In this document: positions 1 through 57,565 of the stretch, one piece after another | Numbering within the stretch: position 1 is the first letter of the stretch | Layout of the letters: every line of letters begins with the position of its first letter | NCBI GenBank assembly: GCA_903925275.1 | Contig: CAIYES010000283.1 | Coordinates: 1 to 57,565, forward strand | Length of the DNA: 57,565 nucleotides | Direction of reading: 5' to 3' | From: an uncultured Bacteroidales bacterium | Lineage (GTDB): Bacteria; Bacteroidota; Bacteroidia; Bacteroidales; FEN-979 | Position numbers and translations under genes: made by a program | The notes under the pieces: generated by a model | The model's database searches: none | The model's input: only the letters and a program-made list of their open reading frames with translations | What the model was told of the DNA's origin: nothing

Positions 1-68
1 GAAACGCCACCAAAAATTCCGGTCATTGCAAGTGAAACGATTACGCCAGCGATAAGATTCTTTCTCAT
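1..68 (-). CDS. N-terminal fragment of a secreted or membrane protein
   Basis: The start of a minus-strand gene that runs off the left edge. The 22 complete codons read MRKNLIAGVIVSLAMTGIFG and onward: two basic residues followed by a hydrophobic stretch, as in a Sec signal peptide or first membrane helix. The ATG is at 66-68. Too little is left to name the protein. Confidence 0.55.
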   Translation of the reverse strand, partial: MRKNLIAGVIVSLAMTGIFGGV

Positions 69-372
69 TTGAGTATAGTTTGAGTTTGTTAGTTTATTGG
101 AATCAGGATTATCCCGCTTCCTGAATACTACTACGCAGGACTTGACCATTTTCTTTCAATAAATCGTAACATCAAGTAAAAATAATTCTGAACGCACTTT
201 ATACCTGGATAACCTTTCTATTTTACAATACAACTACGCAATACGGGACCAATGTTACCATACATACTTTTATTAACTGGTCGGTTTTTTTTCAAAATCA
301 TGAGTTGTTCCTGGTAACAATGTTTTTGTCACCCACTTTTCAAGCTGCTTTTCTTAAATTTTTAAAACTAAA
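69..372. other. intergenic region, divergent between two genes
   Basis: About 300 bases of AT-rich DNA between the left-edge gene and the pirin gene, which point away from each other, so promoters for both should lie here. I see no RNA gene or small coding region. A loose inverted repeat (about 10 of 11 bases, arms near 249-259 and 312-322) frames the area about 50 bases before the pirin start; its meaning is unclear. Confidence 0.4.
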
Positions 373-1284
373 ATGGCTACCCAGAGACTCATAAGACACA
401 TTTTTAAGAGCACACCCACTCTTGAAGGTGCAGGTGTACACCTCAAACGAGCTTTTGGCTTTTCAGAGGTTCCTCTTTTCGACCCTTTTCTACTCCTTGA
501 CGATTTTCGATCTAACAAACCAGCAGACTACCTGAAAGGTTTTCCCTGGCATCCGCACCGGGGTATTGAGACTATCACGTATATGCTTGAAGGCAGTGTT
601 GAACATAAAGACAGTTTAGGAAACCATGGTGTGATAAAGAGTGGTGCGGTTCAGTGGATGACAGCCGGAAGCGGGATTATTCATCAGGAAATGCCGTTTG
701 GCAACACGAACGGAGTCATGGGAGGATTTCAGCTTTGGGCAAACCTGCCGGCATCCCAAAAAATGAATAAACCTCGCTACAGGGACATAACTGCAGATCA
801 GATTCCAAACCTTTATCTGGAAAACGGAGTAGGTATCAAAATAATCTGCGGAAGTATTGACGAAACTCATGGACCTGTGAGAGATGTCGCCATTGATCCA
901 CAATATCTTGATATAACAGTACCTCCAAATATCAGCTATACTCATTACCTGCCTCAAGGGCACACGGCATTCGCCTATATCATTGCCGGGAAAGTATTAT
1001 TCGGCCAACCTAATGAGTTATTCTCATCATACACCGAACAAGCCAGTTCCTGCGATAGCAAGAGTAGTCAGTTTCTTGAGAATGAAACCCTGATTTTTTT
1101 TGGGGATGGTGATGAGCTGACGATACGTACAAAAGATAATTCTGTACGTTTTTTACTTATATCCGGCAAACCGCTCAACGAACCAATCGCCTGGCGTGGT
1201 CCTATCGTGATGAACTCAGAATCCGAAATAGCACAAGCATTTAAGGAATACCAGAATGGAACATTTCTTCAACAATCACCATGA
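373..1284 (+). CDS. pirin family protein
   Basis: A bicupin protein of 303 residues, the normal length for bacterial pirins. The N-terminal cupin has the family signature: WHPHRGIETITY gives His60 and His62, and GIIHQEMP gives His104 and Glu106. These are the four residues that bind iron in characterised pirins, so the metal site looks intact. Family members include quercetin dioxygenases and redox-sensing regulators; the sequence alone does not choose between them. The stop overlaps the start of the next gene by four bases (ATGA at 1281-1284), which suggests the two are translated together. No clear Shine-Dalgarno sequence precedes the ATG. Confidence 0.9.
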   Translation: MATQRLIRHIFKSTPTLEGAGVHLKRAFGFSEVPLFDPFLLLDDFRSNKPADYLKGFPWHPHRGIETITYMLEGSVEHKDSLGNHGVIKSGAVQWMTAGSGIIHQEMPFGNTNGVMGGFQLWANLPASQKMNKPRYRDITADQIPNLYLENGVGIKIICGSIDETHGPVRDVAIDPQYLDITVPPNISYTHYLPQGHTAFAYIIAGKVLFGQPNELFSSYTEQASSCDSKSSQFLENETLIFFGDGDELTIRTKDNSVRFLLISGKPLNEPIAWRGPIVMNSESEIAQAFKEYQNGTFLQQSP

Positions 1285-1895
1285 ATGCTCAAGTTCTGAA
1301 AGGTGGAGCTCTCCTTATTCTGCTTCTGACTCTCTTTTCAAGTTGGGGGTTGCTCCAGGAAAAAGTTTCTCCGAAAGCCTGTGATGCAGCAATTTCGGCG
1401 CTTGCATCATATCAAATAGATCATCCAGAGGAGCATCCTCATTTTCTCGCTGTGGTAGATTACTCCAAACCCTCCTACCTGAAACGTATGGTTCTTATTG
1501 ACCTTAAAACAAAGGAAAGATCATTTTATCGGGTATCACATGGAATTCATTCAGGCGACCTCTATGCAAGACAATTCTCAAATACCATCAATTCAAACAT
1601 GAGCTCCCTTGGGTTGTTCAAAATCCTCGACATATATACTGGCGACCATGGAAAAGCTTTACGTCTCGGGGGGCTTGATATAACGTTGAACAGTAACGCA
1701 TCCAAACGTGATATTGTTTTGCATTCGGCTCAGTATGTGTCGTGGGGATTTATACTTATGAACCTTGTAACTTTCAACGGTCCAATGATAGGCAGAAGTA
1801 ATGGATGCTTTGTGATATCTTCACACGATCTTGAGGATGTAATACAAAAACTTAACAAGGGCGCTTTTCTATACGCCTGGACTGATCAACCTTAA
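1281..1895 (+). CDS. murein L,D-transpeptidase catalytic domain family protein
   Basis: A 204-residue exported protein. Residues about 5-25 form a hydrophobic signal sequence or anchor. The rest matches the YkuD-like family also annotated as 'murein L,D-transpeptidase catalytic domain family' (DUF4105/YkuD_2 type). The probable active site is GRSNGCFVI with Cys176, and His148 lies in the LHSA motif upstream, the His-Cys pair expected of this fold. Such enzymes cut or form peptide cross-links in the periplasmic cell wall; which activity applies here is not visible. It overlaps the pirin stop by four bases and is followed at once by a strong hairpin terminator. Confidence 0.75.
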   Translation: MNAQVLKGGALLILLLTLFSSWGLLQEKVSPKACDAAISALASYQIDHPEEHPHFLAVVDYSKPSYLKRMVLIDLKTKERSFYRVSHGIHSGDLYARQFSNTINSNMSSLGLFKILDIYTGDHGKALRLGGLDITLNSNASKRDIVLHSAQYVSWGFILMNLVTFNGPMIGRSNGCFVISSHDLEDVIQKLNKGAFLYAWTDQP

Positions 1896-1904
1896 CGTCC
1901 CATA

Positions 1905-1942
1905 AACGAATAAAGCCCGGAACAATCCAGGCTTTATTCGTT
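1905..1942. terminator. bidirectional terminator hairpin
   Basis: A perfect 13-base inverted repeat (AACGAATAAAGCC at 1905-1917 and its complement at 1930-1942) with a 12-base loop. It sits between the convergent L,D-transpeptidase-like gene and isocitrate dehydrogenase, 10 bases after the first stop and 18 bases beyond the other gene's stop. The A/T-rich outer stem would give U-rich RNA ends in both directions. Confidence 0.8.
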
Positions 1943-1960
1943 ATGGAACATATTATCTTT

Positions 1961-4488
<2,528 letters not shown>

Positions 4489-5367
4489 CTAGGAGGGACT
4501 GTACTCATCAAGCCCAACTCGATCCGCAAGCTCTTTGTCATTCAGAGCCTCATGAGCAAGCTTAATCATGGGAATGGTAGCACCCATTGAACTATAGCCG
4601 CCATCATGAAACAGGTTCTGCATCGTAACTTTTCGCGAAAGATCACTGAGGATGGTCATGGAATATTCAGCACACTCCTCCGCAGATGCATTACCGAGAG
4701 GAGACATAAGATCACTATACTCATACATTTTCTCAAACCCAGGGATACCGCTTCCTGCTTTGGTATAGGTTGGGCTTTGTGATATTGTATTGATACGGAC
4801 ACGATGTCTTGCAAGTCTTGGCCCATAGCTTCGAACGATGGATTCAAGTAAAGACTTAGCATCTCCCATATCAGAATATGACCAATAATTTCTCTGCGAA
4901 GCTATATATGAAAGAGCAAGAATGCTTCCGCCATCATTGATCGCTTCGTTCTTTAATGCATAGGATACCAGACGGTGTAACGACAATCCTGAAACATCTA
5001 GGGTTCTCATAAACCACTCGTAATTGAGATCTTCATAAGGCATTTGCTTACGAATATTCTGTGACATTCCGATGGAGTGAACGATAAAATCGACAGGACC
5101 TAATTTTTCCTTGAGTTCTTTGAAACAGTTGTCGACATCTTCATTTTTAGAAGCATCACAAACAATCATTGGGGCGTTACCACATAATGCCGATAGTTCA
5201 TCGATATTACCGAAACGCAATGCGGCTGCAACATTGGAAATAGCGATTTGAGCGCCTTCCCTGTATGCATGCAACGCAATCTGCCAGCCAATACTGCTTT
5301 CATCAAGCGGGCCGAAAACGACTCCCTTTTTCCCTTTCAACAAACCATAGTGCGCTTTCTCGGACAT
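4489..5367 (-). CDS. fabI: enoyl-[acyl-carrier-protein] reductase
   Basis: A 292-residue short-chain dehydrogenase of the FabI branch. It reduces enoyl-ACP with NAD(P)H in the last step of each round of fatty acid elongation. The N-terminus carries the FabI form of the Rossmann motif (GVVFGPLDESSIGWQIA). The catalytic region has the tyrosine-methionine-lysine spacing of the family (SYSDMGDAKSLLESIVRSYG), and INTISQSPTYTKAGSGIPGF is the substrate-binding loop. The C-terminus is about 30 residues longer than E. coli FabI. It has its own terminator and about 140 bases upstream, so it is probably a single-gene unit. Confidence 0.93.
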   Translation of the reverse strand: MSEKAHYGLLKGKKGVVFGPLDESSIGWQIALHAYREGAQIAISNVAAALRFGNIDELSALCGNAPMIVCDASKNEDVDNCFKELKEKLGPVDFIVHSIGMSQNIRKQMPYEDLNYEWFMRTLDVSGLSLHRLVSYALKNEAINDGGSILALSYIASQRNYWSYSDMGDAKSLLESIVRSYGPRLARHRVRINTISQSPTYTKAGSGIPGFEKMYEYSDLMSPLGNASAEECAEYSMTILSDLSRKVTMQNLFHDGGYSSMGATIPMIKLAHEALNDKELADRVGLDEYSPS

Positions 5368-5506
5368 GATATTAGCTGATTCTTTAACAAAGACTGGGGT
5401 AAATCCCCGTTAACTCAACATTTTAAACGTTTAAGATACAAGATTACCTTGAAAACTTAAACTGTTTCCCCTGAATTTTTCTACAGAATACCGAGCGAAG
5501 TGCATT

Positions 5507-6808
5507 CTACAGCTTAACCCGCCTCATTGAACGAAGCTTGTCGAGCATATTTTTATTAACACTCAACTCCATATCTTCCTTTTCAACCGGCAACTCTCTG
5601 AATACTACCCGTAAAAGATTATCCTCTCTGATATACTCTTCCATTTCCAGACTGTACAAGGCCCTTGGAAGAGTAATAATCCTCTGAGCTCTATCCACTG
5701 TAACTACTATATCGGTTCCCATTCGATCGACAACGACATCTTCAGCATCTTTGAGAAAGGGTATCTTTATACATAGAACTTCCCTGTGATCTTCGGTAAC
5801 AGCATTTTTTTTGCTTTCAATCCAGAAATTTTTTCCGGAATAAAAAATCTTGTCGGGAGTCTGCTCGCCAAAAACCAGTTTGCTGATTTCATGCAAAGCG
5901 TCTGTCCCTATAGGCTCTGTTCTCTGAAGATGACATCTGAAAACCGGAGTAGGATAAAAGGAGTTGTCAATTTCCATCAAATATTTACTGTGCAAATCAG
6001 CCCAAAACTCAAAATACTCTCCGACCGTCTTGGATGTGGGAAGAATCTTGTTAATGATAATACCATCAACATTAATCCCGTAAAGGTGCACAAAAGTATA
6101 TGCCCGCTTCGTTTCAAGAATTGACAGTTTTTCCGGATTAAGAACAAGCCTGAACGTAACCTCGGGACTGAGAATAAACTTGTTGATATCCTCCATCTGC
6201 TTGAGAAGCACATTCACTTCATTAAAAAAGTCGTCATCAGGAATAGATTTCCCGCTCAAAGGGCGGGCTAGCGACGACATACTTTTATAAAGCTTGAAAA
6301 ACTGCTTGCCCATATTACCGCCGATAATAATCTCAGGGTAAGCAAGAAGTCGAAGAGTATTGCCTGTTGGAGAGGTATCAAGAACAACAGCATCCCATTT
6401 ACCTGACTGAGCCTCATCAAGCAGGCGGCTTAATGCAAAAATCTCATCAAGACCCGGCTGAGTGGTCAGCTCGGTAGCCATTCCACTATCAATACCCTTG
6501 TTTTTATATGACGCAGAAACAAACTTCTGGAACCCGGACATATTTTTTTTAAGCTCATACACGGTATCAACCTCGAGACCATAAAGATTATGCTCAATTT
6601 TCTGGGGATCGTTACGGCTGATACGGGTATTAAAAACGTCAGAAAGCGAATGGGCAGGATCAGATGACATGATCAGCACTTTCTTGTTCTGCCTTGCCAA
6701 TGAAACCGCTGTGGAAGATGAAATAGTGGTTTTTCCTGTACCACCTTTTCCTGAATAAATAATGACTCTGGTCTGTGACTGACTTTCAGTTAAGTCCCTG
6801 GACAACAT
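5507..6808 (-). CDS. ArsA/Get3-type ATPase with C-terminal Hsp20-like domain
   Basis: A 433-residue P-loop ATPase. The deviant Walker A motif GKGGTGKT is at residues 20-27, and switch regions follow (SSDPAHSLSD; VVLDTSPTGNTLRLL). The last 90 or so residues (from about ESKKNAVTEDHREVLCIKIP) look like the ArsA_HSP20 small heat-shock-like domain found on several Chlorobium ArsA homologues. No adjacent arsB or other arsenite genes are present, and the cysteine triad of true arsenite pumps is not apparent, so a role in targeting or chaperoning membrane proteins is as likely as arsenite export. The ATG has a good Shine-Dalgarno sequence, GAGGAG, six bases upstream. Confidence 0.85.
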   Translation of the reverse strand: MLSRDLTESQSQTRVIIYSGKGGTGKTTISSSTAVSLARQNKKVLIMSSDPAHSLSDVFNTRISRNDPQKIEHNLYGLEVDTVYELKKNMSGFQKFVSASYKNKGIDSGMATELTTQPGLDEIFALSRLLDEAQSGKWDAVVLDTSPTGNTLRLLAYPEIIIGGNMGKQFFKLYKSMSSLARPLSGKSIPDDDFFNEVNVLLKQMEDINKFILSPEVTFRLVLNPEKLSILETKRAYTFVHLYGINVDGIIINKILPTSKTVGEYFEFWADLHSKYLMEIDNSFYPTPVFRCHLQRTEPIGTDALHEISKLVFGEQTPDKIFYSGKNFWIESKKNAVTEDHREVLCIKIPFLKDAEDVVVDRMGTDIVVTVDRAQRIITLPRALYSLEMEEYIREDNLLRVVFRELPVEKEDMELSVNKNMLDKLRSMRRVKL

Positions 6809-6847
6809 AAAAAACTCCTCTGTTAAAGGTCAATAATCCTAAAAGGC

Positions 6848-6900
6848 ATTCCCTCTTCGAAAGGAAAATACTATCGTTTTTTATAGTACTATTTTTCCTC
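6848..6900 (-). terminator. imperfect hairpin after aat
   Basis: Between the aat stop and the ArsA gene, GGAAAATACTAT near 6860 pairs imperfectly with ATAGTACTATTTTTCC near 6883-6898 across an AT-rich loop. On the minus strand it would follow the pcrA-to-aat run and is trailed by TTTTCCTTT. A weak terminator is the simplest reading. Confidence 0.45.
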
Positions 6901-6903
6901 TGC

Positions 6904-7488
6904 TTAGAGAAAAACAATCTTTTCACTCAACGCATCGGAAAGCAGCGCCATATACTCCTCATGATCGATCTCAATGGCACCAAGTTTCTTGAGATGGGGA
7001 TTCATAATCTGAGCATCAAGCAATACATAACCTTTCTGCATCAAATGAACCACAAGAAAATCAAATGCTATCTGTGATGCATAGGAACGACGGAAAAACA
7101 TTGACTCACCAAAAAATGCCCCTCCCAAAGCGATCCCATACAAACCGCCAACAAGTTCGCCCTCATACCAACTTTCAACACTATGAGCAAGACCAAGCTC
7201 AAAAAGTTTAATATATGCTTCTATAATCTCATCTGAAATCCAGGTTTCACCTTCATTTTTTCGAGGAGCTGCACAGCCTCTTATCACTCCCTCAAACTTT
7301 TTATCAAACGTAACACTGAACTCCTGCTTTCTTTTAAGCCTTAATACATCTCGCGACGGCCTATAGGCATCAAGGCGCACAATAGCTCTTTTGTAGGGCT
7401 GACACCAATAAACCTTTCCGTCACCGGGGTCAGACATCGGAAAAAAACCCTGATGATAAGCCCGAAGCAATTCGTTAATACGGATCAT
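6904..7488 (-). CDS. aat: leucyl/phenylalanyl-tRNA--protein transferase
   Basis: A 194-residue enzyme that transfers leucine or phenylalanine from aminoacyl-tRNA to the N-terminus of proteins bearing Arg or Lys, marking them for ClpS/ClpAP degradation (the N-end rule). Family hallmarks are the N-terminal AYHQGFFPMSDP and YWCQPYKRAI, and the centre WYEGELVGGLYGIALGGAFFGESMFFRR, then YVLLDAQIMNPHLKKLGA. A TTG codon lies one triplet upstream; I prefer the ATG at 7486-7488. It is the last gene of a minus-strand run with the nitroreductase gene 21 bases upstream. Confidence 0.93.
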   Translation of the reverse strand: MIRINELLRAYHQGFFPMSDPGDGKVYWCQPYKRAIVRLDAYRPSRDVLRLKRKQEFSVTFDKKFEGVIRGCAAPRKNEGETWISDEIIEAYIKLFELGLAHSVESWYEGELVGGLYGIALGGAFFGESMFFRRSYASQIAFDFLVVHLMQKGYVLLDAQIMNPHLKKLGAIEIDHEEYMALLSDALSEKIVFL

Positions 7489-7509
7489 CAATCCTCAAAC
7501 ATCCGTCGG

Positions 7510-8088
7510 TTAATGAAACTTCATAAGAACTTCATCCAGCGTCCTTTTTGGAACATGATGAATACCGTGCGCATCCCTGAAATACCGGACTGAATCGTTT
7601 GGCGACATCTGGTCAATTACAACAGTTTCTATCGGTTTCCCGAGAGCAATAACCATTATAATTGAAAACCCATCAGGAATTGCAAGCAATTGCTGTATTG
7701 CCGGACGATCTAACGTTGCAACTATGCATCCGCCGATGCCGGAAGCTGCAGCTCCAAGAAGAATGGTTTGTGCCGCTATGCCGCTGCTGCACCCGAAGTC
7801 AGTACTGATAGAGTGGTCTCCAAGCATAACGATATATGCGGCAGGACGTTCTCCATCAGAAGGGCCCGGCCAATCGGCAAGATACCCTGCCCATGAAAGA
7901 GCTGGAAAAAGAGCATCCACCATTGCAGGCTCAGAAACAGGAATATATTTCAGCGGCTGAAGGTTTTTTTGCGAAGGTACATAGCAGGATAATTCAATAA
8001 GATCCCTCACTGTATCTTCAGTAACAGGCACCCTGCTATCATATCGCCGGTAACTCCGGCTCTTCGTTACAATATCCCTGAAATGCAT
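7510..8088 (-). CDS. nitroreductase family protein
   Basis: A 192-residue FMN-dependent nitroreductase-fold protein. The N-terminus FRDIVTKSRSYRRYDSRVPV carries the basic residues that contact FMN phosphate, LSCYVPSQKNLQPLKYI is the usual second FMN segment, and SGIGGCIVATLDRPAIQQLL with MVIALGKP is the typical C-terminal half. It probably reduces a quinone, flavin or nitro compound with NAD(P)H. The substrate cannot be told. It lies 12 bases after the glycosyltransferase stop, so the two are likely cotranscribed. Confidence 0.85.
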   Translation of the reverse strand: MHFRDIVTKSRSYRRYDSRVPVTEDTVRDLIELSCYVPSQKNLQPLKYIPVSEPAMVDALFPALSWAGYLADWPGPSDGERPAAYIVMLGDHSISTDFGCSSGIAAQTILLGAAASGIGGCIVATLDRPAIQQLLAIPDGFSIIMVIALGKPIETVVIDQMSPNDSVRYFRDAHGIHHVPKRTLDEVLMKFH

Positions 8089-8100
8089 GATTTGTTATTA

Positions 8101-9144
8101 TTATGACTTTTCACTCCATGCCGCTTCAGTAAACCTGGAAAGTTGATCCCATTGGCCACTACCGATCCATTCTGCGATATAATCTACGGTTCTTGCATAT
8201 CGTAATGGCTCTCTGCATGGCTTCTGCAACCAGTCGGCCAGAATATTATGGTCGAGGCTATGTGTTGCCATACCATACCCTAGCTGTTCCATAGCAAGAG
8301 CATTGGATTCCTGCTCAATCTGCCCATCTAGAGGCCTTAGCAGCAGCTTCTTTCCGAGATAGAGAGCCTCCCCGGGCAACTCAAATCCGGCATTACAGAC
8401 AACACCGCTGCATTCCATGAGATCATTGAGAAATCCATCGCGAGAATACCCTCTATAATGAAGATGACCTTCGTCATGACTCTGGGTCACCTTACCATAA
8501 ATAAAAAACTCATACCCATCAAATGATGCAACAAAGGCTGCAACATCCTCCACTTCTTCAAACGGCAGATACACAAGAATTTTCTCTTTTATAATCGTAC
8601 CTGCAGTTTTATCATAAAGTGATGCGGGTATAACAGGAGGAAAAACGGGCTGATTGAAATGGTTCCAATGAAGTCCCGCATTATAACGAGACGGAGCAAA
8701 GTTCAGTAACGTATATTTTTCGAAAAGATTTCCTTTCGCCATAGGCACGTCATACCTGAAAGCGTACTGGTGACCAAAACCTACGGAAGGAATATTTCTA
8801 ATTCTTGCCACCATAGAAGTGATAGGATCAAAATCAGTTATAATCAGATCCGTACCTGCAGTTTCGAGCATAAGAATATCCGACATGAGCCTTACAAGAT
8901 CAAGCTGAAACATGGTATCGATATAATTCAGCTTCCCTTTATAGGTGACCAGCGTCATCCCTTTCATGACCCGGTAAGGTTCGAAAATTTCTATCTCCTT
9001 CAGATCTTCTTCTTTTCTTCCACTGATGATCACATCAACCTGATGGCCTTCTTCCTTAAGCTTTCGTACGAGTTCCCGACTGCGGCTGATATGACCATTT
9101 CCCGTTCCCTGAACCCCAAAAAGGATCTTCATACACTTGAACAT
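8101..9144 (-). CDS. MJ1255/VC2487-type glycosyltransferase
   Basis: A 347-residue GT-B fold protein. The N-terminal loop MKILFGVQGTGNGHISRSRE is typical of the MJ1255/VC2487 family and resembles MurG/UGT glycosyltransferases. The C-terminal half has the nucleotide-sugar site: GVVCNAGFELPGEALYLGKK, then RPLDGQIEQESNALAMEQLG. Donor and acceptor are unknown. The protein can start at 9144 or at a second ATG at 9132 (MKILFG), which is where most relatives begin; neither has a good Shine-Dalgarno sequence. It is 34 bases after pcrA on the same strand. Confidence 0.8.
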   Translation of the reverse strand: MFKCMKILFGVQGTGNGHISRSRELVRKLKEEGHQVDVIISGRKEEDLKEIEIFEPYRVMKGMTLVTYKGKLNYIDTMFQLDLVRLMSDILMLETAGTDLIITDFDPITSMVARIRNIPSVGFGHQYAFRYDVPMAKGNLFEKYTLLNFAPSRYNAGLHWNHFNQPVFPPVIPASLYDKTAGTIIKEKILVYLPFEEVEDVAAFVASFDGYEFFIYGKVTQSHDEGHLHYRGYSRDGFLNDLMECSGVVCNAGFELPGEALYLGKKLLLRPLDGQIEQESNALAMEQLGYGMATHSLDHNILADWLQKPCREPLRYARTVDYIAEWIGSGQWDQLSRFTEAAWSEKS

Positions 9145-9178
9145 TTAAGGATAAAGCGCACTGACTGTAATAAAATAT

Positions 9179-11392
9179 TTACTGCTGAATTTTAAGATTT
9201 GCATACTGTACCATAAGGGTCTTCTCCCCTGTATTACGAAAAGTTATCCTTACTTTCTGCTTTGAACCTGTTCCCTGAACATCTACCACGGTTCCAGGGC
9301 CAAAAAGAGCGTGATGCACCATTGCTCCTGCCCGCAATCCAGACTTGGACGACTTCGACTGATCCCCTGCAGGCAAAGGTGTTGACATTTTTTGCTGATA
9401 TCCTCTCGATAACGTTGATACTCCTCCTGTGGTTTTTTCTTTCTCCGGACGATCTGAAAGCAAAACTCCGCTTTCTGTCTGAACAATCGAAGTATCTATT
9501 TCTCCGATAAACATCGATTTAAGACAATAATGCGGCTGACCATACTGATAGCGGCTCTGTGCCCATGAAAGAAATAACTTATCCTGTGCCCTTGTTACCG
9601 CCACATAAAAAAGCCGTCTTTCTTCTTCAAGTTCGTCAGGTTCATAACAATGCAAAGGAAAAAGTCTTTCCTCAAGTCCCGTAACAAAAACCACTGGAAA
9701 CTCAAGTCCTTTGGCTGCATGAACCGTCATCAAAGAGACGTAATTATCAGAATCCTGAGTTTCTTCATAATCAGAAGCAAGAGAAATATTCTCAAGGAAA
9801 TCCCCAAGCGAACCATTGTCCGGGTTATGATCCGAAAAATCCCGTGCCATCGAGAGAAGTTCCTGAAGGTTTTCATGCCTGGCGAGAGACTCGGGAGTAT
9901 TTTCCGCCTGAAGCAACAACGGTATCGAGGTCAAACTGAACAGTTCACTCAGCACTTCATACACTGTCCCGCTCTCTGACATCTCCCGTAGAGTTTCAAT
10001 AACCCGGCAGAATGAACTCAAGGCATTAACCAAACGCGCCTGAAAGCCACCTTCTTCAGCCCGTTGAATAGCTTCATATAAGGTTATACCCATTTCTTCG
10101 GCATATTCTTTAAGCTTGCCGATACTGATATCCCCTATTTTTCTTGGCGGAAAATTAATAATTCTCAAAAGCGATTCATTATCACGCTCGTTAAGAATAA
10201 AACGTAGGTAGGCGACTGCGTCTTTAATCTCTTTACGCTTGTAAAAAGAGACACTTCCAAAAATCTTATATGGAATTTTGGTCTGCCTCATCACATCCTC
10301 AAGCACCCTGGACTGTGCATTGGTCCGATAAAAAACAGCAAAGCTTCTATATTCATAGTCCTGCTTCAAACGCATCGTGCGGATATGCTCTCCAATTCTC
10401 TCAGCTTCATTCCGCTCGTTGTATGCCTCGATAAGCGTCAAAGGCTCTCCGTGCTCCTTATGCGAAATCAACTCTTTTTTAATCTGGCGTTGATTACGAC
10501 TGATTATACTATTTGCAGCCTTGAGTATGGTACCTGTGCTGCGGTAATTTTCGACAAGTTTAAAGGTAAGTGCATCGTGATAGTCATCCTGAAAATTCAG
10601 GATATTTGAAATATCTGCACCTCGCCAGGAATAAATCGACTGGGCGTCATCACCCACCACAAAAATATTGCGGTGCTTTGCTCCAAGCATTTTTGCAACC
10701 AGATATTGGGCCCGATTAGTATCCTGATACTCATCAATCATGATGTAACGGAACGATTCCTGAAGATTTGCAAGTATTTCAGGGCGCGCATTGAACAACT
10801 CAATAGGCTTTATAAGCAGATCGTCAAAATCAAGGGCATTGTTGTCCTTCAGTTTTCTGGTATACAACTCGTAGATTTGTGATACTTTCTGCTGGTTATA
10901 GTCTGAAGCATTTCTATGAAACTCTGCAGGAAGAATAAAACTGTTTTTCGCCCTGCTGATAAGTCCCTGAACTGTATTGAGAGGGACGGCATCGGCGGAA
11001 ATACTCAGTTCAGCCATGGACTGCCTGATCAGGCTTTTACTGTCATCAGAATCAAAAATTGAAAAATTACGGTCATAACCAAGCTGGTGAATATGACTGC
11101 GGAGAAGACGCGCAAATACTGAATGAAATGTACCTATCCACAAGCCTCTTGAACTGCCCTGGTGGAGCAGGGTATCAACCCTGTGCCGCATTTCACCGGC
11201 GGCCTTGTTTGTAAATGTCAGTGCAAGGATATTTTCAGGAGCAATCCCCTCATTTCTGATCAGATATGCAATGCGGTACGTAATCACCCTCGTCTTACCG
11301 GAACCCGCTCCGGCAAGTACCATCACAGGTCCTGCAGTAGCAATCACAGCATTGTGCTGCACATCATTAAGATCATTCAAAAAATCCGTCAA
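9179..11392 (-). CDS. UvrD/PcrA-type DNA helicase (superfamily 1)
   Basis: A 737-residue 3'-5' DNA helicase, the normal length for PcrA/UvrD. Motifs in order: Walker A AGAGSGKT (27-34), motif Ia ALTFTNKAAGEM, GTFHSVFARLLR, Walker B MIDEYQDTNRAQ, motif III VGDDAQSIYSWRGAD, motif IV LVENYRS, motif V LMTVHAAKGLEFPVVFVTGL, and motif VI FYVAVTRAQDKLFLSWA. The C-terminus ends in the small barrel (VHHALFGPGTVVDVQG) that contacts RNA polymerase in PcrA. It acts in repair and in removing stalled proteins from DNA. The start appears to be TTG at 11392; no upstream ATG is in frame before a stop. Confidence 0.9.
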   Translation of the reverse strand: MTDFLNDLNDVQHNAVIATAGPVMVLAGAGSGKTRVITYRIAYLIRNEGIAPENILALTFTNKAAGEMRHRVDTLLHQGSSRGLWIGTFHSVFARLLRSHIHQLGYDRNFSIFDSDDSKSLIRQSMAELSISADAVPLNTVQGLISRAKNSFILPAEFHRNASDYNQQKVSQIYELYTRKLKDNNALDFDDLLIKPIELFNARPEILANLQESFRYIMIDEYQDTNRAQYLVAKMLGAKHRNIFVVGDDAQSIYSWRGADISNILNFQDDYHDALTFKLVENYRSTGTILKAANSIISRNQRQIKKELISHKEHGEPLTLIEAYNERNEAERIGEHIRTMRLKQDYEYRSFAVFYRTNAQSRVLEDVMRQTKIPYKIFGSVSFYKRKEIKDAVAYLRFILNERDNESLLRIINFPPRKIGDISIGKLKEYAEEMGITLYEAIQRAEEGGFQARLVNALSSFCRVIETLREMSESGTVYEVLSELFSLTSIPLLLQAENTPESLARHENLQELLSMARDFSDHNPDNGSLGDFLENISLASDYEETQDSDNYVSLMTVHAAKGLEFPVVFVTGLEERLFPLHCYEPDELEEERRLFYVAVTRAQDKLFLSWAQSRYQYGQPHYCLKSMFIGEIDTSIVQTESGVLLSDRPEKEKTTGGVSTLSRGYQQKMSTPLPAGDQSKSSKSGLRAGAMVHHALFGPGTVVDVQGTGSKQKVRITFRNTGEKTLMVQYANLKIQQ

Positions 11393-11604
11393 AACGTATG
11401 AATACCCGTTAACTAATTAAGCGCACCCGCCGTATTCCCTTGCAGCGCCAAAATCTCCAGCATGAATTTCGCATAACTTTCCCCCTTTTACAAATCCCCT
11501 GCATCCTCGAATGCTATGTCGAGTTTTTGCTCTTCCTTTCTCCTATTGTGCCCTTTTCTCCCAGGTTAAGACACAAACCTGCTTCTTTTGAATTGAAGAG
11601 TTGC

Positions 11605-11612
11605 TATATTTG
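11605..11612 (+). promoter_or_regulatory. possible promoter -7/-10 element of the GH13 gene
   Basis: TATATTTG lies 34 bases before the GH13 start codon. It fits both a sigma-70 -10 box and the TAnnTTTG element shared by the Bacteroidetes/Chlorobi lineage. A TTGAAT sits upstream, but its spacing is short for a classical -35 box. Confidence 0.35.
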
Positions 11613-11646
11613 TCCCCAAACCTTACCCAACGAAACGATCCTTGTA

Positions 11647-12586
11647 ATGTTCCCTCTTGTTTACGAAATCAATACCAGAATCTGGCTGAAAAAACTGACG
11701 AATAACCATAACAAACCAATAACCCTCGGGAATATTCCCGAAGAAGAGTTCAACTTCTTTTCGCTCTGCGGTTTTGACTTTGTTTGGCTTATGGGTGTCT
11801 GGCAACCCAGTCAGTACAGTAAGGCAATTGCTACAGGACATCCAGGCCTCAGAACTTCAATCCTTGAACACATTCCAATGGTGAAACCAGAGGATATTGT
11901 GTCGTCTCCATACTCGATTCCATCGTATGATGTCCATGAGGCACTTGGCGGAAAAGATGAGCTGCTTCTATTCCGCAAGAAACTCAATAAGCTCGGCATA
12001 AAACTTATGCTCGACTTTGTGCCTAATCATCTTGCTCTTGACAATGAATGGCTCCCAGAACATCCTGAGTTTTTTATTCCAATATCGATTGAAGAACAAA
12101 GTCATGACCCCGGAGCCGGATTCGAATATAAAAAAGACGAATATCTTGCCTATGGTAAAGATCCTTATTTTGCGCCATGGACTGACACCCTGCAACTCAA
12201 CTACGCAAGACCTGAAACTCACCAGATGATGCAAGAAAACCTTTTCAAAATAAGCTCACTCTGCGATGCAGTCCGTTGCGATGTTGCGATGCTTATTCTA
12301 AAAAGCGTTTTCAACACTACATGGAGCAATCTGGGCGGTGCCATGACCAAAGAATTCTGGGCTGATGCAATCGCTGCAGTCAAAGACCGTCACCCCGAGT
12401 TTGTTTTTCTTGCTGAATCCTACTGGAACAAGGAATGGGAACTCCAGCAACAGGGCTTTGACTTTACCTACGACAAACCTTTTTATGATTATATCTGCAG
12501 TGCCCCGCTGAATGTTGAAAAACTTTCGGGACACATGACGGCTCAGTGGGACTATCAAAAACATCTCTGCAGGTTTCTTGAAAACC
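11647..12586 (+). pseudogene. GH13 trehalose-synthase-type enzyme, cut at a chimeric junction
   Basis: The first 313 residues of an alpha-amylase superfamily enzyme, starting at MFPLVYEINTRIWL. Conserved GH13 regions are present in order: I, LDFVPNH (123-128); II, VRCDVAM with nucleophile Asp212; III, FLAESYW with acid/base Glu257; and the start of IV, CRFLEN. Region IV should continue with His-Asp-Glu, but directly after Asn313 the reading changes to unrelated sequence and stops at 12621. The break coincides with the switch to Bacteroidetes DNA, so this is not a natural C-terminus. The longer reading from 11440 is unlikely; its first 69 residues do not resemble the family. Confidence 0.85.
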
Positions 12587-14028
12587 CCATAAGCCAACAG
12601 CGCGGTAACCACAATTGCTGAAAAAATTATCAGGTATTTCGAAAGGAACCTCATTTTCCGGAACGGAATGATGAAGACAAGAAAACCAAGGATGAAGTAA
12701 GGAGGTTTGCATAACGCCAGCAGCAGCCATACGAAAAACAACATACCGATATCCTTCCATTTTAGCACTTTATCGGAATTGAAGGCATAGTACAGAAACA
12801 TGGCTGTAAGCAGGAAAGAGCTGCTGATGACGAATGCATCGTAAGAGAGGGAGGCCATCAAAAACAGGGTTTTCGGCATCAGTGCCAGTAAAAAGAAAAT
12901 CCATTTTGAGAACGGGGTTATTCTGATAGCAAGAAATATCAGCAAAACGGAAAACAGCAGATTGAAAAGCCGCCCGAAATACATCAATACAAGAGGTGCC
13001 GAACTGAATATCTTTCCGGTGAAAAGACCAAGAACTTGTGGAAAATAGGGTACAACGTAATCAGGACCGGAACTTGGCATCCGCTTATCCGGATTTATTT
13101 TTACGTTAGCCAATGCACGTATTTCATCCTTACTTGTTCGTTCGTCAGGATATGCACGCAGCTTTCCCAGTGTCGAATCCATGATCATGAAGGAGGATGG
13201 GATTGATTTTTTGGTCCCGGAGAACTGGAATTCCGACAATTCCACTGTTCTTGACAGATGTGAACCCTCGTCAGGCACCTGCATCGGAGGAGTCAGAAAC
13301 ACAAACAGAGATCCAAAAACGATTGCAAAAATTAAATAAACATATTCCGGACGGATGTGAATTCTGGTCAGAAATTGCTGAATCCTCTTAAAGAAAGATA
13401 TCGCTATGGCAACCAGAAATGCAACGAAGTATAATAAATTCCGGATGGAAGTGGTTAGTGAATGGTCCGACTCGTAAGTCCTGAGCATTATTGCTCCGGG
13501 ATAAGGGTATTTTTTGCCATTTACCGAACTGATAAGATCATCATTAACTTCCGCACAGGCATATAAGGCCCCTAATTTGGATTCAGCATTAAACAAACCG
13601 TGTACACAATTGGCGCTATCGCCATCCTTTGAAATAAAACAAATGGAGATTTTATTCCCTTTGCCAATTTTGAGGCTCTCCTTGAACCGGAAATCATGAA
13701 ATTTCCGGTCCTCTATTTCCTTTGAAGAAAATTTTTCCTGAAAAATCAGATTGTTTTGACTGTCTAAAACAACAACAGTGTTGGAATTTGTATTTTCCCG
13801 CTCCATTGTTATATAACGGATCTGAAATCCATTCAGATATTCTTTTTTAACGTTAAGTTCCTGAACTAAGATGATCCCTTTTACAAATCCATCATCAAGA
13901 TAGGGATTTTTGCTTCGCGAAGTTTGTGTAATGCTAAGCAATGGAGGCTTTGGCGCATAAAGACTGAGCAGAAACATTGCCAGGATAAAGAAACAAATTC
14001 CAAAAATATAGTACTTTTTATTTGCCAT
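12571..14028 (-). pseudogene. DUF2142 membrane protein, C-terminus lost at the junction
   Basis: About 486 residues of a multi-helix inner-membrane protein of the DUF2142 family, closely similar to the complete gene next to it (14207-16393). Shared landmarks are TPPMQVPDEGSHLSRTVELSEFQF, LVLMYFGRLFNLL, ALMPKTLFLMASLSYDA and LCKPPYFILGFLVFIIP. The N-terminus has one helix, then a roughly 150-residue extracytoplasmic domain, then many helices. The relative suggests about 230 residues are missing. Past AYGVFKKPAE, near 12571-12586, the minus reading becomes the antisense of the GH13 gene and stops only at 12298; that tail is meaningless. Function is unknown; the family is often found with polysaccharide genes and resembles GT-C glycosyltransferases. 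Confidence 0.8.
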
Positions 14029-14094
14029 TCATAAGCGCTTTGAACAACTGAAAACGAAGTAAAACTACAAATTTAACCCCTTTCCCTAATTCCT

Positions 14095-14206
14095 GCATTA
14101 TTTGCATTATTTGCATTATTTGCATTGCTTGCATTGTCTGCATTGCTTGCATTGTCTGCATTGCTTGCATTGTCTGCATTGCTTGCATTGCTTGCATTGT
14201 CTGCAT
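14095..14206 (-). repeat. 9-bp tandem repeat array (GCATTGCTT/GCATTGTCT)
   Basis: About a dozen 9-base units written on the plus strand as GCATTATTT (three copies) and then alternating GCATTGCTT and GCATTGTCT. In the sense direction of the flanking minus-strand genes the unit reads AAGCAATGC. The array begins directly at the stop codon of the second DUF2142 gene (14207-14209) and ends about 65 bases before the start of the first. A related array lies inside the hyf operon at 41750-41883. Confidence 0.9.
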
Positions 14207-16351
14207 TTACAAAATATTGTAGTACCTCACCATCGTAATATACACAGCATAAGCCAGTGTAAACGTGCAGACGCCAGCCATGACAAGATAGAGTGATTTG
14301 TCGAAAAATCGTTCTTTTTCCTGGATTTCCTCAAAGATGACCGGTTTGACTTTCGGTTTGGCTTTTCTGTACTCCTTACGGCGCGGACTGAAAAGGATGT
14401 TAAGTTTCGGGTTGAAGTACTGGTTGTAAAACAGCATGAAAAAAAGTGGTGCAACCGGGATAAAATAGCGACCCTGGATTCCCCATATCAATTGCCAGCC
14501 GGGTCCGGTGGCATAAAGGTACATGCCTGTTGCGATGATCACGAACGCCAATGCCAGCAATAAAACGAGCAGGGCTTTCTTTGCTATACCTACCTTTATA
14601 TTTTCCTTTGATAACACGAGCGCGGCAAATACCATAAATATCAGGTAGGAGTATATGAGTATCTTGGGTAGTTCAACATCAATCCAGCCAAGTAATCCGA
14701 AAAAACCATCAATAATGTAGGAGCGTTTGACCACAAATACACTGTTAAGCATAATCCTGATGTATCCCGGGATGTTGTTCCGGATGTAATTCAATTGTTC
14801 TTCAGGGTTGATCAGTGACTGGGAAGTGGCTGCCGGAGGAGGGCTTGCAGGTTTGGCCTGTATGGCTGAACCATGGCCGGAAATGTAACTAACCGCTGCA
14901 GGACCCGCTTTATAGGCCACCAATGCAATGGCAACCACGCCTATAGAAATCATGACATACTTGTACAGGTATCCGAATTTTTTCGGGGGGATAAAAAAGA
15001 AGAGAAGCCCGATGAGGAAAAAGGGTGGTTTGCAAAAGAGTAGCAGCAGGACTATGAAAGCAAGCAGGGCCAGGTCTTTTATGCCGAGGTTCCTTTTACA
15101 GGCATAAGCATAGAATAAGAAAATGGCCATGGCAAAAAATGAAAGGCTGATGGTAAGTGTATCATAGGAGATGGAACCAAACAGGAACAATGTTTTAGGC
15201 ATCAGTGCCACCATAAGGAGCGCCCATTTAAAAACCGGGATTATCCTGATTGCAAAGAAGATGAGTCCAATTGCAACGAGCAGGTTAAATAACCGGCCAA
15301 AATAGAGCAAAACAAGGGGCGAAGAGGCAAAAGCTTTTCCGATAAAAATGCCCAGGGCCTGCGGCAGGTATGGGATTGTGTAGTCGGGAGCGATGACCGG
15401 AACTCTTTTTTCAGGCTCGAGGCTGAGCTTTGCCTGGCTTGTTATTGCGTCAAAGGTGATTTTTCTGGCGGCCTTTTCCCGTAAGAAGCCAAAAGTAGAG
15501 TCAAGCTTTATCAGGGATACCGGGATTGTTTTATTTGTGTTGAAGAATTGGAATTCTGAGAGTTCGAATGCCCGGAAAAAGTGGCTCCCTTCATCGGGAA
15601 CCTGTGTGGGAGGGGTGATGAAAGCAAAGGCAACCGAAAAAGGCAGGGCGATGAACAGGAATATCCATTCAGGAAAGACCCTGATCCTTACCAGGTATGT
15701 CTGTATCCGGGAATACAGGATGATGACCAAAGAGATGATCAGCGCAAGGGTATACAGCAGGATTTTAATGAACCAGAACTGGCTGTACCGGGTTTTGTAA
15801 GTTTGAAGCATCAGGCTGACCTGATAATGCCTCGTTTTATTCTTTATTGAACCAATGATATCATTCCCGTTAATTTTCGAAATATACAAGTTTCCGGATG
15901 TATCGGCAGGGTTGATTAAGGGGGAGGCGGAGTTATTTGCATCTCCGTTGATTGAATATAGAGAGAAGTATATACGGTTTCCTTTTCCTACAAAAACAGG
16001 TTTCTCAAAGAGAAATGTTGAAAGTCCACCCTCTTTCAGCTCCAGGGATGAAAAAGTTTCCTGGTGAAGGATGTTATAGTTGGAATCAAGCAACAGCACG
16101 ATATTCTGGTTGGTATTTGTCCTGCCTGAATGGGTAAACATCAGATCAAAACCATTGAAGTAATCATTGCTGGCGATCAGCTCCTGGGTGATAATCTCTC
16201 CCTGCCCCAAACATGGCAAGGTGCCTGCATCTCGTGTCACGGTCGATCGCGAAGGGATCAATGAAGTAGGGTTAATCCGGACAATTGTTATGGTTGTTAC
16301 AGCACCGATCAGAAAAAGAACTCCAAAAATTACACGGATAATTTTATACAT
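14207..16351 (-). CDS. DUF2142 family membrane protein
   Basis: A complete paralogue of the broken neighbour, 714 residues if started at MYKIIRVIFGVLFLIGAV (16351); an upstream ATG at 16393 would add 14 residues. An N-terminal helix is followed by an extracytoplasmic domain (about residues 25-190) and 10 or more predicted helices. TPPTQVPDEGSHFFRAFELS gives an acidic motif after a helix, reminiscent of the catalytic loop of GT-C glycosyltransferases. The C-terminus has a charged cytoplasmic stretch (FSPRRKEYRKAKPKVKP) before a last helix. Role inferred: transfer or export of lipid-linked sugars; not proven by the sequence. Confidence 0.8.
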   Translation of the reverse strand: MYKIIRVIFGVLFLIGAVTTITIVRINPTSLIPSRSTVTRDAGTLPCLGQGEIITQELIASNDYFNGFDLMFTHSGRTNTNQNIVLLLDSNYNILHQETFSSLELKEGGLSTFLFEKPVFVGKGNRIYFSLYSINGDANNSASPLINPADTSGNLYISKINGNDIIGSIKNKTRHYQVSLMLQTYKTRYSQFWFIKILLYTLALIISLVIILYSRIQTYLVRIRVFPEWIFLFIALPFSVAFAFITPPTQVPDEGSHFFRAFELSEFQFFNTNKTIPVSLIKLDSTFGFLREKAARKITFDAITSQAKLSLEPEKRVPVIAPDYTIPYLPQALGIFIGKAFASSPLVLLYFGRLFNLLVAIGLIFFAIRIIPVFKWALLMVALMPKTLFLFGSISYDTLTISLSFFAMAIFLFYAYACKRNLGIKDLALLAFIVLLLLFCKPPFFLIGLLFFFIPPKKFGYLYKYVMISIGVVAIALVAYKAGPAAVSYISGHGSAIQAKPASPPPAATSQSLINPEEQLNYIRNNIPGYIRIMLNSVFVVKRSYIIDGFFGLLGWIDVELPKILIYSYLIFMVFAALVLSKENIKVGIAKKALLVLLLALAFVIIATGMYLYATGPGWQLIWGIQGRYFIPVAPLFFMLFYNQYFNPKLNILFSPRRKEYRKAKPKVKPVIFEEIQEKERFFDKSLYLVMAGVCTFTLAYAVYITMVRYYNIL

Positions 16352-16460
16352 GGTTAGCGGTAGATTCATGCAAAAGTGAGGAAAATAATTCAAAAATGAA
16401 AAAAATATCCGTTTTATGATTCACCTTTTGCCCTCAAACCGGATTAAGCATAAAAATGAG

Positions 16461-16468
16461 TACTTTTG
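16461..16468 (+). promoter_or_regulatory. Bacteroidetes promoter element of ssb
   Basis: TACTTTTG matches the Bacteroidetes -7 consensus TAnnTTTG and lies 33 bases before the ssb ATG, leaving a short leader. Confidence 0.6.
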
Positions 16469-16501
16469 TTCACGGAGTTTTTAACTTAAATTTCAATCAT
16501 C

Positions 16502-16933
16502 ATGGCAACTGGAGTCAACAAAGTAATTTTGATCGGCAATCTGGGACGGGATCCGGAGGTTCAGAATTTCGAAAACGGTGTAAAAAAAGCAGCTTTCACG
16601 CTGGCTACCACCGAAACATACAAGGGAAAAGACGGAGAGAAGACCACCCACACCGAGTGGCACAACATCGTCTTGTGGCGCGGACTGGCCGATGTGGCCG
16701 AGCGTTTCCTGAAAAAGGGCAACACCATTTATGTTGAGGGTCGTATTCGCAAACGTGAATATGAAGATAAAGAGGGACAGAAAAAATTTATCTACGAAAT
16801 CCTGGGCGATTCCATACAGATGCTTGGCGGAGGTCCGCGCAGGGATGAATCAAATGGCAGTTCACCAGCACATGAGACCCCCAAAGAAGAGACATCGATG
16901 GCACCCATGCCTGAGGATGACCTTCCATTTTAA
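16502..16933 (+). CDS. ssb: single-stranded DNA-binding protein
   Basis: A 143-residue SSB. The N-terminal OB-fold runs from VNKVILIGNLGRDPEV through EWHNIVLWRGLADVAERFLKKG to the FIYEILGDSIQML strand. A short disordered linker leads to the acidic tail EDDLPF, the conserved tip that recruits repair and replication partners. It coats single-stranded DNA during replication, recombination and repair. In many Bacteroidetes ssb is followed by gldE and gldD; here gldD follows after 67 bases and gldE is absent. Confidence 0.95.
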   Translation: MATGVNKVILIGNLGRDPEVQNFENGVKKAAFTLATTETYKGKDGEKTTHTEWHNIVLWRGLADVAERFLKKGNTIYVEGRIRKREYEDKEGQKKFIYEILGDSIQMLGGGPRRDESNGSSPAHETPKEETSMAPMPEDDLPF

Positions 16934-16946
16934 ACAGCAGTTAAGC

Positions 16947-16995
16947 AGCGAGGTGGCGAAATTTCGCTACCTCGCTACCTCGCTACCTCGCTATT
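16947..16995 (+). repeat. palindrome plus 8-bp tandem repeat between ssb and gldD
   Basis: A 30-base near-perfect palindrome at 16947-16976 (one mismatched pair; centre GCGAAATTTCGC) runs into an 8-base tandem repeat, CGCTACCT, present about three and a half times to 16995. It begins 13 bases after the ssb stop and ends six bases before the gldD ATG, so it fills almost the whole gap. As RNA it would fold into a stable hairpin. Confidence 0.85.
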
Positions 16996-17000
16996 TTGAT

Positions 17001-17591
17001 ATGAGACCAATATTTCTCCCCTCTCTTCTCCTCCTGCTGTTGCTGGTTTCCTCCTGCACTGATACCTACACGCCAAAACCCAGGGGTTATTTTCGCATTG
17101 ACCTGCCTGTTCAGAAATACCAGGCTTTCGACAGCACTTTTCCTTTTTCATTTGAGTACCCGGTTTATGCAGTTATTGAATCTGACAATAGTAAAATGGC
17201 AGAGCCCTATTGGATCAATATCCGGTATAAACCGTTTTGCGCCACCCTTCATGTAAGCTACAAGGTGATTGACGGAAATCTTGCGAAATATCTGGATGAT
17301 GCACATACCATGGTGAACAAACATATTCCCAAAGCCAACGCCATCACCCAGCGTGAATTTGTTGACCGGGCACATCATGTTTATGGATTGGTTTATGATA
17401 TCCGTGGCTCTGATGCTGCCTCTTCATATCAGTTTTATCTGACCGACAGCATCTCGAAATTTGTCAGGGGAGCCCTCTATTTCAACATGGTTCCCAACAA
17501 TGATTCACTTGCTCCGGTCATTGAATTTTTAAAGGGGGATTTGGAGCACATGATCAATTCTTTCCGATGGAAAAAACCATCAAATCATTGA
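17001..17591 (+). CDS. gldD: gliding motility lipoprotein GldD
   Basis: A 196-residue lipoprotein. The signal peptide is rich in leucine and ends in the lipobox LVSSC with Cys19. The mature part starts YTPKPRGYFRIDLP, a strong GldD signature, followed by WINIRYKPFCATLHVSYK and HHVYGLVYDIRGSDAASSYQ. GldD is needed for gliding in Flavobacterium johnsoniae and is widespread in Bacteroidetes with type IX secretion, including non-gliders; it probably acts at the periplasmic side of the envelope. A longer reading exists upstream but overlaps ssb out of frame; the ATG at 17001 directly precedes the signal peptide. Confidence 0.88.
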   Translation: MRPIFLPSLLLLLLLVSSCTDTYTPKPRGYFRIDLPVQKYQAFDSTFPFSFEYPVYAVIESDNSKMAEPYWINIRYKPFCATLHVSYKVIDGNLAKYLDDAHTMVNKHIPKANAITQREFVDRAHHVYGLVYDIRGSDAASSYQFYLTDSISKFVRGALYFNMVPNNDSLAPVIEFLKGDLEHMINSFRWKKPSNH

Positions 17592-17625
17592 TATCTGTTG
17601 CCCCGGAATTCCAATATCTAAAACC

Positions 17626-20025
17626 ATGAAAAATATTTTCCTGCTCGTATTACTCCTCTCATTCTCCCTCCTGCTTTCAGCACAAACCCCGCAATGGTCG
17701 GAGGTCAGAATCCACACTGATCAGCAGGGCATGGAGCAACTCGCAAAATCAGGATTGGCTGTTGAAGAGGGATTTCATGCGAAGGACGGAACCTGGACTA
17801 CTATATTATCGCAGGATGAACTTGCCAGGGTTCAGCAAGCCGGATATCAGATGGATATCCTCCATGCCGATTATTCAAAATACATTGAGGAGCGCAACCT
17901 GACATTGAATAGCCAGGTTGGTTATATCAACAGCCATAAAGAGGCATTTATGAGCGCCAGTGTCAGCAACTATAAGATACCCCAGCATTTTCACCTTGGT
18001 TCCATGGGCGGTTATCTTACGTTGCAGGAGGTGCTGGACGAGCTCGATAGCATGCGACTCTTCTATCCGAATCTCATCTCGGTTAAAGCTGCAGCAGGCA
18101 ACAATACTACCATCGAAGGGCGTACGGTCTATTATGTCAGGATTTCAAACACACCCAGCAAGGTTACCAACAAACCAAAAGTATTTTACAACGCCCTCAC
18201 CCATGCCCGTGAACCCATGGGGATGCAGCAGTTGATTTTTTTCATGTGGTACCTTCTTGAAAATTATGATACGAGCGATGAGATAAAGTACTTAGTCGAC
18301 AATCTCCAACTTTATTTTATCCCGGTGGTCAATCCCGATGGTTATGCATTCAACTGTGCCGGATCCCCGAACGGAGGGGGGATGTGGCGCAAAAACCGCC
18401 GTATCAACGGGCTGGGTGAATACGGTGTTGACCTGAACCGCAACTTCGGATACAAGTGGGGTTACGACAATACCGGCTCGTCACCCGATCCGGCCAGCGA
18501 GACTTTTCGCGGTACGGCAGCGTTTTCAGAACCGGAAACCCAGATAATCCGTGATTTTTGCATAACCAACACCTTCAGCATCTCCCAAAACTACCATACC
18601 TACAGCGATTTTACCCTATTCCCATGGTGCTGGCAAAGCACGTTTACCCCCGACAGTGTCATTAACCTGACTTATGCCGGTTTTATGACAAGGCAAAACG
18701 GGTATCTCTCCGGTGTTCCCGGGCAGATCTTATACAATACCAACGGGGATGCCCTTGACTGGCAATATGGCGATCAAACCATGAAACCCAAAGTCATTTG
18801 TTTCACAACTGAAACGGGAAACCAAACCGATGGCTTCTGGCCGTTTGCCAGCCGGATCATTACCCTTTCGCAGGAAAACATGTATTCCAACCTGATGATC
18901 GCCCATTTCACCATGCGGTATGCAGAAGCTCATGATGTTTCACCGGTCATCCTCTCCAGCCGGCAGGGCTTTTTCAATTTTGAATTCATGCGGTATGGCA
19001 TGGACAGCCCTGCCGACTATCAGGTTGTCCTGAGGCCTTTGGATTCAACACAGTTCATATCGTGGGGAGGCTCAAAAACCTTTTCAAATCCCACACAGCT
19101 GCAACCCTATTCCGATTCCATAGCCTTCCTGCTGCAACCCACCATCACATCCGGTGATGCCATCGGGTTCATCTACGAGGTCAACAATGGTTTGTATACC
19201 TTTCGGGATACGGTGGTAAAATATTTCGGTCCCCCATTGGTGATTTTCAGTGATAGCTGCAATACCATGGCCAACTGGATCTCAACCAGGTGGAATGTTA
19301 CGCAAACCCAATACCACTCAGCGCCAGGTTGCATTACCGATTCACCTTCGGGTAATTATAGCAACGGTTCAAATACCACAGTGTCAGCAACCAATGTCCT
19401 GAACCTGCAAAATTCGCCAGTTGCAGTGATCAGCTATTGGACAAAATGGAGAACTGAACAGGGCTATGATTACAGCCAGTTTAATTTGCAGGGGGACCTT
19501 GGACCCTGGATTCCCCAAAAAGGCCGGCATACCAAAACCGGTTTTTACCTCGAGGCGGATGGACAGCCATTGTATGATGGCAACCAACCCACCTGGGTAA
19601 AGGAACAGATCGTTACCACCGACTATACCAACCAGACGCTGCGGATGCAGTTTCTTTTAAAGAGTGACATGGACAAGAACTTTGATGGATTCTATTTTGA
19701 CGATGTCACGGTGACGATTGTGGATATGACCAAAACCGGAACTGCTTCGCAAATGCAAATACAGCAATGGCTGTCTGATCCGGTCCCCAATCCGGCAACC
19801 GGGGCAGTTACGGTGAAGTTCAGGCTGAATATATCCGGCAACAGGCAACCTGCACTTTTTGAAATGATGGATTCACAGGGGGTGAAGGTTATGGAAATAC
19901 CTGTTGCGACGGATCAGGAGAGTATTTCGTTCTCTGTGGATGGTCTTTCCCCGGGGATATACTTTTACCGGATCGCTGGTGACTTTGGGTCCACGGAGGT
20001 TAAGAAACTGGTGGCGATAGATTAA
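17626..20025 (+). CDS. secreted M14 zinc carboxypeptidase with T9SS sorting tail
   Basis: A 799-residue secreted protease. Residues 1-19 form a signal peptide (LLLSFSLLLSAQ). After a propeptide, the M14 domain has the zinc ligands in THAREPMG (His193 and Glu196) and SQNYHTYS, the substrate loop NPDGYAFNC and DLNRNFGYKWG, and the catalytic glutamate in CFTTETGNQ. A beta-rich segment (about 440-710) looks like an accessory binding domain. The last 80 residues (DPVPNPATGAVTVKF to STEVKKLVAID) are a type A C-terminal domain for the type IX secretion system, so the enzyme is exported to the cell surface or released. An intergenic repeat array begins at the base after its stop. Confidence 0.92.
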   Translation: MKNIFLLVLLLSFSLLLSAQTPQWSEVRIHTDQQGMEQLAKSGLAVEEGFHAKDGTWTTILSQDELARVQQAGYQMDILHADYSKYIEERNLTLNSQVGYINSHKEAFMSASVSNYKIPQHFHLGSMGGYLTLQEVLDELDSMRLFYPNLISVKAAAGNNTTIEGRTVYYVRISNTPSKVTNKPKVFYNALTHAREPMGMQQLIFFMWYLLENYDTSDEIKYLVDNLQLYFIPVVNPDGYAFNCAGSPNGGGMWRKNRRINGLGEYGVDLNRNFGYKWGYDNTGSSPDPASETFRGTAAFSEPETQIIRDFCITNTFSISQNYHTYSDFTLFPWCWQSTFTPDSVINLTYAGFMTRQNGYLSGVPGQILYNTNGDALDWQYGDQTMKPKVICFTTETGNQTDGFWPFASRIITLSQENMYSNLMIAHFTMRYAEAHDVSPVILSSRQGFFNFEFMRYGMDSPADYQVVLRPLDSTQFISWGGSKTFSNPTQLQPYSDSIAFLLQPTITSGDAIGFIYEVNNGLYTFRDTVVKYFGPPLVIFSDSCNTMANWISTRWNVTQTQYHSAPGCITDSPSGNYSNGSNTTVSATNVLNLQNSPVAVISYWTKWRTEQGYDYSQFNLQGDLGPWIPQKGRHTKTGFYLEADGQPLYDGNQPTWVKEQIVTTDYTNQTLRMQFLLKSDMDKNFDGFYFDDVTVTIVDMTKTGTASQMQIQQWLSDPVPNPATGAVTVKFRLNISGNRQPALFEMMDSQGVKVMEIPVATDQESISFSVDGLSPGIYFYRIAGDFGSTEVKKLVAID

Positions 20026-20140
20026 GTGACAAATGACAAGTGACAAATGACAAGTGACAAATGACAAGTGACAAATGACAAGTGACAAATGACGAGTGAC
20101 GAGTGACAAGTGACAAGTGAAGAGTGACAAGTGACAAGTG
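20026..20140 (+). repeat. TGACAAATGACAAG tandem array
   Basis: About 16 copies of a 7-base unit, mostly TGACAAA, TGACAAG and TGACGAG, starting at the first base after the carboxypeptidase stop codon. Each unit contributes ATGA or GTGA, an overlapped start and stop. The family recurs in the same orientation relative to the genes at 33228-33284 and 53520-53587. A complementary segment lies at 20211-20241. Confidence 0.92.
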
Positions 20141-20210
20141 GAATTTACCGATCTGTGATTTTAAATTTTAGAGGTTATATTATTTAACAGAAATTATTAC
20201 ATGGTACTTC

Positions 20211-20241
20211 ATTTGTCACTTGTCACTCGTCACTTGTCATT
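20211..20241. repeat. inverted partner of the TGACAAG array
   Basis: ATTTGTCACTTGTCACTCGT and following bases are the reverse complement of part of the array at about 20088-20118, with a single mismatch over about 28 bases. A transcript would fold into a long hairpin with a loop of roughly 90 bases, ending just upstream of the corA-like gene. Confidence 0.85.
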
Positions 20242-20273
20242 TCTAAGTAAACTTCTCTAAATTCTACAGAAGC

Positions 20274-21185
20274 GTGATAGAAACCATAAAATTCGGAACA
20301 CTTCGATGGTCGCATATCATCAGGCCCACTGAAGAAGATTTACAGGCATTGAATGACCGGTATCATTTCCATCCGCTCGACCTTGAAGATTGCCGAACGG
20401 AGGTAAATTTAAGGCCCAAGATCGATATTTATGACGATTATCATTTTATCATCCTTCATTTCCCGGCCTTCGGGGTTACGGAACAATTTATTGAAATCCG
20501 CGAAATCAAGTTTTTCTGGGGAAAAGATTACCTGATCAGCATCAGTAAATCACAATGGTTGCTGAAAGATTTGTTTACCAGGGAAAAGGCAAAATCACAA
20601 ACGGCCGGGCGAATGGAAGTCGGGAGCAGCGATCAGCTTTTTTATGAAATACTTGACCACCTGATGCTGGATACACAAAAGCTGGTGGAAAGGGTAGATA
20701 AAGATGTGGATGATTGCGGCAAGGCGCTTTTTTCAAAGAAAGCAGAACCTACGATCGAAAAAATCTCAAGAACCCGTAAAAACCTGATCTTACTGAATAC
20801 CATGTTCAAACCTCAAATGAACCTGTTTAACAAGCTGCAAAGCGGCGCCATCAAGGGGTTCGCTGAGAATATGGAGGACTACTGGGGCAATATCATGGAC
20901 TACTATCAGAAGATTTGGGACATGGTTGAAGATGATGGCGAATTGATTAAAGGCTATTCCATGACCTTCGATTCCCTGCAGGTGAACAAAACCAACGAGG
21001 TGATGAAGATCCTGACCCTTATCTCATCGGTATTGCTGCCATTGACGTTTATAGCCAGTCTTTACGGAATGAATATCAAGCTCCCGATCCAGGATCATCC
21101 TTTTTCGTTCATCATCGTTGCCTCCGTAATGTGCGGAATTGCCCTTGTGATGTTCGTCTATTTCAAAATGAAGAAATGGATGTAA
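20274..21185 (+). CDS. CorA family divalent cation transporter
   Basis: A 303-residue CorA/MIT family channel. A large cytoplasmic alpha/beta domain, with a long helix around DQLFYEILDHLMLDTQKLVERVDKDVDDC, leads to two C-terminal helices. The first ends in the selectivity motif GMN (residues 265-267, in LYGMNIKLP) and the second finishes with a basic tail, KMKKWM. It should form a pentamer in the inner membrane moving Mg2+ or a similar ion. The start is GTG at 20274; the reading opens directly into IETIKFGTLRW and no ATG lies nearby in frame. It follows the inverted repeat. Confidence 0.9.
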   Translation: MIETIKFGTLRWSHIIRPTEEDLQALNDRYHFHPLDLEDCRTEVNLRPKIDIYDDYHFIILHFPAFGVTEQFIEIREIKFFWGKDYLISISKSQWLLKDLFTREKAKSQTAGRMEVGSSDQLFYEILDHLMLDTQKLVERVDKDVDDCGKALFSKKAEPTIEKISRTRKNLILLNTMFKPQMNLFNKLQSGAIKGFAENMEDYWGNIMDYYQKIWDMVEDDGELIKGYSMTFDSLQVNKTNEVMKILTLISSVLLPLTFIASLYGMNIKLPIQDHPFSFIIVASVMCGIALVMFVYFKMKKWM

Positions 21186-21191
21186 CCCGGC

Positions 21192-22274
21192 TCATTGGTC
21201 ATCACGGTTCATGACATCGATCTGGCGCTGAATTCCCTCTTCGTGAACCGATTCGAGTAATTTCAGAATAAACTCCCGGCTCAATCCCATTTTTATGCCT
21301 GCTTCAATCCGGTCGCGGGTAAGTTGATTCCATCGTTTCAACTGAAGGATGGTAATCTTGTTCGCTTTTTTGTAGGTTCCGATCTCGGCTACCACATTCA
21401 TGCGACGGGCGAGAATATCAATAAGCTCTTCATCGAGTTTGTCGATTTCAGAACGCAGCGCTTCCAATTTATTTTCAAATTCGATGCTTCCCGACTCACG
21501 GCGCACGATAAGTTTTGAAAGAATCTCAGATAACTGTACCGGAGTGATCTGCTGATTTTTATCGGTGAGGGCTTTTGATGGGTTTATGTGCGATTCGATC
21601 ATGATCCCGTTCATTTCCAGGTCGAGGGCTTTTTGTATGGTGGCAGGGATCAGTTCGCGGTTTCCACAAATGTGGCTGGGATCAACCAGGATGGGCAGGT
21701 TGGGAAATAGTCTTTTCAGTTCGATGGGGATTTCCCACATCGGAGCATTCCGGTAAGGAGAGCGGTTGAAGAATGAAAACCCGCGGTGCACGGCAATCAG
21801 TTTGGTAAGTCCCATCTCGTTCAAACGTTCGATGGCACCCATCCATGTTTTCAAGTCGGGATTGAGCGGGTTCTTGATCATCACAGGAATGTCGTTTCCG
21901 CCAATCGCCTCTCCGATCTCCTGGACGGCAAACGGGTTGACCACTGTGCGGGCGCCGATCCAGAGTATATCGATGCCGTGATTCAGTGCATCTTCGACAT
22001 GACGCGGGTTGGCTACTTCGACTGTTACCAGCAACCCGGTCTCTTCTTTAACGCGTTGAAGCCATTTCAACCCTGAATGCCCGACTCCTTCAAAAGCTCC
22101 CGGACGGGTACGGGGTTTCCAGATGCCGGCCCGGAAAATCTTTACCTGCGGAATGGCAGCGAGGCTTAAGGCTGTTTCAATAACCTGCTGCTCGGTTTCA
22201 GCGCTGCAAGGACCGGCAATGACAAATGGCTGGTGACTTGCCGGTATCCAGTTGTTCAGCGGTTCGATGTCCAT
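21192..22274 (-). CDS. bifunctional DAHP synthase / chorismate mutase
   Basis: A 360-residue fusion. Residues 1-265 are a 3-deoxy-7-phosphoheptulonate synthase of the KDO8P-synthase-like class (IAGPCSAETEQQV; FRAGIWKPRTRPGAFEGVG; PVMIKNPLNPD; ILVDPSHICGNREL; GIMIESHINPSKA), joining phosphoenolpyruvate and erythrose 4-phosphate at the start of the shikimate pathway. Residues about 270-350 are an AroQ-type chorismate mutase (LRSEIDKLDEELIDILARRM; IGTYKKANKITI), making prephenate. The order synthase then mutase is common in Bacteroidetes, where binding of prephenate by the mutase part can inhibit the synthase. It converges on the CorA-like gene with a gap of only six bases. Confidence 0.93.
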   Translation of the reverse strand: MDIEPLNNWIPASHQPFVIAGPCSAETEQQVIETALSLAAIPQVKIFRAGIWKPRTRPGAFEGVGHSGLKWLQRVKEETGLLVTVEVANPRHVEDALNHGIDILWIGARTVVNPFAVQEIGEAIGGNDIPVMIKNPLNPDLKTWMGAIERLNEMGLTKLIAVHRGFSFFNRSPYRNAPMWEIPIELKRLFPNLPILVDPSHICGNRELIPATIQKALDLEMNGIMIESHINPSKALTDKNQQITPVQLSEILSKLIVRRESGSIEFENKLEALRSEIDKLDEELIDILARRMNVVAEIGTYKKANKITILQLKRWNQLTRDRIEAGIKMGLSREFILKLLESVHEEGIQRQIDVMNRDDQ

Positions 22275-22365
22275 ATTCTTCCGGGATGTTTTGGCAAAGG
22301 TAACCGTTTTTCAGCGCAGATGGTTGCAGTTTTAGAGCAGAAACCGGGGTTCATTGTTGCATTCC

Positions 22366-22848
22366 TCATGGGGTGGTAGCAGAATCGAGCGATTCAATCA
22401 ATTCAGCCATCAATGCCAGCAACCTTTTTGTTTTCGCCTTGCCCAGCTGTTTTTCAAATTCTATCGTCAGCAGTTTGTTGGCTTCCCAAATTTTTACGAG
22501 CATGTCAGCGCCTTTGTCGGTCAATGAAATAATGTTACAGCGGCTGTCCTGTTCATTGGGATCAATGACAATGAGCTCATTCCTCAGCATTTCTTTAACC
22601 GATTTACTCATGGCCTGCTTTGAAACCTTTGCGCGGCGTGCCATTTCACTGTTTGAAACTCCATCAAGCCCGATTGTGGCCAATAGGTGGATATGGCTTG
22701 GCCCTAAAGCCACCGCGCCTAACTTCGGCCACCGGCTGTCGCCCCAAACGGAAAGATACCGGTATAAAAAATAGATTTGCCGGCCAATGCTTTCTTCCTT
22801 TGGTGGCCTTTTGGCGATTAACTTTTTTTTGACTGAATTCGATAACAT
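22366..22848 (-). CDS. MarR family transcriptional regulator
   Basis: A 160-residue winged-helix regulator. SNSEMARRAKVSKQAMSKSVKEM is the DNA-recognition helix-turn-helix, followed by the wing (NEQDSRCNIISLTDKGADML) and the C-terminal dimerisation helices. It is transcribed away from the HlyD/MFS/TolC operon with only 87 bases between the starts. This is the standard arrangement of a MarR repressor controlling a drug efflux operon and itself, with release when a ligand binds. Confidence 0.9.
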   Translation of the reverse strand: MLSNSVKKKLIAKRPPKEESIGRQIYFLYRYLSVWGDSRWPKLGAVALGPSHIHLLATIGLDGVSNSEMARRAKVSKQAMSKSVKEMLRNELIVIDPNEQDSRCNIISLTDKGADMLVKIWEANKLLTIEFEKQLGKAKTKRLLALMAELIESLDSATTP

Positions 22849-22869
22849 TTTAACTTTTTTTGAAATATA

Positions 22870-22900
22870 GTCAACTTCCTTGTCGATATTTCGTCAACTT
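22870..22900. promoter_or_regulatory. possible MarR operator (two GTCAACTT repeats)
   Basis: Two identical copies of GTCAACTT, at 22870-22877 and 22893-22900, are 23 bases apart (about two helical turns) in the divergent promoter region. They lie just upstream of the efflux promoter element. They are a plausible repressor site; a palindromic site as in classical MarR is not evident. Confidence 0.4.
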
Positions 22901-22904
22901 GGTT

Positions 22905-22912
22905 TACTTTTG
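22905..22912 (+). promoter_or_regulatory. Bacteroidetes promoter element of the efflux operon
   Basis: TACTTTTG matches TAnnTTTG, 23 bases before the ATG of the HlyD gene and five bases after the second GTCAACTT. Confidence 0.65.
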
Positions 22913-22935
22913 CAAAAATATAAAAAACTATTCAC

Positions 22936-23985
22936 ATGGACACTGAATCCAAAAAGGGACGAATGGGAGGAAAAAAAATATTGCCCCGTATTATCATCGG
23001 CACTGTTGTCCTTATCGGGTTAATTTATCTGATAAAATTTGTCTGGTATTCCATTCATCATGAAGAAACCGACAATGCACAGGTCGAGATGAGACTGGTT
23101 CCCATCCTTAGCAGGGTTTCCGGATATGTGGACAAGATCTATATCGATGACTTTGAACATGTGAAAAGCGGGCAGCTTCTGCTGGTTGTCGATTCCACGG
23201 AACTTGATCTGCAACTGCAGGAGATGCAGGCCGATTTCAACCAGTCTCTTTCGGACATTGAAAATGCAAAGGCATCCCTGACTAATGCTGAGGCATCGCT
23301 TGCCTACGCGAAAGGGAACCTTGAAGTGATCAGACTTCGGCAGACCAAAGCATCCAATGACCTGATCCGCGATAAAAGCCTGTTTGAAGGAAACGCCATC
23401 ACCAGGAGGCAGTTTGACGACAGTCAGTCGAATTCGGAAGTCACCACCCAGCAACTTGAAACAAGCCAGATGGATGTTAAGGTGGCAGAAACGCGTCTGG
23501 CCGTGCTGTCATCACTTGTAAAGAAGGCACAATCGCAAGCCGATTTAAAAAATGCACGCATCGGTCAGCAAAAGCTTAAAATTTCCTATTGCCGCATTTA
23601 TGCCATCGCCGACGGAAAACTTGGTAAAAGGAATGTGGATGAAGGGCAATTCATCCAGGCCGGGACGCCGCTTTTCACCATCGTGAACAGCCAGAGTCAA
23701 TGGGTTGTTGCAAATTTCAAGGAGAACCAGCTAAAAAACATCTATATCGGGCAATTGGTGAAAATCAAAATTGACGGTTATCCAAAATTAGATGTCCAGG
23801 GTAAAGTTGTTTCCCTGTCTGAAGCAACAGGAGCCCGGTTTTCGCTGCTGCCTCCCGACAATGCTACCGGAAATTTTGTCAAGGTAACACAGCGGGTTCC
23901 GGTGCGCATCGAGATCATCGATGCCGGAAAATACAAAGATATCCTGCGGGCAGGGATAAGCGTAGTTGTTTCCGTTCCTATCTGA
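22936..23985 (+). CDS. EmrA/HlyD-type efflux membrane-fusion protein
   Basis: A 349-residue periplasmic adaptor. One N-terminal membrane helix (about residues 16-38) is followed by the barrel/lipoyl half (TDNAQVEMRLVPILSRVSGYVDKIYI), a long coiled-coil hairpin (about 85-215) and the second lipoyl half (SYCRIYAIADGKLGKRNVDEGQFIQAGTPLFTIVN). It bridges the inner-membrane transporter and the outer-membrane channel encoded next to it. The next gene begins eight bases after its stop. Confidence 0.92.
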   Translation: MDTESKKGRMGGKKILPRIIIGTVVLIGLIYLIKFVWYSIHHEETDNAQVEMRLVPILSRVSGYVDKIYIDDFEHVKSGQLLLVVDSTELDLQLQEMQADFNQSLSDIENAKASLTNAEASLAYAKGNLEVIRLRQTKASNDLIRDKSLFEGNAITRRQFDDSQSNSEVTTQQLETSQMDVKVAETRLAVLSSLVKKAQSQADLKNARIGQQKLKISYCRIYAIADGKLGKRNVDEGQFIQAGTPLFTIVNSQSQWVVANFKENQLKNIYIGQLVKIKIDGYPKLDVQGKVVSLSEATGARFSLLPPDNATGNFVKVTQRVPVRIEIIDAGKYKDILRAGISVVVSVPI

Positions 23986-23992
23986 TACGAAA

Positions 23993-25552
23993 ATGACATC
24001 ACTCAGCAGGCTGGCGAAGACCATCATCGCACTTACCACCATTTCAGCAGCCATCATGGAGCTGATCGACACCTCCATTGTGAATGTCGCATTGAACCAG
24101 ATGGCCGGGAACCTTGGTACCTCTATCGAAGACATCGCCTGGGTGATCACCTCCTATGCCATCGCCAATGTGATCATTATCCCCATGACCGGTTTTCTGG
24201 CTGCCTATTTTGGCAGACGGCGTTATTACATGGCCTCCATTGTCATTTTTACGGTGGCTTCTGTTTTCTGCGGAATGTCAACCTCTCTATGGCAGATCGT
24301 AGTGTGGCGGTTCGTCCAGGGACTTGGCGGCGGAGGGCTGCTATCAACATCACAGTCTATCCTTTTCGAGACCTTTCCGGGCAAACAACGTGGTTTGGCA
24401 GCCGCCCTGTTCGGAATGGGAATCGTACTGGGACCAACCCTCGGACCAACGGTGGGAGGAGTGATTATAGACAGCTATTCGTGGCCGCTGATCTTCTACA
24501 TCAACATTCCTTTCGGAATTGTTGCCTGCCTGCTCACCTACCGGTTTATCCCGAAAGGCTTTGACATCTCGGTTAAGCCAAGGATAGACTGGTCCGGAAT
24601 TTTCCTGCTCACCATCGGCATCGGTTCGCTGCAATATGTGCTTGAACGCGGAGAAGCCGAGGACTGGTTTGATTCCAGGCTGATCATCGGGCTCACCATT
24701 GTAGCAGTTGTCGGGTTGATTAGTTTCATCTGGTGGGAATTGCGGCATAAGGAGCCTGTGGTTAACCTTCGTATTTTAAAAGACTGGAACCTGTCGTTAA
24801 CAACCCTTCTCACCTTCATCGTCGGGTTTATCTTGTTTACTTCTGTTTTTGTATTCCCGCTGATGTTGCAACGGGTGCTGGGTTATACAGCCTATGAAAC
24901 CGGCCTCACCCTGTTGCCTGCATCTATTATATCCCTGATCATCATGCCTTTCATCGGGAAGATGCTTCAGGCAGGCACCCCGCCAAAAATTTTTGTAACC
25001 ATCGGTTTTATCACCCTTATGGGATTCGGGATTTTGATGTCGCGCGCCGATCTGAATGTTTCTTCCGGCTTCTTCGCCCTGCCGCTGATGATCAGGGGTG
25101 CAGGACTTGCCTGCCTGATGGTGCCGCTGAATGCCATGGCTGTTGCGGGATTGCAGTCAAGGGATATTCCCCAGGGGGTCGCCCTGAACAATATGATGCG
25201 CCAGCTGGGAGGATCCTTCGGAATTGCCATCATCAACAACTATATTGCCCATCGGGTGGCTGTTCACAGGATCGACCTGATCAGCAATATTTATAGCGGT
25301 GGATATCAGTTTACCGAGCGTTATAACCAGATTTACCAGGGACTGCAGGCAAAACTCCCGGTTGCGGCCAATCTGCAGCAACAAACTTACAAGCTGATTG
25401 AACTTTCGGTGATGAAGCAAACCTATATGCTGAGTTATCTCGACGCATTCCTTTATGCCACCCTCTTTATTCTCATTGCCTTTCCCCTGATCTTCTTTAC
25501 CCGTAACCGACGGATAGGCGCGGAGGTTAAAATGACAGGAGAAGCACATTAA
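23993..25552 (+). CDS. DHA2 family MFS drug/H+ antiporter (EmrB-like)
   Basis: A 519-residue transporter with 14 predicted helices. Family motifs: LIDTSIVNVALNQMAGNLG (helix 1), GFLAAYFGRRRYYM (motif A), WRFVQGLGGGGLLSTSQSI (motif B), and GIVLGPTLGPTVGG (motif C of drug:H+ antiporters). It should export hydrophobic compounds in exchange for protons, through the adaptor and TolC partners. An in-frame start 27 bases upstream overlaps the previous gene; I prefer the ATG at 23993. Confidence 0.92.
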   Translation: MTSLSRLAKTIIALTTISAAIMELIDTSIVNVALNQMAGNLGTSIEDIAWVITSYAIANVIIIPMTGFLAAYFGRRRYYMASIVIFTVASVFCGMSTSLWQIVVWRFVQGLGGGGLLSTSQSILFETFPGKQRGLAAALFGMGIVLGPTLGPTVGGVIIDSYSWPLIFYINIPFGIVACLLTYRFIPKGFDISVKPRIDWSGIFLLTIGIGSLQYVLERGEAEDWFDSRLIIGLTIVAVVGLISFIWWELRHKEPVVNLRILKDWNLSLTTLLTFIVGFILFTSVFVFPLMLQRVLGYTAYETGLTLLPASIISLIIMPFIGKMLQAGTPPKIFVTIGFITLMGFGILMSRADLNVSSGFFALPLMIRGAGLACLMVPLNAMAVAGLQSRDIPQGVALNNMMRQLGGSFGIAIINNYIAHRVAVHRIDLISNIYSGGYQFTERYNQIYQGLQAKLPVAANLQQQTYKLIELSVMKQTYMLSYLDAFLYATLFILIAFPLIFFTRNRRIGAEVKMTGEAH

Positions 25553-25583
25553 TTACAAACTGCAAATCACGGATTACAAATTG
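25553..25583 (+). repeat. degenerate ATTACAAA repeats
   Basis: Between the MFS stop and the TolC start, AATTACAAACTGCAAATCAC and GGATTACAAATTG form two or three imperfect copies of a short ATTACAAA unit. It starts directly at the MFS stop, like the clearer arrays elsewhere in the Bacteroidetes part. Confidence 0.4.
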
Positions 25584-25589
25584 AATCTT

Positions 25590-26891
25590 ATGAGGGCCTT
25601 TGTTTTATTAACCGGATTTTTATTTTTTCAGATTGTGTTGCCGGCACAGGAGATTGCTGTGCCTGCCTCCCTGAAACATCTTGTTGAACAGTCGTTCCAG
25701 AAATATCCCCGGGTGGAGGAAATGAATGAAATTGTCAGGATGAGCGAGGTGAAGGTCAATCTGGGGAAAGCAGGATATCTCCCGATTGCCAGCGGTGATT
25801 TATCCTATCGCAGGCAATACCCCACACCGGCCATTCAGTTTCCGGCAGGACAGGGCCAGGTTGAGGAGATCAGGATCCAACCGGCCAACAATTACAATGC
25901 CTCAATCAACATCGCGCAGCCATTGGTTGACCTGAGAACGCCTGTGACCGTGAATAAGGCAAAGAGCGATCTGAAAACCTCCAGAGACAATCTTGAGAGC
26001 TTTAAAATCCAGCTTGCTTATCAGGTGGCCCAAATCTATTATTCCATTATATTTCTGAATAAAAGTCTGTATGTCCAGAATGAACAGATCAACCTGTTGC
26101 AATCCACGCTGCAGCAGATCGGGGTAAAGGTTAAAAACGGTGATGCGCTCACCTATGACCTGGTTTCGACACAGGTAAAATACACCAATGCTGAAAATTT
26201 TCAAACCGATCTGACGACCCAACTGAACAAGCAATACAATATGCTTAACATGCTGACAGGGAATACAGGCACTGCATACCTGGACGATACCATCGTTGAT
26301 CAAACCACCTTCCGGATAGCAACCGATTCGCTTTTCACCCTGGCGTTCCGCAACAATCCCGAAATCATCATTGCCGATGATAAAATAAAGTCGGCAGCCT
26401 GGGATATTGTTTCAGCCAACCGAAACCGTATGCCAACCCTGAATCTCCTGGCAGGAGTGGGCTATAAAAACGGATTCATGCCCGACATCGACGCCGTGAC
26501 CTTCAATTACTCCGTGGGTGTTGGCGTAGCCATCCCGATTCTTTCCGCTACCCGCCCCGGTTTGCAAAAAAAGATGGCCACCATCAGCCTCAATGCATCG
26601 AAGCTGTCACTTGAATCTCAAAAAGCCGGCCTGAACAAAGATCTGCTGAACGCGCTGGATGATATTCAAAAAAATCAGAAAAAACTGAACAGCACCGATA
26701 CCCTTATCAAACAGGCACAACTCGCACTCGACCTTGCCACCGATCGTTATAAATACGGGGTTATTACCAACCTCGACCTGCTCACCTCGCTGACCAACTA
26801 CAAGGATGCCCAGCTCAGCCGCCTTCAATTCGAGTATAACCTGCTTTTATCACGGATGGAATTGTGCCGTCTGGCCGGGGTCAACTGGTAA
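25590..26891 (+). CDS. TolC family outer-membrane efflux protein
   Basis: A 433-residue outer-membrane channel. The signal peptide is MRAFVLLTGFLFFQIVLPAQ; two repeats of long helices and beta strands follow (NNYNASINIAQPLVDLRTPVTVNKAKSDLK; NYSVGVGVAIPILSATRPGLQ; ATDRYKYGVITNLDLLTSLTNY). The trimer would form the exit duct for the EmrA/EmrB pair encoded just upstream. A TTG at 25581 is in frame, but the ATG at 25590 starts the signal peptide. Confidence 0.92.
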   Translation: MRAFVLLTGFLFFQIVLPAQEIAVPASLKHLVEQSFQKYPRVEEMNEIVRMSEVKVNLGKAGYLPIASGDLSYRRQYPTPAIQFPAGQGQVEEIRIQPANNYNASINIAQPLVDLRTPVTVNKAKSDLKTSRDNLESFKIQLAYQVAQIYYSIIFLNKSLYVQNEQINLLQSTLQQIGVKVKNGDALTYDLVSTQVKYTNAENFQTDLTTQLNKQYNMLNMLTGNTGTAYLDDTIVDQTTFRIATDSLFTLAFRNNPEIIIADDKIKSAAWDIVSANRNRMPTLNLLAGVGYKNGFMPDIDAVTFNYSVGVGVAIPILSATRPGLQKKMATISLNASKLSLESQKAGLNKDLLNALDDIQKNQKKLNSTDTLIKQAQLALDLATDRYKYGVITNLDLLTSLTNYKDAQLSRLQFEYNLLLSRMELCRLAGVNW

Positions 26892-27003
26892 GATAACCGC
26901 GCAATCTCAGGCAGGAAGGGTCATTTGGGATACCCGTTTTTATTCAGCATCTGAATTTCTGTTAAATTTCTGTTAAATGTATTTTAAGAAAAAAAACTTC
27001 GTA

Positions 27004-27011
27004 TAATTTTG
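27004..27011 (+). promoter_or_regulatory. Bacteroidetes promoter element of gldA
   Basis: TAATTTTG matches TAnnTTTG, 25 bases before the gldA ATG. The upstream 60 bases contain two copies of TTTCTGTTAAAT and are very AT-rich. Confidence 0.6.
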
Positions 27012-27036
27012 CGGCGCAATTACAAACGGGATTTTT

Positions 27037-27969
27037 ATGGAAGTGATCGTTGAGAAAATCACCAAAAGCTATGGCTTTCAAAAAGCAGTAGACAATATCT
27101 CCTTTAAAGTAAATCAAGGGGAAATAGTCGGTTTCCTGGGGCCTAACGGTGCCGGGAAAACCACGACAATGAAGATCATAACCTGTTACATGCCGCCGAA
27201 TGAAGGCGATGTAATCATCGGGGGAGTGTCGGTACTGGAAAATCCCGAAGAGGTAAAAAAACACATCGGCTATCTTCCTGAAGCCAACCCGCTCTATAAG
27301 GACATGCCTGTTATTGATTACCTGAAATTCGTTGCAGAAATTCAGGGCGTTCCGGCAGGAAAAATCCGCGAACGGATCTTGGAAATGGTCAAAATCTGCG
27401 GGTTGAAAAATGAGAAGCATAAAAAGATCAGTGAACTGTCGAAGGGCTACCAGCAAAGGGTCGGCCTGGCCCAGGCGCTGATCCATGATCCTGAAGTGCT
27501 GATCCTGGATGAACCCACCTCAGGGCTTGATCCGAACCAGATTGTCGAGATACGGGATCTGATCAGGAAGATCGGCCGCGAAAAAACCGTGATCCTCTGC
27601 TCGCATATCCTGGCAGAGGTTGAAGCCACCTGCGACCGGATCCTGATTATAAACAAAGGGCAACTGGTTGCCGACGGAACAGCAACCTCGCTGCGGAAAC
27701 AAGCACAGAATAAAGAGATCGTTAAAGTAACCATTGAAGATGGTGAAAGGAATGATATTTACAGCAGTCTGCAGGGTATTGCCTCCGTTGAATTGGTCGA
27801 TCTGCTTCCGGCACATACGCAATCGTTCGAGATTCAAAGCAAACCCGATACCAGCTCCAGGAAAGCAATTTTTAAGTTGTGTGTGGAAAAAGGCTGGTCA
27901 CTTACCGAAATGACACCGGTCGAGCGTAAACTTGAAGAGGTGTTCAGGGATCTTACCATCACGAATTAA
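27037..27969 (+). CDS. gldA: gliding motility ABC transporter ATP-binding protein GldA
   Basis: A 310-residue ABC ATPase. Walker A is GPNGAGKTTT (35-44), the signature ELSKGYQQRVGLAQAL, Walker B VLILDEPTSGLDP, and the switch His in CSHILAEVEATCDR. A roughly 80-residue C-terminal extension follows. With the permease and the GldG protein downstream it makes the GldAFG ABC system that is required for gliding in Flavobacterium and present in many non-gliding Bacteroidetes; its cargo is not known. The gld label rests on the gene order as much as on the ATPase itself, since similar Nos/ABC-2 ATPases look alike. Confidence 0.82.
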   Translation: MEVIVEKITKSYGFQKAVDNISFKVNQGEIVGFLGPNGAGKTTTMKIITCYMPPNEGDVIIGGVSVLENPEEVKKHIGYLPEANPLYKDMPVIDYLKFVAEIQGVPAGKIRERILEMVKICGLKNEKHKKISELSKGYQQRVGLAQALIHDPEVLILDEPTSGLDPNQIVEIRDLIRKIGREKTVILCSHILAEVEATCDRILIINKGQLVADGTATSLRKQAQNKEIVKVTIEDGERNDIYSSLQGIASVELVDLLPAHTQSFEIQSKPDTSSRKAIFKLCVEKGWSLTEMTPVERKLEEVFRDLTITN

Positions 27970-28020
27970 TTTACGGAAGCCTTATGATTGTTGAAGTTCA
28001 ACCACTTCGTGACTCAGGTC

Positions 28021-28082
28021 TGCCGACTGTTGATTCCTTCGGCAAATACCCGTGTTTATTGAAATTCGGCCACTCTGTGGCC
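28021..28082. repeat. two small hairpins in the gldA-gldF gap
   Basis: The 169-base gap holds TGCCGA/TCGGCA (28021-28044) and the perfect stem GGCCAC-TCT-GTGGCC (28068-28082). No coding region is seen. They could trim or slow the transcript between gldA and gldF. Confidence 0.35.
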
Positions 28083-28138
28083 ATTTAATGTCAAACTTTG
28101 ATCAGCATTTATAACAAGAAAAACAAACGTACTGATTT

Positions 28139-28864
28139 ATGAAAAAGATATGGATTATTGCAAAAAGGGAACTACGGTCATTTTTTGATTCACTGATGGC
28201 TTATGTGATGATCGTACTGTTTCTGGGCTTCAGCGGTTTTTTTACATGGCTTTTCGGCGGGGATGTCTTTCTGGTAAACCAAGCCAGTCTCCAATCATTT
28301 TTCGGTATTTCATTCTGGACACTTTTCTTCTTTATTCCAGCCATTACCATGGGATTACTGGCCGATGAACGAAAAACAGGAACCATCGAGCTTCTTGTGA
28401 CCAAACCTGTGAGCGACTGGCAAATCATTGCCGGAAAATTCCTTGCGGCTTTTTTACTGATCTGCATTACCCTCGGGTTGACGCTTCCCTATTATTTCAC
28501 CGTTGCAAGTATCGGCAAAATAGATCACGGTGCTGTATGGATGGGTTATCTGGGGCTGCTGTTCATGAGCGCTTCCTACATCAGCATCGGGTTATTTGCC
28601 AGCAGCATTACCAGCAATCAGATTGTTGCATTTCTCATTGCACTTTTCATCGGGATTGTCTTCCATCTTATCTTCGGCCTTGTCGGCAGCAGTTCCGGTG
28701 GATTTATAGCAGGCATTCTCGGATATCTCAGCCTGTCGACCCATTATGAATCAATGGCAAGGGGTGTAATCGACACAAAAGACATTTTCTATTTCCTCTC
28801 GATCATTTTTACCGGGCTGATCGGAACTGAACTGGCATTGTCGAGGCGCAATATTTCAAATTAA
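28139..28864 (+). CDS. gldF: gliding motility ABC permease GldF
   Basis: A 241-residue ABC-2 type permease with six predicted helices and the family motif GLLADERKTGTIELLVTKPVSDWQIIAGKF. Together with GldA and GldG it forms an inner-membrane ABC complex. It carries a start typical of the family (MKKIWIIAKRELRSFFDS) and lies between gldA and gldG on the same strand. Confidence 0.85.
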   Translation: MKKIWIIAKRELRSFFDSLMAYVMIVLFLGFSGFFTWLFGGDVFLVNQASLQSFFGISFWTLFFFIPAITMGLLADERKTGTIELLVTKPVSDWQIIAGKFLAAFLLICITLGLTLPYYFTVASIGKIDHGAVWMGYLGLLFMSASYISIGLFASSITSNQIVAFLIALFIGIVFHLIFGLVGSSSGGFIAGILGYLSLSTHYESMARGVIDTKDIFYFLSIIFTGLIGTELALSRRNISN

Positions 28865-28884
28865 CAAGTTACTGAAGACACTCA

Positions 28885-28920
28885 CCCCTGCCCTTCCAGC
28901 GTCGTTGAAGGGCTTTGGGG
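28885..28920 (+). repeat. GC-rich hairpin between gldF and gldG
   Basis: CCCCTGCCCTTC (28885-28896) pairs with GAAGGGCTTTGGGG (28907-28920) with a small bulge and a 10-base loop. No T-run follows, so it is probably not a full terminator. Confidence 0.45.
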
Positions 28921-28950
28921 CAGATAGCATAAAATCAAAATTATTGAAAG

Positions 28951-30471
28951 ATGAAAAAAAGAAAATCGATTTTGTCTTATATTTTACTGATTATCGGGGT
29001 TGTCATCCTTGTAAATATCCTGGCCGACCGTTTCTTTCTCCGGCTTGATTTTACCGGCGACAAGCGCTATACATTGAGCCCGGCAACAAAAAACATCCTG
29101 CATTCGATCAATGAAACAGTAACGGTCACTGCCTATTTCAGCGAGGAACTTCCGGCCGATTTTGCCCGGTTGAGGCGTGATTTCAAAGAGGAATTGATTG
29201 AATATTCCAACCGTTCGAACGGAAAAGTGATGTTCGAATTCATCAATCCGAATAAAGATGAAGCCAGCGAGCAGAAAGCAATGCAGGAAGGAATAAACCC
29301 GGTACTCATCAACGTCAGGGAAAAAGACCAGGTGAAGCAACAAAAGGCTTACCTGGGGGCTGTGGTGCATTATGGCGATAAAAAAGAGGTTATCCCCATC
29401 ATTCAGCCCGGCGCTGCCATGGAATACAGTCTTTCAACCAGCATTAAAAAAATGTCGTTGGAAAACAAAACCAAAATAGCCTTCCTGGAAGGTCATAAAG
29501 AATCGCCCCTGAACTCCATGATCCAGGTGATGCAGTCCCTCTCCATCCTGTACGACGTTGAACCGGTAAATTTGCAGGATTCCGCTGCGAACCTTGATAA
29601 ATATAAAACATTGGTCATCGTTGATCCGAAAGACACGATTCCTGAATCACATTTCGCGAAACTGGATGCATTTCTTGCCTCGGGAAAAAACATTTACATT
29701 GCCATGAACCGTGTAAATGGAAATCTCCAGACCGCATCGGGAACAGTAGTCAGTACAGGTTTGGAAACATGGCTTGAAAGAAAAGGCGTACGGGTAAACC
29801 CGAATTTCGTTGTAGATCAGAATTGCGGCAGTGTGACCGTGAACCAGCAGCAGGGGTATATGACTTTCCAGTCAAACATGAAATTTCCTTACCTCCCGCT
29901 CATCACAAAATTCGCTGAAACGCCCGCAACAAAAGGATTGACATCGGTTTTGCTGCAATTTACAAGTTCAATAGATTATCTTGCCGTGAACAAAGATGTT
30001 ACTTTCACACCCTTGGCTTTCACCTCCGAGCGGTCAGGAACTGAAAATCCACCCCTCACTTTTAACATCAACCGAAACTGGCAGCAAACTGATTTCCCTT
30101 TATCAAACCTAACGGTAGGCGGATTGTTAAGCGGTAAAATCGCAGGAGCAATGCCCTCGCGGCTTATTGTCGTTTCTGACGGTGATTTCCCATACAACGG
30201 AGAGGGGCAACAGGCAAGACAAATCCCTGCAGATAACCTGAATTTTATTGTCAACGCAATCGACTGGCTCTCCGACGATACAGGCCTCATCGACCTCCGG
30301 ACCAAGGAGGTCAATTCGAGACCACTCGACCAGATGAGTGACGGGAAAAAAGCATTCCTTAAGTACTTCAATTTCCTTTTACCCGTCTTGCTGATCATCG
30401 GGGTCGGGATCGTTCGCTGGCAGTATCGCAGGAATCTCAGGATGAAGAGGATGAATGAAAATTACATCTGA
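28951..30471 (+). CDS. gldG: gliding motility-associated ABC protein GldG
   Basis: A 506-residue protein of the GldG/ABC_transp_aux family. It has an N-terminal helix (YILLIIGVVILVNILA), then a large periplasmic region with FTGDKRYTLSPATKNILHSI, the typical opening of this family, and KTKIAFLEGHKESPLNS in the middle. A C-terminal helix (LLPVLLIIGVGIVRW) ends in a basic tail. It partners GldA and GldF. Confidence 0.87.
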   Translation: MKKRKSILSYILLIIGVVILVNILADRFFLRLDFTGDKRYTLSPATKNILHSINETVTVTAYFSEELPADFARLRRDFKEELIEYSNRSNGKVMFEFINPNKDEASEQKAMQEGINPVLINVREKDQVKQQKAYLGAVVHYGDKKEVIPIIQPGAAMEYSLSTSIKKMSLENKTKIAFLEGHKESPLNSMIQVMQSLSILYDVEPVNLQDSAANLDKYKTLVIVDPKDTIPESHFAKLDAFLASGKNIYIAMNRVNGNLQTASGTVVSTGLETWLERKGVRVNPNFVVDQNCGSVTVNQQQGYMTFQSNMKFPYLPLITKFAETPATKGLTSVLLQFTSSIDYLAVNKDVTFTPLAFTSERSGTENPPLTFNINRNWQQTDFPLSNLTVGGLLSGKIAGAMPSRLIVVSDGDFPYNGEGQQARQIPADNLNFIVNAIDWLSDDTGLIDLRTKEVNSRPLDQMSDGKKAFLKYFNFLLPVLLIIGVGIVRWQYRRNLRMKRMNENYI

Positions 30472-30535
30472 GATTGCACAAACCGTTTATTCTTAGGAAT
30501 TTAGCAGATGATTAGAAAATAAGGGAGAATTTACC

Positions 30536-31501
30536 ATGTTCAGAAAAATTAACAATAAACTCTTGCTGGCCATTTTTGCGACACTGGCTATTCTGGCTGT
30601 AATCGTTTACATATACGACCAGAAGCAGGGAGAGCGGACTTTTAAAAGTGAATTGTGCGCAGTTGACTCAGCTGCCATTACCTCGATTACCATATACCCG
30701 AAAGGAAAAGGAACGGATTTTCTGAAGCTCAGCAAGGAGGGTAAAGGTTGGGTGATCCTCAGTCAAAAAAAGAGATACCCCGCCGATTCAAATATTATGA
30801 AGAGCATATTGCATTCGGTGGCCCATATAACCCCCGAAAGAGTGGCAGGAACCGACAGATCCAACTGGAAAAATTTTGAAATCACCGATTCCCTGAGTGC
30901 CCGTGTAGTTGTTGAACAGGGGACGCAGGTTACTGCAGACTTCAGGGTGGGAAAGATCTCCTTTTCGCAGGACCGCGACCAGCAAAATTACGGCGGGAAC
31001 CGGAACATGTCGGTGAAATCCCATATCCGGATGGCGGGCGACGACCGGGTGTATGTTGTTGATGGATATCTTTCGCTGATGTTTGTCGATAATCCGGCGC
31101 AATACAGGAACCGGATGGTTTTCAGTTTTGATAAAAGCCTTGTCACTAAACTTACGTTTTTATATCCCGGCGACAGTTCCTTTGCACTTGTCAAAAATGG
31201 CAGTAAATGGTTTGTCAACGATCTGCCTGCTGATTCGGCCAGGACCTCAGCTTATCTGAATTCCATTGCCAGTACCATGGGTAGTGAGTTTGCCGACGAA
31301 GCAGCACCAATGCCGGATTTCGGATATACCCTGAAAATTGAGGGAAACAATATGTCGCCGGTCGAAGTCACCGGAGCCATGGATGACGGATCGAAAAAGT
31401 ATTATGTCAAATCGAATTCAAATCCCTCTTCCGTCTTTTACTCATCAACTCCGTCACTTTTCCGCCAGGTCTTTCCCGGCAAAAAACGATTTATTCCTTA
31501 G
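30536..31501 (+). CDS. DUF4340 domain-containing protein
   Basis: A 321-residue protein with one N-terminal helix (LLLAIFATLAILAVIVYIY) and a periplasmic DUF4340 domain (SITIYPKGKGTDFLKLSKEGKGWVI; YPADSNIMKSILHSV; NRMVFSFDKSLVTKLTF). DUF4340 proteins accompany GldAFG-like ABC systems across many phyla, so it is probably a fourth component, but its function is unknown. It follows gldG by 64 bases. Confidence 0.8.
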   Translation: MFRKINNKLLLAIFATLAILAVIVYIYDQKQGERTFKSELCAVDSAAITSITIYPKGKGTDFLKLSKEGKGWVILSQKKRYPADSNIMKSILHSVAHITPERVAGTDRSNWKNFEITDSLSARVVVEQGTQVTADFRVGKISFSQDRDQQNYGGNRNMSVKSHIRMAGDDRVYVVDGYLSLMFVDNPAQYRNRMVFSFDKSLVTKLTFLYPGDSSFALVKNGSKWFVNDLPADSARTSAYLNSIASTMGSEFADEAAPMPDFGYTLKIEGNNMSPVEVTGAMDDGSKKYYVKSNSNPSSVFYSSTPSLFRQVFPGKKRFIP

Positions 31502-31596
31502 GAATTTTGAATCAGCTTCCCTTCTTCAGGAATCATGAACCTGAATAAAAGGAGCATTTTTCTGCCTCCCCGGCATTGCTGATCGCCATTTTTCCG

Positions 31597-31604
31597 TACC
31601 TTTG
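31597..31604 (+). promoter_or_regulatory. Bacteroidetes promoter element of the radical SAM gene
   Basis: TACCTTTG matches TAnnTTTG, with a TTG about 18 bases upstream as the -33 element. It lies 26 bases before the chosen ATG. Confidence 0.6.
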
Positions 31605-31630
31605 AGGGCTTGTTAGGTGAGAGGAGCTTT

Positions 31631-33244
31631 ATGAAGGATTTATACAATGAAGTGACGAAATGTCTGTTGGTACAGACAAAATTTTCCGCATATAGTTTCT
31701 GGAATTATCAGGATGTTTGTGAAATTGTTGGAAAAAAATACCCGGCTGCCCCGCTCGGGCTGCTGACAGTAGCCGCCCTTTTTCCGCAGCACTGGCAATT
31801 CAGGCTGATTGATGAAAATGTCGAACCTTTGCTGGATGAACATTTGCGATGGGCCGATCTTGTTTGCATCGGCGGGATGCTTCCGCAACAAAACAGCATG
31901 CTTGACCTCATTACCCGGGCCCATAACCTCAACGCTGTTGTGGTCGTTGGCGGGCCCGATCCCACATCGCAGCCTGATCTTTATAAGGAGGCCGATTTCC
32001 TTGTACTCGGGGAGGGAGAGAATACCATCCCCATGTTCCTGGAAGATCTGAAGAAAGGTGCGAATAGCGGGAAATACGTCTCTCCCGACAGAGCCGATAT
32101 GCTAAAGGCCGTTGTCCCCCGTTACGATCTGATCCGTTTCACCGATTACATCATGATCGGATTGCAATTCATCCGCGGATGTCCCTTCAATTGCGAGTTC
32201 TGTGATGTTATTGAACTTTACGGACGTATTCCCCGGTTCAAGACCATCGAGCAGGTGATTAAAGAATTGCAATCACTGTATGATCTGGGTTACCGTGGCC
32301 ATATTGACATGGTCGACGACAACTTCATCGGGAACAAGAAAAAGGTCAAAGATTTGTTGCGTGAGATCATCACATGGACCAAGGCACGGAAATACCCCTT
32401 CTATTTTACCACGGAAGCTTCTGTAAATCTTGCCGATGACGATGAGTTACTGCAACTCATGAAGGATGCTGATTTCAGGTATGTCTTTCTTGGAATTGAA
32501 ACGCCCGACAATGACACGCTCGCATTGAACAATAAAAACCAGAACGTCGACAAATCCATTGAAGATGCGGTGATGAAGATCATGTCGTACGGGATGGTGA
32601 GCAATGGCGGCTATATCCTTGGTTTTGACAGCGACCGTGCTCAGATTGCCGACCAGATGATTGCTTCCATTCAGGATTCGGGCATTTGCATGGCCATGAT
32701 CGGACTGCTTTATGCCTTGCCGAACACGCAACTTACCCGCAGGCTTGAATTGGAAAACCGGTTATTCCACATGTCATCCAAATCGGTAACCGATACCGAT
32801 ATTGACCAGATGACGAGCGGGTTGAACTTCCTCACCCTTACTTCCCGTGTCGAAATCCTGAAAAACTATATCCGGATCGTTGAAGCCATTTTCAAGCCTT
32901 CAAATTATTATAAACGGGTCATATACACCGGCCTCCATGTTAAAACCGATTACAAGCATAAACCTGATTTCAAAACATGGCTGGTCTATATGCGCTCTTT
33001 TCTCAAGGTTTGCAAAAAGGCCGGATTTTCGAAGGCCACAGGATATGCTTACTGGAAAATGTTCTTTACGATCATTTTCCGGAATCCCAAAGGAATTGAA
33101 CCGGCTGTGAACCTTGCAGCCATGTTCATCCATTTCATGAAACAAAAGGAGTACATCGTTTCGGTAACGCAAAAGATGATTTCCGCCATTGAAAAAACCG
33201 GCGAGAAGGCGTTTAATGAGAAAATGATGACAAATGACAAATGA
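31631..33244 (+). CDS. B12-binding radical SAM protein (DUF4070 type)
   Basis: A 537-residue protein. The N-terminal 150 residues form a cobalamin-binding-like fold (PAAPLGLLTVAALFP; ADFLVLGEGENTIPMFLEDL). The radical SAM core has FIRGCPFNCEFCD with Cys184, Cys188 and Cys191 (CxxxCxxC) for the [4Fe-4S] cluster, and YFTTEASVNLADDDELLQLM downstream. The C-terminal 150 residues match DUF4070. Relatives carry out methylations or other radical chemistry; the substrate here is unknown. An upstream TTG is possible, but the ATG at 31631 has an AGGAG ribosome site and follows the promoter. The last codons (MTNDK) and the stop are made by a tandem repeat. Confidence 0.87.
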   Translation: MKDLYNEVTKCLLVQTKFSAYSFWNYQDVCEIVGKKYPAAPLGLLTVAALFPQHWQFRLIDENVEPLLDEHLRWADLVCIGGMLPQQNSMLDLITRAHNLNAVVVVGGPDPTSQPDLYKEADFLVLGEGENTIPMFLEDLKKGANSGKYVSPDRADMLKAVVPRYDLIRFTDYIMIGLQFIRGCPFNCEFCDVIELYGRIPRFKTIEQVIKELQSLYDLGYRGHIDMVDDNFIGNKKKVKDLLREIITWTKARKYPFYFTTEASVNLADDDELLQLMKDADFRYVFLGIETPDNDTLALNNKNQNVDKSIEDAVMKIMSYGMVSNGGYILGFDSDRAQIADQMIASIQDSGICMAMIGLLYALPNTQLTRRLELENRLFHMSSKSVTDTDIDQMTSGLNFLTLTSRVEILKNYIRIVEAIFKPSNYYKRVIYTGLHVKTDYKHKPDFKTWLVYMRSFLKVCKKAGFSKATGYAYWKMFFTIIFRNPKGIEPAVNLAAMFIHFMKQKEYIVSVTQKMISAIEKTGEKAFNEKMMTNDK

Positions 33245-33284
33245 CAAATGACAAGTGACAAGTGACGAATGACAAGTGACGAGT
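33228..33284 (+). repeat. TGACAAATGACAAG tandem array across the radical SAM stop
   Basis: About eight 7-base units (ATGACAA, GTGACAA, GTGACGA) that start inside the coding region, supply the stop codon at 33242-33244 and run on 40 bases past it. Same unit and same orientation to the gene as at 20026 and 53520. Confidence 0.9.
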
Positions 33285-33320
33285 GGGAATTTTTAGAAAT
33301 TTTTACATATTTTTTTCATT

Positions 33321-34286
33321 ATGGCAGAAATGATCGTGGAGCCCATTGAAAAGTACGGGCTTAGCAAAGAATCACGACCCAAAATCCTTTTCTCAAAGAT
33401 CGGGATCGTCGGGTGTGGCAGTGTAGGACAGGAATTGGCCATCACTGCATCGAAACATGGAATTGAGGTGATTTTTCTCGAACTCAGTGAAGAATTGATC
33501 CTTCATTCATTCGGGGAAATCAAAAGGGAGCTGGATATGGAAATAAATCACTGGGGTCTTACCCCCGGCGAAAAAACGGCCATTCTTTCCAGGATCAAGG
33601 GGACTGTTTTGTACCAGGATTTTAAAGATTGTGAACTGGTTATTGAAACCATTAAGTCAAAACAAGGGCAATCAAGTTTTGATTTGAGAAAAGAGGTTTT
33701 TAAAAACATTGAAAAAGCGGTAAGCAAAGAGTGCATCATTGCGACAAATTCCTCAACAATTATCGTCACCGAATTGTCGTCTGAACTTAAAAATAAGGAG
33801 CGGTGCGTAAGTCTTCACATATCCACCACTGCTCCGGGTGCAAGCGTTGTAGAGCTGGCCAAAGGGCTGCATACCACCAACGAAGCTTACGAAAAGGTCA
33901 TCAAGTTTGTGAAATTACTTGAAAAAATTTCGATCCCGGTGATGGAATCTCCCGGACTGGTGAGTGTGAGGCTTTTTGTGGTATTGCTCAACGAGGCTTG
34001 CGAAACGCTCATGGAAGGTGTCAGTTCCCTTGAAAATATTGACCTTACCATGCGAGCCTGTTTTAACATGCCGTTGGGACCGTTTGAGTTTGCCGATAAG
34101 GTAGGCTTGGATAAGGTTGTGAGATGGATGGAAAACCTTTACAGTGAATTCGGTTCCTCCCGTTATATTGCATCTCCGATGATCAAGAAGCTGGTGCGGG
34201 CCAACAGGCTCGGAAGGGTCAGCGGGATCGGCTTTTATGAATATGATGCCAGTGGAAATAAAATTGTTGAAGATACTTGTTGTTAA
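33321..34286 (+). CDS. 3-hydroxyacyl-CoA dehydrogenase family protein, divergent
   Basis: A 321-residue two-domain dehydrogenase. IGIVGCGSVGQELAITASKHGIEV is the NAD-binding fold and CFNMPLGPFEFADKVGLD is the C-terminal dimer domain motif. The usual acyl-CoA dehydrogenase signature HFFNPVP reads HISTTAPGASVVEL here: the catalytic His and Glu are kept but the loop differs, and the VNR motif reads VSVR. It may therefore oxidise another 3-hydroxy acid, or make acetoacetyl-CoA/3-hydroxybutyryl-CoA conversions. It lies 77 bases before acetate kinase, which suggests a fermentation role. Confidence 0.8.
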   Translation: MAEMIVEPIEKYGLSKESRPKILFSKIGIVGCGSVGQELAITASKHGIEVIFLELSEELILHSFGEIKRELDMEINHWGLTPGEKTAILSRIKGTVLYQDFKDCELVIETIKSKQGQSSFDLRKEVFKNIEKAVSKECIIATNSSTIIVTELSSELKNKERCVSLHISTTAPGASVVELAKGLHTTNEAYEKVIKFVKLLEKISIPVMESPGLVSVRLFVVLLNEACETLMEGVSSLENIDLTMRACFNMPLGPFEFADKVGLDKVVRWMENLYSEFGSSRYIASPMIKKLVRANRLGRVSGIGFYEYDASGNKIVEDTCC

Positions 34287-34363
34287 CATTGCCAACTCCG
34301 GCTTTTACCACCAGGACGGCGGGGGCCGTGAAGTTTTAAAAAAATTAAAATAAATATTGTCAC

Positions 34364-35575
34364 ATGAATATTCTCGTTTTAAACTGTGGAAGTTCTTCCA
34401 TTAAATACCAGCTCTTCAATATTGAAAACCATCGGGTCTTTGCGAAGGGGATTGTAGAAAAAGTAGGATTGAAGGGCTCATTTTTACGGCATGAAAAAGA
34501 AAATGGCGATAAGGTGAGGCTGGAAGGCGAAGTTATTGATCACCAAACCGGCATTGAATATGTACTTGGCGTGTTGATCAGCAAGGAACACGGCTGCATC
34601 AGCGCCTTACAGGAGATTGATGCAGTAGGACACCGGATGGTGCATGGAGGCGAACGTTTCCAGGAGAGCAGTTTGATCAATGAAGAGACCATTAAAGATT
34701 TCAAGGCATGCATCCCCCTGGCGCCTCTTCACAATCCGGCAAATTTAAAAGGGGTTCTGGCCATGCAGCATTTGCTGCCCGACGTACCTCAGGTGGCGGT
34801 ATTCGACACCTCGTTTCACCAAACAATGCCTGCATATGCCTATATGTATGCCATCCCCTACTCGCTCTATAAAAAATATGGCATCCGCCGGTATGGTTTC
34901 CACGGCACAAGCCACTATTATGTTGCCCGTCGGGCTTGCGAAATCCTGGGTGTAAGCATGGAATCGATGAAAATCATCACCTGTCACCTTGGAAATGGCA
35001 CCTCCATGGCAGCCATCAAATACGGCAAATCGATCGACACCTCCATGGGGCTTACACCCGTAGAAGGCCTGATTATGGGAACCCGTTCCGGTGACATGGA
35101 TCTTGGGGTGCTTACCTTCGTGATGGAAAAAGAGGAGTTAAATATCGCGGTGGCCAATACGCTGGTCAACAAACACAGCGGGATGCTGGGAATTACCGGT
35201 GTTTCTTCCGACATGCGGGAGATCGAAAAAGAGGCTGAAGCCGGAAATGAAAGAGCAATCCTCGGGCTCGACATGTTTCGTTACCGGATAAAAAAATATA
35301 TCGGTGCCTATTCGGCTGCGCTTGGCGGTGCCGATCTGATCATTTTCACCGGTGGAATCGGGGAAAACGACCCGGTAACACGTGAATTATGCTGTACCGG
35401 ACTGGAATACATGGGGCTGGAATTTGATCCGGAGCTAAACGCCGGTGTGCGCAGTAAGGAAGTGCTGCTGAGTAAACCAGGCTCAAGGGTGAAGGTTATG
35501 ACAATCCCAACCAATGAAGAACTTGTCATTGCTGAACATACGCACAGGATTGTCTCTGAGATGCTGATAAAATAA
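34364..35575 (+). CDS. ackA: acetate kinase
   Basis: A 403-residue ASKHA-fold kinase, the usual length. Motifs: NILVLNCGSSSIKYQLF, GHRMVHGG, VFDTSFHQTMP, RRYGFHGTSHYYV, CHLGNGTSMAAI, and GGIGENDPVTRE near the end. It converts acetyl phosphate and ADP to acetate and ATP, the energy-yielding end of acetate fermentation. The partner phosphotransacetylase is not in the window. It faces the TPR protein gene with only 19 bases between the stops. Confidence 0.95.
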   Translation: MNILVLNCGSSSIKYQLFNIENHRVFAKGIVEKVGLKGSFLRHEKENGDKVRLEGEVIDHQTGIEYVLGVLISKEHGCISALQEIDAVGHRMVHGGERFQESSLINEETIKDFKACIPLAPLHNPANLKGVLAMQHLLPDVPQVAVFDTSFHQTMPAYAYMYAIPYSLYKKYGIRRYGFHGTSHYYVARRACEILGVSMESMKIITCHLGNGTSMAAIKYGKSIDTSMGLTPVEGLIMGTRSGDMDLGVLTFVMEKEELNIAVANTLVNKHSGMLGITGVSSDMREIEKEAEAGNERAILGLDMFRYRIKKYIGAYSAALGGADLIIFTGGIGENDPVTRELCCTGLEYMGLEFDPELNAGVRSKEVLLSKPGSRVKVMTIPTNEELVIAEHTHRIVSEMLIK

Positions 35576-35594
35576 GGGCATATCACCTGTCAGG

Positions 35595-37760
35595 TCAGAT
35601 GCTCCTGCCTGAACTGTCCGATTTCGCCTTTTTCCCGATATCATCCAAATCTCTGTCGGGAATTTTTATCCCAAGTTGCTTGGCCCTGGTCATATCATTA
35701 AAGGCCTGCACAAATTTGTTCTCTTTGATATAAGCAAGAGACCTGAGGTAAAACAGCATCCCGTCACCGGGATCAGCATTTATTTCCCTGGTAAATATTT
35801 CTATCGCTTCATTCAACATGTTTTTCTTAAAATAGCATATACCCATGTTGACAGAAGCTTTTTTATCGCCGGGCTGAATTTTAAGAACTTCCCTGAAATC
35901 AGCGATCCCTTTGTCGTACTCGCCCATATTATCTGTGTAAAGAATTCCCCGCCTGAACCAGGCATCGGCAAAACCGGGAGAGCGTTTAATCGCACTGGTA
36001 AAGGCAGTTTCGGCATCAGCGTATTTTTTTAGCCCGGTAAGGGCAATGCCCTTCAGGAAATAACTTACCGGCTGTTCCGGATCAATCCTGATTGCCTCAT
36101 CCAGCACGATAAGGGCATTTACAAAATCTCCCTTTTTATTATAGGCGAGCCCCAGGTTTTTCCGGGCTTCAAGTTGCAACGGACCATTCTTTTCGGCCAA
36201 AGAAAGCACTTTCCGAAAATCAGCGATCCCTTTATCATATTCTTTCAGGTAATCAACATAAAATGCTCCACGGTAATTGAACGGGTCGGGAGGCGCCCAT
36301 TGATCCCTTTCGCAGGCATTGTTAAAGTTTTCAAGGGCTTTACTGTAATTTCCTGCCTTGGTATACTCTTGTCCAAGACAATTGTAGCTTCGCCAATAAT
36401 CAGGGTAGGTTTCCGATACATTGCCCCAGAATGAAAAACTGTCCTTCCATACTTTGGTGCGTTGCCATGTCAAGGTAGCAAATACCATCGTCACCAGGAC
36501 CAGGACGATCCCTGCTGCTTTGCTCCATCGGGGTATCACGCTGTATTTCGAATACAAGCAGCCGACAATAAAAAACAGCCCGATGTATGGGATATAGGTA
36601 TAACGCTCGGCAACAACACTGTCGCCCAACGGGAGAAACCGCAAGGTAACCGAAATGGCCAACATGAAAAACAGGAACCCGAACAGGAGGTTCTTCGAGT
36701 ACTTCAGTGTTTTGTATACTGCAAAAATGATTGCTGACACAATTACAGGTATTAAGTAAAAATATTCCGGAAGCGGCTTAAACGGGTTGACCGGATAGGG
36801 ATAGGAACCGGAGAGGTTAATTGGCAGGAGGAATTTCCAGAGGTAGGTCAACAGTCCGTAAAATCCATAGAAAAAGCTGTTGAGCGAATAATAGTGCTGA
36901 TTAATGGTTGCCCCTGCAGCCTGGGCTTGTATGGCCACAAGGCCAAAAATGATTGAAACTGCGAAAAACGGAACCTTTTCAAAAAGGGCGATTTTATCAT
37001 ATTTCCGCCCCCTGAAATAGTCAAATAACAACAATAGCAATGGAAGGGTAACAGCCTGCCCTTTTGCCAGACAAGACAGGAGAAAGAGGAAAAAGGAGGC
37101 AGCAACCAGTTTAAAGTTTTTATTTCCGAGATAGCGTATATAAAACCAGGCTGCACCAAGATAGAAAGCCGTATACAGTACATCCTTTAATTCCGAAACC
37201 CAGGCGACCGATTCAACATGCATGGGATGGATGCCAAAGAACAGGGCGGTAACTGCGGCTGTTTTCCATCCCTTCCGCTCAAGCAATTCATAGATTACAT
37301 AAAAGACCAGAACCGTATTCAGCAGATGCAGAAGCAGATTGTTTAGGTGAAACCAGAAAGGCTCAAATCCATTGTAAATGATTGGGTCACCTTTCGGAAA
37401 CAGCAGTGTTTCCAGGTACAACCAGGTGATGGTGAGCGGATGATAATTCCCCATGTAGAAAGCTGAAAATGAAAAGACCCCGGCAAAATTGAAATCCTTC
37501 AGAAACGGGTTTTCGTATACATATTCAGGATCATCCCAGAAAACGAAACCATTGCCCAGCGAGGGAAGGAAAGCAACAAGGGTAGCTGAAAGGATGACAA
37601 ACAGCAGGACCAACTCCTTTTTGAATGGCAACGGTTCATCCGTTCCCCCAACATTGACAACCGGTTTCACCTGAAAGCCGTTGTTATTTGATGCAGGTTT
37701 CCCCCTTTTATTATACACTGATTTGGTGATATTCTTCATTGGGTTTTTCGTTCCTTGCAT
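35595..37760 (-). CDS. TMTC-like membrane protein with TPR repeats
   Basis: A 721-residue protein. After a basic cytoplasmic N-terminus come about 11 membrane helices (residues 50-420). The first loop has FVFWDDPEYV, an acidic motif after helix 1 as in GT-C protein O-mannosyltransferases, and HPMHVESVAWVSELKD, which is typical of the TMTC/TPR family. The C-terminal third holds about seven TPR repeats (for example YWRSYNCLGQEYTKAGNY; EARKNLGLAYNKKGDF; KASVNMGICYFKKNML). Probably a glycosyltransferase that modifies exported proteins, with the TPRs for partner binding; inferred from fold, not shown. Confidence 0.75.
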   Translation of the reverse strand: MQGTKNPMKNITKSVYNKRGKPASNNNGFQVKPVVNVGGTDEPLPFKKELVLLFVILSATLVAFLPSLGNGFVFWDDPEYVYENPFLKDFNFAGVFSFSAFYMGNYHPLTITWLYLETLLFPKGDPIIYNGFEPFWFHLNNLLLHLLNTVLVFYVIYELLERKGWKTAAVTALFFGIHPMHVESVAWVSELKDVLYTAFYLGAAWFYIRYLGNKNFKLVAASFFLFLLSCLAKGQAVTLPLLLLLFDYFRGRKYDKIALFEKVPFFAVSIIFGLVAIQAQAAGATINQHYYSLNSFFYGFYGLLTYLWKFLLPINLSGSYPYPVNPFKPLPEYFYLIPVIVSAIIFAVYKTLKYSKNLLFGFLFFMLAISVTLRFLPLGDSVVAERYTYIPYIGLFFIVGCLYSKYSVIPRWSKAAGIVLVLVTMVFATLTWQRTKVWKDSFSFWGNVSETYPDYWRSYNCLGQEYTKAGNYSKALENFNNACERDQWAPPDPFNYRGAFYVDYLKEYDKGIADFRKVLSLAEKNGPLQLEARKNLGLAYNKKGDFVNALIVLDEAIRIDPEQPVSYFLKGIALTGLKKYADAETAFTSAIKRSPGFADAWFRRGILYTDNMGEYDKGIADFREVLKIQPGDKKASVNMGICYFKKNMLNEAIEIFTREINADPGDGMLFYLRSLAYIKENKFVQAFNDMTRAKQLGIKIPDRDLDDIGKKAKSDSSGRSI

Positions 37761-37778
37761 GATATTTTAACCGCAAGG

Positions 37779-37786
37779 CAAACTTA
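37779..37786 (-). promoter_or_regulatory. Bacteroidetes promoter element of the TMTC-like gene
   Basis: On the minus strand TAAGTTTG matches TAnnTTTG, 18 bases before the ATG at 37760. Confidence 0.55.
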
Positions 37787-37844
37787 TAAATTATCAATCG
37801 TTTTTTTGACCTGGCCATTGATTTTACACCTATCCAATCCCGGG

Positions 37845-38630
37845 TCATTTACATCCAATGAGGTCTAAAACTCCATTGATAAAGGTGAGTGGATGTGGTG
37901 GATTGCCGGGGACAAAAAGATCGACAGGATATTTGTCGAAAAATTCCCTGTTCACTGCGGCACTTCCGCCAAAGATTCCTCCGCTGATGGCATCGGTGCC
38001 TGCAAGGATGACGATTTTGGGTGATGGAACCGCCTCATAGCAGATCTGCAGAGCTTCGGCCATGTTCTGGGTAATGGGGCCTGTGATCACGATACCATCG
38101 GCATGACGCGGGGAAGCAACGAATTCAATGCCGTATCGTCCCATGTCGAAGTTTACATTTCCAGCGGCATTTAGTTCCATCTCGGCCGAATTATCACCCC
38201 CTGCCGAAACCTGGCGAAGTTTTAGCGCATGTTTGAAAAAAGAACGGATCTCTTTGCGTATCATCTCCGGATCAAGCCGTACAGGTTGATCCGCACCAGC
38301 CACTACCGAAAGCCTCTCCCGGATATTGGTGGCCATCTTAAAATCATTGCTAAACCTGATCATACGGGGAAGTGCAAATTCACACTCCCTGCAAAAAACA
38401 CATTTACCAAGATCCATCGCCAACGATGCATGTTCCATGCCGGATGCGACGGAAGTCACACCAATCGCCCCAACCGGACACAGAGAGGTCACTAATTCCG
38501 CTTCAGCTTCGGTGATGTCCCCGCTGATGACCGGCCTCCCCCGAAAAATTCCGCGCAGCTCAACCCTCCGCAGGTCGGGTACGTACTGGCGCCCATGACG
38601 GCGAAGTATGTTTATCTCTTTCAGTGGCAT
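37845..38630 (-). CDS. Hyf/Ehr-type small subunit without its proximal Fe-S cluster ligands (HyfI-like)
   Basis: A 261-residue fusion. Residues 40-95 are a ferredoxin remnant: Cys51 (CPVGAI), Cys77, Cys80 and Cys83 (CVFCREC) can bind one [4Fe-4S] cluster, but the second cluster's cysteines are gone. Residues 135-261 match HyfI/NuoB: YGIEFVASPRHADGIVITGP, SGGIFGGS, VDLFVPG. Where HyfI has CGGCNGCE the protein has AGGDNSAE (Ala143, Asp146, Ala149); the next ligand is Asp213 (GTDAISGG) and the last is Asn243 (VPGNPP). All ligands of the N2/proximal cluster are therefore replaced, while the fold markers are well kept. Last gene of the hyf-like operon. Confidence 0.87.
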   Translation of the reverse strand: MPLKEINILRRHGRQYVPDLRRVELRGIFRGRPVISGDITEAEAELVTSLCPVGAIGVTSVASGMEHASLAMDLGKCVFCRECEFALPRMIRFSNDFKMATNIRERLSVVAGADQPVRLDPEMIRKEIRSFFKHALKLRQVSAGGDNSAEMELNAAGNVNFDMGRYGIEFVASPRHADGIVITGPITQNMAEALQICYEAVPSPKIVILAGTDAISGGIFGGSAAVNREFFDKYPVDLFVPGNPPHPLTFINGVLDLIGCK

Positions 38631-38671
38631 ATATTTAATTCAAAAATCAAAAATCATCTGTTTCCCCGCTC

Positions 38672-38740
38672 ACCATCTCACCATTTCACCATTTCACCAT
38701 TTCACCATCTCACCATTTCACCATTTCACCATTTCACCAA
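38672..38740 (-). repeat. 8-bp tandem array inside the hyf operon (TTTCACCA)
   Basis: About eight units of TTTCACCA/TCTCACCA on the plus strand, or ATGGTGAA in the gene sense, each holding ATG, GTG and TGA. It begins directly at the hyfG-like stop (38741-38743) and ends about 40 bases before the hyfI-like start, in an operon whose other joints mostly overlap. Confidence 0.9.
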
Positions 38741-40273
38741 TTAAAGATCATTCCCACAATAACTCAGGTTAAAACTCTTATTGCACAACGGAAAGTCAGA
38801 TATTTCCTGGTTTCTCACGGCCAGCGCCAGCGCCATCCAGTTATGAAAAGAAGGGTCTTTGGCTTTGTAATGTGACAACTTCCCCGAATGATCAGTTACG
38901 GCAATATGACAAATCTCTCCCCGCCACCCTTCAACGAGTGAAATGGCCAGGGATGAGGGCGCAAGATGAAGATCATAATCCGGATGCCGGACATCGGATT
39001 CCGGATTTTCATCATGCGTAATTTCTTTCAGCAACTCCCGTATCACGGCCATGGATTTTTCAACTTCCAGTTTGCGCAACATGGCTCTTGACCACACATC
39101 CCCCTTGTGCAGCATCACTGGTTCGTAGGGGTGATCGACATAGGCTGAAAACGGTTGCGACCAGCGGATGTCACGATACATGCCGCTGCTTTTCGCGGCC
39201 ATTCCTACGGCGCCAATCAGCGAAGCCTGCATGGTGGTCAACTTCCCTGTACCCTCAAAACGACCCAGCACACTGGGAAGCGAGAAGATCCGGTCGGTAA
39301 CCTGAAGGAATCGTTCTTCGACCTCCTTCAGATTATTTATTATTTCGGCCATGATGTCAGCCGTTAGTGGATAATTTGTTCCGCCGGGGCGGATAAGTCC
39401 CTTGCCAAAGCGGTTACCACACCAGAACTGGGTGGTATTGATGATGATGGTACGCAACGCTTCGTTAACCACCTGCCCGAACTGGTAAGCGATATCGATA
39501 CATAGTGCCGCGGTATCGCCGATGTGAACGCCAATCCGCTCGAGTTCGAGGGCGATGATCCTTTCGATGGATAGTCGTTTGGTAACCGTTATCCCGGCCA
39601 GTGATTCAACCGCCATGGCATAAGCCAGCGAATGGCCGACAGCTGTATCTCCGGCGATGTTTTCGGCCAGTACTGATTGCTGAAGGATGGCCTGCTTTTC
39701 AACAAACTGACTTTCCAATCCGCGATGCTGATATCCGAGTTGAATTTCAAGGTGCAATACCTTTTCCCCATGGCAAATAAAACGGAAATGACCCGGCTCA
39801 ATGATGCCGGCGTGGATGGGACCCACTCCTACTTCATGCAACGCTTCTCCATTGATGGTATAAAACGGGTAGGTATTCATCACATTGGCCACCTCCGACC
39901 TGTTGAACGGATAGCGGATCGGTTTCAGCCACGGATGCCCCGGAAACGCTATACCGAAATTTTCATGGATCTCCCGTTCAAAGACATGAAACTGGAAATG
40001 TTTTGCGGTGATGGATGGCAGTGATGGCGCGGGTTGCAAGGGTTGCTCATGTGAAAAGACCAGGATGGCATGATTTTCATCGGCCGCCATGCAACAGATG
40101 AACCTGTATTTGTCGGGTTGAGGCAGCACAAAATAGGCAACGCAATGGGTTCCCTCTTCCCCCATCAGCAGATCGATGAATGCCACAAAGTCGGGATATT
40201 CCAATACAGGAATATCCTCCAGAAGCAAGGTCGCCGGATTGGAAAATAACTCGATATATTTGTTCTCCTTCAT
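38741..40273 (-). CDS. Hyf/Ehr-type large subunit without NiFe ligands (HyfG-like)
   Basis: A 510-residue protein fusing a NuoC-like domain (FHVFEREIHENFGIAFPGHP, residues 94-113) to a NuoD/NiFe large-subunit domain (QLGYQHRGLESQFVEK onward). In group 4 hydrogenases the first NiFe motif is CGIC; here the aligned stretch is AENIAGDTAVGHSLAY, with Ala207 and Thr210 in place of the cysteines. The second motif, DPCYSC in HycE, is NLSYCG (Ser504, Gly507); a single Cys506 sits between. No NiFe centre can be built. The start is the ATG at 40271-40273, which overlaps the hyfF-like stop by one base; a longer reading to 40387 lies inside hyfF and is not supported. Confidence 0.9.
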   Translation of the reverse strand: MKENKYIELFSNPATLLLEDIPVLEYPDFVAFIDLLMGEEGTHCVAYFVLPQPDKYRFICCMAADENHAILVFSHEQPLQPAPSLPSITAKHFQFHVFEREIHENFGIAFPGHPWLKPIRYPFNRSEVANVMNTYPFYTINGEALHEVGVGPIHAGIIEPGHFRFICHGEKVLHLEIQLGYQHRGLESQFVEKQAILQQSVLAENIAGDTAVGHSLAYAMAVESLAGITVTKRLSIERIIALELERIGVHIGDTAALCIDIAYQFGQVVNEALRTIIINTTQFWCGNRFGKGLIRPGGTNYPLTADIMAEIINNLKEVEERFLQVTDRIFSLPSVLGRFEGTGKLTTMQASLIGAVGMAAKSSGMYRDIRWSQPFSAYVDHPYEPVMLHKGDVWSRAMLRKLEVEKSMAVIRELLKEITHDENPESDVRHPDYDLHLAPSSLAISLVEGWRGEICHIAVTDHSGKLSHYKAKDPSFHNWMALALAVRNQEISDFPLCNKSFNLSYCGNDL

Positions 40274-41712
40274 TATTTCGGCAGTGCGTTGATAATCGAT
40301 TCGATCAGTTGGCGGAACGGTGCGGGCTGAACAAAACAGATGAAAATGACAAGCCCGAACAAAATATATTGACTGGCCGATTGCCACGGGTTTACTTTTT
40401 GCATTTCATGAAGCGGTTTTTCGCGGGGCTGGGAATAGACGATGTGCAGCACCCTGGTAAGCAAGGCGTAGAGCACAAAACACAGCAGCAGCGCGGTAAC
40501 AGCGAGCAGCATATAATCGTGTGAAATAACCATGGCCTTCATCAGGTACAATTCCGAGATGAACATCCCCGATGGCGGGATGGCCGTGATGCAGAGAAAC
40601 CCCAGCAGCAGGGCTGTCGCACCTGCCGGATAGAGTGACATGTAATTTCCCGACTCATCGAGTTTGTAAGTTCCCATCACTTTGTACGACTGCCCCATCT
40701 GGTAGAATAACCCTGCTTTGGTAAAGGAGTGGAGCACGATGTGCAGGATGGCTGCATAGTATCCAATTCCGCCAACCCCGAGGGCGATGGCGACAATTCC
40801 CATGTTTTCGAGGCTTGAATAGGCCAGCATGCGTTTGTTATGCTTGGCTTTGAGCATGTATCCTGCAGATACAAGCAAGGACAATACCCCCGACAGGATC
40901 AGGACATGGTTCATGAAAGGAAGGATTGTCGTGGCCGAGAAGAGGGCATAGATGCGGAAAATTGCGAGAAACCCGACATTCATCAGCGTGGTGGAGATGA
41001 ATGCGCTGATAGGCGGAGGCGAAACGGTATGAGCATCGACAGTAACGGTATGCATCGGGAAAAGCCCCATCTTGGTACTGTAGCCTACCAGGACAAATAC
41101 GAAGGCGATTTTCAGATAGAGCGGATTTGCCATCCGTGCAATTTCGGTGATACTGTTGAAAGAGAGGTGAAGCAAACGGGCATCATGCACGGTAAATCCA
41201 AGGAACAGGATGCCGAGATAGGCCAGTGCGATCCCAATGGAACAAACAAAAACATATTTCCAGGTGGCTTCCAGTGCCATCGGGGTGCGATCGTGGTAGA
41301 TCAGCGCGGCAACTGCCAGTGTGGTGGCCTCAACAAAGATCCACACGGTGGTCATTCCGTTTGCCAGATAGGCTCCCGACATGGCGGCAACCAGGAAAAT
41401 CAGGGCTGCATGATAGATGGAATACACCCTTGGCGCAGCATCCTTCACATAAATAAACCCATGATAGACCGTTGTGATCGTGAGTATCGACAGGATAGAC
41501 AGCAACAAAACGCCCAACGGGTCGAAGGTGAAATAGTCGAGTACGGTTTCGCCCAAATGAAGCCAGCCATATCCGGAAAAACCAAGATGCATGGCCACAT
41601 AGAGGATCGTTATACCCCTCACCAGCGGTTTATGATGCACCAACCCGGCCACCGCCCCCATCAGAAGCGAAATCACAAAAAACCCAACCAAAATATATCC
41701 TTGTTCAGACAT
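40273..41712 (-). CDS. hydrogenase-4 component F-like, NuoN/M-type proton channel subunit
   Basis: A 479-residue membrane protein of the complex I antiporter-like family, with about 14 helices. VGYSTKMGLFPMHTVTVDAHTVSPPPISAFIS contains the lysine and histidines of the proton path, and KAKHNKRMLAYSSLENMGIVAIALG is the next conserved segment. It would be one of two proton- or sodium-pumping modules of the complex. Its ATG is separated from hyfE by about 170 bases filled with a tandem repeat; its stop overlaps the hyfG start. Confidence 0.9.
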   Translation of the reverse strand: MSEQGYILVGFFVISLLMGAVAGLVHHKPLVRGITILYVAMHLGFSGYGWLHLGETVLDYFTFDPLGVLLLSILSILTITTVYHGFIYVKDAAPRVYSIYHAALIFLVAAMSGAYLANGMTTVWIFVEATTLAVAALIYHDRTPMALEATWKYVFVCSIGIALAYLGILFLGFTVHDARLLHLSFNSITEIARMANPLYLKIAFVFVLVGYSTKMGLFPMHTVTVDAHTVSPPPISAFISTTLMNVGFLAIFRIYALFSATTILPFMNHVLILSGVLSLLVSAGYMLKAKHNKRMLAYSSLENMGIVAIALGVGGIGYYAAILHIVLHSFTKAGLFYQMGQSYKVMGTYKLDESGNYMSLYPAGATALLLGFLCITAIPPSGMFISELYLMKAMVISHDYMLLAVTALLLCFVLYALLTRVLHIVYSQPREKPLHEMQKVNPWQSASQYILFGLVIFICFVQPAPFRQLIESIINALPK

Positions 41713-41749
41713 TATAACAATTTCACCATTTTAAAAGACACAAAGTCAT

Positions 41750-41883
41750 ATTGTTTTCATTGCTTTCATTGTTTTCATTGCTTGCATTGCTTGCATTGTT
41801 TGCATTGCTTGCATTGCTTGCATTGCTTGCATTGCTTGCATTGTTTGCATTGCTTGCATTGTTTGCATTGCTTGCATTGTTTC
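41750..41883 (-). repeat. 9-bp tandem array inside the hyf operon (GCATTGCTT)
   Basis: About 14 units of GCATTGCTT/GCATTGTTT with TTCATTG variants at the left end. In the gene sense it is AAGCAATGC. It begins directly after the hyfE-like stop (41884-41886) and ends about 38 bases before the hyfF start. Same unit family as at 14095-14206. A trace of the TTTCACCA unit (41719-41727) lies next to it. Confidence 0.92.
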
Positions 41884-42501
41884 TCAATCGTCTTTCAACA
41901 TCGTCAGCTCATGTGCACTTTGTTTCAAACGCATCACAAATATCCCCAGGATCAGTACACTGACAAAAATATCGAGCAATATGCCAATGTTTATCAGCAT
42001 GGGCATCTCGCTGCCGATGGCCAGGGAAAGCAACAAAACGGCATTTTCAATAACCAGAAAACCGACCAGATGTGAAAATATCTTTTTATGGGAGATGATC
42101 ATGAAAAGTCCGGTATATACCGCAAAAAAAGCTACGATAAAGTAAATCATGTTGGCAGGAGTGGTGTTCATTGAGAAAGAGACCACGATACTCAGCAACA
42201 ATCCCATGGTTACGAAAAGCAGGGAATAAAACCCCGGCAATGCTTTGTCGTGTACCCGTGCCTCGCCGGTTTTGCTGATGATGCGGAATAACAGAAAAGG
42301 CACGACGATCACCTTGAACACCAATGTTTCCAGGGCCACGAAAATCAATGTTGCCAAGGTGATGGCATGAAGTTCAAGAAATGACAAGGCGAACAGCAAC
42401 ACACCCTGAAAACCAATCAGTCCGGCATATATCGGGAAACGCTCTGTCATGCTGAGATAGATCAGTGTGATGGCAAAAACGATGATAAGCAGCACATTCA
42501 T
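41884..42501 (-). CDS. hydrogenase-4 component E-like membrane subunit
   Basis: A 205-residue protein with about six helices, matching HyfE: a NuoK-like core (LVIENAVLLLSLAIGSEMPMLINIGILLDIFVSVLILGIF) after N-terminal helices. The glutamate in VIENAV is the conserved channel residue. It starts immediately after hyfC's stop (adjacent bases) and is part of the membrane arm of the complex. Confidence 0.88.
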   Translation of the reverse strand: MNVLLIIVFAITLIYLSMTERFPIYAGLIGFQGVLLFALSFLELHAITLATLIFVALETLVFKVIVVPFLLFRIISKTGEARVHDKALPGFYSLLFVTMGLLLSIVVSFSMNTTPANMIYFIVAFFAVYTGLFMIISHKKIFSHLVGFLVIENAVLLLSLAIGSEMPMLINIGILLDIFVSVLILGIFVMRLKQSAHELTMLKDD

Positions 42502-43467
42502 TTAACCAATCATTTTGAAGGTGATCAACAGTACCAGGATGAAAGCCACCAGGGCAATCGAACTCAGGGTGACGATGAATTGCGGGTTCCGGACAAGTTT
42601 CTTGCGTGCCCTGAATGATTCCATCAATCCGATCAACGCGGCAAACACCACCTGGATCAAAAAATAAACCCCAACCTGGATTACAAGCAGCCACGCAATT
42701 CCTTCATGATACTCTATTCCATTTTCACTGTTAACCAACCATTTCACATCTTCCGCCGGAACCAGAAAGTTGGCGATAAGCAGTCCGTACATGGCGAATT
42801 TCAGCGCGGTACCGATTTGCATCAGGGCAAGGTCAAATCCGCTGTGGTCAAGAATCATCACCTCGTGGATCATGGTCAGTTCAAGATGCGTTTTCGGATC
42901 ATCAACCGGCATGCGGCTGTTCTCAATCATGGCAATCTGTATCAGCAGATAAACTGCAATAAAACCGATGATGAAGGAGTTATGCCCGGCAAACTGGAAC
43001 GATTCAAAAATTTGTTGCATGGAGGTATATCCGGTCAGCAATGCCAGGGTGCCAAACAGGATGAAAAAAGCCGGTTCGGCCAGCATGGAGTAGAGCGCTT
43101 CGCGGTTTGCACCCATCCCTTCAAAACTGCTGCCGGTATCCAGTGCCCCCAGGATGAAAAGAAATTTTCCCAGGGCCAGGAGGTAGGCAAACAAGATAAA
43201 GTCGCCTGAAAAGCCAAACAAAGAAGGCATTCCTGGGAATGGCAGCAACAGCAGGGCACAGATAATGGTTGACAAATAGATTGCCGGGGCGATTCGGAAT
43301 ACAAAACTTGTGGTGGTACTGATTACGCTTCCTTTATGCAACAGCACCCGGATATTTTTCCATGGCTGAAGGATGCCAGGCCCTTTGCGGCCACTGGCCA
43401 TGCTTTTTACCCGAAGGATGATCCCCGGAAAAAACAGCGCAGTGACGATGGCCAGCAGAAGTCCCAT
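42502..43467 (-). CDS. hydrogenase-4 component C-like, NuoH-type anchor subunit
   Basis: A 321-residue NuoH/HyfC family protein with eight predicted helices. MIENSRMPVDDPKTHLELTMIHEVMILDHSGFDLALMQIG carries the conserved acidic loop and ENSRMPVDDP motif that face the peripheral arm. In complex I and group 4 hydrogenases this subunit links the redox subunits to the channels. Its start codon overlaps the hyfB stop by one base. Confidence 0.92.
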   Translation of the reverse strand: MGLLLAIVTALFFPGIILRVKSMASGRKGPGILQPWKNIRVLLHKGSVISTTTSFVFRIAPAIYLSTIICALLLLPFPGMPSLFGFSGDFILFAYLLALGKFLFILGALDTGSSFEGMGANREALYSMLAEPAFFILFGTLALLTGYTSMQQIFESFQFAGHNSFIIGFIAVYLLIQIAMIENSRMPVDDPKTHLELTMIHEVMILDHSGFDLALMQIGTALKFAMYGLLIANFLVPAEDVKWLVNSENGIEYHEGIAWLLVIQVGVYFLIQVVFAALIGLMESFRARKKLVRNPQFIVTLSSIALVAFILVLLITFKMIG

Positions 43468-45449
43468 TATAAAATTTTCATATAAAGCAGGATGAAAATG
43501 ATCAACATGAAGATAAATGCGTATAAAATGTAATGCTGTATGTTTCCTGTTTGCAGTCGTGCAATCTTTTTAAGTGCCAGCATAGAGAAATCAACTATTT
43601 TATTGATCCCCGAATGGAATATATCTGCCGGATGGAGGGTAAAAGAGCGCTTTCCCGGGAAAATATCCTCTTCGTGAATCGGCCTGTAATCCGTTTTTGA
43701 ATGCAGGACCGGATCGGCCAGTTCTGCAAAATTTGCGGAAAAAGAACCTGCCGTGTACTGCTGGCGGGCCGTTCCTGCTGTGTAGCCACATCCCCAGGTC
43801 GGCCCATAAACCACCTTTTCAGGCTTTATGACTATCTTCCGCAGGCTCAACAATGCAATCGTTACGATAATCAGGATAATTCCGACAATGTTTATTTTTG
43901 ACAACGCCTTGATCAGCGGAGCAACCACCGGTTCGGGATTAACATGAAACTGTGCGCCGATCATCCCCGTCAGGGGCGATAAAAACAATACGGGAGCCAG
44001 TCCGATGAGCAGTATAATCGCGGCAATGAGCAACTTCGGGAATAACATTCCGGGGCTGATTACATTTTTCTCCATGTGAATTTCCGACCGGGATGTGCCA
44101 AGGAAGGTCAGACCAAATGCTTTTGAAAACCCGAACAAGGCCAGTCCGCCGATAAGCGCAAGCGCCAGGATGGTCATCAGCATCGACATGGTCTGGAACA
44201 CCGACACTGCCTGCAAGCCTGCAAAAAGTCCATAATAAATCAGGATTTCCGAGACAAAACCGTTGAGCGGAGGCAAGGCACAGATTGCCGCAGCACCGAA
44301 CAGGAAAAGGCCTGCCGTGCGGGGCATAGAATGGATCAATCCGCCCAATTGCGCCATGTTGCGGGTATGGGTTGCTTTATAAACCGATCCGGCGCTGTAA
44401 AACAGGAGCGATTTGAAGAGCGAATGATTCAGCACATGGAACAATCCGCCACCAAAGCCGAGGATGGTAAGCACCGGCTGATTCAGCCCCATGCCGATCG
44501 AACCCAGCCCGATTCCCATGCCGATGATGCCGACATTTTCAATGGTTGAATAGGCCAGGAGTTTTTTCAGGTCGGTTTGCACGATCGACATCATGATGCC
44601 GTACAATCCGGTGAGAGTGGCGATGATCATGATGAGGATTCCGATAATATAAAAATCGGCATGAACAGTGGTCAGCACCCTGATGATCCCGAAGATACCC
44701 ATTTTGATCATCACGCCCGACATAACCCCCGATACATGTGAAGGAGCCGCAGGATGAGCTTCAGGAAGCCAGGTATGAAAGGGGATGAATCCTGCCTTGA
44801 TGGCAAACCCTGCAAAAAACAGGAAGAAGATCGGCGTGTTGGGATGTCTTGAAAAAAAGATAGGCAATCCGTCAAAACCAAAATATCCGGTATCGGCTTC
44901 CACCAGAAGGAAGGCTATGATCAGCAATACCAGTCCGACATGCATCTGGATCAGGTAATTGACCGCAGTTTTCAGCGTGGTTCGTTTCTCAGCCTCGAAA
45001 AGGATCAGCATGAACGACGATACGGCCATCAACTCCCATGCAATCAGGAATGCTGTGCCATCGCGCAGCATCAGCACACATAACATTGACAAATGCAGCC
45101 AGACATAGCTGAAATAATGCAATGCAAACTGGGCTGGTGTTTTGGTGGTGCGATACGACCTGAGATACCCGTTTGAGTACAACAACCCTGTGAATACCGT
45201 AAAATTGGTGACCAGTATAAAAAAAGCGCTCAGGCTGTCGAGGGTGAAGGTGATCGAACCGAGCGGGCCACCTTCAATAAATATCAGGGGGGCACTATCC
45301 GTGTGAAACAATGTAACAGCAGCCGGTACCGATGTTATCAGGATAATGAAAACTGTTACTCCCAGGGTATAAATGTAACGCATCCCGGAAGGCATAACCA
45401 GGATGAAAAACGAAAGAATTACCGGTGTCAGGATAGCAATGTTTTCCAC
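43467..45449 (-). CDS. hydrogenase-4 component B-like, NuoL-type proton channel subunit
   Basis: A 660-residue antiporter-like subunit with about 16 helices. GFAIKAGFIPFHTWLPEAHPAAPSHVSGVMSGVMIKMG is the conserved proton-path region, and LKKLLAYSTIENVGIIGMGIG contains the second key lysine. The last 120 residues (about GPTWGCGYTAGTARQQYTAGSFS) match the HyfB C-terminal segment. It starts with GTG at 45449 (GTG GAA AAC). It is the first gene of the six-gene operon hyfB-C-E-F-G-I; no hyfA, D or H is present. Confidence 0.9.
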   Translation of the reverse strand: MENIAILTPVILSFFILVMPSGMRYIYTLGVTVFIILITSVPAAVTLFHTDSAPLIFIEGGPLGSITFTLDSLSAFFILVTNFTVFTGLLYSNGYLRSYRTTKTPAQFALHYFSYVWLHLSMLCVLMLRDGTAFLIAWELMAVSSFMLILFEAEKRTTLKTAVNYLIQMHVGLVLLIIAFLLVEADTGYFGFDGLPIFFSRHPNTPIFFLFFAGFAIKAGFIPFHTWLPEAHPAAPSHVSGVMSGVMIKMGIFGIIRVLTTVHADFYIIGILIMIIATLTGLYGIMMSIVQTDLKKLLAYSTIENVGIIGMGIGLGSIGMGLNQPVLTILGFGGGLFHVLNHSLFKSLLFYSAGSVYKATHTRNMAQLGGLIHSMPRTAGLFLFGAAAICALPPLNGFVSEILIYYGLFAGLQAVSVFQTMSMLMTILALALIGGLALFGFSKAFGLTFLGTSRSEIHMEKNVISPGMLFPKLLIAAIILLIGLAPVLFLSPLTGMIGAQFHVNPEPVVAPLIKALSKINIVGIILIIVTIALLSLRKIVIKPEKVVYGPTWGCGYTAGTARQQYTAGSFSANFAELADPVLHSKTDYRPIHEEDIFPGKRSFTLHPADIFHSGINKIVDFSMLALKKIARLQTGNIQHYILYAFIFMLIIFILLYMKIL

Positions 45450-45540
45450 GTCAGATGCAAAGTAAAAACATTTGCAGGAGTAATCGGGTAAATCCGGAAA
45501 TAATTTATAAACAGGCCGGTATCACCCTGACGGGGTGAGG

Positions 45541-45620
45541 GACCCTGACGAGGTGAGGAACTAATCATTTTCCCCGTTTACCTGTTCACCGGTTTACCTG
45601 TTTACCCGTTTACCTTTTTG
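45541..45620 (-). repeat. 8-bp tandem array GGTAAACR upstream of hyfB
   Basis: Five copies of an 8-base unit in gene sense (GGTAAACG, GGTAAACA, GGTAAACC, GGTGAACA, GGTAAACG) at about 45575-45617, just past the stop of the large surface-protein gene, followed by a short direct duplication of CCCTGACG(A/G)GGTGAGG at about 45527-45562. It lies in the gap between two genes on the minus strand. Confidence 0.8.
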
Positions 45621-45634
45621 AATCTAAGCCCACC

Positions 45635-48600
45635 CTAATCCTTCAAACATCTCCCTGCAAATGCATTCGAACGGTTCGAGTAATAATCTGAAACACTGAA
45701 ATTCTGACGGTTCATCCCATGGGAGAGGGCTTTGATTATGCCAAATGAGTCTGATGACCAGAAGAAAGTTGCAAATCCCTGGTATTTCCAGGTCATGTTG
45801 CTGTAAACGAATCCGCTCTCAATGGCCCTGAACCCATTGATAATGGAATCCTGCAAAGGTTTCCCTGCAAGACCCTGGGTAATACTGGCATTGAAAAGGG
45901 TCATCCATTCAGCTTGCGTGGGGACATGCCAGCCCGGAGGACAAAGTCCCTGAGAGCCTGGAGTAGTATTGTAAGCCATTAGTTCATCCCACTGATAGAG
46001 TCCTCCGTAAAGAGTGCAGTTTGCAGCATTGTCGTTGTAACAATATTTTTCATTCAAACAATTGTCGGTTTGCGCCGTTCCACTATAAATGGTTTTTCCG
46101 TAATTCAGGTTTTTTCGCATCCAGCATTGGGTCCCGATCTGAATGGTGGGATAGACTTTATTATCCCGGATATCCGTCAGATTGTTTCCACAACTGAAAA
46201 TCGGAGCGGCCTGCACGATGATATTCCGGGTCATCAAAGCGCTGCAAGAATATGTATTGGTGTAGGCATAGGTGATTGTTTTGGTTCCTACACCAGCAAG
46301 GGAAGGAGTAAAAACTCCGGTACCGGAATTAACTCCCGGTCCTGAATAGGTTCCTCCTAATGGCAGTCCTCCTTTTAGAACAAAAGCTGCAGAATTGATG
46401 GTAGTGATGCTGTCGAAACACAAGGTAAAAGAGACCGACGGAGCAGCCAGGGCATTCATCACGATGGTGTTCGAGCTTACCGGGTTATTCGTGATGCAGG
46501 ACAGGCTGGAGTTCATCACGCACTGCACGATATCCCCCTGCAAGGGGATGTAAGAATAGGTGGTTGCATTGGTCCCTGCATTGACCCAGTTCACTTTCCA
46601 CTGGTATGATGGTGTGATTCCACCATTCGTGGGAAAGGCTGAACAACTGACCGTACTCCCCGAACAGAACGGGTTTGGAACGGCTGTAATGGATACCCCG
46701 GTAGCAAGATTATTGATCACGTTCATCGTTACCGTATTGCTTGTTGCCGGGTTATTCGTGGTGCAGGCAGTATAGGAAGAGGTAAGAACACAGCTTACCA
46801 CATCATGGTTCACCGGGATCCAGGTGAAGGTGGATAAGTTGGTCCCGGCATTGACGCCGTTCACCTTCCACTGGTAAAAGGGAGTTGATCCTTCATTGAC
46901 CGGGTATGCGGTACACATAACCGAAGTTCCCTGGCAAACCGTGTCCGATGACGCGGATATGGTCACCGACACTGTATAGTTCGGATTAACGGTCATAGTC
47001 ACCACATTGCTCGTGGCCGGATTATTCGTTACACAGGTCGTAAGCGAAGAGGTCATTACACAACTGACCTTGTCATTATTAACCGGGATGCAGGTGAAGG
47101 TTGATGAGTTTGTCCCGGCATTAACGCCGTTCACCTTCCACTGGTAACCCGGGGATAATCCTTCGTTAACCGGCAGGGCGGTAAACAACACAGTATTCCC
47201 GGCGCAGACGGGGTTTGGCGACGCGGATACCGTAAGACTTACCGGGTGGTTCTGATCCACCTGCATGATGACGGTGTTGCTGGTAGCGGGATTATTCGTA
47301 ACACAAACGGTAAGCGAAGAGGTCATCACGCAACTTACCTGGTCATTATTAACCGGGATGCAGGTGAAGGTGGATGAGTTGGTCCCGGCGTTGACGCCGT
47401 TCACCTTCCACTCGTAAACCGGTGATGATCCTTCATTGACGGGATGAGCGGTAAACAGGACTGGGGTTCCTGCGCATATCGGGTTAAAAGAGGATGTAAT
47501 GGTTACAGAAACCGGCTGCATGGGATTTACGATCATGGTGACGAAATTCGAGGTAGCCGGGTTATTGAAAACGCATATCGTGTTTGATGTTGTCAGAATA
47601 CAGTTCACTATGTCATTATTGACCGGGGGATAGGTAAACACAGAAGAATTTGTCCCGGCATCGACTCCGTTCACTTTCCATTGGTAGGAAGGAGAAGAAC
47701 CTCCGGAGGTTGGTGTTGCGGTAAACGTGACAGAAGTCCCTGAGCAAATATTATTCACCGATGCTGAAATGCTCACTTTTACTGAATCTCCCGGGTTTAC
47801 CGTGACCGGAAAATCCACCGCTGATCCACTACAGCTTCCTATCTTAGGAGTGATATGATAGGTTACGATCCCAGGTGTGGCAAGGGAATTTAGCAGTACC
47901 TGGTTAATGACCAGTCCTGAATCGGCAGAGAAACCGGTCACACTCCCCGTCGACAATGTGGCTGTCCAATGAAACATTGCTCCGGGTGGAATTGAAGTAA
48001 GCGAAATATTCGTTGATTCACCTGTACAGATTGTTTTTACAAGCGGCGGATTATTAGCCAATGCTGGTACAGAGGTAGTCGACAATTGCACAGTATCTCT
48101 TCCAATACAGCCATTTTGACTTGTAACAGCCACTTCATAGGTTCCTGCCTGCCCTGTTGTAAAAGTTTGGGCAGTGCCTACCGGAAGTCCGGAAATAAGG
48201 TCTTTCCATAAGTAGGCACTCCCTGTGCCGGAACCTGCGTCAAATGTCACCAAATCCCCGGTACAGATGGTCTGATCAGTGCCAAGGTTGGGTTGGGGAG
48301 TGGGATAGATCGTTAATGTTCGCCGTGTGGTGTCTGTTCGGTTATCGATGTGCCGGACATACAATTCAACCGTATAGGTTCCGGCGTTGGAATATGTATG
48401 CAAAGGATTTGGCAGCGTAGAGAAATTCGCGGGACCGGATAAGGGATCATCAAAATTCCATCGTATTGTATCGGGCTGGGGCCAGATGGAAGAAGTGAAG
48501 GTAACGGGTGCATGCGAACATAAATCATCAGGATAATGGATGATCGCATAATACCGTTGGACGAATTGAGGTAAACCATACGATGATTGCAAGCCTCCTA

Positions 48601-49843
48601 AAGGAACTGCACTTTTAATGAAATTACAACCCAATCCCTGAATTTCAGGATTTTGAATAACTCCTAAAGTGTCCTTATCACCCCTCGGATAAACAAGGTA
48701 TATTTTATTGTCCGGGCCAAGCTGCATTAATCCCTCATTTGTAAGATGGTTGTCAATCTGTATTTTACTTTGAATGAATTGAAGAGAATCAGTTTTAGTG
48801 GCATCATACTGGTAAAGATAGTAATACCAGTGAAGATAAAGATAATGTGAATCAACCGAAAATTCTGCGGATGGACAGTTTCCATTACCGATCTTTATTT
48901 TGAACATGGGATTTAACACGCCTGTCGAGGCATTGAACTGGCAATATTCAAGTGTATCCTTTATCAGGCATACAGCTTTTGTTCCATCCTGTGAGAATTT
49001 CATCATCATACCCGGGACATACTCTCCGGGAGTAAAAAGCAGATGTACACTGCTGTTTACAACAATAGGAACCGTAACCAATCCCGAGGAATTAACAAGA
49101 TAGGTCAGGTAAGTATTGTTTATATAATCCCTCACTGTGATCCAGACATCCCGGTTATTCCTGTGCCGCGTGCCTGTTAAGATCGCTCCCGTTTGAGCGG
49201 CTCCGGGCACCCCAATGCTCTGTTCACCGGCTGGGACATCACCTAATCCGCCGTCAAGGGTCATATCCACTACAGAATAGGTAAGACCATGAGGTGTAAG
49301 ATAACGTGGTGGCAATAATTCTTCATCCATCGTGAACACTAAATATTGGGTTTGACTGCCTGGTATTTGAACCGCAAGGTAGTTTTGTATTGTTTGCCAT
49401 CCGGTAAACAGAAAATAACCATTTGGCATCCTTACATGATTCCTGTTACAGATCACCCCGCCACTGTTTTCCGCACCGAGCCATATTCCGGCGTAAAACA
49501 ACAGGTTTCCCAGGGAGTCGGAAACTGTTGAGGAGGTGAATTTATCATCGAAGGAGGTAGCGCAATTCGTCAATGCAACAGGAGTGCCCGAATTGAATGT
49601 GACGCCGGCATGCATGCCGAAATACCAGTTGTTGAATTCTCCCTGGGAATAGGAAGTTAAAGACAAAACAAGACAGCTGATCAGTAGAATTACGCTTTTG
49701 AATATCTTACCGGTTCTTCTGATTGGGATCCGGGTTTTGTTCCCGATGAAGTTTTTACCTGGTCCTGAAAAGTCAACAGATTTTTCTCTCCGGTAAATAC
49801 CGGTAAAAAATACAAGAAAATCGTTGAAGATTTTAATCCTCAA
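45635..49843 (-). CDS. large secreted protein with PKD, five Ig-like repeats and a FISUMP domain
   Basis: A 1,402-residue protein. The signal peptide seems to be internal: 45 residues precede the hydrophobic stretch SVILLISCLVLSLTSYSQ, and the apparent start is a TTG at 49843, so the true start is uncertain. Then come an N-terminal domain (GEFNNWYFGMHAGVTFNSG), a PKD domain (residues about 450-530), a SprB/Ig-like stretch, five tandem Ig-like repeats of 88-90 residues (about 682-1130, each with YQWKVNGVNAGTN) and a C-terminal FISUMP domain (IQIGTQCWMRKNLNYG; LCPPGWHVPTQAEWM; AGRCLKD). A probable surface adhesin. No type IX sorting tail is seen. Confidence 0.82.
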   Translation of the reverse strand: MRIKIFNDFLVFFTGIYRREKSVDFSGPGKNFIGNKTRIPIRRTGKIFKSVILLISCLVLSLTSYSQGEFNNWYFGMHAGVTFNSGTPVALTNCATSFDDKFTSSTVSDSLGNLLFYAGIWLGAENSGGVICNRNHVRMPNGYFLFTGWQTIQNYLAVQIPGSQTQYLVFTMDEELLPPRYLTPHGLTYSVVDMTLDGGLGDVPAGEQSIGVPGAAQTGAILTGTRHRNNRDVWITVRDYINNTYLTYLVNSSGLVTVPIVVNSSVHLLFTPGEYVPGMMMKFSQDGTKAVCLIKDTLEYCQFNASTGVLNPMFKIKIGNGNCPSAEFSVDSHYLYLHWYYYLYQYDATKTDSLQFIQSKIQIDNHLTNEGLMQLGPDNKIYLVYPRGDKDTLGVIQNPEIQGLGCNFIKSAVPLGGLQSSYGLPQFVQRYYAIIHYPDDLCSHAPVTFTSSIWPQPDTIRWNFDDPLSGPANFSTLPNPLHTYSNAGTYTVELYVRHIDNRTDTTRRTLTIYPTPQPNLGTDQTICTGDLVTFDAGSGTGSAYLWKDLISGLPVGTAQTFTTGQAGTYEVAVTSQNGCIGRDTVQLSTTSVPALANNPPLVKTICTGESTNISLTSIPPGAMFHWTATLSTGSVTGFSADSGLVINQVLLNSLATPGIVTYHITPKIGSCSGSAVDFPVTVNPGDSVKVSISASVNNICSGTSVTFTATPTSGGSSPSYQWKVNGVDAGTNSSVFTYPPVNNDIVNCILTTSNTICVFNNPATSNFVTMIVNPMQPVSVTITSSFNPICAGTPVLFTAHPVNEGSSPVYEWKVNGVNAGTNSSTFTCIPVNNDQVSCVMTSSLTVCVTNNPATSNTVIMQVDQNHPVSLTVSASPNPVCAGNTVLFTALPVNEGLSPGYQWKVNGVNAGTNSSTFTCIPVNNDKVSCVMTSSLTTCVTNNPATSNVVTMTVNPNYTVSVTISASSDTVCQGTSVMCTAYPVNEGSTPFYQWKVNGVNAGTNLSTFTWIPVNHDVVSCVLTSSYTACTTNNPATSNTVTMNVINNLATGVSITAVPNPFCSGSTVSCSAFPTNGGITPSYQWKVNWVNAGTNATTYSYIPLQGDIVQCVMNSSLSCITNNPVSSNTIVMNALAAPSVSFTLCFDSITTINSAAFVLKGGLPLGGTYSGPGVNSGTGVFTPSLAGVGTKTITYAYTNTYSCSALMTRNIIVQAAPIFSCGNNLTDIRDNKVYPTIQIGTQCWMRKNLNYGKTIYSGTAQTDNCLNEKYCYNDNAANCTLYGGLYQWDELMAYNTTPGSQGLCPPGWHVPTQAEWMTLFNASITQGLAGKPLQDSIINGFRAIESGFVYSNMTWKYQGFATFFWSSDSFGIIKALSHGMNRQNFSVSDYYSNRSNAFAGRCLKD
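46455..47797 (-). repeat. five tandem Ig-like repeat modules (about 267 bp each)
   Basis: DNA encoding five consecutive 88-90 residue modules of the surface protein. Shared text includes TCTPVNNDxVSCVMTSS-like and NNPATSNxVTM segments; modules 2 and 3 are nearly identical (TFTCIPVNNDQVSCVMTSSL and TFTCIPVNNDKVSCVMTSSL), which points to recent duplication. Confidence 0.9.
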
Positions 49844-50181
49844 AATATAAAGACATCAAGGCAATAAGATCGTTGCCCTGCAACAGACAAAGTTACATCA
49901 TTTCTCATCAAAGTATTCTCCTTTCTCCTGAACCGATTCATTCTTTCTCGCTTAGCTGTTATTACGGGAATCTCAATGAGACCAGGTGAAATAATCAATG
50001 GCAATTACCCCGCGAAAGCTCCTGACCGTTGTCTGAAATGAGAATAAAAGTTCCTGATTTATTCCTGGATTTCAGGATTTTAAATACACTTAATCCCTGC
50101 AAATTTCAAATTTTGCAACTTCTCTTCAAATTCGCTGTTTGCCGTTTCTTGTTTTTGAAAATTGTGCCGAAAAATATATTA
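49844..50181. other. intergenic region between the surface protein and the MacB-type operon
   Basis: About 340 bases without a gene. It holds a possible minus-strand promoter element TAACTTTG at 49888-49895 (about 45 bases before the surface-protein start), and otherwise AT-rich sequence with a small palindrome CCTGGATTTCAGG at about 50065-50079. No RNA gene is recognised. Confidence 0.45.
49888..49895 (-). promoter_or_regulatory. possible promoter element of the surface protein
   Basis: TAACTTTG on the minus strand matches TAnnTTTG. A TTTG lies only 13 bases further upstream, closer than the usual spacing. Confidence 0.4.
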
Positions 50182-51402
50182 TCACTCATACCGCAACGCA
50201 TCAATCGGATTGAGCCCGGCAGCTTTGCGGGCCGGATACCATCCGAAAAAGATCCCAATGGCTGAAGAGAAAATGAACGACATAAGGATGGACTGAATCG
50301 TGATGGTGACAGGCCAGTTGAGGATGTTGACGATCAATTGTGAAACCAGCACACCAAGCGTTACTCCGATAAATCCGCCAAGAAGGCTGATAAGTAAAGC
50401 TTCAATAAGAAACTGAAGAAGGACATCGCGGCCACGGGCGCCTACGCTCATGCGGATTCCGATCTCACGGGTGCGCTCGGTTACCGAAACCAGCATGATA
50501 TTCATGATCCCAATACCTCCTACAAGCAGCGAAATACTTGCAATGGTAGCCAAAAGAATGGTGAGTATGCCGGAGGTTGCAGTAGCTGCACTTGCGATAT
50601 CGGTTTGCGTACGAATGGTGAAATCGGGATCTTCCGAGGGCCCAAGGTTATGCTTGGCTTTCAGCACATCTGTAATTTCCTGCGAAGCAGCAGGGATTTG
50701 CGGTTCGGTTTTGGCAGATGCCAGCATGCTCTGAATGAATGTTATGGCCATTATCCTTTTCTGAACAGTACTGAAAGGAGCGATCACCATATCATCCTGA
50801 TCCTGCCCGAAGGCATTCTGTCCCTTTTTCTCGGTAATTCCGATAATTTTAAAAGGAATTTTATTGATGCGGATGAAGCTGCCCACCGGATCGGCGTTTG
50901 CCCCGAAAAGGTTGGTAACGACAGTTTGTCCGATAACACATACTTTTGTGGCGCTTCGGTCGTCGCTCATCGTGAAAAGATTGCCGCTCATCAGTTTCAG
51001 GTTGCGGATTTCGAAGTAATTCGGATAAACACCATAAACCGATGTCCGCCAGTTCATGTTGCCATTTACCAATTGTCCGCTGCTGCGTACCTGGGGGGTT
51101 ATGTAAGCCACCGAAGGACAGCGCTCGGCGATGGCCGTGACGTCTTCCAGGGTCATTTTTTGGGACGATCCTGCCTCCATACGCACGCCACCGGAACTAC
51201 TTGCCTGCGGAAAGATCATCAGCACGTTGGTTCCCAGTGTGGAAATCTGTGCCTGGATGCTCTGCTTCGATCCCTGGCCGATGGCTAACATGGCTATGAC
51301 CGAAGCCACCCCGATGATAATGCCCAGCATGGTGAGAAAAGTTCTCATCTTGTTTTTGGCCAACGAACGCAAGGCCGCTATTAACAGATTTTTCAGCTTC
51401 AT
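50182..51402 (-). CDS. MacB-type ABC transporter permease
   Basis: A 406-residue permease of the MacB/FtsX class. It has an N-terminal helix (MRTFLTMLGIIIGVASVIAMLAIG), a periplasmic domain of about 220 residues (GTNVLMIFPQ; RSATKVCVIGQTVVTNLFG) and three C-terminal helices (LLVGGIGIMNIMLVSVTERTREIGIRMSVGARG; ALLISLLGGFIGVTLGVLV). It transfers substrates from the periplasm through the adaptor and TolC partners. It overlaps the ATPase stop by four bases. Confidence 0.92.
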   Translation of the reverse strand: MKLKNLLIAALRSLAKNKMRTFLTMLGIIIGVASVIAMLAIGQGSKQSIQAQISTLGTNVLMIFPQASSSGGVRMEAGSSQKMTLEDVTAIAERCPSVAYITPQVRSSGQLVNGNMNWRTSVYGVYPNYFEIRNLKLMSGNLFTMSDDRSATKVCVIGQTVVTNLFGANADPVGSFIRINKIPFKIIGITEKKGQNAFGQDQDDMVIAPFSTVQKRIMAITFIQSMLASAKTEPQIPAASQEITDVLKAKHNLGPSEDPDFTIRTQTDIASAATATSGILTILLATIASISLLVGGIGIMNIMLVSVTERTREIGIRMSVGARGRDVLLQFLIEALLISLLGGFIGVTLGVLVSQLIVNILNWPVTITIQSILMSFIFSSAIGIFFGWYPARKAAGLNPIDALRYE

Positions 51403-52154
51403 CCTTCATCCTCCTCTACTATAACCGGCATATTTGATAATTCTTCCCGGGCATTCCTGTAATTTTCCAGCGCTAACACTTTGATAATTTTTCCATCGCG
51501 GAAGGTGATGTTGCGTTTGGTGAAGGCCGCGATATCGGCCTCATGGGTCACAATCACAACCGTGATGCCCTGTTGGTTCAGTTTCTGAAAAATGGCCATT
51601 ACCTCAAGGCTTGTGCGGGTGTCGAGGTTACCGGTAGGCTCATCGGCCAGGATCACGACAGGATCATTTACCAGCGAACGTGCAATGGCCACACGCTGCT
51701 GCTCGCCTCCTGAGAGCTGGTTCGGAAAATGGTGGGCACGGTCGGCGAGGCCAACGGCTTCGAGGGCATTCAGTGAACGCTCGCGCATCTCCCTGGAGGT
51801 GATCTTTTTGTTGTACATCAGGGGCAATTCCACATTTTCCAGCGCTGATGTCCGCGACAGCAAATTGAATGACTGAAAAACAAAACCTATTTTCCGGTTC
51901 CGCAGATTTGCAAGCTGGTCTTTGGTAAGACTGCTCACATCCACGTCGTCGAGCAGGTACTGCCCCCGTGTCGGGACGTCGAGACAACCAATAATATTCA
52001 TAAAGGTCGACTTTCCCGATCCGCTTTTACCCAGGATGGCTACAAAATCATCCTTCGAGATGTCGGCATTCACCCCCCGCAGGGCATGAACCTCCACATC
52101 CCCCATTTTATAAATCTTTACCAGTGCCTTGACTGAAATAATTGCCTTGTTCAT
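51399..52154 (-). CDS. MacB/LolD-type ABC transporter ATP-binding protein
   Basis: A 251-residue ATPase. Walker A is GKSGSGKST, the signature [15 protein letters not shown], Walker [13 protein letters not shown], and the switch His in VTHEAD. The start is the ATG at 52152-52154, one base after the adaptor stop (52156-52158); an upstream reading would overlap the adaptor gene. It powers the MacB-like permease encoded next. Confidence 0.93.
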
Positions 52155-52155
52155 A

Positions 52156-53517
52156 TTAACGCCCCCCTCTGCCACTGGCGCCACCTCTTTGCATCTGCGG
52201 CGCAAACGGATTTTGTTGCTGCTGAGTAGTCTGGGTTCCTTGTGCCGTAGTCATACTGAGCACGACCTCCTCTCCTTCCTCAATTTTGCCGCGAACTTCG
52301 GTATTCAACCCATCGGTTACACCCGATCTCACCCGGCGTGGCTTAATGGAGTCGCCTGCTTTGACCCAGATCATACCAAAATTTCCCCGCCGCTGATGAT
52401 CCCCTCCTCCGCGTGAACCCTGCATGGCACCTGCGTTTCCACCACCCATCATACCTTCTGCCATTCCTCCGCCCATTCTCCCCGACATACCCCCCTGGCC
52501 TGCTGATCCGCCTGAACCAATGCGTCCGCCTTCTTTTGCCCATTTTTCCCGTTTCTTTTTTATCGAATCGGGCAGGTTTTTCATCATCGCATCGATATAT
52601 TCCTGGGGTGGATTGAATCGCAATGCCGTAGCCGGCACTTTTAAAATATCCTTCACCTCCTGTATCATCACCGTGATGTTAGCGGTCATCCCGGGCAACA
52701 ATTTAAGGTCGGGATTTGGAACATCAATGATCACGGTATAGTTAACCACATTCTGGGTAACCACCGGCTGAAGCCGAACCTGTCGGACGGTTCCGTCGAA
52801 AGTCATATCGGGGTAAGCGTCCACTGTAAATTTTACCGTCTGACCTACCTGGATCTTTCCGATATCACCCTCGTCGATGTTAGCCTGCACCTGCATCTTT
52901 GTAAGGTCGTTGGCAATAGTGAACATGGTTGGTGTGCTGAAGCTGGCCGCTACCGTTTGTCCGACATCCACGGCGCGCGAAACCACCACCCCCGAAATAG
53001 GTGCGATGATGGTGGCATACCGCAGGTTGATCTTTGAACGGCTCAGCGCCGACTGGGCTGAAATCGCATTGGCCACAGCCGTTTCATACGTTGTCAGCGC
53101 GAGATCATAATCAGCCTGGGCAAGAACCTTTTGCTCAAATAAAACCTTTGTGCGGTCGTAATCCCGTTTCGACTGGTTTACCTGAATTTCAGACTTCTTC
53201 AATGAAGCTTTTGCATCATCTACTGCCTGCGCCAGCAAGGTGGTATCAAGCACGGCGATGACTTGTCCCTCCTTGACCACAGAGTTAAAATCCACATATA
53301 TTTTTTTGATGATCCCCGAAACCTGGGTGCCAACCTGTACGGTTGTGACAGCCTGCAATGTTCCGCTTGCCCTCACTGTTACCTGAAGATCGCCCTTTTC
53401 CACCTTGGCAGTCCGCCATTCAATAGCTGCCGTCTTTTTCTTCCCAAAAATCAGCCATCCTGCAACCACGGCAATAACCACCACCACGACAATAATAATC
53501 CAATATGCCTTTTTCAT
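52156..53517 (-). CDS. MacA/HlyD-type efflux adaptor with Gly/Met-rich insert
   Basis: A 453-residue membrane-fusion protein: one N-terminal helix (WIIIVVVVIAVVAGWLIF), lipoyl half (SGTLQAVTTVQVGTQVSGIIKKIYVDFNS), coiled-coil hairpin (about 100-175), then beta-barrel segments (ATIIAPISGVVVSRAVDVGQTVAASF). Unlike normal MacA (about 370 residues), it has a low-complexity insert of about 50 residues (about 325-378) rich in Gly, Met and Ser (GGMSGRMGGGMAEGMMGGG) and another Gln/Gly/Arg-rich tail (TQQQQNPFAPQMQRGGASGR). It joins the ABC permease to TolC. Confidence 0.9.
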   Translation of the reverse strand: MKKAYWIIIVVVVVIAVVAGWLIFGKKKTAAIEWRTAKVEKGDLQVTVRASGTLQAVTTVQVGTQVSGIIKKIYVDFNSVVKEGQVIAVLDTTLLAQAVDDAKASLKKSEIQVNQSKRDYDRTKVLFEQKVLAQADYDLALTTYETAVANAISAQSALSRSKINLRYATIIAPISGVVVSRAVDVGQTVAASFSTPTMFTIANDLTKMQVQANIDEGDIGKIQVGQTVKFTVDAYPDMTFDGTVRQVRLQPVVTQNVVNYTVIIDVPNPDLKLLPGMTANITVMIQEVKDILKVPATALRFNPPQEYIDAMMKNLPDSIKKKREKWAKEGGRIGSGGSAGQGGMSGRMGGGMAEGMMGGGNAGAMQGSRGGGDHQRRGNFGMIWVKAGDSIKPRRVRSGVTDGLNTEVRGKIEEGEEVVLSMTTAQGTQTTQQQQNPFAPQMQRGGASGRGGR

Positions 53518-53519
53518 TG

Positions 53520-53587
53520 TAATTTGTTATTTGTTATTTGTCACTTGTCACTTGTCACTTGTCATTTGTCATTTGTCACTTGTCATT
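53520..53587 (-). repeat. TGACAAATGACAAG tandem array between tolC and the adaptor gene
   Basis: About nine 7-base units. In the gene sense they read ATGACAAGTGACAAATGAC, ending AACAAATAACAAATTACA directly before the adaptor ATG. It begins 16 bases after the tolC stop and ends at the next start codon, so it replaces the usual leader. Same orientation as at 20026 and 33228. Confidence 0.92.
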
Positions 53588-53603
53588 TTTACTATCGTCT
53601 AAT

Positions 53604-54947
53604 CTAAAACGCAATGGCCTTCCCCTGGTAAAAATCCAGGATCTTCCGAATAAATATTGAATTGTATTTCGATTGAATCAGGCTTGATTGTGACTGTGCG
53701 AAATTCTTTTTCTGGACCAGAAAATCGGTTGCACTCATTGCCCCGACCGTATATTTGATTTCTGCGTTTTTATACACCGCCTCCACTGCGGCAAGCTGTT
53801 GTTTTGTTGCTTCAAGTTTTTTAACAGAAGCATGCAAATCCATATAGGTTTGCTCGATGGTTTTCCGCAGCAGGTTCCGGGTATTCTGCTCATTCAACTG
53901 GGTGGAGAGCAGGTTGATTCTGGCTTTTTCGATCCTGCTTTTAACCTGGCGGTTGCTGTAAATCGGGATCGAAATACCCATTGAAAATGACTGCCCCAGG
54001 TTGTCCCACATTTGCTGATAAAAAGGATATCCTTCCGGGTTCACGCTACTGCCCTTTTTCCGGCTCGAGGCATAATTTGAATTCATGTTGGCGCCAAGGT
54101 TCACCCGCGGCCAATAGGCGCCCTGGGCGACTTTCAGGGCCATCGTCGACGCATTTGTTTGCAGGGAGGCACCGGTAATCTGTGGTTGTGCGGCAAGAGA
54201 TTTCTGGTAAATTTCCTCATTGGTCAGCAAAACACCGGTCAACGTTTCATCCATGGCAGGAACAACAATATCAAAACTATCGGTAACCGGGATATCCATC
54301 AATTGCATCAGGTTCACTTTATCCAGGTCGAGCTTATTTTGGGCATTGATTACCGAAAGGTTATCGGTTGCCAGTTGCGATTTCATCTGCAGCAGGTCGC
54401 TTTCCGGCGATTTTCCAGCATTCACCATTTTTTCGGCACGTACGACGTCCGCAGCAGATGACTCTTCCAGATTTTTCGCTGCAATAAGGATTTCATTATC
54501 CAATAAGACCTGGAGGTACCCGTTTGTGATGTCAATGGTTACATCATTTTTCACCTTTTCAATGTTGTACTGTCCTGCCTGCACATTCAGGCGATATTGC
54601 CGGATGGTATTGGTGTTTTGCAACCCGTTGAAAAGATTATAACTTCCGCTGATACCCATGTTGGTTGAGTGATACCCTTCGGTAACAAATGAGTTGGTGG
54701 TCGGATCAACATTTTTGCCAATGTTAACCGCTTCGTTGGCATTCGCACTGACACTGGGAATACGGTTTGCTTTTGACTGAGCGAGGTCGACTTTGTTGAT
54801 CTCGTTGCTCAAACGGCTTTGGTTAACCGATATGTTACGTTGCAGCGCAGTATCGAGGCATTGTTGAAAAGTCCAGGATTTTGTCTGGGCGTCTGCCAGT
54901 CCCGAAGCAAGAAACATTGTAATAAAAAGCCAGGTTATTCTGTTCAT
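53604..54947 (-). CDS. TolC family outer-membrane efflux protein
   Basis: A 447-residue channel protein. The signal peptide is TWLFITMFLASGLADA; RNISVNQSRLSNEINKVDLAQSKANRIPSVSANANEAVNIG and the later NLGQSFSMGISIPIYSNRQVKSRIEKARINLL are typical long-helix and strand segments of TolC. It would form the outer-membrane exit for the MacA/ABC/MacB set encoded downstream. It lies 80 bases after the LytTR regulator. Confidence 0.92.
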   Translation of the reverse strand: MNRITWLFITMFLASGLADAQTKSWTFQQCLDTALQRNISVNQSRLSNEINKVDLAQSKANRIPSVSANANEAVNIGKNVDPTTNSFVTEGYHSTNMGISGSYNLFNGLQNTNTIRQYRLNVQAGQYNIEKVKNDVTIDITNGYLQVLLDNEILIAAKNLEESSAADVVRAEKMVNAGKSPESDLLQMKSQLATDNLSVINAQNKLDLDKVNLMQLMDIPVTDSFDIVVPAMDETLTGVLLTNEEIYQKSLAAQPQITGASLQTNASTMALKVAQGAYWPRVNLGANMNSNYASSRKKGSSVNPEGYPFYQQMWDNLGQSFSMGISIPIYSNRQVKSRIEKARINLLSTQLNEQNTRNLLRKTIEQTYMDLHASVKKLEATKQQLAAVEAVYKNAEIKYTVGAMSATDFLVQKKNFAQSQSSLIQSKYNSIFIRKILDFYQGKAIAF

Positions 54948-54974
54948 ATATTCATGTTTTTTTAGCCCTGAACT

Positions 54975-55021
54975 TCACCCCCCGTCCCCCTCTCCCCAGG
55001 GAGAGGGGGTGCGGGGGGTGA
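54975..55021. repeat. GC-rich near-perfect hairpin between lytTR and tolC
   Basis: A stem of about 22 pairs, nearly all C on one side and G on the other (TCACCCCCCGTCCCCCTCTC and its partner GGGAGAGGGGGTGCGGGGGG), with a loop of about two bases. It is much richer in GC than its surroundings. No T-run follows in either direction, so it looks like a dispersed palindromic element and not a standard terminator. Confidence 0.75.
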
Positions 55022-55026
55022 GGCAT

Positions 55027-55755
55027 TTATTCCGTTGATTTTTCGTGGTTGATGAAACTGAAAAGCTGATCACGGTAATGGTCACTGATTGGTATTTCCT
55101 TTTTCCCGATGGTCAGCATATGCTTTTGAATAAAGTCGATCTTGTTAAACGCCACAATAAAAGAGCGATGCACCCTGATAAAATCATGCGCCGGAAGTTT
55201 TTCTTCCAGCGTCTTCATGCTCATCTGGGTAATGATCGGTTTTTCGGTAACGTATATCTTTACATAATCCTTCAATCCTTCGATATAAAGTATATCACAG
55301 AGGTTGATCTTATATAGTTTGTAGTCGGCCTTGACAAATAAAAAGTTGGGGGAAGCGGCGATTTCCTGGGCTGCCGGCTGGCTCACGGCCCGGTCGCGCA
55401 AATCAAGGTATTCGTGCACTTTATTTACCGCTTTCAGAAACCGTTCAAATGAATATGGTTTCAGCAGGTAATCAATCACATCAAGGTCAAAACCCTCTTT
55501 GGCATAGGTTGAATAGGCGGTGGTAAATATTACCAATGGTTTGTGATGAAGGCTCCTGAGCATCTGGATTCCTGAAATATCCGGCATCCGGATATCGAGA
55601 AAAAGCAGGTCGACCGGCTGGTTGCGCATAACCTCCATGGCCTCCATGGCACTCCTGCATGTTTGCACAAGCTCAAGGAAAGGCACCTTTTTGATGTTGT
55701 CCTCGATCAGGTCAAGGGCAAGCATTTCATCGTCGACGGCAATGCAGCGTATCAT
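55027..55755 (-). CDS. LytTR family response regulator
   Basis: A 242-residue regulator. The receiver domain has the acidic pair DDE (8-10), the phosphorylated Asp54 in LFLDIRMPD, and Lys in LLKPYSF. The C-terminal LytTR DNA-binding domain includes ILYIEGLKDYVKIYVTEKP and FIRVHRSFIVAFNKIDFI. It is encoded three bases after the kinase and probably controls the export operon that follows; inferred from position. Confidence 0.92.
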   Translation of the reverse strand: MIRCIAVDDEMLALDLIEDNIKKVPFLELVQTCRSAMEAMEVMRNQPVDLLFLDIRMPDISGIQMLRSLHHKPLVIFTTAYSTYAKEGFDLDVIDYLLKPYSFERFLKAVNKVHEYLDLRDRAVSQPAAQEIAASPNFLFVKADYKLYKINLCDILYIEGLKDYVKIYVTEKPIITQMSMKTLEEKLPAHDFIRVHRSFIVAFNKIDFIQKHMLTIGKKEIPISDHYRDQLFSFINHEKSTE

Positions 55756-55758
55756 GAA

Positions 55759-56787
55759 TTAAAATTTAATATTCAGATCAACCTCGTAGTGGGTTCCATC
55801 ATCCCTGATATTCAACTTATGATTATCAGGGTATAACAATTCAAGCCGGCGCATTACATTTTTAAGGCCAATGCCCGACCCCTGTTCTCCCGCTTCATCC
55901 CTATGCCTTGCGATGTTGTTTCGCACATTGAATGAAAGGGAATTTTCCATCGTGTGCAGGTGTATGCTGATCTCTGAACAACCCTGATAACTTACCCCGT
56001 GCTTGAAAGCATTTTCGACAAATGGTATCAGCAGCAGCGGTTCGATCGAAAGCAACTCAGGCCGTCCGTCAACTGCGAACTCAATCTTCACCTGTTCGGG
56101 CAACCGCAACCGTTGGAGCTCAATGTAACTTTGCAGATATTCCACCTCCTTTTCAAGATTTACTTTTTCATCCTTTGAATCCTGCAGCATGTATCGCATG
56201 ATCTGCGAAAGTTTGATGATGGCGCTTTCTGTTTCATCCGACTTCTTCCGTGCAAGGGAACAGATGTTATTCAGGATATTAAAAAGAAAATGCGGGTTGA
56301 CCTGCGATTTCAGGAAGGCCAGTTCAGAAGAGAGTTTTTCAGCCTCCATCTCCTTTTTCTGCCGTTCATTGTTAAACCATGCGATGGTAATGCGCAAGGC
56401 ACTGCTCAGCGCAAAAGCCATAATCGCCGGATAAATCGGGAACAAGGCCGTCCGCCAGAAATTGAATGGATGATGATGCTCAACCACGCCGGAAGTGCTG
56501 GTAATAAAAATGAGATTAAGTGCCCCGATTGCCAGCAACCCTGCCATCAGCATAAGAAAATACTCCCATATTCTCTTTCGCAATAAAAACCGCGGGATCA
56601 GGTAGAGGTAATTATAATAAAAATAACAGGCCATCAGGAATTGCAGGAACCATCCCATAATCATGAACCGCTCCCTGCCTGTGGCTGACTCAATAAAAAG
56701 CAGCGGAACCAGCAGAAAGGCAACCCAAACAAGGATATGGATCCAAATGGTATAAGGTTTTGAACGTAACCCGGGAATCTCTTCCAT
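55759..56787 (-). CDS. LytS-type sensor histidine kinase
   Basis: A 342-residue kinase with four predicted helices (about 17-135), a coiled linker and the His_kinase domain: FLKSQVNPHFLFNILNNICS with His166, and a HATPase_c domain (LLLIPFVENAFKHGV; GSGIGLKNVMRRLELLY). The helices replace a large sensor domain, so the signal is probably membrane-bound. It acts with the response regulator encoded directly downstream. Confidence 0.92.
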   Translation of the reverse strand: MEEIPGLRSKPYTIWIHILVWVAFLLVPLLFIESATGRERFMIMGWFLQFLMACYFYYNYLYLIPRFLLRKRIWEYFLMLMAGLLAIGALNLIFITSTSGVVEHHHPFNFWRTALFPIYPAIMAFALSSALRITIAWFNNERQKKEMEAEKLSSELAFLKSQVNPHFLFNILNNICSLARKKSDETESAIIKLSQIMRYMLQDSKDEKVNLEKEVEYLQSYIELQRLRLPEQVKIEFAVDGRPELLSIEPLLLIPFVENAFKHGVSYQGCSEISIHLHTMENSLSFNVRNNIARHRDEAGEQGSGIGLKNVMRRLELLYPDNHKLNIRDDGTHYEVDLNIKF

Positions 56788-56918
56788 AGTTTTAACTACT
56801 TTTGGCGAAATTATTCAATTTCGGCTCATTTGAATAAGAAAATAGACAGGCTATCTGTTTTTAACGATTTAAAAGTTTTTTTCACCGATGATGAAAATCA
56901 GACAGCCCGATAAATTGT

Positions 56919-56926
56919 TATATTTG
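56919..56926 (+). promoter_or_regulatory. promoter element of rpoN, implying a very short leader
   Basis: TATATTTG matches TAnnTTTG only five bases before the rpoN ATG. If used, transcription would begin at or a few bases before the start codon. Confidence 0.5.
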
Positions 56927-56931
56927 TCAGC

Positions 56932-57565
56932 ATGTTAAATCAAAAATTACAGCAACGGTTAATTCAAAAACTCTCTCCCCAGCAGGTGCTGGTGATGCGT
57001 TTGTTGCAAGAACCCATTCTTTCGCTTGACCAGCGGATAAAACAGGAAATTGAGGAAAACCCTGCCCTGGAAGAGATTACCAAGGAAGAGGATGAAGTTG
57101 ATTCCATGGATGATGAAACCACCCTGGACTCGATTGACTCTGATGAGGATGAATTCCAGGAACAGGAATCTGCCTCAACGGCCGACGACGAATTCACCTT
57201 CGAAGATTATGTCGACGAGGGCGAAATACCGGAATACAGGCTTGTTGCAGATAACAAGAGCCCGGATGAAGTTACCAGGGAGATACCTATTATTTCAGGA
57301 GTCAGTTTTCAGGATTACCTGATAAGCCAGATCGGACTGCATAAATTTACAGATAAACAATACATCATTGCCGCTACCATCATCGGGAACCTCGATGAAT
57401 CGGGATACTTGTGCCGTGAGATTCCGGCATTGGCCGACGACCTTGCATTCAACCAGGCCATTGAGGCCACACACGAAGAAATCCTTGAGGTGCTGAGGGT
57501 TGTTCAGACTTTTGAACCGGCCGGTATTGCTGCACGCAGCCTTCAGGAATGTTTGCTTATTCAAC
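56932..57565 (+). CDS. rpoN: RNA polymerase sigma-54 factor, N-terminal part
   Basis: The first 211 residues of a sigma-54 factor; the gene continues past the right edge. Region I is MLNQKLQQRLIQKLSPQQVL with the Gln-rich helix that contacts activators (QRLIQKLSPQQVLVMRLLQ), then the acidic region II (EENPALEEITKEEDEVDS; STADDEFTFEDYVDEGE), then the start of the core-binding region III (GVSFQDYLISQIGLHKFTD; IIGNLDESGYL; VQTFEPAGIAARSLQECL). It directs RNA polymerase to -24/-12 promoters that need enhancer-binding activators. Confidence 0.93.
   Translation, partial: MLNQKLQQRLIQKLSPQQVLVMRLLQEPILSLDQRIKQEIEENPALEEITKEEDEVDSMDDETTLDSIDSDEDEFQEQESASTADDEFTFEDYVDEGEIPEYRLVADNKSPDEVTREIPIISGVSFQDYLISQIGLHKFTDKQYIIAATIIGNLDESGYLCREIPALADDLAFNQAIEATHEEILEVLRVVQTFEPAGIAARSLQECLLIQ

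Follow-up and report, generated by a model that had tools for sequence, protein, structure and literature searches.

The way in which complex I links electron transfer to proton movement is still debated, and the locus described here asks what the coupling junction of such a machine does without electrons. The locus lies in the window, the whole analysed stretch of 57,565 nucleotides from an uncultured Bacteroidales bacterium. It consists of hyfB-C-E-F-G-I, six intact genes whose open reading frames (ORFs) contain no internal stops and which occupy positions 45449 to 37845 of the minus strand (Table 1). A sequence-only reading had described these genes as one operon with overlapping starts and stops. 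The genes are intact, but two of the five junctions are gaps, of 171 and 110 bases, and tight spacing is confined to the other three (a 1-base overlap for hyfB/C, abutting ends for hyfC/E, and a 1-base overlap for hyfF/G). Among the matches listed, the order B-C-E-F-G-I was contiguous in 50 of 80 loci, with many of the others cut by contig ends, and 67 of the 73 loci that allow the test have HyfG immediately upstream of HyfI.

Table 1. Genes of the hyf locus and the two gaps between them, with positions in the window.
Feature	Position	Strand	Description
hyfB	43467..45449	-	NuoL/HyfB-type antiporter-like subunit, 660 aa, GTG start
hyfC	42502..43467	-	NuoH-type membrane anchor, 321 aa
hyfE	41884..42501	-	small membrane subunit, 205 aa
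hyfE-hyfF gap	41713..41883	-	171 bases intergenic, mostly 9-base tandem repeat
hyfF	40273..41712	-	NuoN/HyfF-type antiporter-like subunit, 479 aa
hyfG	38741..40273	-	NuoC-NuoD/HyfG-type large subunit, 510 aa
hyfG-hyfI gap	38631..38740	-	110 bases intergenic, mostly 8-base tandem repeat
hyfI	37845..38630	-	ferredoxin-domain + NuoB-type small-subunit fusion, 261 aa

Pfam searches identified Proton_antipo_M in HyfB and HyfF, NADHdh in HyfC, the 49-kDa and 30-kDa families in HyfG, and Oxidored_q6 in HyfI, whose ferredoxin domain scored under the Pfam cut-off. HyfE had no Pfam match, and its single match was to the NCBIfam hydrogenase 4 membrane subunit (7e-11). This match, that of HyfB to hydrogenase 4 subunit B (7e-147), and the NCBIfam matches shown for the other Hyf proteins all fell below the curated cut-offs.

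Alignment of HyfG with HycE placed A207, T210 and S504 at the positions of NiFe cysteines, and the fourth such position corresponds to G507, two residues past the printed alignment; the two CxxC NiFe pairs of a group 4 NiFe hydrogenase (Hyf) are therefore absent from HyfG. The comparison set consisted of 74 sequences, 65 of them full-length ORFs of more than 450 aa, taken from the window and the listed loci, and the other 9 partial, with L014 and L015 excluded. Among the matches listed, a Cys was found at position 210, 504 or 507 in none of the 74 and at position 207 in seven. The assignment of the operon to the Ehr complexes, relatives of energy-converting hydrogenases that lack the NiFe cysteines, thus holds. 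The related claim that hydrogenase maturation genes are missing was correct for the 26 window proteins that were scanned (the window has 58 ORFs of at least 120 aa, many of them spurious), but not for the genome, which has HypD on another contig (C17). The neighbours of this HypD, judged by eye, include hypA/B/E-like genes and a NiFe hydrogenase that carries the motifs RVCGVC and DPCLAC.

HyfI contains six Cys, and C51, C77, C80 and C83 form its one complete [4Fe-4S] ligand set, which we take from complex I to be that of the medial cluster (N6b). The ligand positions of the proximal [4Fe-4S] cluster (N2) are occupied by D146, A149, D213 and N243. Consequently, the distal-medial-proximal Fe-S chain to the active site, as it exists in the hydrogenases related to Ehr, is incomplete, with only the medial set whole, and the redox chain is nearly empty, as had been proposed; in the literature examined, no statement was found that Ehr complexes require this chain. 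Relatives were ordered by similarity to the window protein and, of 567 confirmed stretches, the best 80 were kept, so that the proximal-ligand loss in 72 of 92 HyfI among the matches listed is not a prevalence. These 72 sequences are referred to as N2-less. Within the same listed matches, all four medial ligands were retained in 92 of 92 HyfI, and the distal set was incomplete in 71 of the 72 N2-less and in 10 of the 20 N2-full rows. Later HyfI alignments omit L088, which has a stop in the range used, and L101.

A fairer sample was provided by 375 Bacteroidia genomes, although these were still queried with the window protein (E <= 1e-40). The gene was found in 15 of them, the window's own included, and 13 of the 188 sampled genera carry the complex. 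Proximal ligands were absent in 14 of the 15 gene-bearing genomes, and the medial set was kept in all 15. Outside this group, Allomeiothermus silvanus likewise has the medial set only, and its loss appears as a second change on the HyfG tree, with a long-branch warning. Five other plasmid-borne Ehr (from Methylocalor, Burkholderia, Rhizobium, Azospirillum and Rhodococcus) have a small subunit that lacks the ferredoxin domain and keeps the proximal Cys. Set against the medial-only Ehr, they leave no cluster that all of the examined Ehr small subunits share. Named records with the operon include Chryseolinea serpens and Arcticibacter.

The near-total loss of redox centres is thus real, but it is not peculiar to the window genome, where it had been considered unusual. 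Relatives that retained the cysteines had been proposed as a sign of assembly errors in the window, and such relatives were found (L006-L013, with 48-54% identity); yet the loss is patterned and recurs in many intact genes, which makes the outcome of this check mixed. The 28 aligned N2-less relatives are 52-71% identical to the window protein and show patterned substitutions. A dying hydrogenase or a set of assembly errors is therefore contradicted and extremely improbable as an explanation, and the 81 HyfG residues that are invariant across all 57 N2-less sequences among the matches listed, together with the conserved proton-path residues described below, also argue against it. What decay would account for is that HyfG is not upstream of HyfI in 6 of the 73 testable loci among the matches listed, and that no HyfG of this type was found in three of these six genomes (none in two, and matches of 25-27% only in the third). 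All 72 N2-less sequences fall on one side of a branch of the HyfI tree, but the SH-aLRT support of this branch is only 79%. No description of proximal-cluster loss in Ehr was found in the literature searched, and an earlier account may exist in Coppi 2005, Marreiros 2013, or the Schoelmerich and Muller review. The Ehr class itself is already known, and the patterned proximal loss with an incomplete distal set would represent a further variation within it.

The residues that replace the proximal ligands are themselves conserved. In the N2-less HyfI among the matches listed, D146 was found in 69, D213 in 67 and N243 in 67 of 72, and the three occurred jointly in 63. With Asp, Asp and Asn at three of the positions that once held the four ligands, the site could accommodate another metal ion or a cofactor in place of the cluster, and this could restore a redox site. 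However, the fourth position, 149, is not fixed (53 of the 72 have Cys there, among the matches listed), the Asp/Asp/Asn pattern is broken in nine of the 72 rows, where E, A, G, H or S occupies at least one of the sites, and the two Asp may just stand in for the negative charge of the cluster. We consider a substitute metal or cofactor quite unlikely.

The folds of both soluble subunits appear to be kept, as the earlier reading had stated along with the loss of the NiFe and proximal-cluster ligands. The AlphaFold model of HyfG (pLDDT 88.6) had 7z0s_E as its best PDB match, and that of HyfI (pLDDT 89.1) matched best to 7z0t_G (Z 16.2; 136 residues of the NuoB part superposed at rmsd 1.8). The structural second look at HyfI covered residues 126-261, with the ferredoxin part barely included, and the predictions are of single chains, so that the cavity and the geometry of the Asp/Asp/Asn site are not part of them.

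Two features of HyfG bear on the chemistry of its cavity. First, E159 aligned with MbhL E21, described in the available part of the source as the proton-relay Glu of the hydrogenase (PMC7684303), and it was conserved in 57 of 57 N2-less sequences among the matches listed. Second, alignment with 2fug_4 showed that the quinone-headgroup residues H38 and Y87 of complex I (Nqo4) correspond to Ile158 and Gly208, which were found in 57 and 55, respectively, of the same 57 sequences. A quinone pocket of the complex I type was rejected on the grounds that both headgroup residues are replaced. The 81 invariant HyfG residues suggest an enzyme-like active site more than a mere gate.

These data weaken the earlier proposal that pumping is driven by ferredoxin or quinone chemistry at the one cluster left, which is the medial one. 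A redox pump could still operate if ferredoxin or another donor passed electrons through the medial cluster to a quinone or another acceptor in the cavity, by a route unlike that of known members. The strict retention of the medial ligands, in a domain that tolerates the loss of its other cluster, would be natural for electron transfer, and the high conservation of HyfG, the cavity subunit, also fits. Against this stand the missing proximal cluster, the replaced quinone residues, and the dependence of MBS-type chemistry on the proximal cluster itself, as far as the available part of PMC7684303 describes it. In addition, no electron-donor gene was found in the operon or among the 26 scanned window proteins, and the NADH module (NuoE/F/G) was absent from the six operon proteins and the 20 other window proteins scanned. 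We regard such a pump as unlikely. The alternative offered by the same reading, an ion transporter regulated by another protein, appears to fit better. Its observation of the locus was thus partly confirmed and its interpretation partly supported. Complex I operons elsewhere in the window genome were spotted by eye in ORF translations.

The membrane arm presents a different picture. The proton-path motifs quoted earlier for HyfB and HyfF are present, at residue 225 in each. In HyfC, E123, E131, E182, D189, D190, E196, E202, D207, K223 and E283 were each found in 46 of 46 N2-less loci, and by homology, rather than by residue-by-residue mapping, the acidic residues of the coupling axis probably lie in this subunit. 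Full conservation was likewise observed for E139, K218, K249, E304, K346 and E401 of HyfB (42 of 42), for E58, K63 and D177 of HyfE (47 of 47), and for E128, E148, K214, D226, E302 and K332 of HyfF (47 of 47); the numbers of loci are limited by contigs that are cut. As the residues were chosen for conservation (>=93%), the list cannot reveal lost ones. With the proton-path residues kept and the cluster and quinone residues lost, the proton wire is retained and the electron wire is cut. The Mrp antiporter is a multi-subunit ion/proton exchanger of antiporter-like subunits and is not known to contain NuoB-, NuoD- or NuoH-like subunits. The operon shares the antiporter-like subunits with it but has all three of the others.

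On balance, we lean towards a redox-silent Ehr complex that moves ions. HyfB, HyfF, HyfE and HyfC would together translocate protons or cations, as a module of the complex I/Mrp type, and the cytoplasmic arm (HyfG and HyfI) would retain its shape, its cavity and a proton link into the membrane arm after the loss of the electron chain. Ion movement may then be opened, gated or driven from the former active-site cavity by something other than redox chemistry: a small ligand that binds or is converted there, or a partner protein that binds. The complex would thus function in the manner of Mrp or DAB while possessing the coupling junction of complex I. The isolated [4Fe-4S] cluster may have been kept as a structural element or as a sensor of redox state, oxygen or iron. 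Points against this reading are the strict retention of the medial ligands, the enzyme-like invariance of HyfG, the chance that another metal at Asp/Asp/Asn restores a redox site, and the want of a widely shared neighbour gene that would hint at the ligand. With slightly less than even confidence, we go further and propose a machine of the complex I superfamily that is wholly off redox, in which Asp-x-Asp-Asn replaces the proximal cluster and a full NuoB/NuoD/NuoH-like junction drives or gates ions through a non-redox ligand event. If true, the proton and electron halves of complex I have been separated in nature, and the complex would be a natural dissection experiment. These operons also give concrete targets for learning what Ehr complexes do; for one Ehr, pH homeostasis has been suggested in the part of the source available (PMC6688271).

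Comparison with known systems places the operon among, and apart from, its relatives. Ehr complexes, as described in the available parts of PMC6349859 and PMC10284858, have a similar hydrogenase-4-like operon, antiporter-like subunits and a large subunit that lacks the NiFe cysteines, and are treated there as redox machines or as being of unknown function; in the present operon, the proximal and distal ligands are also gone and Asp/Asp/Asn is conserved at the proximal site. E. coli FHL/hydrogenase-4 (7z0s/7z0t) was the best solved sequence match for HyfG, HyfC and HyfB, the second best for HyfI, and the best predicted-fold match for HyfG and HyfI, but the operon lacks its NiFe site, proximal cluster, formate dehydrogenase and maturation genes. 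The best solved sequence match for HyfI was 6cfw_J (9e-24) of Pyrococcus MBH, whose relay Glu is retained here and whose NiFe site and proximal cluster are absent. The sulfane sulfur reductase MBS, according to the available part of PMC7684303, is a complex I relative that lacks the quinone residues, keeps some but not all of the NiFe cysteines, carries MbsH in duplicate, and reacts at its proximal cluster without a counterpart of E21. A second HyfB was present in 18 loci among the matches listed; here, however, the Glu is kept, and the catalytic proximal cluster with three Cys ligands of MBS/Mbx was not found. DAB/DAB2, in the portion of PMC13144422 available, also uses an antiporter-like membrane subunit without electron transfer, with a carbonic-anhydrase-like DabA where the present operon has a cytoplasmic arm of the NuoB/NuoD type.

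A further possible reading is an inorganic-carbon or anion machine, in which the cavity handles CO2/HCO3- by vectorial hydration as in DAB, or the gradient feeds a SulP-type transporter. In DAB2, CO2 hydration is coupled to an antiporter-like subunit (PMC13144422, in part), and in Acidithiobacillus caldus a hyf operon adjoins a gene for beta-carbonic anhydrase (PMC3826726, in part). Among the matches listed, 69 loci have 1 kb or more of sequence downstream of HyfI; in 4 of these the gene that follows HyfI is SulP, the commonest such family (the runner-up had 2 loci). A rough binomial estimate gave 5e-8 to 8e-7 for four such loci, assuming 0.0005-0.001 per neighbour and independent loci, and these figures overstate the enrichment, as two of the four, L066 and L089, are sister sequences. 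A fifth SulP is located about 8 kb from HyfI in L052. However, the next gene was not SulP in 65 of the 69 loci, the six operon proteins contain no DabA-like Pfam domain, and the window genome (about 95% complete) has no SulP match and has an ordinary beta-carbonic anhydrase. A carbon or anion machine is thus improbable, and a SulP partner as the general answer was ruled out by the lack of a match in the window genome. No neighbouring gene was common to more than 4 of 69 loci downstream or 3 of 47 upstream among the matches listed; in the same set, two other flank families occurred in 6 and 5 loci and adjoined HyfI in none or one. SulP-like sequences were also seen by eye beside HyfI in L124, L006 and L015.

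HyfI of the window contains six cysteines, of which C51, C77, C80 and C83 form the one full [4Fe-4S] ligand set. In NuoI, three cysteines of the second motif together with the last cysteine of the first motif hold the medial (N6b) cluster, and from this pattern we take the set to be that of the medial cluster. The distal (N6a) and proximal (N2) ligand sets are both incomplete, in agreement with the near-empty redox chain claimed in the sequence-only reading. The loss of NiFe ligands that it described in HyfG was borne out by alignment with HycE, the large subunit of E. coli formate hydrogenlyase, in which three of the cysteine positions are occupied by A207, T210 and S504; the fourth is G507, two residues beyond the end of this alignment. 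At the positions where complex I carries its quinone residues H38 and Y87, the alignment places I158 and G208 of HyfG.

A search of 296 Bacteroidota genomes, including that of the window, identified 11 further genomes with clear relatives (L005-L015; E 3e-34 to 4e-92), the remaining matches being far weaker. With the best 80 of 567 loci from a scan of a one-genome-per-species collection, 92 HyfI sequences were compared. All four proximal cysteines are kept in 20 of the 92 (N2-full) and not in 72 (N2-less). The lost cysteines had been proposed as the possible mark of a conserved clade, and in a tree of the 92 sequences computed with the ligand columns removed, the 72 N2-less sequences indeed fall on one side of a single branch (SH-aLRT 79). 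By organism name, 68 of the 70 N2-less loci among the best 80 of 567 belong to Bacteroidota, under which we count Acetofilamentum; L090 and L097 are named otherwise. Among 375 evenly sampled genomes of the class Bacteroidia, the window's included, the gene was present in 15 (E ≤ 1e-40), and the proximal ligands were absent in 14 of these.

Replacement of the proximal ligands is patterned. Among the 72 N2-less sequences, which include those from the best 80 of 567 loci, D146 is found in 69, D213 in 67 and N243 in 67, and all three occur together in 63; position 149 varies and is a cysteine in 53. Two aspartates replacing a cluster with a net charge of -2 might maintain the junction's electrostatics. 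That the replaced positions provide a substitute metal site seems improbable to us. Ehr complexes are already known, and in the parts of the literature available their function is termed unknown or merely proposed. The literature searched, which lies outside the main Ehr papers, yielded no description of proximal-cluster loss combined with a conserved Asp/Asp/Asn replacement.

The medial ligands are intact in all 92 HyfI sequences (best 80 of 567 loci included) and in 15 of 15 from the 375-genome sample. By contrast, 71 of the 72 N2-less and 10 of the 20 N2-full sequences among these 92 lack a complete distal set. The proximal set is lost and the distal set retained in L076, whereas the opposite is seen in L010, L013 and L111, which indicates that the clusters were lost piecemeal. 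In another phylum, the complex on plasmid pMESIL01 of Allomeiothermus silvanus has lost the proximal and distal ligands and retained the medial ones; in the HyfG tree its state requires a second change, with the warning that its row is a long branch. For the plasmid-borne Ehr complexes of Methylocalor, Burkholderia, Rhizobium, Azospirillum and Rhodococcus, a check of the small subunit and the annotated neighbours showed a small subunit with the proximal cysteines and without the ferredoxin domain, and one Variovorax Ehr complex retains all cluster ligands. Overall, the Ehr small subunits examined have no single cluster in common, and this speaks against a continuous electron chain as the feature that the family shares. 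Variovorax sp. PBL-E5 plasmid 3 (L128) carries two Ehr operons separated by a few kilobases. The small subunit of the first has a ferredoxin domain with all ligands, and that of the second runs off the end of the stretch. Plasmid-borne Ehr operons (L128, L130, L132, L135, L136) lie near varying combinations of genes such as those for universal stress protein, YoaK, YjdM, HPr and spermidine synthase.

In the membrane subunits, HyfC residues E123, E131, E182, D189, D190, E196, E202, D207, K223 and E283 are present in 46 of 46 N2-less loci and, by homology, would form the coupling axis. The named Lys, Glu and Asp residues are likewise conserved without exception in N2-less HyfB (n = 42), HyfE (n = 47) and HyfF (n = 47); the residue list for these four subunits took in only positions conserved in at least 93%. 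In HyfG, 81 positions are invariant across the 57 N2-less sequences and 61 across the full set of 74. E159 is one of the invariant residues and aligns with E21, the proton-relay glutamate of the Pyrococcus large subunit MbhL (PMC7684303). AlphaFold models of HyfI (pLDDT 89.1) and HyfG (pLDDT 88.6) best match E. coli formate hydrogenlyase subunits. HyfG loops 153-158 and 506-510, which hold many invariant residues, are the low-confidence parts of the model, which may fit ordering only within the complex.

Strong constraint acts on the proton half of the complex and does not extend to its electron half. Absence of the proximal cluster isolates the one that is left and excludes chemistry of the MBS type, which takes place at the proximal cluster (PMC7684303). 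Together these points favour a non-redox ion transporter, which we regard, by a little, as the probable reading. Ion transport would proceed without redox chemistry, with a ligand-binding cavity in the complex, and the medial [4Fe-4S] cluster would serve structure or sensing. Redox drive through the medial cluster is unlikely.

The statement that hydrogenase maturation genes are missing holds at the hyf locus and fails for the genome, in which a family search identified HypD on another contig (C17). Other hyp-like genes, a NiFe hydrogenase and two complex I operons were recognised by eye in the window genome (G000 C17, C104, C535; L138-L140). The presence of HypD and hyp-like genes makes the absence a trait of the locus, not of the organism.

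Among the best 80 of 567 loci, the B-C-E-F-G-I order is contiguous in 50, contig ends interrupting many others, and HyfI is immediately preceded by HyfG in 67 of 73 testable loci. HyfI lacks an upstream HyfG in L037, L061, L064, L065, L084 and L092; in L064 a HyfE-like gene on the opposite strand adjoins HyfI. Three of these six genomes have a strong HyfG elsewhere, and none of this type was found in the other three. In 18 loci, hyfB is preceded by another HyfB-like gene, which brings the antiporter-like subunits to three. The commonest next gene downstream of HyfI in this set encodes a SulP transporter (4 of 69 testable loci), and in L052 a SulP gene lies some 8 kb away from HyfI; a search of the window genome for SulP gave no match. 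A carbon- or anion-linked role is unlikely. In L048, SulP is followed by a weak carbonic-anhydrase match under the cut-off, and SulP-like sequence was seen by eye adjoining HyfI in L124, L006 and L015.

All six genes of the claimed operon are intact, with zero internal stops. The description of overlapping starts and stops applies to three of the five junctions; gaps of 171 bases (hyfE-hyfF) and 110 bases (hyfG-hyfI), chiefly short tandem repeat, separate the others. A scan of the neighbours other than the large ORF at 45635-49843 found unrelated genes, with an ABC efflux set on the upstream side and, on the downstream side, genes for a TPR membrane protein, acetate kinase and 3-hydroxyacyl-CoA dehydrogenase. 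Tandem repeats of 7-9 bases also occur elsewhere in the window, and stretches resembling them, of the CAATGCAAG type, are visible as MQT/MQA runs in translations of contigs C17 and C104 of the window genome.

Features of the hyf operon and of related loci (L-numbers, loci from other genomes or plasmids; the NCBIfam matches listed are under the NCBIfam cut-offs)
Feature	Description	Location	Strand	Basis
hyf operon	hyfB, hyfC, hyfE, hyfF, hyfG, hyfI	45449-37845	-	
HyfB, HyfF	antiporter-like subunits		-	Pfam + NCBIfam
HyfC	NuoH-like anchor		-	Pfam + NCBIfam
HyfE	hydrogenase-4-like small membrane subunit		-	NCBIfam
HyfG	large subunit, 30/49-kDa fusion		-	Pfam + NCBIfam
HyfI	small subunit, ferredoxin-like part and NuoB-like domain joined		-	Pfam + NCBIfam
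Tandem repeats	within operon gaps	38670-38739; 41750-41879		
Tandem repeats	elsewhere in window	14094-14207; 20024-20140; 33227-33285; 53517-53588		
SulP-family transporter	directly downstream of hyfI	L042:10872-12545; L048:5998-8743; L066:10781-12487; L089:10778-12481		
Second HyfB-like gene	upstream of hyfB	L039, L046, L047, L054, L057, L059, L060, L062, L063, L072, L077, L078, L080, L081, L083, L085, L091, L094		
A. silvanus complex	plasmid pMESIL01	L134:10986-13135
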